Of a stretch of 64,000 bases of DNA, positions 1 through 64,000 are shown one piece after another. The stretch is taken from positions 625,001-689,000 of the forward strand of contig JACEVL010000162.1 in NCBI GenBank assembly GCA_020284085.1, written 5' to 3'. How positions within the stretch are numbered: the first letter of the stretch is position 1; the number at the start of each line of letters is the position of its first letter. This DNA comes from Aporrectodea caliginosa. Lineage: Eukaryota > Annelida > Clitellata > Crassiclitellata > Lumbricidae. Both the position numbers and the translations under genes were made by a program. The notes under the pieces are model-generated. The model saw nothing but the letters and a program-made list of their open reading frames with translations, searched no databases and was not told where the DNA came from.

Positions 1-558
1 GATGACGGACAGTCATGAGTATGAGAGGCTGCATCAGCTGTTGATGGTTTGCAAAGGAGTTATTGAATAGACATAGGGCCTACGGGGTGTAGTATTCTTG
101 TCGGAAAAGAAAGAACGACTCAGCTACTGAAGAAGACGGAAGAGAATTTAGAATAGGGCTAGAGGAGTTCAGGTAATTGGTTTGGTATATTATTTTCCAG
201 AGAAGGCGGCGAGGTCTAAAAGATCAGGAATGAACTATAAGTTTTAGTTAAAATAAAACGCTCTGGTTTAACGGAAGCTGGAAGATTGTAGTGTTTATTT
301 GTGGCAGATTTAAGGGCAGAGAGAGGTTTAAGATTACGGGTGCGTTTGTTGGCGCGCTTCGAAGACCTGAAGATATTAATTTTACACAGTATTGCTATAA
401 AGTGAGAGAAGGAATTTCGTAATAATAAGAGCGCCTTTATGGAGAATCGTGGAAAGAGTGATGTAGTAGAAAGAGAGGTCATCAAGGAACAGCGGGAATA
501 TAGACACGTTCTTAAGAGAAGAGACAGCTGCAAATACATATATATAATATATAATAGG

Positions 559-564
559 CACACA

Positions 565-602
<38 letters not shown>
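559..602. repeat. (CA)n microsatellite
   Basis: Alternating CA with a few A interruptions. It produces the low-complexity frames around it. Confidence 0.9.
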
Positions 603-604
<2 letters not shown>

Positions 605-914
605 GCACAAACAAACACAAACACAGAAGATTATGATAGATGGCAGTGCAGTTCTTTGGAGTCGCTCAGAGAATGAGACTGGCGACATCTGGCGCCTGAC
701 AAACGATTAAGTTCCGAATGAAAACGAACAGACGATGGAAGCTGAAGCTGTTATATATACACCGTATGGATTTCCTTCCGTTGTCCGCACTGGACTCGCT
801 GGCACCTTCGACCACCGCCGCCAGTCGACCTCGCACCATGGCACCTAGGCACCATGGCAACGGGACACCATGGCAGAAACAGCATTCCATGGACGACTGA
901 TAATACCGAAACAC

Positions 915-1088
915 GTCGCCATACCAATGCATATACGTATACTTACATACACATACATACATACAATCATATGTATATATACATAACACAATCATACATA
1001 CGCACATACATACATACAATCATACATACATGCATACATGTACATACATACGCACATACAACGCACTCACATACACATATACGTGTAT

Positions 1089-1143
<55 letters not shown>

Positions 1144-1145
1144 AC
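915..1145. repeat. (CATA)n / (TA)n microsatellite
   Basis: CATACATA-type repeats lead into a pure (TA)n tract at about 1096-1141. Confidence 0.9.
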
Positions 1146-1635
1146 GGATAACAACTATTCGTCCTTTGCTTTGCAAATTAACTATTTTGTTCGAAGGGTT
1201 GCTAACATGCATGTGGCGTTCATCAAGGTGCGGTGTTTTACCCTCTCCTGTTAACAAAATACGCAACTACACATGGTATAGGTACAGTATACTTGGCAGG
1301 CATTTACTAGATCATCAATTTCATGCGGATGATATTCAATTTTGCACCTCCTAAGGCATTTGATCTTGTTATTCATCTGTGCACACTGTCTCGGATGGCG
1401 ACGAAAACTTCCTCCTTAACCAGTCAGAAACTGAACTTCCGCTGTTGGGCAATATACGCGGTTGCTGATAAAGCTTGAATGATTTAATTCTTTCAGACTG
1501 CCATGGAACACTCACTTATGTGACTTGGCTAAATGTGGTCGCAATCTGGATCTTGTCTACTCTATCCTGGATGGATGGTGTTGGTCGTTGCATATAGGAG
1601 ACGATAGACAGACACTGTATAGGTACACTACTTGG

Positions 1636-1636
1636 C

Positions 1637-1681
<45 letters not shown>

Positions 1682-1730
1682 CACACACAGACAGACAGAC
1701 AGAGAGAAACAGAGAGAGAGAGAAAAAAAC
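1636..1730. repeat. (CAGA)n and (GA)n microsatellite
   Basis: About twelve CAGA units, then CACA and GAGAGA stretches. Confidence 0.9.
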
Positions 1731-2106
1731 ACGCTGTCATTGTTGACATAAGTCAGTCACAATATGAAGACGATACGTGTGCCATAGACTCCTTGAGTCC
1801 GCTGACAATATAGGACAGAAGTCCGACCTAAGCTGGCAGCCGTGTGTGACTAACATCTTCGATCTACCTGTCTACCTCTCCTCCTCTATTTCGTAAGAAA
1901 TACCATTTATATAACTCTATTGCAAACCACCCTACTGTGCATATCTTTGCTGCACGGCGTCTTCCAACTCCCTTCCCACTCTCCCTTCAGACTGCAGGGC
2001 CTACATTCCTTGGATAATTATCAGACACCCACTGGCAAGGTGATTATTATGGCCAGTCAAAATGGGATCGGAGTGCAGACTTTATGCCATACATATCAAT
2101 GTATGT

Positions 2107-2290
2107 GGGACGCGGTGGTTGTAGCGGTATTTTCAGTGTCTTGTAACCGTATAAGATCGCAGGTTCGAATCTATCGCAAACCCATGCGTAGCGACCCTGG
2201 ACAAGTTGCTCACCCATAGGCTTAATTTTCCGCGAGGAAGGAAACGAGAAACCACCTCGCTCATCTCATACCCGGGTGGCATAAAAAAAA
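2107..2290 (+). repeat. tRNA-derived SINE
   Basis: A GACGCGGTGGTTGTAGCGG box A-like head is followed by box B GGTTCGAATCT (2162-2172) and the SINE-type body GACCCTGGACAAGTTGCTCA, ending in an A-rich stretch near 2283-2290. Confidence 0.6.
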
Positions 2291-3579
2291 GCCAAAGGTA
2301 ACACAACACCTCAGAGGTACGCCCTACTGCTAGTATAAATATACACGAATAAATAAAAATAAATGTTAAAATATGTATAGCCTAGACTAAAGTTATCGGC
2401 TCTATAATTATACCTATTTGTCATGGAAGCAGCTATTCTTGCACAAACGGAAATATCATTATCGAACGTGAGAATACCATAGTGAATTAAGACCCGTTGT
2501 ACTTAAAGACCCCTATAATAGACATTTATATAGGACTGTTACAGACTTTTAGTGCTACAAGCCATAAAGTAAGGTAGGCAGACGTCAAAGGCACGAACAA
2601 CCATAAAATGTAGCTGGATATTGCAATGGTTTTATTTTGGACACCCTAAAAACGGCATCGGTCGACTGTATAATAAATATTCCGGTGACTGGATCGGGTC
2701 CATACAAACTCCGCCACCAACCGTAATACAGTGGTGCCAGTTTCAAGTATAATAAAGAAGGAGGTGGAGAGGCTAATTATCGTTGTTATGACACAGCATC
2801 GTTAAACAGCAACAAACCAGCTAACCGACCAGGTCCATTACCGTCCATACAGTTAGCAAATGGCTTCTTAAACAGTGAGAAGTGTAAAAATTCCTATCTA
2901 CGTCAACGGTTTTTGGTCCCATAAGACGTCGTCAAACTGCTTGTAACCATCGTTATTTCCATACTGGTATAATTTTAGAGCATATGCTTTGGCGACCACA
3001 AGATGTCGTTAAACGCTAACATCTGCTAATGATTTCATAATAGCACTTTTACACACTTTCTTTGACGCTATATATCTCAGGCAGTCACGTTTGGGCTAAT
3101 ATATTTTTCATTCATTCAAACACAATATAGGCCTACATGGCGCAAATATGAGAGCTGTTACAAGTATAACACGATGGTGGTTACGCCATTATGACAGCGG
3201 AGTAATACGTAGATCAAGGGGACTATATATTCCGCCATAGAATCCGCCACGGGTGCGTGAGGTCATACCGCGGACGCAGCGTCTAACCAGAGTCCATCAG
3301 AGTATTTATGAACCGCCATGAATACAGAGAAGCCATATTCACTTTCGTCTGGAAGTCGACAATTTCGTGCTCTGAGAACTTATAGGCCTACTACGCTACG
3401 TGGGGTCTGTAATATGAATGCCGCCGCACACTGGCGTTCTGCACGAGTCGCCACTTTAACCCGATATAGATGGCAGCATTAACGCTGACGCTTGCTGTGA
3501 AAGCATGCATCCATCATAATACAAGCTCCCTGGTATGTTTCTAAATATATGCTACGCTTGTAGGGGCCGTTGAAAGCAA

Positions 3580-3702
<123 letters not shown>

Positions 3703-3724
3703 TATATATATATATTAGTCTTAA

Positions 3725-5235
3725 CCCTCGGGCTACCAAGGGGGGTGGTTGCCACCCCCTAGGTTTTTTTCATCTCAAACTTTTCCGTATGGAATAAAAA
3801 TTTGACCTTTTAGGTGGCTGTAGGGGGTTCATTTACACACGTTTTGAGGTAAAATGTGAGATGATATCTCACACCGTTCAAAAGTTATACCCAATATACC
3901 CGAGGCACCAGTGTGATTTTCGTTAACGATAACGATAACGAAAATGTTCGTTAACGAAAATAAAATGACTTCGTTAACGATAACTATAACTATAACTAAA
4001 AAATATCATTAACTATAACTATAACTATAACGAAAATAACACTAACGAAAATTCATCTTTATTTTCGTTAATACAAAAAAATAAAAATAGGAAGTGCAAT
4101 ATGGACGATTCGACATAAATGAGAACGAAAAATGCGAAATTTTTATTGTGAAATTTGTCAGTTACTTTGGAAACTCGTGTATTCATGAAGCTGACTGTAC
4201 CCATGCTTCAAAGGTTTTCATAGCTCTGATTAAATTGTGAAACAGCGTATTATTACGCACAATTTTGCTTATAGACTTAATTATTGTAACTAAGTAGTAA
4301 CTAAAATTAACTAAAATAAAAATCCATTAACTATAACTATAACTATAACTAAAAATAATACTAACTATAACTATAACTATAACTAAAATAAAAATCATTA
4401 ACTATAACTATAACTATAACTAAAATAAAATCTGTAAGGAAAATCACACTGCGAGGCACCAGGGGGTGGATACCACCCCCCTAGATTTTCGACTATATCT
4501 TATCCGTCATTTAATATTAAGAGACACAAATTTTACCATTCTATAGAGGGAATGTGGGGCTACATTTCTATGGTCACTGAGTTGACCTGAGACAACCGGA
4601 AGTGCTCAAAATAAATAATAATACGCGTAATATGCGTGAAAAATGGCTGAATGGAAGGACTCCCCCCTTAGTTTTTTGTCTGTAGCGTATTCATTTGTCT
4701 TCCTGGAAGAGAAACAAAGAAACCATTCTTTAGAGGGAATGAAGGGCTTCATTTGCATACCTACATCTTTGTCTTTTGAATACCGGAAGTGATCAAAATA
4801 AATAATAATACGCGTAATCTGTGTGAAAATGGCTGAATACAGCATTACAACGTAAACCGATATATATGTATGGATATATATGTATGGATGTACATTTATA
4901 CTATATAAACATGTGTAGGGATGATTTTGTGAATCTTTTATACATAGATTAGTTTCAAAACACACATAATCTTATATTTGTTTATCCAAAAAGTACAAAA
5001 TGTACGCAATAATATACAATATTGCTAATTAATGGGTTCCGTTGTTAAAAGTGATGTAATTTCGAGGTGCATTCACATAATGTACAACTAAATATACCAT
5101 TCTGTGCAGAAATGAATGCTGAATCCAATGCTATATTACAAGTTATGATATGTAAAGCCAAACACGAAATCCAGGGGGGTGGTAACCACCCCCCTTGGTA
5201 GTCAGTGTTACAAAAAAAGCTTGGTAGCCCTAGGG
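3725..5235. mobile_element. piggyBac-like element (TTAA-flanked) with nested hAT-type insertion
   Basis: Inverted ends CCCTCGGGCTACCAAG and CTTGGTAGCCCTAGGG are each bordered by TTAA (3721-3724 and 5236-5239), the piggyBac target site. Inside are three near-palindromic GGTGG...CCACCCCC blocks and a ~45-bp segment present twice (about 4590-4650 and 4785-4840). No transposase frame is visible. A 543-bp hAT-type element sits within it at 3909-4451. Confidence 0.8.
3909..4451 (+). mobile_element. hAT-type element family 1, copy 1
   Basis: Ends CAGTGTGATTTTC and GAAAATCACACTG are perfect inverted repeats. The 8-bp duplication CGAGGCAC is on both sides (3901-3908 and 4452-4459). The interior has GTTAACGATAACG repeats on one side and (TATAAC)n hexamer arrays throughout. 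It is non-autonomous. Confidence 0.92.
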
Positions 5236-5599
5236 TTAATATATACTATGTTACTACATATCAGTACTTTATTACGCCCGAAGGCAGAAACAAAACATAC
5301 ATGCACAAATCTGAACAAATAACATATATTACAATATCTATGTATAATATACAATACTACATGTATTGTATAGGCATATATATTATGCAAATTCCATAGA
5401 TGCTATAATGCTATATAGTTATTGTAGGCTATGCCAAATTCGTTTAATCTTTTATTCTCCTTCAATTCCCATTCGTTCGTTCATTCATTCATTCATTCAT
5501 TCATTTATGTCTATAATTTATGACACCATAATACCGATAAATCAGCATTGCTGTGTCTGCTCTGGTTCTGCCTCACTATGTGCATGCAATTCGAACCTT

Positions 5600-6060
5600 T
5601 AAAGCACATGGAGCCCCTGTGAAAGATCTTCAAACAATCACTTGAGCTACTACCATATCTCGCACTCTGAATGCCTCTCCTGAATGGTGGGGTCTAGCAA
5701 GTGGAAGGGACAAAACCCGCCTTGAGTGCTTCGTGAACAGACTTGACGTGCTGGTTACTGAAAACCTGATGATCTTACGGCTGAAACATTAGCACAAGCG
5801 GCAGACGACGCTCTCTTCAGAGCTGTCCAGAACAATGCGCGTCGTGTTCTCCGTGGCCTCTGCCCAATGCAACGAGCACCATTATAAAACTTCCAACAAA
5901 GGGCACACAGTTTCACCCTCCCTATAAAGGCTCGATGAACTTTATCCCTAGAATGTTATATAAAAACATGTACTAATTAACCCATCCATAAGTAGCCATT
6001 CTGTCAACCGTTATTGTTCTCCTATACAGCTTTTTGCCTGTTGTTTATGAAATAAACGAA
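5600..6060 (+). mobile_element. Decayed LINE 3' fragment
   Basis: With stops and shifts, the plus strand gives AETLAQAADDALFRAVQNN, RVLRGLCP, then HSFTLPIKAR and ECYIKT. This resembles LINE C-termini of the NPxHVL...LPP...RxHxFxLP...RMLYKD type. It is heavily decayed. Confidence 0.55.
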
Positions 6061-6170
6061 TATACATATAGGCCTATTACATTACACATAAATACATATA
6101 TTCCTATTCATTATTATAGCCTACATATACGCACATTCATTCAAGCATACATAGGCTAAATATGCACATA

Positions 6171-6320
<150 letters not shown>

Positions 6321-6551
6321 CACAATTGCACATGAAGTCAGAAATGATGTAATGATGTGTCGCATGTATCCTTCCATGATATATCACGACTTCAAGTCCG
6401 AAATTAAACTCGGTCACTGTTAGGATCAAGCGCACACTAAATATATAATGCTTGTGCACTGGACCGATACAGACATGAAGATAATAATAATTGTTTCGGC
6501 TTAACGACACTTTTTCATATCGAAGATGATTAGTGTCGGAGGCAGAAAGCA

Positions 6552-6697
6552 ACCTCGTACTCCACGTTTAAATTGCGACCGAGCCACCCGCAGTAAAGAT
6601 CCGAGAAATTAATCTCTGATAAACCGACCGACCCGGAATCGAACCCGGGCCGCCGGCGTGACGAGCGGGCTACCAACCCACTCGGCCACTCAGGATC
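6552..6697 (-). repeat. tRNA-derived SINE, family A (second copy)
   Basis: The minus strand shows box A TGGCCGAGTGG (about 6678-6688) and box B GGTTCGATTCC (about 6635-6645). The remainder matches the copy at 59376-59518 closely. It is not a tRNA gene, because it lacks a matching acceptor stem and continues into a shared SINE body. Confidence 0.82.
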
Positions 6698-7075
6698 TCC
6701 AAATACCCACACGTACATGCCTACTAGCCTAGCCTATAATTAATTCCTACATACATGCATATATTACGTATACATAGGATCGATGGAATGCGTCACGAAT
6801 CTGACATGCGCTCGTCAAAACTCCACCTGTATGATGTAGGCCTATATATAATTTAGATATAATTCTTCATGTCAGAGGCGCTCCCGATCCAGGGCTCTAA
6901 CAAATAAAATAGTCTCAAGGCGTTTCCGAAACAGAGGAAGAGAAAGGCTGAGGAGCTCAAGACGTGATTCATGCGGAAGAGGATTCTGTTAAATGACTCT
7001 GAGGCTTATTACCTGTCCGTGGCACATACCTTTATCTTGTTCTACAATACAAGGCAAAAGTATGTGGCCCTATAG

Positions 7076-7218
7076 CAGAGGCGAAAATCTATACATAACT
7101 TGGGGGGACAGGCTCTACGAGGGCCGGATTTTTTTAGGAGGGGGACAGAACGGCTTAAGTAAAAACTGTTGGGCGGACGGTCCCCCTCTGTCCCCCCCCC
7201 CCATGATTTACGCCACTG
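7076..7218 (-). repeat. Short inverted-end repeat, copy 1 (CAGTGGCGTAAAT family)
   Basis: On the minus strand it runs CAGTGGCGTAAATC...GATTTTCGCCTCTG, imperfect inverted ends. It has C-runs and an AAATCCGGCCC block shared with 55125-55271. No target duplication could be confirmed. Confidence 0.65.
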
Positions 7219-7775
7219 GGTCCTAGTGACAAGAGAATACTTAGAAGCCATGGAAAAGCAACCAGTTGATACAGACATTCTGATTATTTTGGTGATAATA
7301 AGAACAGGAACAGAGATACGGTCTTGAGAAGATCAAGGTAGCCCTGTTTACTGGGGGGGGGGGGGAATTTAGGGTCGTCATACGTCTATTCAGTAGGCTG
7401 GAAGAAAATTGAGATGACTGCCAGATAAAAGAATAAGACTGATAGGTGGCACTAGATCATTGTGCGAGTAGGAGGTAAAGAAGGAATGTAAGACAGTAAG
7501 GGAATGCAATAAGAAGGGATTAGGTTTATCACGGAAAATGAAGAGAAAGCATCAGCAATTAAACGAGGAGGTAGGGAGCTTGGGAGACGGGAAGAAGACT
7601 TCCGAATAAGAGTTGACATGGTTGGTAACATGGACGTAATTTACGATGGTTGGTAATGACCCGGGGTATCAGTAATAAGGAAGTTGGTGATTGTGGAATT
7701 GATGGAGATCATCAAAGGGAGAGGGAGTGTTTGGAACAGTTGGCATTCAATGATATCTTACGTGAAGATCAATAC

Positions 7776-8725
7776 CAGTGTGCAGGATTCTCGTTAACGA
7801 TAACGGTAACGAAAATGTTCGTTAACTAAAAAAAATGATTTCGTTAACGATAACTATAACTAGGCCTATAACTAAAAATATCATTAACTATAACTATGAC
7901 TATAACGAAAACAACACTAACAAAAATTCATCGTTATTTTCGTTAATACAAAAAATAAAAAGCGCAATATCGACAAACATGAGCACGTGAAAATGCGCTA
8001 CAACTAATAGCCTATGTACGCCCTGATTTTGGATTTGTGAATTAACCCAGTAGTAGTGGCGCAGTTTATTAAATTTAGTTATTTTGTAAACGTTTCTATA
8101 GCGAGTATACGACCCAGGTTGACTAGCGTAAATTCGCAAACGTAGCAGTCGTAGTAATCTAGTAGTAAAATGTCTTTAAAGATCTTGAGCAGCCGCAATT
8201 GTGAGAATGCTATCTATATAATTATAGCCTACTCGTTTCAAGTACGAATCAGTCACAAATAAAAGTCCATGTATCATCAGCGTTCTTTGTGTCAATGAGG
8301 GAAAGTTATGTGTTTTTACCGGCTCACGGCCGGTAAACTTATTCTTTATTTTTCAAAGTGAAAACAATAATTTAAAACAGGGTAGCAGATCACTCTGAAA
8401 TAGCTACCCCTCAACATCAGAGTTTATAAATTTTAAGCATCAAGGTAACGTGTATTTCTAAAGCCGAATGCGCCATTTCTTTAAAGCCTTTCGAAGCACT
8501 AAGCAAATTATGTAGGCCTAACGTGTTTTAATATGCACGGCTGCTGCGACTGTAGGCAATTTCATGAAGCCTTATTGTAACTATAAGTAGTAACCAAAAT
8601 AAAAAACCAGTAACTATAACTATAACTATAACGAAAAAATACTACTAACTATAACTGTAACTATAACTAAAATAAGAAACCATTAACTATAACTGTAACT
8701 ATAAATAAATTAAATCTGTAAGGAG
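7776..8725 (+). mobile_element. hAT-type element family 1, copy 2 (damaged right end)
   Basis: It starts CAGTGTG and carries the same GTTAACGATAACG and (TATAAC)n segments. It is identical in type to copy 3 down to CTGTAAGGAGAA but then loses the terminal ATCACACTG and runs into the hairpin at 8726. It is longer than the other copies because of central extra sequence. Confidence 0.75.
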
Positions 8726-8800
8726 AAAGTTGAAATCCCCGATGCCGGCCTCTATTGACCAGTGTGGTCAATAGAGGCCGGCATCGGGGATTTCAACTTT
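8726..8800. repeat. Perfect 35-bp-arm hairpin
   Basis: The left arm 8726-8760 and right arm 8766-8800 are perfectly complementary, separated by the 5-base loop AGTGT. The inner part reads CTATTGACC-AGTGT-GGTCAATAG and the arms are GC-rich. It lies exactly at the damaged end of a hAT-type element. Confidence 0.95.
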
Positions 8801-9233
8801 TTTGTAATTGTAACTGTTATTGTAAACGAGAATTTGCATAGCGCCCATTCAGATAAAATCCTCATAGGCATTTACATCATTACAACACAGCACCACGATA
8901 AAACAGAATGGTTTAAATAGAATAGTTTTGTGTGAATGTATTTTCAACGTTTTTTGTTTCGTTTAGAAACTAGTCGTTCTGTCTGGCAGATAATTCAACA
9001 AGATTGGACTTCAAAGCCTGCTTATGGTCAGTTATTGCATTCTACCGTAATCACAAATTTGAGTATTTCTAAAGCTTTATGCTTAAAATCGAAGCGCAGA
9101 AGCTTATTCAAGCACAAGCTCTGAGTCAAACCACAGGGGTTCCCGCGGGCAGAACAAGAACCGATTGCCGCGGCCCAGCGGGAGAACATGAATGGAACTC
9201 ACGTTAGCTCCCGCTTACCAGCTGCGTCACATC

Positions 9234-9500
9234 CAGGGCTGTTAGAGATTTGATTTTTTTGGCTTTTTTAAACCCCAAAAACAGAAAACCGCAAAATTTG
9301 GTTTTTACAAATTTTGAAATTATAAATGCCAAAAATGGCGTCTCTTCAACTCTCTTGGTAATTGTTGTATCGTCTTCGTTAATTTCATTAGCCTACATGA
9401 CATTCTACGGTTCTATAGTGTTCTAGTTAATTTCATTTATGCATCTGATTAATCTGAACTGTAGGCTATTCATGCCATCTTTATGAGTTTTATAATCTGA
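9234..9500 (+). repeat. Dispersed repeat, copy 1 (CAGGGCTGTTA family)
   Basis: Starts CAGGGCTGTTA and contains AAAAATGGCGTCTCTTCAAC TCTCTTGG followed by TTCTAGTTAA and GCATCTGATTAAT. The same ordered blocks occur at 55343-55735. Probably a hAT-like non-autonomous element; no duplication was confirmed. Confidence 0.65.
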
Positions 9501-9654
9501 AATAGGAAAATCTTTCGACGCCGCTGCAGGAATTGTCAACTCTTATTCTAACACGCGTGGATTTAGGTAAATCTGTCTTGCAGGCCTTCATGCCGAAGTT
9601 CCGAATATGACAGCTTCATTAACTGTGCCGCCAGAATCATCATAAACTTGCCAA

Positions 9655-9790
9655 AATTCTAGCCTGTTTCAAGCTACATGCGAGAGACGCTGCACTGGCT
9701 TCCAGGCGAAGACAGTATTAAGTTCTAGACCCTCCTCATGGAAAAAAGCTTCGATATTTTATGCAGCTCTAGCATACAGCAGTAAGCTCT
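9655..9790 (+). mobile_element. LINE fragment
   Basis: The plus strand reads ARDALHWLPGEDSIKF-TLLM, the LHWLP block of LINE reverse transcriptase tails, with a stop inside. It is short and decayed. Confidence 0.5.
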
Positions 9791-9890
9791 AAAATATAAA
9801 ATTATTATTATTATATTCGTTTATTCAAGTCTTGCTGTAGCAGAGAATTAGGCTATTGGTTGATTTGAGGATTTTTATGTTAAGAACTAC

Positions 9891-10491
9891 CAGGGTGGAG
9901 ACGATTTAAATCAGTTGATTAAAATCATTGATTTAAATCGTGATTTAAATCAGTAATAAAAATCACATCGTGATTTAAATCAGTGGTAAAAATCACAATA
10001 CAAATCAAACAGTGAAATAAATTAAATCAAATACTGTTGTGACTTGTGTCACATAACTCTGCAGGTTTGTCTCCTATCAGTTTAACTGCAGTTAGTGCAT
10101 TCAGCATGCAAAGCAGGCTAATTCAGATGGCTGCACAGTGTACATAAAGTCTGCTATACCCCTGCTTCTCTCAGAAGTGATATGTCCAGGCAATGTCCCG
10201 CCTCATTTCTTGGCTAACATTGCTCATCCAAAATACAGAGGAAAGAATTTGACTGATGAGTATGGCACTGGAATGGGTTTGGTTGTAAAGCAACATGCAA
10301 ATGTGGTTCTGGATTTGGTAAACTATAAAGCAGAAGCATCACCATTTAAATAGTTCATGTTTCAGCAAAATGTCTTGGAAAATGTGAAGCCATCGGATTG
10401 GTGGAAATCTCAAGCAGACCGCTTGAACCAAGAGACTCTTTAGTGTTGTGCAAGATTTTTATTTTGTTTAGGCATGCTATAAATGACAGTC

Positions 10492-10576
<85 letters not shown>

Positions 10577-11097
10577 TGCTGACTGCAACAGCTTCATCTG
10601 CTGGCATTGAGAGTCTTTTCCTGATTCAGCCTGGTACATTCAAAACTCCACAATTGACTTTGATTTGTAAAAGCTGGAAAGCTGGTGTTTCTTTTCAAGA
10701 AGCCATTAGCAGGAGAAGATTGTATTGTGACTGAAATATTTTACAACTGACTGACAACTGGTGACTAGCACTAGCAGTGACCTAATTAGTAGTGTTCTAG
10801 TTTACAAGGTGTGACACAGTAACTTGCAACTTGCTACATAATTGATTTCACAGTTAATCAGAACAGTGACTGCTTCATTGGATTTAACTGACTGTTCATG
10901 ACTATTAATTAGTATTAAGTATATGATATAGCCATTAAAAGTTGTTAATTTGTATGGTATAGCTGCAAAACTAAGCAGTAAATACAAACTAAGAACTAGC
11001 AGAAAAAAATCCGATTTAAATCCAAAAAATCCGATTTAAATCAAAAAATCCGATTTTTTGATTTTTATTAAACAAATCGTGATTTTTATCCACCCTG
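9891..11097 (+). mobile_element. hAT-type element with decayed transposase remnant
   Basis: Ends are CAGGGTGGA and TCCACCCTG, with the perfect 8-bp duplication AGAACTAC (9883-9890 and 11098-11105). Multiple GATTTAAATC palindromes lie near both ends. The inside reads PPHFLANIAHPKYRGK (open frame 10138-10353), the HFLANxxHPKYRG signature of hAT transposases, and further on ASAGIESLF, matching the AGxESxFS dimerisation block. It is broken by stops and an (AAT)n expansion at 10491-10575. Confidence 0.9.
10491..10575. repeat. (AAT)n microsatellite inside the hAT-type element
   Basis: About 28 TAA/AAT units interrupt the transposase remnant. Confidence 0.95.
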
Positions 11098-11117
11098 AGA
11101 ACTACGTATTGTTGTAG

Positions 11118-13364
11118 GAATACTTCTAATGACGCTATTGGGAGTCATACTTGGAGTTATTATTGGATGCTCGATGCTCGCCATTTCGGTGCTTTGCCAT
11201 CGCAGGTAAGACAATAATCTATACAAGGCCGTATTTAGGGGGGTGTTTTGGGTGTTTAAACACCCCCGAAATTAAATAATGTATAATATAAATATTGCAT
11301 TTACTAACATATATGGTGTAAGAACTAACAGCATCCATGTGAACTTGATGATGCAGCTCTACAGTACTTTGAAAGCTCACAACGCTCCAAAACCCTTATA
11401 GACGGTTGACTTGGTTGCTTGTCAGCTTGTTCAAGAACGAGTAAACACCCCCCGAAACAAAATCCTGGCTACGGCCTTGAATCTATATAATACTTCACTA
11501 CAAAGTACAAACTCTATAGTGTACCAGTGGTGTGCATACAGTCCATGGAGTAATCCAGTGTTTAATGATGAACGGCATCTATTATACTGGCTGTCCAAGG
11601 CGAGTATAGGGCCTACGTGGACATTGCCTTACCGTAACACAGTATAGTTTTGTTTTCGCACCTAAAGCGAGTAAGAATAGGCAGTATCTGCTGTGTAATA
11701 AACGAAGAGGATTATTGGATCCCTCGTTTATCCGGACTTGAGATTGATACAAATCAAGTACGGACGTGGCGGAGTTCACCCTCAGCGCTCGTCAATAAGC
11801 TGGTGCCCTGCGCTTAGCTTTCAGCGGCGCTTTAGAAATATGGAGTTTACGATTACGAGTGGATGCAGCAGTTTATCGACATCTTATGACATCAACGGTC
11901 CTTAATGTCGGTAGAAACTAGAAAGTAGGCCTACACATTTTGTACAGTTTTAAATGTTCTTAATTGTTATATCCTAATTTATTAAAGAACGAAGATGCAT
12001 TCAAACAGTTTATCTACAACTAAGTCGTCAAAGGCCCATGGCACCGTTACTAGGGGTCTGCGGGTATACCCGTACCCGCGGGTTTACCCGTACCTGACCC
12101 GTACCCGTTTGCCCATGACTTCAAATTGCGTGAATGCAGATTTAACTTTTTCAGGTCCTTTATGAGACATTTTATGATTTTTGCACTGATAGAAAATCGG
12201 AATAAAGTAGAAAAGCTCTATTTTAAATATCTGTAAAGTTAGTGTTAACCAGAAAGGCCGCTTTCCTGAACTTCCGGTGTGTTTAGCACTCCGCATACTA
12301 GTTATCACATCGATATGGGTCAACAATGATAGCGCATGAAGTTCAGACCTAAAGACAGTTTGCGTTAGACTTTACAACTATGGAGACCGCTTCTACAACA
12401 GAACAAGACTGTCACTTCAAGACAGTTTCCAAAAAGTCAAGAATGACCGCAAGACCGTGACCGAGACAATAGGTTCCGAGACCGAGACATGAGAAAACTT
12501 ATCTCGTAACGTCTCGAGACCGAGACACTGTCTCGAGACCATACAACTCTGTATTTCAGTAGGTCCCTATAGACCAAAAATTGACGGTGATTGTCACCAC
12601 CACTTTTTAAAGCAGTGGTGACTGGACACCACCAGTGAATAGAAATTACAATAGAAAGTTACGCTTATGGCAACAAGTGATTTTAATGGCGTCTACGTGC
12701 AGCCAAACACCATAGTCGTCGTCACTGTTTAACGACATCCTGTGGGCTGCCAGGGCCGTTGCCGACGACCTTTTTTTCCTTATTTAATTTAAAAAATAGA
12801 TATCTTATGACTTTCTGTGTTTTATTTCTTTAATTCAGGAAAATAAAGTCACAAAACGCGCATTCGACGGCCATCGAAATCCACAAGACGCTTCTGATGC
12901 GTAAATCCGTCGACATGTTGAGTTGCTCCTCTCGCAATGCCAGCCAATCAGCGGCCGACACGTCAGCCGAATACGCTGCGCGCGCACTCTGGCGCGAAAC
13001 GACGCCTCGCCGTGGTCTCGACGAATACTTCGTACCTCATAAATATTCATTAAGAACGTCGGTTGCTACGGAAGCCGATAACGGTCCGGATCCATTCGGC
13101 GACCGGCAGCTGCAGGCAACCGACCTCGGCGGGGTTACGGGCAACGACGGTTCGGGAGAAGACGGGTGTCGCTATCATGCCTGCCTGCAGAGGGCAGCAG
13201 CCGCGACTGGCGGACCGGAAACGGAAATAGGATCCGGAAAATCGTATACCACATGCGCGGACGCCGCCAACCCCCCACAGCCGATGTATTCAGAAAGCAG
13301 CGGATACGGAAATTCCACGGTGTCGCTAAGCACCATGGAGCATATTTACGAGATACCAGAATAG
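11118..13364 (+). CDS. 3' end of a single-pass membrane protein gene (two last exons)
   Basis: The penultimate exon 11118-11205 encodes ILLMTLLGVILGVIIGCSML AISVLCHR, a clear membrane helix ending in a basic stop-transfer, with donor CAG/GTAAGA. Its phase (2) fits the last exon 12839-13364, which follows the acceptor TTTAATTCAG. That exon encodes RKIKSQNAHSTAIEIHKTLL and then a ~155-residue Ser/Thr/Ala-rich tail ending in MEHIYEIPE. The tail holds several Tyr motifs (DEYFVP, HKYS, PMYSESSGYGNS, HIYEIP), so a cytoplasmic receptor or adhesion tail is likely. No family was recognised. Upstream extracellular exons were not found and may lie outside the window. The exon is CpG-rich, unlike its flanks. 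Candidate AATAAA signals are at 13660 and 13695. Confidence 0.65.
11224..11479. mobile_element. hAT-type MITE, 256 bp
   Basis: Terminal inverted repeats CAAGGCCGTA and TACGGCCTTG are flanked by the perfect 8-bp duplication AATCTATA (11216-11223 and 11480-11487). Inner inverted CACCCCC/GGGGGTG blocks are present. It sits 18 bp after the end of the membrane-segment exon. Confidence 0.9.
12050..12560. repeat. Transposon-like remnants (CCCGTACCCG and GTCTCGAGAC blocks)
   Basis: Intron sequence of the membrane-protein gene. The left part has inverted CGGGTATACCCG and CCCGTACCCG blocks. The right part has repeated GAGACCGAGAC and the palindrome GTCTCGAGAC, finishing ACAACTCTG. These look like subterminal regions of one or two hAT-type elements, but boundaries were not found. 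Confidence 0.4.
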
Positions 13365-13524
13365 CAGTAATCATGTATATATATACATGTATATACATGT
13401 ATGTGTGTATAATATATATATATATGATTCATACATACTGTATATATATATAGTTTTACAATTACATATACATAACATCGGTAGACCAACGCACACACAC
13501 CAACACACACACCTACACACACCT

Positions 13525-13580
<56 letters not shown>

Positions 13581-15043
13581 GCAAACACCTAGAATAGTTT
13601 TATACATGCGAAACGCTAGGATTGTTGACAATGACAATTAAACTAATAACAAAAACATAAATAAATAATAAAAAAATTAAATTCACTGAAGTGAAATAAA
13701 ATGTTAAATAAAAAATTAATAAAATAAATAAAAACAGAAACTTTTATTCCACATAATCTAGCCCAACCTTTCCTATATATTCCTATTCCTTTCACTTTCA
13801 AGCGAACTTGTGTACTGCAGTAACGGTTAATAATTAGGCTAATTGTAAAGAATTAACTGCAAAACAACTTTACGATGTACAACATGAAACATGCTCATCC
13901 CGTCACAGTATTGCCCCCCCGACGCTTCAATTTTTATCTGAATGCTTTCCCCTCGGACGAATATTGATCTACAGACCATTACCTTCAAATTGGTAGTGAA
14001 AACGAAACTTTTACATCAACTTGAAATGACTGAGTGTCTGGGCCCCCCACTATCTGTACGAATATCGAAATGCGTTAAATCCATGCCATTGACTATTTAT
14101 TTGACTTTGATAACAGCAGGCCTATCAATTACGCGTTTTATTAATTATTTCAAGTTGACACTGAAGAGTAGGCCCTCAGAAAGAACATCGATTAAACAAA
14201 AACTGATGGTTGTCGTCATATTTAGCAACATATTATTGGCCTAATTTTATCCTAATCTAATTTCGAGGCCAGTGCTCTGAACATTGCATGGTGCTACCAA
14301 TAAACACATTTCAAATCTAAGAATTTGAAATCATGTTCTCTTCATTATATAATGTCTTCATTGCAAATTTTCTTTCTCGCCAGTCGTGGCAGAGAGCCGC
14401 GCCGTTCGTTTGACCTTGGTTGCAAGCCATGGCCAGTGGTTAAATTGTTCAGCCAGAGGTGGCAGTTCTCCAAAGTTTTGCAAATCAAAACCCTAAGTCG
14501 ATACTCGCTATTCGCTAGTCGAGCAAAACCTGAAAAGTTGTGAAATAAGATCAGCGAGATCCGGATGAATACAGCCAAGCCGAGGGAAGAGAGCAATGGA
14601 AGGTAGAGGGAAGAGAGCTAATAAATAAAATACAGCCCGTAAAAACAAAGTTTTTTACTATATCCATCTAGTATCCTATAACGTGTACTCTGAAAATAGT
14701 CCGCGTTCATTTTACGACATAGCGTGCGTTTAATGAGGCAGCGCGCCCGTTTTTGTTGCGGCCAATGGCAACGCTGCGTATCGGAAAAGGTGATTCCCCG
14801 ATTCGAAAAGTTTAGTCCCCGATTCTATAAGCTTGCCTTTTTTGGGGGAGCTGAAATTTGTATAGAATGAAGTGTCTGCAAGGGCGAGTCTATCTGCCAA
14901 GTTTCAGGACGATTGAATGATTGTAAGTGATCGAATTAGTCGTCGCAAGATTTGACTTTTTATTTTTAGCCTGTGGCTCAAACAAACAAACATTCAAGCA
15001 AGCAAGATTTCCATAAGTTAAACTAGATGGATAAAAAAGGGTG
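13365..15043. other. Presumed 3' UTR and intergenic sequence
   Basis: A/T-rich with several AATAAA hexamers (13660, 13695), then unassigned sequence. A CTGCCAAGTTTCAGGACGAT ...AAACAAACAAACATTC segment (about 14895-14995) looks like the tail of an interspersed repeat. No gene recognised. Confidence 0.5.
13485..13578. repeat. (CA)n microsatellite
   Basis: Imperfect then pure CA repeat in the presumed 3' UTR of the membrane-protein gene. Confidence 0.9.
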
Positions 15044-17325
15044 GAAGAGAGCGAAATGGAGGAAAGGGAGGATGAGAGTGAAATGGAGGGCAAGGAGGAA
15101 GAGAGCGAAATGGAGGAAAGGAAGGATGAGAGTGAAATGGAGGGTAAAGAGGAAGAGAGCGAAATGGAGGGTAGGGAGGAAGAGAACGAAATGGAGGAAA
15201 GGGAAGAAGAGAGCAAAATGGAGGGTAGGGAAGAAGAGAGCGAAATGGAGAGTAGGGAGGAAGAGAGCGAAATGGAGGGTAGGGAGGAAAAGAGCGAAAT
15301 GGAAGAAAGGGAAGAAGAGAGCGAAATGGAGGGTAGGGAAGAAGAGAGCGAAATGGAGGGTAGGGAGGAAGAGAGCGAAATGGAGGAAAGGGAAGAAGAG
15401 AGCAAAATGGAGGGTAGGGAAGAAGAGAGCGAAATGGAGGGTAGGGAGGAAGAGAGCGAAATGGAGGAAAGGGAGGAAGAGAGGGAAATGGAGGGTAGGG
15501 AAGAAGAGAGCGAAATGGAGGGTAGGGAGGAAGAGAGCGAAATGGAGGGTAGGGAGGAAGAGAGGTAAATGGAGGGTAGGGAGGAAGAGAGCGAAATGGA
15601 AGAAAGAAAAGAAGAGAGCGAAATGGAAGAAAGGGAGGAAGAGAGCGAAATGGAGGGTAGGGAGGAAGAGACGGAAATGGAGGAAAGGGAGGAAGAGAGC
15701 GAAATGGAGGAAAGGGAGGATGAGAGTGAAATAGAGGGTAAGGAGGAAGAGAGCGAAATGGAGGTTAGGGAGGAAGAGAGCGAAATGGAGGAAAGGGAGG
15801 AAGAGATCGAAATGGAGGAAAGGGAGGAAGAGAGCGAAATGGAGGTTAGGGAGGATGAGAGCGAAATGGAGGGAAGGGAGGAAGAGATCGAAATGGAGGA
15901 AAGGGAGGAAGAGAGTGAAATGGAGGAAAAGGAGGGAGGGAGCGAAATGGAGGAAAGGGAGGAAGAGATCGAAATGGAGGAAAGGGAGGAAGAGAACGAA
16001 TTGGAGGAAAAGGAGGAAGAGAGCGAAATGGAGGAAAGGGAGGAAGAGAGCGAAATGGAGGAAAAGGAGGAAGAGAGCGAAATGGAGGGTAAGGAGAAGA
16101 AGAGAGCGAAATGGAGGAAAGGAAGGTAGGGAGCGCAATGGAGGAAAGAGAGGAAGAGAGCGAAATGGAGGAAAGGGAGGAAGAGAGCGAAATGGAAGAA
16201 AGGGAGGAAGAGAGCGAAATGGAGGGTAGGGAGGAACTGAGGGAAATGGAGGAAAGGGAGGAAGAGAGCGAAATCGAGGGTAGAGAGGAAGAGAGCGAAA
16301 TGGAGGAAAGGGAAGGTAGGGAGCGCAATGGTGGAAAGAGAGGTTGAGAGCGAAATGGAAGAAAGGGAGGAAGAGAGCGAAATGGAGGAAAGGGAGGAAG
16401 AGACTGAAATGGAGGGTAGGGAGGAAGAGAGCGAGGGTAATGGAGGGTAGGAAGGAAGAGAACGAAATTGAGGAAAAGGAGGAAGAGAGTGAAATGGAGG
16501 GTAGGGAGGAAGAGAGCGAAATGGAGGAAAGGGAGGAAGAGAGCGAAATGGAGGAAAGGGAAGACGAGAGCGAAATGGAGGAAAGGGAGGAAGAGTGTGA
16601 AATGGAGGGTAGGGAGGAAGAGAGCGAAATGGAGGAAAGGGAGGAAGAGAGCGAAATGGAGGGTAGGGAGGAAGAAAGCGAAAATGGGGGAATGCCATGG
16701 GAGGAAGAGAGCGAAATGGAGGAAAGGGAGGAAGAGAGCGAAATGGAGGAAAGGGAAGAAGAGAGCGAAATGGAGGGTAGGGTGGAAGAGAGCGAAACGG
16801 AGGAAAAGGAGGGAGGGAGCGAAATGGAGGGAAGGGATGAAGAGAACGAAATGGAGGGAAGGGAGGAAGAGATCGAAATGGAGGAAAGGGAGGAAGAGAG
16901 CGAAATGGAGGAAAGGGAGGGAGAGAAAGAGAAAGAAAGGAAGAGAGGAAATGGAGGAAGGGAGGAAGAGAGCGAAATGGAGGAAAGGGAGGAAGAGAGC
17001 GAAATGGAGGGTAGGGAGGAAGAGAGCGAAATGGAGGGTAGGGAGGAAGAGAGCGAAATGGAGGGTAGGGAGGAAGAGAGCGAAATGGAGGAAAGGGAGG
17101 AAGAGAGCGAAATGGAGGAAAGGGAGGAAGAGAGCGAAATGGAGGAAAGGGAGGAAGAGAGCGAAATGGAGGAAAGGGAGGAAGAGAGCGAAATGGAGGA
17201 AAGGGAGGAAGAGAGCGAAATGGAGGAAAGGGAGGAAGAGAGCGAAATGGAGGAAAGGGAGGAAGAGAGCGAAATGGAGGAAAGGGAGGAAGAGAGCGAA
17301 ATGGAGGGTAGGGAGGAAGAGAGTC
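15044..17325. repeat. 27-bp purine-rich minisatellite (about 85 units)
   Basis: The unit is approximately GAAATGGAGGAAAGGGAGGA AGAGAGC, with GGAGGGTAGG and GAGGATGAGAG variants. The plus strand is almost all purine. A 27-bp stop-poor unit keeps all three plus frames and two minus frames open for hundreds of codons (ESEMEEREE, KRAKWRKGR, LPFLHFALF). No frame is favoured and interruptions shift the frame, so I treat it as non-coding. Confidence 0.93.
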
Positions 17326-17434
17326 AATCCTTGTGAAATCAACAAATATTATGTGAATTACCTTGTTAATGACCTATCTCAGATTTGGCTCTAATTTTTG
17401 CTATTTTATTGTTTGTCAAAAGCCTACCGCCATG

Positions 17435-17987
17435 CAGTGTGATTCTCCTTACAGATTTTATTTTAGTTATAGTTACAGTTATAGTTAATGGTTTTTTATT
17501 TTAGTTATAGTTATAGTTATAGTTAATAATATTTTTTAGTTATAGTTATAGTTATAGTTAATGGATTTTTATTTTAGTTTAATTTTAGTTATTACTTAGT
17601 TACAATAATTAAGGCTATAAGTAAAATTGTGCGTATTAACACGCTGCTTCACAATTTGCTCAGAGCTTTGAAAGCCTTTGAAGCATGGGCGCATTCAGCT
17701 TCATGAATACAGAATACACGAGTTTCCAAAGTAACTGACAAATTGCATAATAAAAATATCGCATATTTTCGTTCTCATTGATGTCGAATCGTCCATATTG
17801 CACTTCCTATTTTTATTTTTTGCATTAACGAAAATAAAGATAAATTTTCGTTATTGTTATTTTCGTTATAGTTATAGTTATAGTTAATGATATTTTTTAG
17901 TTATAGTTATAGTTATCGTTAACGAAATCATTTTATTTTCGTTAACGAACATTTTCGTTATCGTTATCGTTAACGAGAATCACACTG
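17435..17987 (-). mobile_element. hAT-type element family 1, copy 3 (inverted)
   Basis: This is the same family as 3909-4451, in opposite orientation. Ends are CAGTGTGATTCTC and GAGAATCACACTG, with a perfect 8-bp duplication CCGCCATG (17427-17434 and 17988-17995). Length is 553 bp. Confidence 0.92.
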
Positions 17988-18034
17988 CCGCCATGTATCT
18001 GCATTGGGTCATCTTCATCGTCTTCACCACCATC

Positions 18035-18310
18035 ATGGTGAAGTGGTCATCATCATCATCGCCATCAGTTTCTGACGTCGGCAATTTAATTGGCGGCGAT
18101 GGGTACGAATAAATGACTTCCATTGTACTCGCCTACTCAAACTTTTCAAAGTGATGTTACATGTAGGCCTACATTTATGTCCCCATTTGTACTGTTTATC
18201 CAGCCAGCGTTGTCTGGGTCTGCCTTTGTGCTTTTTCCTTCGAATCTTGCGTTGTGTTGCACTGTGTGGTATTCCGTCAACTGGCATTCTCTCTACATGC
18301 ATAGCCTAAT
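18035..18310 (-). mobile_element. LINE reverse-transcriptase C-terminal fragment
   Basis: The minus-strand open frame reads KIRRKKHKGRPRQRWLDKQY then LSRRVQWKSFIRTHRRQLN, the familiar GRPRxRWLD...W motif of LINE polyproteins, and ends in an ATG/ATC trinucleotide run. It is one arm of the hairpin at 18276-18331. Confidence 0.6.
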
Positions 18311-18331
18311 ATAGAGAGAATGCCAGTTGAC
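18276..18331. repeat. 20-bp-arm hairpin
   Basis: GTCAACTGGCATTCTCTCTA (18276-18295) and its exact inverse (18312-18331) surround a 16-base loop. The left arm is within a LINE fragment. Confidence 0.95.
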
Positions 18332-19639
18332 CGAATTATGTCCAAACCATCGGAGTCTGCTTTGAACGAATTTGTCTAGCAGAGTTGTTTCGATCCCTAA
18401 AATTAATGCTGTATAGGCCTATAATGCCTTATAATGCCAGCGTTTTAATTTCGCGTTGTCCAACATTCCGACCTGTAGGCTAGGCCTAGACTTTAAGAAA
18501 ATCGGTTGTATCTTCGTCTCCTATATTTGTGTCTTGTTTTTTTTTGTCTTGGTAAATAGTAGTAGGCATGCAAGCCTTTTAGTGCAAGGGTGTTCAGGCA
18601 CGAATGAGGGAGTTTTCTCTCGCAAGATATGTACACTGCAAAAGTCATAGTCGCAGTCTAGCAATATAATTATACGAGTGACACGTGCAAAATAGCCTAC
18701 CAGTAGTTCGCAATATGTATAGCCTACCCAACAGCCGGCAAAGTTCTCAGATTCATTCATTCGCAAAGCGTTTGAAAGTAAGCTATGTAGGCCTATCGTA
18801 CACAGCGACAAAGCACTTACACTTGCAAAAGTGAGAAGTTCACGCATCTTTTACGTACAGTTAGGCCTATAGCTATATATAGGCCTAATAGTCTTATAAG
18901 TTTAAATTTTATTATAATTGTAACTGTTAGGGCCTACAGTCTGACGGTGCATAGAAAGCTGACAACTACATGTAGCCCTAAGTTTATTTTGTACAAAATT
19001 AATTGAACAATTTTAATGCTTTAGTCTACTGCAGTTCTTTGTTGAGTCTGTCTGTTTTAGTCTACGTTTATTGTTGGGACTTTTCAGCTGAGTCAATTTA
19101 AAAACCAAGATTATATAATTTAGTTATGGAATTACATAGTTTGCCAAAGAACTGATGTAAAATGTTATTAGGCCTACTTTAAGCCAAAAAGAGAGTCTCC
19201 AAAATGCACCATTACTGTTACAAACCCCAAAATAAAAAAGTTCCGTAGACCCCCAGACCCTCCCGTCAGAGGGATTGGAAGCTGCTTAATTTTTGGGAGC
19301 CATGGTTACGCCGCTGGTGCGACAGTAAATAATGTTCAGACTTCAGAGCATCGTTCGATCGACTGCCGCTTCTAAGCAAAATATCGTTGTGCAGGCCAAC
19401 TTGAAGGGCGAGTCCGGTCAAATGCATAAATTTGGGTAGACGAGAAGACACGAATCGAAGCAGTCCGCGGAAGTAAAGAGTCCAGATAGATTTACGTTTT
19501 TAGTCGAGGTATGAAGGCCAAAACAGATTTTACAGAGTGAACGTTTGCCGGAAAGCGTTCCAAACTTCCAAAGTGTAGGGTCAGCACACCCTCCGCTATT
19601 GCATGTTCTTGCTCACGAGTCACGGCATTGTCAGACTAT
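18332..19639. other. Intergenic sequence with many TAGGCCTA motifs
   Basis: No supported coding region. GGCCTA-type motifs are unusually dense between 18410 and 19180. Confidence 0.5.
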
Positions 19640-20034
19640 AAGACAGTCGGAAGACCTGGTCGAGTAGAGACACGTTTTAGATTCTGGATAGAGTTCACTT
19701 AGTGAGGTTGGCCAAAATGGTGAGTCTTGTTCTTGTACGCAATTATATTCAGACTGACTGACACTGCTCAGCCTCTTGTAATATAATTTATGCAATAAAT
19801 AGCTAAAACAAACTATATAAATGACAATACAGATCTAGCAAAGATATTAAATCTTTTGCACATACGATCTTTGATTCTAGTTTGGGACATCTGCAGGTAA
19901 GGACGTTACGGAAGCAAGTAAGGTGAGGTGGCTAATTGGGTCAATTTTCTGGGCTGAAAGAAATTTTCGTTCTGTTTGGAGGACGTTTTGCAGGATTTTA
20001 GTTTTAAGATCGTAAAATAAATTCGACTGTGGCC
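19640..20034 (+). promoter_or_regulatory. Presumed ECHS1 5' region
   Basis: This is non-coding sequence directly upstream of the ECHS1 start. It contains an isolated AAAATG followed at once by a perfect splice donor GTGAGT (donor at 19720), and a possible 16-bp mini-exon at about 19881-19896 (CTAG acceptor, CAG/GTAAGG donor). These could be 5'-UTR exons of ECHS1 or the start of another gene. No clear TATA box was seen. Confidence 0.3.
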
Positions 20035-25913
<5,879 letters not shown>

Positions 25914-26079
25914 AAATCTGGCCAGAAATGAGACACTTCACACAATCAGGAAAAGTTGCAATGATTGAATTCTTTTAGAAAAGAAATGACTAAATGTTGG
26001 TTTATTATGATATGCATTTCATTTAAAGAATTGTGTTGTTGCTCAAAAGCAGAACACCTGTAAGTTGAGTTAATTGCTG

Positions 26080-26085
26080 AATAAA
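26080..26085 (+). terminator. Candidate polyadenylation signal of ECHS1
   Basis: AATAAA lies 167 bp after the ECHS1 stop codon. It is the first canonical hexamer after the stop that I noticed. Assignment rests on position only. Confidence 0.45.
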
Positions 26086-27549
26086 TTGTGCTGCCATGTA
26101 CCATATACATATCAAAGATAATGAAAACATTTAATTGGTTTAAATTTTGTGCCTGAACTTATTTTGCACAAACGTTGTTGCACAACATAAGTTTGGCATT
26201 GAGGTTGATTTGTACATCTGAAGTGAACAGTTACAAAAGGGTGACTTGCCTCAAACCTCAGAAAATAAACAATAGGTTTATGAGCTGAAAGGAGTAGACC
26301 TTTGCTAAACTGGTGAATGTGGTGATCCAGGATATTTACTTTCTCATGTGGACTTTGTATCTTGTGATGAACTGTAAGGGTTACACTAATGCATCTTGCT
26401 ATAATGTTGAGCTATAAAATAGATGTACAGGTTATTAAATTTGACTGTAGATGCAAATTCTTTAAGCATTCTTGATATTGCAAAAGTTGTGTAGTGGCTT
26501 ACTGGTACGCTTATTCTTGTTAATGTAATTTTATTTAGTTAAAAAATAGATAAATAACGAAACAAAATCATTTCCATGGCATAATTAGTTATTCTGCATT
26601 AAGATGTACATTTCTTGAATAACTTAAATATGGTATTAAACATTAACAATTAAACAAGCCCTAACTAAGATATTAAACACTTGTCCTGCTGCCTTAAAAT
26701 AAAAAAGGTAACTGACAGGCTACATTATGTTGTTCAGAGCAAATCTACATTTCTATGTAAAGGAGTTCAGAACCACCTGACTAAAAGTTGACTTAAACAA
26801 GGAATACAACCTTTGAAAACAAACAATGATGGAGTAGTGCATTATAGCTACAGGTACATGTATCTTGCAATTCTGCTCTATTTAAATTTATTCTAACTGC
26901 TTTTCTGAGTTGCAGGAAAGCAAAAACCACAGCAATAATAATAAATGACAGTTGCATCAGACACCAAAAGACTTTGATGCAAGTTCAGATACTACAAATA
27001 CTAATGTATACAAATTTGTTACAAAACTAAAACAAGAAAAAACTTGTTTATAATTTGATAGCTGGAACAATTAATTGATGATTTATGTAAGGAGTATATC
27101 AAATTACAGCTCAAATATAATTGAATGTACTTGGATTACCTAGAAAAAAAATTTGGCTGTGGATATTGGATATAACCCAAAATTCTAAATTCAATTTCAT
27201 GAAGCTGCTTTCTCAGAATGTTTGCTCTGGAATGATGTGCACAATAGTGCAATTCATGTGCTCTATGACAATAGTTAAATAGAAGTTTTCTGTACAACAA
27301 CAACCAAGATCAGTGCCTTGATAAATACAACATAGTTGTGGCAACTTAAATAAATTTCACATCCACTTTCAAACAGTTCAAAGGTGTGTGATCCTGTTTA
27401 CACTTGTCAAATGACAAGTTGACAAAATTCATTGCTACAGATAATCAAGAAGACACTGGTCAAATGTGATTTCTGAGATTTTTATATTTTCAGAATGCAT
27501 TTTTGGGCATTTTTAACTCATATTTTGCTTCTTTATGCATTCTTCAGCC
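26086..27549. other. Convergent intergenic region between ECHS1 and the PDS5-like gene
   Basis: A/T-rich sequence with no coding signal. It must hold the 3' UTR and polyadenylation site of the PDS5-like gene (inverse AATAAA strings near 26529 and 26887 are candidates). Confidence 0.5.
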
Positions 27550-30500
27550 TCAGTGCTTTCGTTTGCGGATCTTCAGTGATCCTGAATCTTGTATACTAGT
27601 TCTAGGTATAGATTCCCAGTGAAGAGCTTGCTGGTGGTTTGAAACTTTCATGTGAGTCAGAGAAGTTGAGCATTTTTCTGAAGAACTTGTAAGTTCATTG
27701 GATGATTGCACACTATTCTTAAACTCATTTATTTCCTGCTGCTCACTTGAAATTTCTAAACTCTCTATGGCCACTGATCTCTTTCTCTGTGAGTCATCAG
27801 ACTGTTGGGAAGTTTTAGATGTATAAGATTTTTCCTGAGATTTTTGTTTCATCAACTTCTTACAGGAGCTTTGCGATTTAGAACTGTGTATCCCATACTG
27901 TTTTGAATGGGTTTTTGCAGCAGAAGGAAATGTGTGCACATCTTTCTGATTATCTGATGAATTTAGACTACCCAGTGTAAGGGAAGACTTTGATACAGAT
28001 TTTCTTGGTTTACTTCTATCTGAGTGGCTTAAATCTGAGTCAGATTGCTCAAGTTCAGACTTCTTTATGCAACATGTAACCTGAGAAGACTTTTGCTTGG
28101 CATTTATAATTGTTTCAGATTCATCCGATCTGTTTCCTCTTTCAGGTTCAATTTCAAGTTCTTGCTGAGGTTTTGAAGCTTTTTGGTCGCAATGAGATGC
28201 AATGCTTCTAGGTTTTGAGCAAATATGCCTAGACAACACCTGAGAACAGCTGTCTAATTCATCTGTATTTGCAAAACCAAGTGGATCTTCTGATTCTTGA
28301 CACTTCAGACAATTATTGCTGGGTGTCAGACTTTCCATTGGTTGTTGTTCACTGCCATCTATCAATTCTTGCCTGATACAGCTTTCCTCATAAACACTAT
28401 GACCAGACAGAAATGGTTTGGTCACAAGTGGCTCTGAAGTCAAGGACTCTTCAGTGCTTCTTGTGTTATCTAGCTCAATGGGTGTTTTTGTAACAACTGG
28501 TTCAGTACGATCTAAATATGTACTGTGATGGAGAATATTTGGCACGGACACTTTCTTTTTATTAGGACTTGCAACATGTAGCATATATTTCATACATGTC
28601 AACTCTTCTTCTTGCACTGATTTTAGATGTCCTTGTGTAGTTGATGTGCTCTGAGTGTAGTGCTCAGCTAAGTTAACACTTGACAAAGGCATGCGATGTT
28701 TAGATTTCAACCTAGACTTCCTTGTAATCACCGCACCATCTTTTACTGTTCTAGGAATATTTACTGGTATTAGATTAAGCTTGCTTCCTTTGGCAATATT
28801 TTCATTAGAAGTGGTACAGTTTTCTGATATTGGGAACAACTGGTCCAGTTCTCTGTCGCACAGAAGTTGGTCATGTTTTTCTGGTGGAGACGTCAGTTTA
28901 ATGACACATTCTTCAGTCATGTCACAGTCTCCTATGAGCGATAACATTTCAGCAGGCTCTGTGACAGATTCATTGAGATTAATATCAAGAGGTGAAGCCA
29001 AGGATAATTTTCCTGTGCAACAAAACAGAGGCAGTGTGCATTCAGAGGAAGCCACGTTATTACTTAGTTCCTGTTCAAATGGTACAGAGATACTGGTTGG
29101 GCACAGTATGTTGCTGCATGATACCTTTAGTGCAGCACTACTCTCTGATGTTCCATGGTCTTTTATGCAGAACCTTGCTTAGAAAAAATATCTGAACATT
29201 CCACATTAAATGCTGCTGTGGATTCATTTCCGACAGCTGAAGTTGAATTTAGTGCACAGTGTTCAGATAAAGTAAACCTACTGATAGAGTCTGATACAGA
29301 TCCGTTATCTCGCTTTAATGATGGGAGGTTTTCTGGTTTTTTCAAAGGTGATAGATGGTCAATTGATGCTGATGAATGGCTTGCTTTGTTAGCAGCGAGA
29401 AACGATAGATTATCTGTCTTCTGTGAAACGCCTGCAAGCAAGTCCAGGGTTGCATTGGTGTTCTTCAACATTTTAGTGCTGTGTGATAATAATCTATCGT
29501 GTAACACAGGCAAGATGTGTGTAGATGTCGCATTTTCAATTGGCTTTTGCTGGTTTTCAGGGATCACTTCAACTTGGACGTTGTTTTCTATATCAACACT
29601 ACCATCAGGCGCAAGTGGTGTGGTGGCAGTAGATTTGAGAGTCTGGGATCCTACGTTGTTACCAGTTGTAATTGTATCAAACTTTATGGTTGTTGCAGCT
29701 ACTGATGGCTTATGGATATTGTAGAGTTTTGGTATGCCCTCACTATATCGATCACTGCCAACAACTTGTACAGAATCTGCCGAAAATGTAAATTCTCGTT
29801 CTTTTGGAGCATGTTTTTGATGAGCTTGGCTGGCTGGTGCATTTAGAAGATGGTGCTCATCGGACTTTTGTATTCCTTTAGTTCGATTGTTAGTCTTCAG
29901 TCGAGATTTTATTTTAGATTTCTGTCTCACTGCTGTAGTTATTTTCATTGTTCTTGCATTGTCTTCTTGAATCAGTTTCCTTTTGTCTTCTGTTGTGATG
30001 TCTTTAGTTGTTTTGTGAATGGTAAGCTTTTCCGAACATGGAAAGAGTTCATCTAGCTCCTTGTCTGCAATATACTGGTCACATTTTTCCAATGGAGATA
30101 ACAATTTATGAAGACCAGGACTTTCTTGAAGAAGATTACAGTCATCAAAAATTGGTAAAACCTTGTCACTCTGTGTATCTTTCTCTGCTTCTTTCAGAGT
30201 GTCATTGTATGACGACATTGGATACTGACTTCTGGCAGTACCGGTTACAGGTAACATATGCTCTGAACATGATACTCGTTCACCATCTGCTAATTCTGCC
30301 TGAGCAAGCACTTGAACACTTTTATTTGTAACAACATCGCTGTTTTTCAGTACAGTTAATACAGCACTGGCCTTTGACAGTGTCAAGTCATTTATTGCGT
30401 CACTGCTCTTTGAAGTCAAGTCATTTATTGCACCACTGCACTTGGATGATGGCATGTCATTTACTTCAGAACTTTCTTTTATTGAGATGTCTAGTCCTCT

Positions 30501-33248
30501 GACGTTATGTGCTAATAAGGATTTGTTCACAGCAACTGTTCTACTGCCTTTTGAATTCATTGCACAATATTCGGTTGTCGGTGATTTAAATTTCATTCTT
30601 GCCTCTGATACTAAAACATCACCACTTTGCGACAGTGGCAAGCTTTCTTGTGCTTCAAAGTTATCAAGTGGCTCTGATGGCTGAGCTGTTTTGTTAGACA
30701 AGTGCAAAAGATGTTCGTCCTGCAGCACTGATGCAGTGAATTCTGATGCTGCAGCGGTATTCTTCAGCTCTGAAATGTTGAACAATAGGCTACCTTGTGA
30801 GCTACGTGGAATGTGTGTTGATTTCAGATCCATCCCTTGATCCTGGAGCTTCCCAGCCCTTGATTCAGATGCATTAGGTTTCTCTGTATCAGCTGTATTA
30901 TCAGAAACAGTTGGTGTAGTAGCAGGGGACTTCAAACTCACAGATTCTGTAGTGGTTGTTGTTACATTTAGCAGTATTGACATGGCAACCGATGGCTCAT
31001 TCACAGCACAATAGGCTGACTTGATTTCAATCTCTTTGATGTGGCCCTCATCTGGGGTAGACTCTTTTATGAATGTCAATGGCCTTTCTTTGGGCACATG
31101 CTCTTGAAGTGATTGACAAATTCTGGAGTCACTTGAAATATCTGAATCTCCATGTAACTTTTGGGTCACATTGTGACGTTTCAACCCTGATTTATTTTTG
31201 ACTGGTACAGCCTGTTTTGCTCTTTTTGACACTTTTACCTGAGATTGTTTACTCCGTTTATTGCCTGCTCTGACGTTTTCATTACCATGAGCTGCAGTGC
31301 ACGTTTCAGACAATGGAAACAGTTCCTCTAGCTCCTTGTCTCCAAGATGTTGAGCATGGGTTTCTGGTAAAGGTGACGATTTATGTGGGAAAATGCAATC
31401 TTCAGGCAAGTCACTGTCTTCAAACAAGAATAAGAATCCATCATTAGTTGACTGTATTTCATTCCCAAAAGCAGTGTTATTTTGTTGGAAATCCAGCGTA
31501 CGGTATTCTGCTACTGAGATTTTACATTGTGAAAATGTTGTCTTGTTGACGCAATCAAACTCTGATACATTATCTTGTTCAGCCATGCTTTTTTGAGCTT
31601 GGAATGATAATGTATTTAGGGACTCTGATACACGACCATGCCATTCAGTGCTTTTCGACAATGCTGCAGATTTACTCCTCAAAACAATATCATCCTTGTC
31701 ACAAATGCTGGATTCTAAAATAGGACTAACTGTTTTGGACATGTTTTGTGAACCAACAATGGGAGAATTCGGGAGACTTTGAGCAGGAGTGTCATCTGAC
31801 TGTGACACCGAGGCAGTCACTGGGGTAATCTGTCTGTGCAAACTCTCTGGACCTAGAGTAGAAGTCATTGTTGGACTAGGATTCTGCTGCAAGTGTTGTA
31901 ATACGCGAGAACTTTTCATACTAATCTGTTTGTGTTCCAGCTTTGAACCTAGGGTACATGAAGTCATTGGAGTAGTATTATGTTCCTTAACTGATCCAGC
32001 AACAGAACTTATAGGACTAGCAGTTTTCTGCAAATCCATTGAGTTTAGAATAGGAGAAGTCATTGGACCAGGACTTTGTTTATCATTTGAATCATGAGCA
32101 TAAATTATGGGACTAATATCTTTGTGGAAATCCTCCAAGCATATGACAGGGGAAGTCATCGGACTAGGATCATGTTCTTCAACTAATGCAGCAACAGAAA
32201 TTGCAGTACCAGCAGTACTGTCCAAATTCTCTGAACCTTGAATAGGAGAAGTCATTGGACTAGGACTGTCTTCATCATCTGAATCCGGAGCACGAGTTAT
32301 TTTACTAACTGTCTTGTGCAAACTGCCTGAGCCCAGAATAGGAGAAGTCATTGGACTAGGACTCTCTTCATCATCTGAATCCGGAGCACGAATTATTTTA
32401 CTAACTGTCTTGTGCAAATTCTCTGAGCCCAAAATAGGAGAAGTCATTGGACTAGGACTGTCTTCATCACCTGAATCTGAAGCACGAGTTATTTGACTAA
32501 CTGCCTTGTGCAAACTGCCTGAGCCCAGAATAGGAGAAGTCATTGGACTAGGACTCTCTTCATCATCTGAATCCGGAGCACGAATTATTTTACTAACTGT
32601 CTTGTGCAAATTCTCTGAGCCCAAAATAGGAGAAGTCATTGGACTGGGACTGTTTTCATTCTCTGAATCAACAGTATAAGTTACGTCGCTAAATCCTTTC
32701 TGCAAAATCTCAGAACCTAAAATTGGAGATGTCATTGGACTAAGATTTTGTTCATCATCTGCATCAGAAGCATGAGCTATCATTGTTTTGTTTAAATTCT
32801 CGGGGCTTAGACTGGCACTGTTCATTGAACCAGTATCGTGGTGATCAACTGGATGAGGTATCCGACTACCAGTTTTGGGCAACTTCTCTGAACCTGCAAT
32901 GGCACTGCTCATTGAACCAGTATCGTGGTGATCAACTGGATGAGGTATCCGACTACCAGTTTTGGGCAACTTCTCTGAACCTGCAATGGCACTGCTCATT
33001 GTACCAGTATCGTATTTACAACCAGATTCTAAAACATAAGTTAACGAATTGATCTGTTTGTCCACATTTCTTGAACCTCGAATACGAGAGAGAGCTGGAC
33101 CAGAATAGCCTGTACTGGGAGAAACCAGAACAGGAAGACGATTGTTATCATCAGCCGTGAAACCTGAAACTGGTCTGATCATTCGATCAGGAACAGTTGA
33201 TCTGGGGTTAACGTTTGTGCTCATAGTCAACTTGGTCTGCCTTCTTTC
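27550..33248 (-). CDS. PDS5: Last exon of the PDS5-like gene: ~1,900-residue low-complexity tail
   Basis: The exon opens after a TTGTACAG acceptor, in phase 0 with the preceding VSHRSFPLQSELKDPSVK exon, and reads ERRQTKLTMSTNVNPRS. It stays open for 1,361 codons to a TAA at 29163. A second open frame then runs to the TGA at 27550, about 542 codons. The protein is Ser/Thr/Lys/Asp-rich and probably disordered. From the N-terminal side it has two near-identical 29-residue units (GSMSSAIAGSEKLPKTG), then about 12 units around SPMTSPILGS, then three ~400-residue modules, ending in the basic KIRKRKH. Vertebrate PDS5 tails are only a few hundred residues and carry AT-hooks; no RGRP core is visible here. 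The function of the tail is unknown. Confidence 0.85.
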
Positions 33249-36200
33249 CTGTACAATATACAACACAAAACATTATGATTTCTGACACTTTAAAATTATA
33301 TTTAAATTAAACAAGAATATTTCTAGCTATATTTATAGTCAACTGTTATGTACAATTAAAAGAACAAAATGATGTTACTATGGCTTTTATCACACAGTAC
33401 AATGTATTGATGCATGTATAGTCAAGAGACACTGTACAGCCATTGACCATCAGAACTGATGCATATATGGCACTGGGTAGATTTAATTGGTGTAATTCAG
33501 TCTACATGTATTTAGCTGTGTCTCTTGTAGGTGTCAATGTATACCGGGTAGTAGACGGCCAGTTATAACAAAAATTACTGTATAGGCCTACCTACAACTG
33601 TAACCCCAATCCTTAGGGCAGATTGGATTAGAGTTACCCATCCCTTTGATACTCACAGGCAGAGCGGTCATCTTCCAGTTACTTTCATGAGACAAACAAC
33701 TGCCCTTTAGCCCATAAGACAAGACCATGTAAGGCCATACAGGGCATGACTGAAACGCGAAAAGGCCTTTGCATGATGTGGTCCATATAGATCCACAAAG
33801 GCAGTTTTAGGGAGCTTGTAGATAGTTCAGAGTTTGGCAGTTCAGTACCAGTTTAGAGGAGTTCAACACATTGCCAACCGCATAATTCTGGTGGAAGGCG
33901 GCTGGGAGGTTGACAAAGGTTCAGAGTTTGGGTGTCTTAACAAATCAAGGGTCAGTACACACAAAAATGCACTGAAAAATCCTAGAGGGATGCCATATCA
34001 GTGCTGAAGTGTATATGTGGCCCCTGGTGTTTGTAATGATCAAGTCTTCAGATGTTATTGGAAAAGGAAAGTTCTGTGAATTCTTCATACAAGACCTCAC
34101 TGCCTGCTCGTCATTGGGTAAGGGTTGTCCCGTGAATTGCTCATTTGAAGAGCTGTCGTCACCTAGGCGCTGTAATGGGTCAACGCCGGACCCACAAACC
34201 CTCGCCCAAGAAATCAACATTATCATCACAACTCAGCAGACCGGTTTCATCCTGTCATCACTACGTCATCCCATGTTTAATTGAAGTTTGAACAAGGGAT
34301 TTTTATCTTGTGTTTCGAATATTAATCAGTAATACCTGTTGCTGTTTCATGAACATGCATAACCTACATCATTCATAACTTTGACTAATTTTGTTTGTAT
34401 CTTGTTCGATTTTTCCAGCACGATCTTCAAGCTGTATCATAGGTTCACAAAGCCACAGTTACCATGGAAAGACTACTTAAATATTAATGTGCATAATTAA
34501 GACAACAGAGGTTTCCTGATTCTGTGTTGTAAAACCAAATGGCCAAATTTATATCGTAATTAAATGCATTACTTTAAATAATATCCATGCTAAGAGGACA
34601 ATAATTATAGTATGTAATTTCTGACCTTTACTGATGGGTCCTTTAGTTCAGACTGAAGCGGGAAACTCCTGTGAGAAACCTGTATCAAAAGTAAAAAGTG
34701 ATACTTAAGAATTTTACAGCCTGTAAAATAAGTTCAACAATTTTTAAAGTTAAATAATATAATATTATAATTTTTAGTATTAATACTAGTCAACTAATCT
34801 TAATAATACATACGGTATTATTAAGAATATAGCAATAAACTTTAAAAATCTTCAAACTCAGTGTTACTGAAAGAGATTTAACTTACACCACTGGGTTTGG
34901 TAAAGAGCCGAGTAGGTAAGACAGGTTCTATTGGAAGTTTTGATAGTCCATTTGGAACCTTCTTTGTCAATAAAATGTTGAGAGCCACATCACAGACTGC
35001 ATACAATTTCTGCAACAGAACTCTGACAATGAATATATATATATACGGTATATATTATATATATATGTATATATATATATGCGTGAACCTCCTTACACAA
35101 ACTACCATTGGAATTCATATTGTTATCACTACATGTATGTCTCATTTCATATACCTTTTACTTTATTCAGTTGGCTTGTTCATTAAATGCTGCCTCTTCA
35201 TTTCAGTGGACTGACTCTGTCACCTTTTATTTGCCATCAATTGATGCCTTGCGCTTAAGATACTGACACCACATAACTTGCTAATTAACAATAAAGTACC
35301 ATATATCACATTCCAGATTGCACTATATTAGAATCTGCATTAAAATGAAACATGCCACAATGTGGTTTCACAGTAGAAATTCAGTTGCTTAAAGTTCTGA
35401 AAAACCTTCCTCTGAATCTACATGTCCTTTGAGCAATGGATGCTTCATATACCTTTTATCAACACCTGAAACTGTTCTCTTTTGCTAGGGCCAGAGGGCA
35501 CCTTTGAGTAACCTCTTGAAAGGGTAAATATATAAATGCTCTTAATGAACAAAAAACGAATGGAATCCTAAAAATGAACACCTTTATTATGCCACAATGC
35601 ATAAAACAGAAACATATAACACACTACTCAACAAAAAATGAAAGACATCGTTACCACCATTCAGTATTTTATAAAGTTCAGCCATTGTACTCGGGTCATG
35701 AACCCACTATACTACTGGTTATGGGCCTTATCCTCTGTAGGCTACCCTGACTTCTGGAATCTCTGATGTGTTAGATTTAGTTTAGACCTCTCCAACTGAT
35801 TATGATTTTAACTTCAGTTTCATGTAAAGTGATCCTCTAATTCTCAAACGGCACTACAGACGTCAATAGATTAGAATAGTGCTAAGAAATTCAACTCAGT
35901 GCAGTCATTGAGTTTGCTGCAAAGGAAGTGTCTTATTACAGCAGTATTGCGAACAGCACAAAGTAAAGATTTAAGGTGCAGAGTAAAGCGAAATTCTACT
36001 GACCATATTTGACATAGCTGAATTTGGCAACTGCTTGTCTTTGGTCATCTTTATACTTTCACATAACTTCTTGCAGAAAACGAAACCACTCTTGTCATTC
36101 TTTGAGATCAGGCAATCAAGAAGAAACGAAAGGCACCTAGGAAATATGCCAGCAGCAGATCTTGAATTTCTCCAATTCTCAACAAACTTGCATTTAAAAA

Positions 36201-39200
36201 TACAAATTGTGTTGATAGAAGATGGAACACAAACTTAACCCTTAAAACTGGCCTGCCGAAGAGGTGTTTATGCTAGCACAGACCTTTGATTCTGCACAGA
36301 TTCCCTTATCTAATAGTGTCTTGCCCAACTTTGGTGAAAGCCTTCAATACCTACATGGAAGGCACGTAGAAGAATAATCAAAGGAATCAATTGCAACTAT
36401 GCAGACACCCTTACAAGTGGCCTAGATGGCTCATGGTGAAATTCCTTATTTCGTGTGCATACAATTCCTTTGTAATACAAACTACTGCAAGCCACACAAC
36501 GATTCTGGAAAGCGACTTAATACATTCCGGATGTTTATAGATTTTGGGTCATCATTTTGTGGGAGCACTGCGTCTACCTTGTTGCCTGGGTCAAATCGTA
36601 GGTTTGATGCCAATGCAGCCTCCTGAATTAACCCAACATCCTACTGAACATACCTGAAAGACATTGAATGCAACTTCTAACACCATGCTTCACACCATAG
36701 GCTCAATATCTTAGTCTTCGTACTTTTAATTTTGTCAAGCAACTCAAAAAGTAAAACAATTGATACTAAAACCAGACAGCATAAAATACTCACTGGTGTA
36801 TCAGTTGCAGTCCCCTTACATCTTGGAGACCAGTGAAATCAGGATCATGGGCTAACATATGAATCGCATATGGTAGCGTATACTCTGGCATGACAGCAAG
36901 GATTTTTGCTGGTGACACAAAAATCACGATCATGTCATTGTGTTGCATAAGTTGAATAATACTGTAACTAAATTATTACAACTGGTCACATACAAAACCA
37001 ATAGTGATGACATTTGAATAAATGTTGGTATATGCTACACTTCAGCAGAGATTAGCATGTCAGAACATGCCCAGAGGTCAAGACTCGAAAGTACAAATCC
37101 TTAATGATAACAGACAGTAAAACTTCAAAAACTATGCACCAGGATTTCTTCTAGAAAATTTGCTATCACAACAGTACATCAATGTTACAATTGATGAGAT
37201 CAGGTGCAGAGGCAGAGAACTATTCATCCTGATATGATACAGCAAATAAAATGAATTCACCGGCATGTTAGCTTCTAGTTTCAGCTTGGTATCGGATGTA
37301 ATGAACTGTATTATATTTTATCGTATTGTATTAGGTTGAATTGTATTCTCTTTTATTAATACCCATAGCCAACTCACGTGGTTGGATCAAAAGGACTGGT
37401 CTTTTCCTGTTGCAGAGAAATCAATAATGGATACCAACATTTCAAATAGGCTACTCATTATAAGGCAATTCTTGATAAGGATGTCAAGACAGCATTATAA
37501 TGAATTTCTGGTGCATATAGAATACTTATACATAATTCATACCCTCAGGAATTGCATTGCGTTTGATATATTCCCTGCGAAGAATTATGTTGAAATTCAG
37601 CATTTTCCGCACAGCAATCTCTTGCTTGGTTTGTGGGTCGACAGCTGCCAGGCATAAGATGCTCAAGTAAGCGAGTGGTAGTCGCAGACTCTGGAGTCCC
37701 TTGTGCAGCTTCCGAGCAAAGACGGACCTCACCTCAAAACTTGGATCCTGAAAGAGATTATTCTGCAGAGGTCAAAGAAATGGAAATAATTATGAACGCA
37801 CATAAAAATACATTACATATCAACTTACATATGGCAGTCTATTTGGCAGTGAGCTTGCTCTGTAATCTAACAGTGGGTTCTAGCCTGTAGACCAGGCTCT
37901 GCATAACGACCCTGGACAAGCTGCTCAGACAAAAGTGTCTCCTACCTCAGATCCTGACTTGCTGACTTTATGTGTATAATAAGGGCAATAAATAATCACA
38001 AGTTCAATTTAAGCAATAGCAATTTCTTTAAGTTGTAGAACAAATTACTGCTGATAACCTGCTCAAAAACTGTTAAAACTAAAAAGCTGAAACTGACCTA
38101 ATAAAAAAATTGTCCTCAGCTTACACCAGTAAGACAGCTGTCTTGAAAGCATATAATTGTAACAAATAGTTGAATATATACCGGTATTCAACATGATGTG
38201 ATAATTGACAAGGCCTACACTTTTGAATTATACAGAGGTTCATGTGTATTTAGCACCTCTGTGAGGTTCTTAAAATGTCCTACATAAATGACCAGATACA
38301 AGTATAGAAATTCCACAGTTTTAACACGGAATCTGCATACACGAGGCAAATAAAGTAAGGAAAAACGATACTCTGAAATTATTTTGAAACAATTGCCTTC
38401 TTTCTAATGTTTAACACTTTAACAACAAGAGTGTACTAAAAGCAACTGGGAAACCAATGCAGCTCGTCATTAAAGTGTTATCATAATTCTGTAAAAAGTA
38501 TCAGAGGAAAATTAGTTACATTCATAAGAAGAGCCAGGGTTTGAAACTGGTGGAGGCCTATGGCTTCATCATAGACTGGATTCTGAGCAAGCTTCAGCAA
38601 ACAGCATCCTGCCTGAAGACGCAGGTTAGCCATCTCTGCCAAGCTGTCAAAATTCAAAACAAGTGAAAAACTGCAGGAAAATCATTGATCAAATACAATT
38701 CTAAACTGACGAAAGCTTGTATGTAGTACAATATCAATGATCTCAAACTGGTATTTCTGTAATATCACCTGTAACTGATGACTTTTCCCTTGATGTAAGA
38801 TAATGTTAACAGATTACTTATATTGAGCACCACTCAAAATTCTCAGCAAATCTTTCCATGTGCTATATTGTAATCGAACATCATATATATATACAATATA
38901 TATTCATAAGAATATATGCAAGCATATATTAAATGTATATATACCAGCATATATAATATACCTATACTATATACACATACATTTATATGTATGTTTGGGG
39001 CATGATAGCTGATTTGTCACCCGGCTTGTTATGCAGAGAGTATGGGTTCGAGCCCTGTATAGTGACCTTGAGCAAATCTTTAACTCTAATTGCTTTTTTT
39101 ACAATATGAAAAATGGTATTACAGGTTCATCGAAACTTCAAAGCAAATGCCATTCACTGACACTGTCGATCATTGACTTACGTGAGACGCGCCTGTTGAT

Positions 39201-42200
39201 TGAAATCACCGTCGGACAGCAACACTGAATACAAAACCTGAATGGATGAACTGATTGTACTGGAATCACTGGTTTTTATTCCAACCATCCACTGTGTTAT
39301 CAACTTTAAACCCTGAATCTAGTAAACAAAGGCAAAGAACAAACACCTGCAGCAGTCAGTTAACCCATTAACGACCGATGGCAGTGGTTTTACATGTATT
39401 TTACTACCATACGGTCGTTAAAGGGTTAAACATGAAATATTATATTTTCTCCACTCACCATGACCAACCAGTTAATATATACATTGGAAGCTTCTTGCAA
39501 CAGTCAAATGGAGCCATATCATAACCCAACCACTAAACTGCGAGTCCCCTTTGTGCTACAAGTGGCCAGCTGTGGGCCCTTTATAGACCTAATGTGAGTC
39601 TAACAACCTGATAGTGTTGTAATGAAGTCATTTTCTAAAAATAAATTAAATCTGGAATCTGCTGCTAAAACAACACTATAATTATGTTAAATCAAATTAT
39701 AATTACATGTTATAGGGTCTGTCATATTAAAGAATTAACAGGCAGTTATGTTATGTTATGATTTAAAATATAATGAGGGCAGCATAAAAAAGATAATTTG
39801 AACTAGCTAATCCTGTCAAGTTTTTAGTAAAGATAATCACAGGAGATGTTAAGTTGCAAGTACTACTCTGAATAAAACTGGATGTTAAGAAAATAATTGA
39901 ATAAAATATCTATGAACCTTGGCTTGAACCTCCAGAGACAAAGTGTCGCTGTTCTGACATCTCTTTGTTAAACGAGAACTTGTTTTCTGAATTGAAAGAG
40001 ATACAAAACCCAAGTGTACAGAAATAAAGAGAAGTAGTCGATGAGTTCTCAATACCAGTCCAAGATCATTTGCTAAATATTTTTGGCAGGACAGCTTCTT
40101 CAGTTTCATAATTGCCATTAAACTACTTTACAAGTGTTTAAATGTCAACATAATACATACAGATGTACGAAAATACATACACAGAAAATATATGCATGCA
40201 TGCATACATACACACATACATATATGCATGCATACATTCATATTACTTACATACAAACATTCATACATGCCTACATACCTACATATATAGATTATACATA
40301 CACAGCAGAATATGAATTGTTTGTAAAGATGCTATGTAAATACATTTACCCATAAAGATATGTAAATGCAAATACATATTCATGTTCACCTTATAAATTA
40401 AAAATATACATCTGGAGGTTTTACAGTTCCCATTCAGCTATTAAGGACCCGTTATACGCCCATGTTGAGCATCACTCATTAAATATGCATGGAAGACAGC
40501 AAGAATACTGCAAACTGTAACTATAAGCATATATTCAGACGCACATCTGGACATTTACGGTATATAGTGCTATTTTAGACACTTTCAAGAGAAGTGAGAA
40601 GAAAATCGAACCGAATTTTTCTGTAGTAACAGGTGCCCAATAACAAAGTCTTTGACTAGCTGCTCTGTCATCTTCGCAAAAGATTCTGGACACACTAGTA
40701 GCATATGACCAATTGCAGCCAAAGATGTCACCACATTAGTTGTTCCGATGGAAAGCGTCTTTGTCAGGCTCTGATGAAACAATGGAAAAAAACAACACAT
40801 AATGGTTCAGCAGAGCTGCATATTGCCCAGGCAGCCACATTTAAGGGGCCCGTAGCTGGCTCATGTTGTTCATGGCAACAGGTGGTCAGCAATGAGCCCA
40901 ATGTGGGCCCAGCTAATGCAGTTGAACAGGGTATTAAAACAAGATAAAATTCATGCTACAAAAGGGCCACTTAATCTGTTTATGAGTGTTAAATCAACAA
41001 TTCTGATTCTTAAATAACTATAATTATTTAACATTGTAAGGACTACAGTAACAGAATACCGGTAGTTTATTCCAGGGTTGGGTTAATGCCGGCAACAACC
41101 TATTGTTGCCGGGACAGTGGCAATAACCGGTTATTGCCGGTTGTTGCCAGTTGTTGCCGGCCGGTTATTGCCAGTTGTTACCCATTTTCTCCAAAGTAAG
41201 GACAAGGCAAATGAAATCATATTTCACTGCATAGTTATAATAAATGTTTCTTGTGGGAGATTAAAACTACTGTAGTAAATCTATATTACCCCTTAGTATA
41301 AATTTAGTTAAGGTCAACTATATGAGATTAAGATAAAAAATTCTGACCTACAGTTCATCTACTCCAAAATAAACTGCCATTTGCACTGCAGTAGTAATAT
41401 TCAGGTCAACAGGGTCATTGCCTTTTCTATATACTTACCTGGTAGTATATAATTTATTAGTAGTGTATAGAAGCCAATGGTTTGGCAAAATTTCTGATTC
41501 ATAATTACACACTTCGATATTGACTGTACTTAATATGTAAAACTTGTAAATGTCTTTTATTAGGAAGAAATTATATGGTTATTTAAATCAGGTGATTTTT
41601 ATTTGAAAAAACTTGATTGATTTAAAGCATGATATATTTAAATCAATCAACTCTGTAAAGTAGCAAGCCAGAAGAAATAAAAAATGAAGCTAACTGTGAA
41701 GATTCCATATTTTATTACCACAATAATTAATAGTTTCTATTTTTGCCAAGAGGTTGTTGCCATTTTTGCCAAGAGGTTGTTGCCATTATTGCCAAGAGGT
41801 TGTTGCCGGGACGGTTATAGCCATGGCAGTAACCGGTTATAACCGGCAGTGGCAACAACTTGCCAACCCTGGTTTATTCTGTTAGAGATACTATTTATTA
41901 CTATACTCACCTACACAATAGAATACAATGCACTACCTGGCTGGATAAATCCAGAAATTATTGATTGATTCAGTCAGTTGGCATGACATAATTTCCATCT
42001 TATTTCAGGTGACTAGTGTCAAAACTTTTCCAAATATAGAAAAATATAGCAACTGTTAAAAGTTTAAACCAAAGCTATAGTACAGAAGACTTTCTTTTAC
42101 CTCAAATATCGGTTCAAATGTTGAAATATGGTGCTTTTGTATGGCTGCTACACAGTAGATGGCATGCTTTGACTGTTTTGGTGTACCCATCTTGATCAGC

Positions 42201-44860
42201 TTCACAAGAACGGGTATTAATCGTCTAAATAAGATAAATGTGAGACAAAATCAGGCTTATGTCGCATGACTGCATCATTGAGATAATGGTCGAATTTAGT
42301 GAAATGGAGGTTAAAAATCGATTTTCACTTTTTGCATTTTCGTGTAGTACACTGCACAATCTACTTATTCGCTAAATATTACAGATAAAATCAGTCTAGA
42401 AATATTTTTATTAATTTTTATTTGTGAATATTGGTTCACCGACACAAGTCTGATTTTATCAGATCGCATCACAAATACTTAAATATTGGAATAGTTTGCT
42501 AAGATTTATCTGTAATGTTTTCATTAGTTCATCTCTAACAGTTTAACAATATCCTTTAGTGGAAAGGTTTATTTATTAATTTAAAGACAGTCCAACAGTT
42601 GCATTCATTTTTATGGTAATTGTTCTCGTAATCGTAAACTCAAAAAATTTCTAAAGTGCTACTCTAACGCTAAACACAGAGCACCAGCTTAATCAAGAGC
42701 ACTGAGCTTATTAACGAGTGCTGGTACCTCTGAAAAGCTCTGTGAATGTGGCTAATCAATTTCAAATAGGTACACCTTAAGCTAAGAATATAAAATAACT
42801 TGAGCAATCTAATCTAATCTAATCTAATCTGAGGAAATCGTAAGTACTCAGAGGCATCTATAGGTATGATGCATTAGCAACTTCATTTTTCTTAGCTTTG
42901 GCACATGAGAATACGGTAGGTAGTCAGTCCTCTTCCCTGCTGTCTGATCTTCCCACTGACAGAGTATGGTCAGTGAGAAGATCAATAGCCAAGTTTACTT
43001 GGAGCACAAACAGGAGCAGAAAATTTCGAAAGATCTTCCTGCCCTGGAGAGGAATTGAAATTCATTTAACTGTCTGTATTTCTTGGTTTTTCAGTGTCTA
43101 CATGTACTTACATTAAGCCTAAACCGCCTTTGTAATTGAAACAATTGATGTAGCATATGTAATGTAAAGATATTAACATATGTCATTGACATATTTGACA
43201 CATATTTTTATTTTGTCAGCAGTGCACAAAAAATTGTTTGCAAGACTCACTTGTACAAATCAGGAAAAGTTACTTCCAAGTTCTTTGCCGTGTTTTTGAA
43301 AATCTGAAGTGCCAGTTTCGCTGAAAAATGACAAACAATAATCATGGGACAAATTTATGTGTCTGAAGGGGACAAACTTGGACAATAAGAATTTAACGGA
43401 CTGCATGGGTATACTATAGGTAAATAGATACTTACGAAATTCAGAAAATATCTTTAAGACATATTAAAGATCTTAGAAAAACGCGTATTGCCCATTCAAG
43501 TACCCATAACTAATGGTTATGAGTTCAGGAACAGACACCTTAAAATAGTAGTAGCTTAGCAAAAGTAACCATAAAGCTTGGCAAAATACACTAAACATTT
43601 ATAGTGCACCCAAGAAAGTTGCTCCACACTACGTGTACACGATGGACCTGGTTTTATGAAACACTTCAATACAGCAACTGTTTAATAAAATGTAACTGGA
43701 GTTGTGAATCACAAATTTACGTCAGCTTCAGAATGCAAAATACGAATATATTAAAATATTCACCTAAGCTGCAATGGCTTTCAAAGTTACGGTAGCACCG
43801 TTTCAAAGTTATGAAAGACACTATAATTTTATAATAGCCATAGACTAACATATCTAATCTAACCAATCGATGGTCACTTCAAGTTAAAGCCCAGTCAGGA
43901 ATCATGATCCATTGGAGCAGCCTGGTCGAGAAGTACATGCATGTATTCATAAGTGAATGTATACCAATATGTACATAGCTCTATAATGAGGTTCCAGTGT
44001 ACTTACAAACAGCTTCACATAAAGATTTAACAAAGCAAAGCAGAATTTCGTAGACATCATGTTGCTCAAATGACGCAGCATACATGTGGGACAACATCTA
44101 AAAACATCATCCCATTTATAGAAAGCATATAATTGACTGCTACTCAAAATCCATTCAAACACTCATCATTCCATCCAGCATAATAACTATACTATTTCCA
44201 AGACTGGCTTTAATCTTACAGGAAACTACCACAGCATAAGCTACTACCATTCACAAAAGTCACAAGGTTAAAAAAGATATAAACTTTAAAAAACATTATT
44301 TAGACAGGGACGTGCAAAATTAAAATTATAATCGTTGGTATGGCATAGTGAAGGGTGCAGAGGGGACACTGGATAGTTTTGCTGGGTGCTGAGAGGCAGA
44401 AATTGTTGAGGAATGAAAATAGTAATTACGTAGATGTTGTAATTTTCTAACTTTTGCTTAGACTAAGGACAAGGAGCACAGACTTTGTGCCTTGTTCCTG
44501 GACAAATGCAGAGACTTTGCATTGTTCCTGGACACAGAAAACCCTAACTAAGCCATTGATCTTTGGAGAAAAAAACTTTCTTACCACAAGCAGTTTCAGA
44601 CCAGAAATAGCATCTGGAACAAAGTCAGAATCACCGTTGCTTATTTCTCCTTTCAAAGAATCATAAACTTGTTGGGCTAAAGCCAAGATTTCGGTTTTAC
44701 TGATGATGAATGAAGTCAGCTTGTGTAGAAGAATGTCAATAAATGCAGAAGAGCCAAACTTGGTATCAGTTAAAAGCTTCACCTGTGCCAAATAAAATTT
44801 ATTTATTTAACTGTACAATCTATAAAATTTCTCAGTGCCGCACAGAGCTGCATAATAATG

Positions 44861-44891
<31 letters not shown>

Positions 44892-47800
44892 TAATAATAA
44901 GACGATTTGTATAGCTGGCAATCAGCTTAACACTGATGCAAGAAGTCTGTTGGATTAGTTTTGGTGCCACGTCAGAATCTGTAGGTGAGTAATTAGCTTT
45001 GAATGCACTAGAGATAATAACTTCATTGAAATACTACATCAATTCAATTGAAATTGGAAATTAAAATGAGTCAAGAAATACGAGATTGCGTTTATAGGAA
45101 ACTTTAAGAGCATTTTATTCCAACTGGACTTCCACAGCGGATTACGAGTGGCAACTACAATTTCACTTGAGATGACCATCGATTGATGATCTGGTGGATT
45201 AAAGCAATAAGTTAAGCATTACATTAGATTAGAATAACTAGATTATAATAAATGATTAGATTAGCATTAAGCATAGAAAATCACAAACTATGACTAAGGC
45301 TAATTTAAAATAACTATTTAATTGAATATTAATAAACTACATAAAACAAGCAAGAAAGCAACAGTTTTCGTAATGCCTTAAAGCCAGGATTCAATAATGT
45401 CACAAACCTTCCAAGCATCAATCTCGGCACAGCTGCTGTTTGTGCTTAACAAGAACAGCAGATGCTCATACAGAGAAGAGCTATTTTTGATCGTGTGAAC
45501 AAATTTTAGAAGTTGTTCAGATGAGTTTGGTGATGGTGGCAAACATCCTACAATAGCAACACAAGAACGTGAACTATCTCCAACAAAAGGACGTATTCAT
45601 ATTTTCCAGAATAAAAATTCTAAAATGACATATTTTAAATAGTGTTAATCTTAGCAAATCTTCAATGAACAGGTCCCTGCCTTTGTTAACTTCCGTGAAG
45701 TCATCCTAACTGTACTGCTACAAGATGCCATTTTATCAGCTTCCAGAATCACATATGCTAATTAGAATTTGATTTATTGCACCTCCAAAAAGAAATTTAT
45801 AAGTGACTTGAATAATGTACTTAAAGGTAAAGTAAAGCCTATAGTGGAATGTAGCAGTGGTGCTCAATTCTTTCTCGTTGGCCCTTGAGTTGGCAATAGG
45901 GTTAATCAAAATTTCCTGGATACAGTTACTGTAGTGGTACACTGTAGGACTTCTGTTAACTTCCAAAACATACTCTAGTACCATATTCTACTCCATGGCA
46001 ACTAAGACAAGTGTGCATCTTCTCCAAGACCAGTTCAAGAAGTCCACTCAACAGGCTGGCACCCACAACTGCTAGATCACAACCAAACAGCGTATTTTTG
46101 TGTACTTATATAGACCATAGTGTTGCATATTACTTGAAGTTGTCTCATATAAATTTTTTGCTGTATTACATTACAACGTCCAGCAACTCGACCACAACGT
46201 AACTCAAACTCACGTAACATCTGCAGGATTTTGTCATTGATTAGTTTGCGGTTTACAGCAACATCATTTCTGTTGCAAAGTCCAAGTATAGAGATGAAAA
46301 TCACTCGTAGTCTATGTTGCACTTTCAAGATCTCAAGGAATGACCTACAAACAAACGATAGCAAGTTTTCTAAATTAAATAATTTTTCAGTTAATGAATT
46401 CTATTTATTCATTTAAAAAATTAAAATTCATAAGTATTTTTTTATTTCACTTCAGTTTTAAACTCTTTTAAATTTTAGTATTCAAGTGGTACATGGACTC
46501 ACAATTTAATTGCAGCTGTAACTTCTAAATTTCTTCAACATCCAGGAAAGCCAAGAGCTATTTCATGGGTGCTCAGTCAAAACAAACTTGATAGGCATTA
46601 CCTGTCTATCGAGTTTGTTTATAGGTCTGGTTCCAGGCCGAGAACCTAGAGTCAGAAAGGTAGACAGATGGCTACAGTGGATGGTGTTTAGAATTAGAGC
46701 AGCAAGACAGATCAGAGGAATTTGGGTAGGACTTGTTGAAGAGGCATGTTTTCAGCTTTGAAAGAAAAAGGTCTGCACAAAAACTGATCAATACAAGTTC
46801 AGAATTTGTTAGTTGGTAGGATGGATCAGACAGTTGACATAATTTATGTTTAAAAATACCTTATGAACCTATAACTAAATCAATATTTTATTTCACCATA
46901 TAATGTTAGCACCAAACAATGGTAGCACCAAACAATGGTAGAACACTAAACAATGGCAGTGCATTGTTATTATCGTTACATTTCATAATGCTTCTCTCTA
47001 ACAGTTCTACCACTCAGGAAACACTGACTTGAGGGCAAATTCATCCAGGTTACTGTAGAGCATCAGAAGACGTCTCATTCTTTCAGCTGGATTTGGCTCA
47101 TTCGGCAAGACAACAGAGGTCAGCATCTGTTCAATTGCAAATCTACAGACAGAAAAGCCATATGCTTTAAGTATGTGTGCACAAAATCATTTATACAGTG
47201 CCTTTAATGAAGCTCTCAAAATTGCAGCTTACATGGTATTTAACTCATCTGAACCGGTGCGACTTCAGCTAACAGCAAAGACTCATCAGAAACACTGCTT
47301 AATTGGTCAAAACCATCTATTTGATTTTACAATGAATGTATGTATGCAGTTAAATTATTACCACAAGCAAAATCCAATTGAAATTTCAGGAAAATGTTAA
47401 TTCATTCATTCATTCATTCAAGTATTTATATAGCACCTTTTCAAGGAAACTGCTCAGAGGTGCTCCCGTCCCCAGCACGGTAAAAAAGAAGTTTTCAAGC
47501 ACTTATAGAATGTGTCGGAGAGTGACCTAGGGAATAGGCGCAGCTCAAGAGAGAGGCCATTCCATACCGCCGGGCCTACCACAGAAAATGTAATCAGTGT
47601 TCAAATAACTTGAAATTAATAATTACCTTTCAGTGCTGTCCTGAAGACTTGAGTATACATGTAGAATTCTGTTTTCAATTTCTGCTAGTTTCTTTTCGTG
47701 TTCAACGCAGTCCACCTCACGAAAGCCCTTGTAGATTATAGCCAACCCACCAAGTGCCTCCCTGCGGACGGATTCCTAGGCAGCAAGCAATATGTGAATT

Positions 47801-50800
47801 TTACAAGACCTCATCACAACTGTTACCACAAAGCTCAGCATAGGCAGGTTGCTTTATTAAAACAGAGTGTATTTTGAGGCTGAATTGAAGTTCGGATATC
47901 GGTATATTTATGTAGTGCCTGAAAGAAATTCTCAAAGGCACTGAAGAATGTCTCCAAATACGCTGAAACAAGCAGAAGAGAAAATAAGGACTAGACTCAA
48001 TGAAACAGGAAGGGAAAATCGAGAAGTCATTGTAGAATACGAGGATGCAGCTGAAGTGCTCAGTAAGGTTTTCAGGCCAGTGTTTACTTAGAAGAAATAT
48101 GGAATGTCCCAGAGCTCGTTGAAACATGCTTTTAATGGAACAGTTTGGATTTCCAGTTGAAGGTCATACCTTTTTGTCCAGCAAACGTTGCTTAACACAG
48201 TCAAGGAGGGCATCACTGATACTGTTTACGGATAGCTGTGCAGCTCCTGCAATGGATCGAATGACATCCAGGCGAACATTTTCATTTGAATCACACTGGC
48301 AGAGGCGCAGATGATCTGCAACACAATACCCTCTAAGATGTTAAACATACCGGTAATTCTTTGCTTCTTCTACTGTTAGACTGTTAGTTCAAGCAAATAT
48401 TGTGTGTCACAAAAACTTTAAAAAAACTTGTAGTAACATTTTTCGATTCAATTCATCTGGTTTTTCTTGATCACGCAGATGAAATAGTAGAAACTCTGAC
48501 TGTGTAAACTGCATCAGTCATAAAAACACTGTGCAACCAACACCTTCTTTTTATAAAAATTCATATGGCTGTTCAACCATACCTGATCATAAATTCAGTA
48601 TGGATATCAGCATTTCAGAACTTAATAAAACTCAAAGTAAAAAATCAAGTTCACTATGAATAATTTAACTGCAGCAAGAATTGAAGTGGCGTTAAACACA
48701 ATGAATGGATGGATGGATGGATGGTTGATGGATTGGTAAGCCCATAGGCTAGTCAGTCAATCAATTCATTGTCAGTAATTAAACAAATACATCATAACAC
48801 AACTATTACCAAGAATGCAAAAACCATCAATTTTTTCCATAACCAACTCTGGATGAAATGCAATCAGTCCTTGCGAAGTTTGAAGGCAGGATCGACGTAC
48901 ATTGATGCTTACATCATTGAATCTAAATGAAAAAAATAAATAGGTGCATATAGTTTCTTCTGAAATGCAGCAAAAGGTTGCAAGGTCATGGACTCATGGT
49001 CCATGTAGTCCCCAATGTATAAGTGAACGCTTCCACTGTAACATGCACAAAACAATACATTTGGTAAGTTGTAAATTATATTAAGTTTATCTTCAGACAT
49101 GCAGTGCACTGTTTGAAATTTTTTAGTAGGCGTCTCAGACACACAGCTATTGGCTGCTTTATAGAAGAGCCATCGATTAAACTAACCCCAGAGTTATCCA
49201 GCATTCATGACTACCCGTAAGCTGGTGCCCTGAGCTTAGCTTTACAGTAGTGCTTTAGAAATTTGAAGATTATGATTACAATTACAATGATGTGTTAGCC
49301 AATTCATTTTCATAGTCTCAACATGTGGGGCGTGTAGCCATTCCTTTCCTTTGGCACCAAGCATAAGAATCTCAACCAACTGTGTACAGTTAATGTACAT
49401 TTTATAGCCGAGTGCATCTGGTGCACAAAAGGAGCAGAAACAGGTGACATTTTTCTGGCCGGACAGGAATTCGAATCCCCTAATGCAGGGCTGACATTCC
49501 AACATGTCAACCACGAGATAGACTATCAAGTAACTTACTTAAGACCATGTTAAATTTTTTATATTAAATAACTTAAAATGCACCATAAGTAAGAATCGAA
49601 GCTATAATCATTACCGTAAAAAGTGTAAATAAAACAATCTTACCGATGAACAAAGCAAGTCCAGAGGTGCCTCTGTTGCTGAGCCAGAACAGAATGAGAG
49701 TTTGCAAACATCTTTCCCAGAAATCGTGTCGCAAGTATCCTATCTGTTTCCACAGGACTCTGTGAAGAAAGTTCACCCGAAATAACTATGAAGATTGTTT
49801 TGTTAAGAACTTATAAAGCATCTATTTGCTTTTTGCAAGTTCATATAGCGATTTGAGTATCTTACACATTAAATTACTCAAATTTAGCTTAAAATGCAAG
49901 ATTTTGTACTTTATGGTGTAAAATAATCATTGCATTTATATAGTACCTCTTAAAATACTCAACTATACCTGACAACTGGGGCTAAAAGTGGTACTTAAGT
50001 TATTATACATACCATAATGGCCTTTATATAAAAACTGCCCTGAATAATGGTATCTAAGCCAAAATTCACTGAAATAATGCCTAAATGTCCAATATCTAAA
50101 TGCTCAGAATATTGGCCTTTATACCCAAGAGCCTTGAAAAACGACCTCTATACTGAATGATGAACATTGTGCTTAACAAAGGTGCCCTAATTACACTAAT
50201 GTTGCCTTATGGGAATTAGTCTTGAAATGATGCTATAAGAATTTGCAACTATGATTATGAAAAGCCACAACTAAGCCCTATAACATACGCATAAAACTTG
50301 CTCTGAAGTATGATCTAGAGTTTCAAAACTTGACTATTTACCTGAAGTTTTAGCCGAATCTGTGGATAAACAGGGAACAACAAAGACGGACTAAATGAAT
50401 CCAGTTCTTCCAGGAGATTATATAAATCTGCGGCAGATGGTTGTATGCAGCCAGATGAATCATTTGCATTAAAGGCAGCGCTGAAGAACTGAAAATTGGT
50501 CAACACATTCATAACTTGATATTTGCTTGTTTAAATTTCAATAAAACAAAAAAACAGTAGTCTCTACACATAGAATTTAATAGCTTTCTTGAATCTAAAT
50601 GCACTTGATGACCCAGTGACAGCCATTATGAACTGGAAAGTCTGAAGCCCAAAGTTCCTCAGAAATGGAACAGTATGGATTTTCAGTTGAAGGTCAGGTC
50701 ATACCTTTTTGTCCAGACCTTTTGACTAACCTTGAGGGGCAGCCATGGGTATGAAGCATTACCAGCCTCATATGCTTCACTTTCACATACAAGTTCAGGT

Positions 50801-53800
50801 GAAGTTTGAGTGGTCAGTTTTATTCCATTCTGTCTGGTCATACAACCGATAGCAAAAGGTCAGTGCGCTCATTTATAGCCACGCTATAGCCAGGTTTATT
50901 AGTGGTAGAAATGTTTGAACAGCTGTCTGTCTTGGCAGGGGTGCAAATCCTCAACGTCTGGGTTGATAGTCCAATATGCTACCCATTAAGCTACTAAGAA
51001 CCCCATAAAAGTTGCTAAATTAAGAAAGCAATACTTTGACCAACAAGATATTCAGACACTAACATTAAATACATTAACGTTCTCATTAACAGCGAGTTTA
51101 AATACGTAAAGGAGAGGTTACCTTCCACATCGGCTGTTCCAAAGCGATGGAAGTGCGGAGGATAAGACTTCTAGCAAGATCATATGCAGCCTTCTTTTCT
51201 CTCTAAAGACAGAAACATGCTTATGAAAAAACAAGCCTAAGTGGTGTCGAAGTCCATTAACCACAGACGTTAATCTGCAAGAAAACTATGCTCATGTTAC
51301 TGGAAAAGTCAAAACTGTTGGGCTCTTGTGCAAATGTAGAGCCCAGCCAATGCAGTCTTATCCACAATGTAGAAGAAGAAGAGCACTACCTTCAGCTAAA
51401 TTGAGAGACAGCTACGGGTATGAAGTGTTAGCAACTTAATTTTCTTAGCCTCGGCATATGACATGAGGGCGGGTGACCAGTACTCTCCCTCGCCATCTCA
51501 TCTTCCCAAAGACAATGTAAGGTAATGTACTCATTTTAGTTGACCTGGCAACCCTGTACTATACCTTAATTGGGTCCAGTAAGCATGGCAGAATGATCTT
51601 CAGTATATCTTGTGCAATGGTTGGAGCCTCATTCAAAAGTGGAGTCAGAATATCCACAAGAAAAACCGACAAACAGGCTGGATGGTCACTCCTGTTAGGC
51701 AAAAACAATCGACAGAAATAAGTATTTTGAAAGAATAGGCTATTCATATAAAATGCTAGCAACAGGATAGCATAAATAAAATATAGGCAACATACTTGTT
51801 TAAGAACCTGTATAGAAACTACCAGAAATGTGGCCCCAAAGTCAAAGGATCATTTGGCTGAGGTGCAAACAAGACCACAGCAATTAACTGACAGCAGACC
51901 ATCTTAACCTCTCAACTGGAAATAGTACTCATTTACTGTACCAAATGGATGGGGCATTGAGTTTTTCACCATACTGAACAGTTACCCATTCAATACTAGC
52001 CGAGTCCATAAAGCTTAACTGTACTTTTCTTACCAGCATCACACACAATCCTTGTGATCAGGCCTTTGACGACTATATAGTAGTAATAATACCGGTAGTT
52101 TCTGTTTACTGACCTTGAGCAATACAGGTGTTTAACATAACGGTCCTCCATTATCCCAGTTTGGGCTTGGCACTACACATTATAAGTGAAATTGTACTTG
52201 AAATGCAGTGTTGTATTGTTTGTATTGCTTGTACTGTGTTGCTCTAGTTTTACTCATAGAAGCATGTAATAAATGATTAGCAAGGAAGGACTTCTAGGTT
52301 AGAATACCTGACAACTGCAAAGAAGCACTTGAACAGAGCTCTCAGAACATCACAGTATTCGCTAAGATCAAAGCTGATGCTGAAGATTTTTGTTCTCGCA
52401 AGGTTCTGTTTAAGAAGAAAATGACACAACCAATCAGTCAGGTCAGAAAATTGTGGCTTTAATTAGACTCCAAGGACAAAAACAAGGATGTACAGCTAAT
52501 TATTAGTAAACAATCAATGGATGCTAGATTAAGTTTAACTGAAACTGATAAGAAGATGAAGAGCAAAACAATCAAGTGCTTAGCATTCTGGTCTATCAAC
52601 ACGACAGATGCCAGAGCTAAATCCCTTCCACTGCACAAAGATGTTTCAAAATATCTGCTTCATGTGTGCCTCCTGCTGAACTCAGCTATCAAATGAGTAC
52701 TCTGTCAGTAGGAAATCATACAGTAATGGAGACGACTAGCCATCCACCCGCACATGCTGAGGATAAAAAAGCTAAAAAAATTAATATCAACCACAAATTT
52801 TACACTGATAAGGAAAAATTGAGGAACAAACCTTCAGCAAATGCAAGTAACGTTTGAAAAAACGTGACTGTCTATCGGCCAATCCATACAGCAGATTGGT
52901 AAAGAAAACAAATATCTTCTACAAAGTTAAATAGACAAGTCTTTCATAACAGTAATATAAAACTAAAGAAAATTCTGCAAATGTTACATTCGTAAGAAAC
53001 TGATTTTTAAAAACTTTCTTATATCCACTGTAGCATAGCAGTGATCCTTTGGGATTTAAAATAAAATTGATCACATTTTCCAAAATAACAGATCAAAACC
53101 GAATAAATGGATATGCAGGATCCCTTTTTTCAGAGATTGTTTTAACAATATTTTGTTTTCCTATTAGCTCAGGATGTTTAAAAAACAGAAAATCACATAA
53201 AACAAAACAATTAAAGTAGAAATAAACAGTAACAGCACCTTAAGCTGGTAAGCTGTGTATGGACACTCAGGAGCAAGGGTCCGAAAGATGTCTGTAATAC
53301 AGGAAGCTGCTAGCACTCGGACCTCTAAGCAGCTGTGACTGATGTAGAAATCAGAAGCTAAAAGTTCTGCCAATGGTTTCAAATCACAAGCTTCATCTTG
53401 AACATCATAGGATTCCAACGTTTGTGCAAGAAGCTGAAAATCAGCATAACATAACATAACAATTTATAACAGTATTTTCACTTTATTTAGTGTTGTAGCT
53501 CTTGTGAGATTCTTAAGTGCTATATAAGTATCAGATACGTACATGCATACATACATAAATACAAACATACGAGCATGAAACATACCATATTTTACTGCAT
53601 GTTAATGATCAGTGTTTAATCTAGACCTCTCTAGGGGGGAAAGTTCCCCCAGGATCGAGATTTCCCCAGAAAAATGGAAGAGATGAAATTTTGTACAGAA
53701 AGTGTGAAATTTAGGGATAAGTCTTGTTACTACCCCCCCCTAATTGCCCCGGTCCTCAGCTTTTATGAACTTTTGGGATCCCCCCGAGAACCCTCGATTC

Positions 53801-54831
53801 CCCCCGCCAACAGCAAGGGGACTAGATTAAACACTGGTTAATGATGACTGTTCCAGTACAGCAGAAAAACAAGAACTATGCAACAGAATCATTAAATTTG
53901 ATGCATTGACAGCAGAGTTAGAAATATGCTCCAAATTAACCACATAAATGAAAGCTACTTTTGATAAAATGGCTCTTTAAAATTCAATTGTGAAAGATAA
54001 GTTTAAAGCAACATGATAAAATAATAGTTGATCAGAAATTGTTACTAAGGCGTTTTATTTGTAGGTCCAATGGTTCATCTGTTTGGTGAGGCGCCCTTGT
54101 AACGGCATGGCCGTGTAACGGCGCAATATAAATTGTCGTAATCATTATTAATTACTATGCATGCGTAACTTTACTTAATTAGCTATTACATCAAAGTGGC
54201 GATTGGAATATTATTATTATTATTATTATTATACTGTCATTTATAGCGCGCCTAAACAAAAAGAATCTTGCACAAAAGCGCGTAACAGGAAAGTCTAGTC
54301 ATAACAAATCTTAAACAAATAAGTCTTGAGGTTCTTTTTGAAAAGCGTTAAAGTTGAAGATCTGCGAATAAAGTCTGGCAGCTTATTCCATTCAGCTGGG
54401 CCGGCTAGTGCAAATGCACGATTTCCAAGCTTTTTAAGTGATCGTGTGACAACAAAGTCAGCTTGCGATGAAGATCGTAATCCACGTCTGGAAGGGAGAG
54501 ATGAACAGGGTGTAACAAGTGACGACACATAAGAAGGTGATGATTTTGTGTGGACTCGGTACATTAGAAGGCAGATTTTGAAAGTAATGCGGGCTTGTAT
54601 GGGGAGCCAGTGTAGTTCACGGAGGGTGGGGGACACATGATCACGAGGAGTTAGGTTTTTGATAAGCTTTGCATATTGTTTAAATAAACTATTTGTTGCG
54701 AAATAATACAATCAATCAATCAATCGACCGATACTTACCTTCAATCTTCTCACAAGTTCACTGATTTCCAGTTGACAGTCGATCTTTTGACAGCCTGAGG
54801 GGTAGCAGGCTTCTGCCGAGTCTAATATCAT
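27550..54831 (-). CDS. PDS5: PDS5-like cohesin regulator with giant repetitive C-terminal tail (28 exons)
   Basis: PDS5 proteins bind the cohesin ring in the nucleus and, with WAPL and sororin, control its release and maintenance. Exons, 5' to 3' on the minus strand: 54831-54739, 53433-53239, 52918-52832, 52405-52308, 51691-51565, 51202-51122, 50488-50342, 49759-49644, 48922-48810, 48315-48170, 47775-47627, 47142-47029, 46344-46214, 45547-45408, 44782-44585, 44097-44007, 43320-43251, 42224-42101, 40770-40612, 39986-39918, 39312-39182, 38643-38520, 37747-37543, 36908-36794, 36136-36004, 35009-34887, 34679-34626, 33248-27550. The first 27 sum to 3,333 nt (1,111 codons) and every junction is in phase. 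Diagnostic stretches: LAASCITDIFRTLAPECPYT, SVFARKLHKGLQSLRLPL, ILRREYIKRN, MPEYTLPYAIHMLAHDPDF, KLYAVCDVAL. The start is the first in-frame ATG, just before the YPSG motif. The last exon carries a frame break (see separate entry). Confidence 0.93.
28760..31430 (-). repeat. Three diverged ~400-residue modules in the PDS5-like tail
   Basis: Each module opens with a D/ExCxL...SPLxxxxQxLxDKELDELFPxSE motif. The copies read GDKELEELFPLSE (DNA near 31300-31350), ADKELDELFPCSE (near 30040-30090) and CDRELDQLFPISE (near 28830-28880). A basic patch follows (KSGLKRH, KSRLKTNNR, KSRLKSKHR). Modules 1 and 2 also share PSVA...KS-ATTP and THI...L segments. The spacing is 1.2-1.3 kb. The third copy lies beyond the frame break, which argues that the downstream frame belongs to the same protein. 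Confidence 0.75.
29163..29181 (-). other. Reading-frame break in the PDS5-like tail
   Basis: On the minus strand the upstream frame ends at TAA (29165-29163). The downstream frame is closed by TAA at 29181-29179, so the switch must fall within 29178-29166. One extra base there would join the frames. The only phase-compatible GT-AG pair I found using the nearby GTTCTG donor would be a 29-nt intron, which is too short to be likely. An assembly error, a natural indel or an unusual intron using a weaker donor all remain possible. Confidence 0.75.
31780..33060 (-). repeat. 96-bp (32-residue) coding tandem repeat, S/T-P rich
   Basis: About twelve units share the pattern SPMTSPILGSxxLHKTVSxI followed by an acidic DSDDE patch. 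The central units are nearly identical at DNA level with a 96-bp period, including a two-unit higher-order duplication around 32330-32640. Units toward 31800 and 32700 are diverged. A separate 87-bp unit is duplicated near 32815-32995. The S-P and T-S-P sites are proline-directed kinase consensus sites, and the acidic patches resemble CK2 targets. Confidence 0.85.
39003..39115 (+). repeat. tRNA-derived SINE fragment in a PDS5 intron
   Basis: Box B GGTTCGAGCCC (39044-39054) is followed by GTGACCTTGAGCAAATCTTT and a T-run. The same body motif (GACCCTGGACAAGCTGCTCA) appears without a head near 37908. Confidence 0.5.
41073..41871. mobile_element. hAT-type element with TTGTTGCC subterminal repeats, in a PDS5 intron
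   Basis: Ends CAGGGTTGG and CCAACCCTG, with the perfect 8-bp duplication GTTTATTC (41065-41072 and 41872-41879). Many TTGTTGCC and CCGGTTATTGCC copies cluster inside both ends. No transposase seen. Confidence 0.92.
44856..44900. repeat. (AAT)n microsatellite
   Basis: TAATAATAA repeat with GATAAT interruptions in a PDS5 intron, just upstream of the 44782-44585 exon in transcript order. Confidence 0.85.
47401..47600 (-). mobile_element. LINE 3' end in a PDS5 intron
   Basis: The minus-strand translation gives FSVVGPAVWNGLSLELR... SDTFYKCLKTSFL, the usual LINE C-terminus, then GGTGCTATATAAATAC and a (TGAA)n tail at 47401-47420. It is 5' truncated. Confidence 0.72.
53610..53836. mobile_element. 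Short hAT-type MITE in PDS5 intron 1
   Basis: Inverted ends CAGTGTTTAATCTAG and CTAGATTAAACACTG. GTTAATGAT is present on both sides (9 bp identical, consistent with an 8-bp duplication plus one chance base). The interior has C-runs and CCCCCCGAG-type blocks. Confidence 0.87.
54207..54720 (-). mobile_element. LINE 3' end in PDS5 intron 1
   Basis: A 138-residue open frame (54295-54711) carries the hallmark C-terminal reverse transcriptase tail of CR1/L2-like LINEs: LRELHWLPIQARITFKICLL, then GNRAFALAGPAEWNKLP, then FKKNLKTYLF. The 3' end at 54207-54235 is an (AAT)n tail. The 5' side is truncated next to a (TCAA)n run. It is little decayed, so it is a fairly recent insertion. Confidence 0.85.
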
Positions 54832-55124
54832 CGTTTCTGTTTCAGCATATACAAATTTTGGCAGCTGGTGTACTTTCAAAAGAACATTCGTGTAGCGTCT
54901 CTCGAAAACCACAAAGCATTGGAAACTGAAGCATTCATTTTAGTTAATTCAATCGAATATTAAAAGATAATCTTTGGCTCTGGCGTTCCTCCTTGCACGG
55001 CAACGCACAGGATCTGTTCAAAGTTGCGACAGAGTAAGTTTGGAGTATACTCAAAACGCACACCGCGCAGTGCGTGGAGGGTGAAGAAATCAAGTAGATG
55101 TTGGAATGGTGCATGGCCCGGCCC

Positions 55125-55271
55125 CAGTGGCGTAAATCATGGGGGCAGAGGTAGACTGTCACATCAAGCTTTGACATCGGCCCTTCTGTCCCCCCCCCCC
55201 CCACAAATGCAAAAATCCGGCCCACAAAAATTCTGTCCCCCCCCAAAGTTGTGTACAGATTTTCGCCTCAG
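55125..55271 (+). repeat. Short inverted-end repeat, copy 2 (CAGTGGCGTAAAT family)
   Basis: Starts CAGTGGCGTAAATCATGGGG and ends AGATTTTCGCCTCAG. It contains C12 and AAATCCGGCCCAC and is the same family as 7076-7218, in opposite orientation. Confidence 0.65.
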
Positions 55272-55342
55272 CGTGCGCCCCAGTAGTCCGTCTTGCCACT
55301 AGCTACTTGGGTTATTTGGTAGGCTTACAACTCCACTGCGGA

Positions 55343-55735
55343 CAGGGCTGTTAAAGGCTCATGGTTTTTTTTAAACCAAAAAACCGTATATTTTGGTTTT
55401 TTGTTTTTTTTACAAATTTTGACAAATTTTGACAATATAAATTCCAAAAATGGCGTCTCTTCAACTCTCTTGGCATTATTGTTGTATGGTCTTTGTTAAT
55501 ATTAATTCGTTTTATGACATTCTACTGTTCTACTAACTGTTCTAGTTAACTTCATTTATATGCATCTGATTAATTTGGTATTATGCCATTTTTATGAGTT
55601 TTATGATCCAAAATAAGAAAATCTCAAAAACAAAAATCCAACAAAACCAAAAAACCATAAAAAACAAAAAAACAAAAACAAAAACAAAAAAAAACAACTT
55701 TTCATTTTGAAAAAAAGTTTGGTTTTTTGCACCTG
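55343..55735 (+). repeat. Dispersed repeat, copy 2 (CAGGGCTGTTA family)
   Basis: Shares the AAATGGCGTCTCTTCAACTC, TTCTAGTTAA and TGCATCTGATTAAT blocks with 9234-9500, in the same orientation. It is bordered by AAACCAAAAAACC-type inverted stretches and ends near GCACCTG. No clear target duplication. Confidence 0.65.
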
Positions 55736-56252
55736 TGACTGTGTGGATGATCCCATTTATTATCAGTCAGCAAAACTTATTATATATGTTACATCATTAT
55801 ATTTCGTATTTTTCATTTGATCCCAATCGCGCTGATCGTCCTATTCAAGCAGTATCATGCGCTCAATCTAACATAACTGAAATTAATATTGAGTGTTGAT
55901 TTAATGAAAACGCGTGCGTTTCACTCGTTCTTACTTACTTACTTACTCTATAACGACAATGTTCCACACGCAGCGTGAAGCGTGCTTGGAGCATATCCCG
56001 TTACAACTTGGAACAGGGCCTCATCAATGCGGTTCTTGCACGAGCAGACGATATCCAACTGGTCGTACATTTTTCGACAAATATATGATAAAAATAATTA
56101 AATGCACTGATAAATAATCGTAAATGTGAAAGACAATTTCCATTAATCTAAATTCAAAAACAAGTTTCCTCCTCTTCCCTTGCATCCCTCGTGCGCCTTG
56201 CATATTCATTCAGTCACCCATCCAGTCATGATCCAGATTAGACATAAGGGGG

Positions 56253-56480
56253 GGCGGCCCGTGGCGCATTGGATAACATCTGGCACAGAGACCGAGAGGT
56301 ACCGAGTTCGAGCCCCCATTGGGCGGATATGCTTTGTAGGCTGCTATTAGCGCCGTTGTATTGCAAGCTGTCTGTTCTGTTAGTGGTTAAGATTTCAATG
56401 GGGGACTCTGTGAGCAGTTCCTTTAAGCGGCGATAGGCGTCGCCAGTATGTGATGTGGTCTAAGCAGTACCTCCGTAAAG
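56253..56480 (+). repeat. tRNA-derived SINE, Arg-type head
   Basis: GGCCCGTGGCGCATTGGATA resembles the 5' half of an Arg tRNA (box A about 56262-56272). GAGTTCGAGCC (56304-56314) is a box B. The following body has no tRNA 3' half, so I read it as a SINE. Confidence 0.65.
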
Positions 56481-59129
56481 TCACTTTAGCGTAAATAAAC
56501 CATAGACATCATATATTAAATGTAAGATGTCTATGAAATAAACCTACCGCACAACAGAGCACACAATGTTACCTAGAGTAGCCAAACGCCATGCCATCCT
56601 GGCGCCACCTATAGCAGCCATTTTTACAGAGTCCCCCATTGCATAACAGGTAACAGTGCGTTTGTCAGGCGCTTATTAAAGAAAAGATATTATTATTACA
56701 TTCATCGCTCCTGTGCCATTCATTTAGTAGATTTTGTTTATTAAGATACTAAGTTGACATACCGCAACTTGTTTACATGGGATAATGAAAGTAATGCATT
56801 TCATTCAAATTTTCGGGGCTTTTCCTCTCATTCCAATGATTTTATTTCAGATTCTTTCCTCGTTTGCAGTTGCTTTTCTTTGACTGGGAAGTATTGGAAC
56901 GATGATGTTGAGTTGATAAATAAGCCTATGATCGTTTCCTAAAGCAGCGTTCGTTGGGCCCACATTGGGCCCGCTGTAAACTGTTGTTATTAGTGGCATG
57001 CGGCCAACAGTTAGCCTACTCTAGCCGAAGATAATTAGGCTAAGCCGCTAAGGACAGGCATTTATACTGTGGACAGGCCTCGCACAAGTATGATACATGA
57101 GAGACTTATAGACACTTTGCAGCGTTGAGCATAGAGATTCTTATTCCACGACAAATTAGATATTAATCAGTTTAGGCCTATTGATATTTTTGCCAATAGA
57201 AAGGCGCGTGTCTATTGGGCCTGTTCAAATTTAGACTTAACTCAGTTAATAGTCCAGTAATTAATCAATAAAACCAACTCATTTAGTATAAATCATGAAT
57301 TTCTTCAGCAATTGATAGATAATTATATTGGAAGTTTACGTAAGAAATCCAGAGTTCGCAGAACTTAAGGTTATTTTGTAATATTTAATCAAAATTTGTA
57401 TACGATCAACGTAAACAAAGTTGAGCGATAATAGGCGATTTACTATAATACTTCATAGGTTTGTGCAGTGTGTACGCAAAACTTTCCAATATGCCTCCAA
57501 CGAAAACATCGGCTTCATAACTCTTTAGATTATGCCTACCCGATAGTGTGCCGACACATTCCCATTTCGTCTCCAGAACTGCCAAAAATCTCAACCCAGG
57601 GGCCGGGTCTGCTGAAGCGTCGGCCGTTACTAGGTTACCTGTCATGGACCGTGCACATTGTAGGCTAATTCTCTCAATATAAAATTCACAGATGTGTTAA
57701 AAATCAAACTTACGATTAATTTGTTTTGCTCTGTCTTTGTGTTTTTCACTGGTTTTGTTCATTACACGTGTTTTTAATTGTCTGGCCGTTTTGACATTCA
57801 CATTTGCAACAAAGAGTGCATGGCAACCACGTCTTTGAACAGTTACAAGACCAGCAAAGTTGTTCAGCTTTGAATAAAATTGTTCAAAATTTGAACAACT
57901 TTGCTTGTCTTGCAATTTTGCATTAAATTTTGCTTTCTTTTAACATTTCCGGTGGGGCCGGATCCATATCGGTAATGATGGGTGCTAATTCCACATTTCT
58001 ATGCATAATCCATACTGTTCTCTTTTAAGTTTTGACTGCAAGTAATGCCAGGAAGCAGCTTATTCACTTGTTTATAAAAACTAGCACTAATTAGCCTTTG
58101 CAAAATTTCCATGTTCTCCATGGTTTTGTAATGTCCCCCAAAAGCACTACAGTACATAAATTTACCAGCAAGTGTCATCCAAGTTTTAAAAGCCAGTACA
58201 TAAAACAGCATGTACAAGGGTGTCTCGAGGGTCCCCAAACTCGGATGTGAAGGTCCATGGCAGGCATGCCCCTCTGCACGCACAAGTGTTGGTCAGATCT
58301 CTGACTTGCCAATGTTTTGCATCTATGCATAAATTTAAGAAAGTATGGGCTTCTGATTCACTGCCTAGAGTTCTTTACTGATTTAGAATTTATGTGGTAC
58401 TGATGACACATACAGCTCAGTACACAGTACAAATGCTAAAAAGGTGCCACTTTTCAGGTAATCCTTGAGTGGCTAGGATTTCAGTTCTGCATCGCAAATG
58501 ACGTATTTCACTCACTGGACTATGAAGCAAGATCGTCATGTTTAGAGCTGCAATTTCATTGAGTTTTGAAATCAGGTTTTGTTCCACTCTACATTTTAAA
58601 CACTTCACTAAGCTTTCACCTGATGTCTGCAATTGTGAATAACAACTGCTACAGCACCACTTATGAGCTTCTGGCTTAATCTGAAAGAACATCAGGATGT
58701 CCTCTGTGTACGCTTCACATTGACAGTCAAAGAAGTACTGTTGTAGGAGCTTGTTTTGACGTTCCTCTCATGACTGAACAGTGTAAACAACACCATAATT
58801 GTCAGAGACTTCACAACCACTATGAATATTTTTATCGCACGGACAACGCAAACGTCTGCATAGAACTTTTGTGATGCAGCTGGATCACATGGGTGGTTGA
58901 AGAGACTCAACGTGGCACAGAATCGAGCTCTACGGAACAGGTCATGTGAATTTCTAACCCGAACTGCATGGATAACTAAATTGCAGATGTCATGGTATTC
59001 ATCCAAGATATACTGTCCTAACTGGTTGCAACCCATCAACAGACTGTCTCGGCTTGATACTGACCAGTATTTGAGGCTCTTCTGTACCTGAGCAGCAGCC
59101 GAAGTGGAATAGCAGCCAATGTTCATATT

Positions 59130-59352
59130 GTATTGTATTTGAACACTTGTTATAGCGCCCCTACCAGATTTCCCATTCAGAGGCGCCCCGACTACTGCGC
59201 GAATGCTGAATTGGAGTTTCACGCCAAGCGCATGAGAAATTGCGAGTGAAGGACTTGCCCAGGGTCCCTACGCGGCGGTTTTTGAGGTGGATTCGAACCC
59301 GCAACCTTCCGGCTGCAAGGCACACAACATACCCCTACACCACCGCGCCCCA
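59130..59352 (-). repeat. tRNA-derived SINE, family B
   Basis: The minus strand starts GGGGCGCGGTGGTGTAGGGG (box A region) with box B GGTTCGAATCC. The body continues to a GGCGCC...TATAACAAGTG end, the common 'sum of GCGC and TATA' tail also seen near 25680. It is inserted in the SMYD4-like pseudogene next to the family A copy. Confidence 0.75.
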
Positions 59353-59375
59353 GTTGTATTGTGTTGTATTGTATT

Positions 59376-59518
59376 GTACTCCACGTTTATATTGCGACCG
59401 AGCCACCCGCAGTAAAGATCCGAGAAATTAATCTCTGATAAACCGACTGACCGGGAAGCGAACCCGGGCCGCCGGCGTGGCGAGCGGGCTACCAATCCAC
59501 TCGGCCACTCAGGACCTC
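59376..59518 (-). repeat. tRNA-derived SINE, family A
   Basis: Read on the minus strand it begins GGTCCTGAGTGGCCGAGTGG (box A) with a box B-like GGTTCGCTTCC, followed by a body ending in a GTGGAGTAC motif and a TATTG-rich tail. A second, closely similar copy is at 6552-6697, where box B is the perfect GGTTCGATTCC. The head resembles a Leu/Ser-type tRNA. Confidence 0.82.
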
Positions 59519-59661
59519 TGAATTGGAGGGATAAGCAATTAAATGTTTCTGCATTGGTTGCTACAGTACCGTACATAGCCTGGCAACAACTGGAGCATGG
59601 ATATGGTACCAGCGTAAGCTTAAAGTAGTCAGCAATGGTCCTTGTAGTGGTCAGCTAAGAG

Positions 59662-60009
59662 CAGGGGTGGCCAATCTTTTTTGGCCTACGGGCCACTATG
59701 ATTGTTGGTAAGCACGCGGCGGGCCGCAAAATGTTTGACCTCACCGCCTCGAAAGAAATACAAATGTTTATTTCATATTTTACAAGATGTATAAAAACAG
59801 GTGCGACTACGTACATTAGGCCACTAGAACTTACAACACTAAATCTTTTAGTGTTTTAGACATCATTATTATGCAGTATTGTAGTAGTCGGACAAGTACT
59901 GTAGGCCTACGTAGGTGCAAAATGAAAAAAAATTATTTAGAAAGGGGCCGTGCGGGCCGCCAATCAGCAGCCCGCGGGCCGCATCTGGCCCGCGGGCCGG
60001 CCATCCCTG
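59662..60009. mobile_element. hAT-type element, 348 bp, inside the SMYD4-like pseudogene
   Basis: The ends are CAGGGGTGGCC and GGCCATCCCTG. They are flanked by the perfect 8-bp duplication GCTAAGAG (59654-59661 and 60010-60017). The interior is rich in GGGCCGC near both ends. No transposase is present, so it is a non-autonomous copy. Confidence 0.9.
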
Positions 60010-60680
60010 GCTAAGAGGATCGATGTATATGGCTTCTTGACAAGCAGCACCTCACTTGGCAATAATGTTTCTCGTTGCAATGATAAAACGTCTCCATCTG
60101 GTTCATAGTGAAAATTGCTAGTACTGGAAAGGCTACAGAATGTTGCATTCTTGCCATCTGGTAAATTTTTGTTGCAGCTGATAGAGTCAGAAATAGAACT
60201 TTTGTTGCCAGCATCTAAAGACTGGTTATTGCATTTATTGATTTTCTTTCTGCAGATCAGTTTTCCATTGATCCAACTCTTTTGTATCCCGTTGTGCATC
60301 TTCCAGAGCTGTCATAGCCACTTCCAAACTGGCTACATCCTCTAATAGATTACCTAAGATGATCAAACAACGAACCTTGTTCAATCAACTTACATGTAAG
60401 CTCCTTTGTATATCCATGCATAACAGAATTATCAACAATTATCAGAATTATCAAGCTGCTCTTCATCTAAGTTACTTTTTGTCATTAACATCTGGCTTCA
60501 GAGGTAGCTGAACGATATCAAAGCTCAACCTTTAGCAGGAAATCAATGTCAAAGTCACTCTTCAGTTTCTTGAAGTTTGATGATGTTTCTTCTACCTTGC
60601 CTTGATCTTTCATTGCTGAACACAGCTTTCCAAACATGATTTCAGAATAGTTGTTTGTCATTTTGCCATCGATGTAACAT

Positions 60681-61446
60681 AATTCTGCCAAAAGAAATGT
60701 TTTTAAAACAGTTAAAGTTAAAATATTTTGACATATTGTTTTTACAAAATTACTATAACCAACTTCTTATTTGGTTTTTTGCTATCAGCCATAACTTTCA
60801 GGTTTGAATTCTTGGTCTGTAACTTTGACAACATGAAACCTAGAAACAGTGGGTCTGTTTGGCATATTTGCAGTAGTCTCTAGAGTGTCATCTTGGTCCT
60901 GTATGTATGTATGCGTGTGTGTGTATGAGAGCACATAATATGGCACATTTTAAGTATCTCACAAAAATGGTTTCTCTATGCTGGCCTATAATGATGTTAA
61001 GTGTCATTTGCAACTAGACTATTAATTTTACCACTACATCAGGTAGCAAAACAATGCAGAGTAAACTAGAAAAAGAGTCTGGAGACAGTCCGGAGACCAA
61101 AACATACGACCAAAACATGGATATCCATAACATACGGTCTTGGTCTTAGGATTTGCACTAGAGCTATATTACCACATTTCAAGCACCACATCTCTCATCT
61201 TTACTGTAATGTTGTAAGAGTTTAGCTATACTTTCTGCATATGTTAAGTTATTATGTCGGTGCTACATAAGGAAATTTTTATCTACAACGACTTGGATCA
61301 ATCTCAAATTCAAAATATGCAGTCCCACTCCGTGCAAATTCTATCATATGAAGAAAAATCTGTCGTTAACAATTCCTAAATAAAAAATTCAAACTGAAAA
61401 TTACCCACTGGTTTTTTGGCGAAACTTATAAAGTTGCTACCATTTA
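60681..61446. other. Unassigned sequence upstream of the SMYD4-like pseudogene
   Basis: A/T-rich; a GTATGTATGCGTGTGTGTG run near 60902. No supported gene. Confidence 0.5.
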
Positions 61447-61672
61447 GGCAAACATTTAGAATCGGGGTGCGTAAGTCTACTGCCAGCTAGGGTTGTGAGT
61501 GTCGGTTAGGGTCTTGCTACGCGTCATCGCAGTCGGTTACGGTGAGGTTAGGCGGCATGACGGTGGGTTAGGGTTAGTGTCCTCATTAGAAAACATCTTA
61601 CCTATCGCTCACCATGCCAAAAGATTCCGTCTAACGCCAGTAGACTTACGCACCCGAAAGTAAATGTTTGCC
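61447..61672. mobile_element. Long-TIR MITE with GGTTAGGG-rich core
   Basis: Ends GGCAAACATTTA and TAAATGTTTGCC are inverted, and the inversion continues into GTGCGTAAGTCTACTG. Flanks ACCATTTA and AACATTTA match at 7 of 8 bases. The core (CGGTTAGGGT, GGGTTAGGGTTAG) resembles that of the fold-back element at 20429. Confidence 0.8.
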
Positions 61673-62010
61673 AACATTTATACGCTACAGCAAATTAGCG
61701 GATAAATAAGGACAATTATTAATAGAAATGAAATGATATCGTAGCGGTATTATTGAATTTCTTCGCCGAGTTATCGATGTTTGCAAGTCGTCGTACTAAA
61801 TATCTCCTAATAAGTAAGGAATGTCAAAGTTTCTTTACTTTTACACAAAAACCTTAGGTTCTGATTGCTCTGGATTTCAACCTCTAGTTCCTTACTGATA
61901 GTACGGTACTAACCTTTTAGCGAAAGAAATGAGATTTATACTAAATGAGTGGGTCTGTCCAGAAAAAACTTTAATTTTAGTGTACGATAAGTCTAAATTT
62001 GCTGACAACT

Positions 62011-64000
62011 AGATTGTTCGGTATGATAGCCTGTGATTGGTCGGTATGAGACGGCGCCTGTGATTGGTCCGTATGATAGTCGCCTCTGATTGGTCGGTAT
62101 GAGACGGCGCCTGTGATTGGTCCGTATAATAGTCGCCTCTGATTGGTCGGTATGGGACGGCGCCTGTGATTGGTCCGTATGATAGTCGCCTCTGATTGGT
62201 CGGTATTAGACGGCGCCTCTGATTGGTCGGTATGAGACGTCGCTTGTGATTGGTCGGTATGAGACGTCGTCTTTCATTGGTCCGTTTGAGACGGCGCCTG
62301 TGATTGGTCGGTATGAGACGGCGCCTGTGATTGGTCCGCATGATAGTCGCCTCTGATTGGTTGGTATGAGACGGCGCCTGTGATTGGTCCGTATGATAGT
62401 CGCCTCTGATTGGTCGGTATGAGACGGCGCCTGTGATTGGTCCGTATGATAGTCGCCTCTGATTGGTCGGTATGAGACGGCGCCTGTGATTGGTCGGTAT
62501 GAGACGTCGCTTGTGATTGGTCGGTATGAGACGTCGTCTCTCATTGGTCCGTTTGAGACGGCGCCTGTGATTGGTCGGTATGAGACGGCGCCTGTGATTG
62601 GTCGGTATGAGACGGCGCCTGTGATTGGTCCGTATGATAGTCGCCTCTGATTGGTTGGTATGAGACGGCGCCTGTGATTGGTCCGTATGATAGTCGCCTC
62701 TGATTGGTCGGTATGAGACGGCGCCTGTATGAGACGGCGCCTGTGATTGGTCCGTATGATAGTCGCCTCTGATTGGTTGGTATGAGATGGCGCCTGTGAT
62801 TGGTCGGTATGAGACGGCGCCTGTGATTGGTCGGTATGAGACGGCGCCTGTGATTGGTCGGTATGAGACGTCGCTTGTGATTGGTCGGTATGAGACGTTG
62901 TCTCTCATTGGTCCGTTTGAGACGGCGCCTGTGATTGGTCGGTATGAAACGGCGCCTGTGATTGGTCGGTATGAGACGGCGCCTGTGATTGGTCCGTATG
63001 ATAGTCGCCTCTGATTGGTCGGTATGAGACGGCGCCTGTGATTGGTCCGTATGATAGTCGCCTGTGATTGGTCGGTATGAGACGGCGCCTGTGATTGGTC
63101 CGTATGATAGTCGCCTCTGATTGGTCGGTATGAGACGGCGCCTGTGATTGGTCGGTATGAGACGTCGCTTGTGATTGGTCGGTATGAGACGTCGTCTCTC
63201 ATTGGTCCGTTTGAGACGGCGCCTGTGATTGGTCGGTATGAGACGGCGCCTGTGATTGGTCGGAATGAGACGTCGCTTGTGATTGGTCGGTATGAGACGT
63301 CGTCTCTCATTGGTCCGTTTGAGACGGCGCCTGTGATTGGTCGGTATGAGACGGCGCCTGTGATTGGTCCGTATGAGACGTCGCCTCTGATTGGTCGGTA
63401 TGAGACGGCGCCTGTGATTGGTCCGTATGATAGTCGCCTCTGATTGGTCGGTATGAGACGGCGCCTTTATGAGACGGCGCCTGTGATTGGTCCGTATGAT
63501 AGTCGCCTCTGATTGGTCGGTATGAGACGGCGCCTGTGATTGGTCCGTATGATAGTCGCCTCTGATTGGTTGGTATGAAACGGCGCCTGTGATTGGTCCG
63601 TTTGAGACGTCGCCTGTGATTGGACGGTATGAGACGGCGCCTGTGATTGGTCGGTATGAGTCGTCGCCTGTGATTGGTCGGTATGAGACGTCGTCTCTCA
63701 TTGGTCCGTTTGAGACGGCGCCTGTGATTGGTCGGTATGAGACGGCGCCTGTGATTGGTCCGTATGATAGTCGCCTCTGATTGGTTGGTATGAGACGGCG
63801 CCTGTGATTGGTCCGTTTGAGACGTCGCCTGTGATTGGTCGGTATGAGACGGCGCCTGTGATTGGTCCGTATGATAGTCGCCTCTGATTGGTTGGTATGA
63901 GACGGCGCCTGTGATTGGTCCGTTTGAGACGTCGCCTGTGATTGGACGGTATGAGACGGCGCCTGTGATTGGTCGGTATGAGTCGTCGCCTGTGATTGGT
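62011..64000. repeat. 26-27-bp CCAAT-bearing satellite (over 70 units, continues past window end)
   Basis: Units are GTGATTGGTCGGTATGAGAC GGCGCCT (27 bp) and a GATTGGTCCGTATGATAGTC GCCTCT variant (26 bp), with CATTGGTCCGTTTGAGACG variants in recurring higher-order order. Each unit holds ATTGG (inverse CCAAT) and most hold GGCGCC. Long minus-strand frames (SYRPITGAV) arise only because 27 is divisible by three. The 26-bp units break the frame. Confidence 0.95.

Follow-up and report, generated by a model that had tools for sequence, protein, structure and literature searches.

A divergent PDS5 gene of Aporrectodea caliginosa with a putative repeat-built tail that carries a triplicated acidic-hydrophobic motif

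The window, a stretch of 64,000 nucleotides of the Aporrectodea caliginosa genome, carries a PDS5 HEAT-repeat gene body on its minus strand at 34626..54821, with 27 coding exons (54821-54739 ... 35009-34887, 34679-34626) that form one open frame of 1104 aa. In a spliced alignment to human PDS5A, every junction was GT-AG and all 27 exons were phase-consistent; the exon at 34679-34626 was added by eye, and a piece at 59624-59570 that had no AG acceptor was dropped from the gene model. By eye, a probable start ATG lies directly upstream of the first exon boundary used (54821). When exons were run singly against Pfam, the exon in 53167-53463 matched PF20168 (E = 6.8e-13), and a protein search covered 98% of the HEAT query in PDS5 homologues bearing this domain. 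The PF20168 HEAT repeats that mark PDS5 were thus found by single-exon Pfam search, spliced alignment, and homologue coverage. Judged by its sequence, the gene is a divergent PDS5, a known protein in altered form and no new system. No Rfam RNAs were found in the whole window.

The HEAT part shares 42% identity with its nearest relative among the retrieved proteins, and 101 of 290 near-invariant positions are altered, compared with 20 of 290 in the homologue P0001. In two trees that took in 26 and 20 of the 59 homologues (the remainder, mostly fish proteins, were left out), the window PDS5 formed a very long branch joined to P0001 (support, 99/99 and 100/99), although the tree tool warned that a branch of this length is hard to place and that the amino-acid composition of the window sequence deviates from the alignment. 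The AP(D/E)AP loop of PDS5 binds WAPL, Sororin, and Haspin motifs. This loop was kept in 58 of 58 homologues (P0043 was excluded from this comparison and from the 20-homologue tree) and reads APECP in the window PDS5. Because the loop is a conserved feature of PDS5, though not part of the domain definition, WAPL binding by the window protein seems doubtful. Its likeness to metazoan PDS5A and PDS5B (PF20168) lies in the HEAT alignment (98% of query), the in-phase tail exon, and perhaps the basic C-terminal end; they lack its very long branch, APECP loop, and module-bearing tail of ~1,845-1,900 residues, a length to be set against the 1082-1721 aa of the 59 retrieved proteins in their entirety. 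We regard the window PDS5 as a candidate lineage-specific paralogue. Candidates in the two HEAT-region protein searches were restricted by shared words and by length (in one, to 1.75 times the 2465-aa query), and the other was capped as well; that neither brought up echinoderm or other relatives therefore carries little weight.

Downstream of the HEAT exons lies a giant tail exon, whose first open frame occupies 29163..33248 on the minus strand (1361 codons, stop at 29163). On a matrix derived from 26 further acceptors in the gene, the acceptor at 33248 reached 10.1, the highest score among the 83 AG sites in the interval 34625-33000, and it was in phase; tail and HEAT exons share a strand and have phase 0 on both sides. 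These features suggest that the tail exon is spliced to the PDS5 HEAT exons, in agreement with the first-pass annotation, which had a tail following the HEAT repeats. The limits given there, 28760..31430, need correction: the tail runs from 33248 to 27550, and the earlier interval spans a frame break near 29165, with copy 3 in another frame (ORF 29178-27550). Both this break and a repeat array farther upstream had been missed. The giant exon could instead be a separate, nearly intronless gene that is not PDS5, beginning at an ATG (33224; MSTNVNPR) after eight codons of open frame. Such a gene would fit the ~1.4-kb gap to the last HEAT exon and the failure of any of 43 PDS5 proteins compared to match the tail (0/43; best E = 2.4). 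It is nonetheless very unlikely, given the shared strand, the phase on both sides, and an acceptor that is the best of 83. Moreover, the gap contains no AATAAA and only two ATTAAA, and the basic C-terminus may be a PDS5 feature: the last ten residues (GSLKIRKRKH) hold 5 K/R, and at least 5 were present in 27 of 58 homologues, with fewer in the other 31, many of them seemingly truncated. A candidate alternative last exon at 34431-34369, noticed by eye, would yield a tail-less form and would count against the account we prefer below.

The second open frame (27550..29178, minus strand; 542 codons) carries module 3 and ends in ...SLKIRKRKH, with a stop at 27550. The frame break, which lies between core copies 2 and 3, could be reconciled either by a 161-nt intron or, if the exon is uninterrupted, by a 1-nt indel near 29165. 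The candidate GT-AG intron at 29013..29173 on the minus strand (donor AAG/GTTCTG, acceptor TTGCACAG/GAAA) joins both frames. Its donor scored 3.9 (range of the gene's donors, 2.2 to 11.8) and its acceptor 10.5 (range of the gene's acceptors, -2.3 to 10.0). Spliced across it, the tail is open for 1845 aa, although a third of all GT-AG pairs would do so by chance. In the second frame, the stretch 29013-29173 also looks like the coding sequence of module 1 (P = 0.006), which favors an indel or an intronized former coding sequence. A trace of this kind, across the break and in the second frame alone, is what a recent 1-nt deletion would leave, and the break might thus be a real truncating mutation after which copies 1 and 2 alone are made. 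We find this highly improbable in light of the good-scoring GT-AG pair at hand to restore the frame, the core kept in copy 3, and a second frame that stays open for 542 codons to a basic C-terminus.

The tail carries three modules (all minus strand): module 1 at 30240..31544, with core DKELEELFPLSE at 31340-31305; module 2 at 29166..30239, with core DKELDELFPCSE at 30065-30030; and module 3, in the second frame, at 28162..29031, with core DRELDQLFPISE at 28857-28822. The cores are spaced 425 and 402 residues apart, the second spacing becoming ~349 if the 161-nt intron is real. Identity to module 1 is 32% for module 2 and 26% for module 3. In local alignments of whole modules, scores of 289 for modules 1 and 2, 207 for modules 2 and 3, and 170 for modules 1 and 3 exceeded every one of 300 shuffles per pair (maxima of 86, 93, and 103), confirming the earlier description of three diverged copies of a large module. 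With the 21-residue core masked, the scores were 212 (maximum, 72; 0/300), 123 (maximum, 88; 0/300), and 78 (maximum, 83), respectively. Likeness outside the core is clear for modules 1 and 2 and for modules 2 and 3; it is marginal for modules 1 and 3 because 7 of 300 shuffles then aligned as well.

Over the three copies, the core consensus is D(K/R)EL(D/E)(E/Q)LFPxSE, with D, E, L, L, F, P, S, and E invariant. The ELxxLFPxSE proposed in the first-pass annotation holds in all three copies, but the motif starts with D(K/R)EL, not (D/R)EL. Copies 1, 2, and 3 carry net charges of -5, -4, and -5 across the core plus its 25 preceding residues, and of +9, +9, and +6 across the 66 residues that follow, against a background in which 7.1% of 66-residue stretches of the tail reach +7. 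The basic patch said to follow the core is accordingly clear in copies 1 and 2 and less so in copy 3. The core was more constrained than its flanks (pN/pS of 0.43 versus 0.72 for modules 1 and 2, 0.28 versus 0.61 for modules 1 and 3, and 0.40 versus 0.77 for modules 2 and 3), an estimate drawn from the three copies of a single gene, whose synonymous sites are close to saturation (pS, 0.58-0.85). This is as expected of a binding site and agrees with the idea of a motif kept in otherwise diverged copies. All three pairs show a lower value in the core; bootstrap intervals were apart only for modules 1 and 3 and overlapped for the other two pairs.

Upstream of the modules, an array of 13 units of ~29-33 aa, 8 of which begin MTSP, occupies approximately 31740..33013 on the minus strand. 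Its periods are 96 nt (5.9 copies at 32219-32780, 83% matches) and 87 nt (2.3 copies at 32813-33013, 98% matches). The tail contains 45 SP/TP sites, many from the array, compared with a mean of 26.0 in 2000 shuffles, and its Ser content is 15.3%. AlphaFold2, given module 1 with the three-copy alignment, predicted a disordered module (mean pLDDT, 33.7), with the best ten-residue blocks over the core. The likeness of the array units, which is typical of slippage, and the fast-evolving module flanks (pN/pS, 0.61-0.77) would both suit a neutral expansion of a disordered tail that has no dedicated binding function. This reading is rather unlikely, since a 12-residue core has been kept three times while modules 2 and 3 fell to just 32% and 26% identity with module 1.

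We found no relatives of the tail or its motif among the sequences searched. None of the 59 retrieved proteins had the core (a 29-residue core profile reached E = 3.5 at best, a 144-column profile 1.1), which agrees with the earlier remark that no such module is known in described PDS5 proteins, for a protein set whose retrieval was limited by shared words and length. ELxxLFP did not occur in 43 PDS5 proteins, and a looser pattern gave single hits in P0018 and in P0042 that are not the core. With the Ser-rich first frame as query, no relatives appeared at E up to 1 among the 7984 candidates sharing most words, a procedure that may miss distant ones, and none appeared among PDB sequences. Pfam and NCBIfam searches found no domain in the tail; the best hit, to DUF4677 in the second frame, stayed below threshold (E = 0.13). 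PDS5 paralogues diversify in Arabidopsis too, where some members bear a Tudor domain, in contrast to the tail here. The Arabidopsis family has five genes (excerpt of PMC11148194). Among the matches listed, a literature search on the core motif returned DELFP only, none about this motif, and a search for PDS5 with a C-terminal extension, intrinsic disorder, and repeats returned none. Two papers mention LxxIxE alongside PDS5.

Known motifs of cohesin regulators were also sought in the tail. The GRP core of an AT-hook, expected of a PDS5B-type tail, occurred 0 times, and regular expressions for PIM, strict FGF, and the Sororin box gave 0 strict matches each; a loose FGF pattern found LDF and LGF only. 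We therefore rejected an AT-hook tail, a Sororin-like box, and FGF/YSR motifs as accounts of the tail. The motifs of Sororin and WAPL (YSR/PIM, FGF, Sororin box) resemble the window core as short motifs in disordered regions around PDS5 and cohesin, but they themselves have no strict match here. Plant Haspin carries a Sororin domain (excerpt of PMC11148194). We also considered, but did not adopt as the leading account, a possible intramolecular site for the core in the WEST trough of PDS5 (PMC10656103).

Two other ways of reading the core name a class of partner. It could be an acidic amphipathic helix of the type bound by CBP/p300 KIX, RPA70N, or TFIIH p62, by which a factor for transcription or replication would be brought in by PDS5. 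The core is L-x-x-L-F in an acidic setting, with L, L, and F invariant, and presumably resembles KIX-binding phi-x-x-phi-phi helices and acidic RPA70N ligands. Such patterns are common, however, AlphaFold2 predicted no helix at the core, and the module profile had no match in PDB sequences at E up to 10; we hold this reading to be rather unlikely. Unlikelier still is a PP2A-B56 docking motif (LxxIxE: LFPISE, LFPLSE, LFPCSE), through which the tail would bring phosphatase to cohesin as a built-in shugoshin. Copy 3 (LFPISE) is a strict match, as 1 of 3 cores, and resembles the LxxIxE docking sites of BRCA2 and KIF4A (excerpts of PMC8484605 and PMC7108865). LFPLSE and LFPCSE are wide variants by the looser ELM pattern, and LxxLxE, as in copy 1, exists in the weak Emi2 site LSTLRE (excerpt of PMC7108865). 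Strict matches in the joined tail number 3, where shuffles averaged 0.57 (P = 0.02), and wide ones 7, where shuffles averaged 3.1 (P = 0.03). Sgo proteins bind PP2A-B56 and protect centromeric cohesion (excerpt of PMC10970375). Yet 2 of the 3 strict matches lie outside the conserved core, and the second anchor position varies (L, C, I), unlike in BRCA2 and KIF4A, while F at a non-anchor position is invariant. The basic patches that help a subset of ligands lie within ~15 residues N-terminal to the motif (excerpt of PMC7108865); in the window protein the N-terminal side is acidic (net -4 to -5, core and preceding 25 residues together) and the basic stretch is C-terminal. The PP2A-B56 reading is possible from sequence but a poor fit.

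On balance, we lean slightly toward a fast-evolving PDS5, probably a lineage-specific paralogue, with a disordered, repeat-built tail serving as a putative multivalent docking strip on cohesin. A short PDS5 tail would have been replaced by, or have grown into, a disordered tail of ~1,845 to 1,900 residues through internal duplications of two types, one giving a proline-directed phospho-site-like array and the other three modules of ~350-425 residues each, every module displaying one short acidic-hydrophobic element (ELxxLFPxSE). This element may fold as a short amphipathic helix, with L, L, and F on one face, into the pocket of one partner; the lack of an AlphaFold2 helix at the core counts against this step. 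The basic stretch downstream might contact DNA, chromatin, or an acidic surface. With the tail held on cohesin by the HEAT part, three weak sites could concentrate the partner there, and tail phosphorylation may tune its recruitment.

PDS5 helps decide whether cohesin is retained on or released from chromosomes, and no part of the protein is less conserved or less well understood than its tail. In a bolder and rather unlikely extension of the docking-strip account, a cohesin subunit would have been duplicated, shed the usual loop for WAPL docking, and evolved a recruitment strip of three sites. PDS5 itself would then carry a partner that a separate adaptor usually brings, be it a phosphatase, a protector, or a factor for replication or transcription. 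If true, such a PDS5 would protect or target cohesin as a self-contained variant, perhaps one confined to the germline. A PDS5 found in nature with both a diverged loop for WAPL/Sororin docking and a putative docking motif in three copies would be a convenient system for learning what PDS5 tails recruit, and it would let one ask whether a single protein can rewire cohesin protection.

The triple-core segment is located at the 3' end of a PDS5 gene that runs on the minus strand. Spliced alignment with a human PDS5A sequence gave a chain of 27 pieces. The first piece (59624-59570) was removed because it lacked an AG acceptor; by eye, the last aligned piece was lengthened by a few bases and an exon at 34679-34626 was added. 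The resulting HEAT gene body (54821 to 34626) comprises 27 coding exons; all junctions are GT-AG, and together the exons give a single 1,104-residue open frame. One exon alone matches Pfam PF20168 (E = 6.8e-13). Phase is 0 at the end of the last HEAT exon and again after the tail acceptor at 33248, which ranked first of the 83 AG sites between 34625 and 33000, scored with a matrix from the gene's 26 other acceptors. From there, the first frame of the tail runs 1,361 codons on the minus strand to a stop at 29163. A possible alternative last exon (34431-34369, minus strand), identified by eye and able to continue the frame of the HEAT exons in phase, would encode LEDRAGKIEQDTNKISQSYE and then stop; its acceptor falls outside the best 8 of the 83 sites scored. 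If used, this exon would yield a tail-less PDS5. The first PDS5 intron holds a 138-codon frame (54295-54711, minus strand) with no Pfam match, which to us looks like the terminal part of a reverse transcriptase from a retroelement. Convergent with PDS5, on the plus strand at 20871-23830, are exons of an enoyl-CoA hydratase gene, with PF00378 on three pieces.

Two protein searches with the HEAT region retrieved at least 43 and at least 53 proteins (59 combined). Closest among the matches listed was P0001, a PDS5 of 1,581 amino acids with 42% identity to the window protein; named molluscs reached 35-38% and fish mostly 35-37%. Since P0001 is itself 53-56% identical to the named bivalves and snails, it is the window protein that stands apart. 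It grouped with P0001 both in a 28-row tree built on 26 of the 59 homologues plus the human PDS5A sequence and the window (support 99/99) and in one of 22 rows (20 of the 59; 100/99), with end branches of 3.05 and 4.04 versus medians of 0.13 and 0.18; the tree tool warned that the placement of rows this long is unsure and that the amino acid makeup of the window is unlike that of other rows. Across 58 of the 59 homologues, many of them close fish relatives, 290 positions were near-invariant; the window alters 101 and P0001 alters 20. The AP(D/E)AP loop of PDS5 binds YSR motifs of WAPL and Haspin (PMC10656103; PMC8198109). This loop is kept in 58 of 58 homologues, and one of the window's changes turns it into APECP (53239-53433, minus strand), so that docking of WAPL, Sororin, or Haspin may be altered.

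At the start of the tail is a repeat array with 2.3 copies of an 87-nt unit (98% matches) and 5.9 copies of a 96-nt unit (83% matches). It reads as 13 protein units, 8 of them starting with MTSP. Serine makes up 15.3% of the tail, and SP/TP sites number 45 versus a mean of 26.0 in 2,000 shuffles. Elsewhere, the window contains a purine-rich minisatellite of about 2.4 kb (14890-17373) with extreme GC skew, in which both strands stay open over long stretches (827 codons at most, on the minus strand), and a tandem repeat reaching the window edge (62000-64000) with several open frames and SYRPITGAV units.

Beyond the array come the module cores DKELEELFPLSE (31340-31305), DKELDELFPCSE (30065-30030), and DRELDQLFPISE (28857-28822), spaced by 425 and 402 residues. 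The first-pass annotation had proposed three diverged copies of one large module. Likeness outside the core bears this out for modules 1 and 2 and for modules 2 and 3 (matched by 0 of 300 shuffles), and is marginal for modules 1 and 3 (matched by 7 of 300). A 29-residue core profile run on the six frames of the window recovered all three copies and, beyond them, nothing better than E = 1.2. The core pattern was absent from 43 retrieved PDS5 homologues; across all 59, tested by profile, the count was likewise zero, in keeping with the earlier view that no such module is known in described PDS5 proteins.

Copy 3 is off the first frame, in a second one (29178-27550). Two explanations remain. A candidate GT-AG intron of 161 nt (29173-29013, minus strand) has a donor of ordinary strength (3.9) and an acceptor that is very strong (10.5). 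Its removal would fuse both frames into 1,845 open residues and shorten the second spacing to about 349; a GT-AG pair restores the frame by chance one time in three. The alternative is the loss of one base near 29165: the sequence inside the putative intron is similar to coding sequence of module 1, and only in the second frame (P = 0.006, 2,000 shuffles). The two explanations may hold together if what was once coding sequence turned into intron, and under either one the protein can include copy 3. At the C terminus (...SLKIRKRKH), five of the last ten residues are K/R; at least five are present in 27 of 58 homologues and fewer in the other 31, many of which look truncated.

Between copies within this one gene, pN/pS was 0.43, 0.28, and 0.40 in the core (33 to 34 codons only) versus 0.72, 0.61, and 0.77 in the rest of the modules (M1-M2, M1-M3, and M2-M3, respectively). 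These ratios support purifying selection on the core, with bootstrap intervals that separate for M1-M3 (0.16-0.47 versus 0.49-0.76) and overlap for M1-M2 and M2-M3; they fall short of proof because the core codons are few and synonymous sites are almost saturated. AlphaFold2, given module 1 with the three-copy alignment, returned a mean pLDDT of 33.7 and no helix, which points to a disordered region with a slightly less uncertain core.

What might bind such a core? One idea, that it is a PP2A-B56 docking motif (LxxIxE), is attractive because LFPISE is a strict match and shugoshin, a protector of centromeric cohesion, binds PP2A-B56 (PMC10970375). Strict matches are also somewhat enriched in the tail (3 versus 0.57, P = 0.02), but two of the three lie outside the core. 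Moreover, the position-4 anchor varies among cores (L, C, I) while the non-anchor F is invariant, and the tail's basic stretch is C-terminal to the core, opposite to the known B56 helper patches, which are N-terminal and within about 15 residues (PMC7108865). We consider PP2A-B56 docking improbable. An amphipathic-helix ligand of the KIX, RPA70N, or p62 type is a better fit for L-x-x-L-F in an acidic setting, despite the lack of a helix in the AlphaFold2 prediction. Confidence in any one partner is low.

As sequence anatomy, this unusual addition to a known protein is real and well supported; the proposed docking mechanism is weakly supported. The simplest account is that the PDS5 tail has turned into a multivalent docking strip: the HEAT repeats would keep the tail on cohesin, and a short motif, present in three weak copies, would concentrate one partner there.
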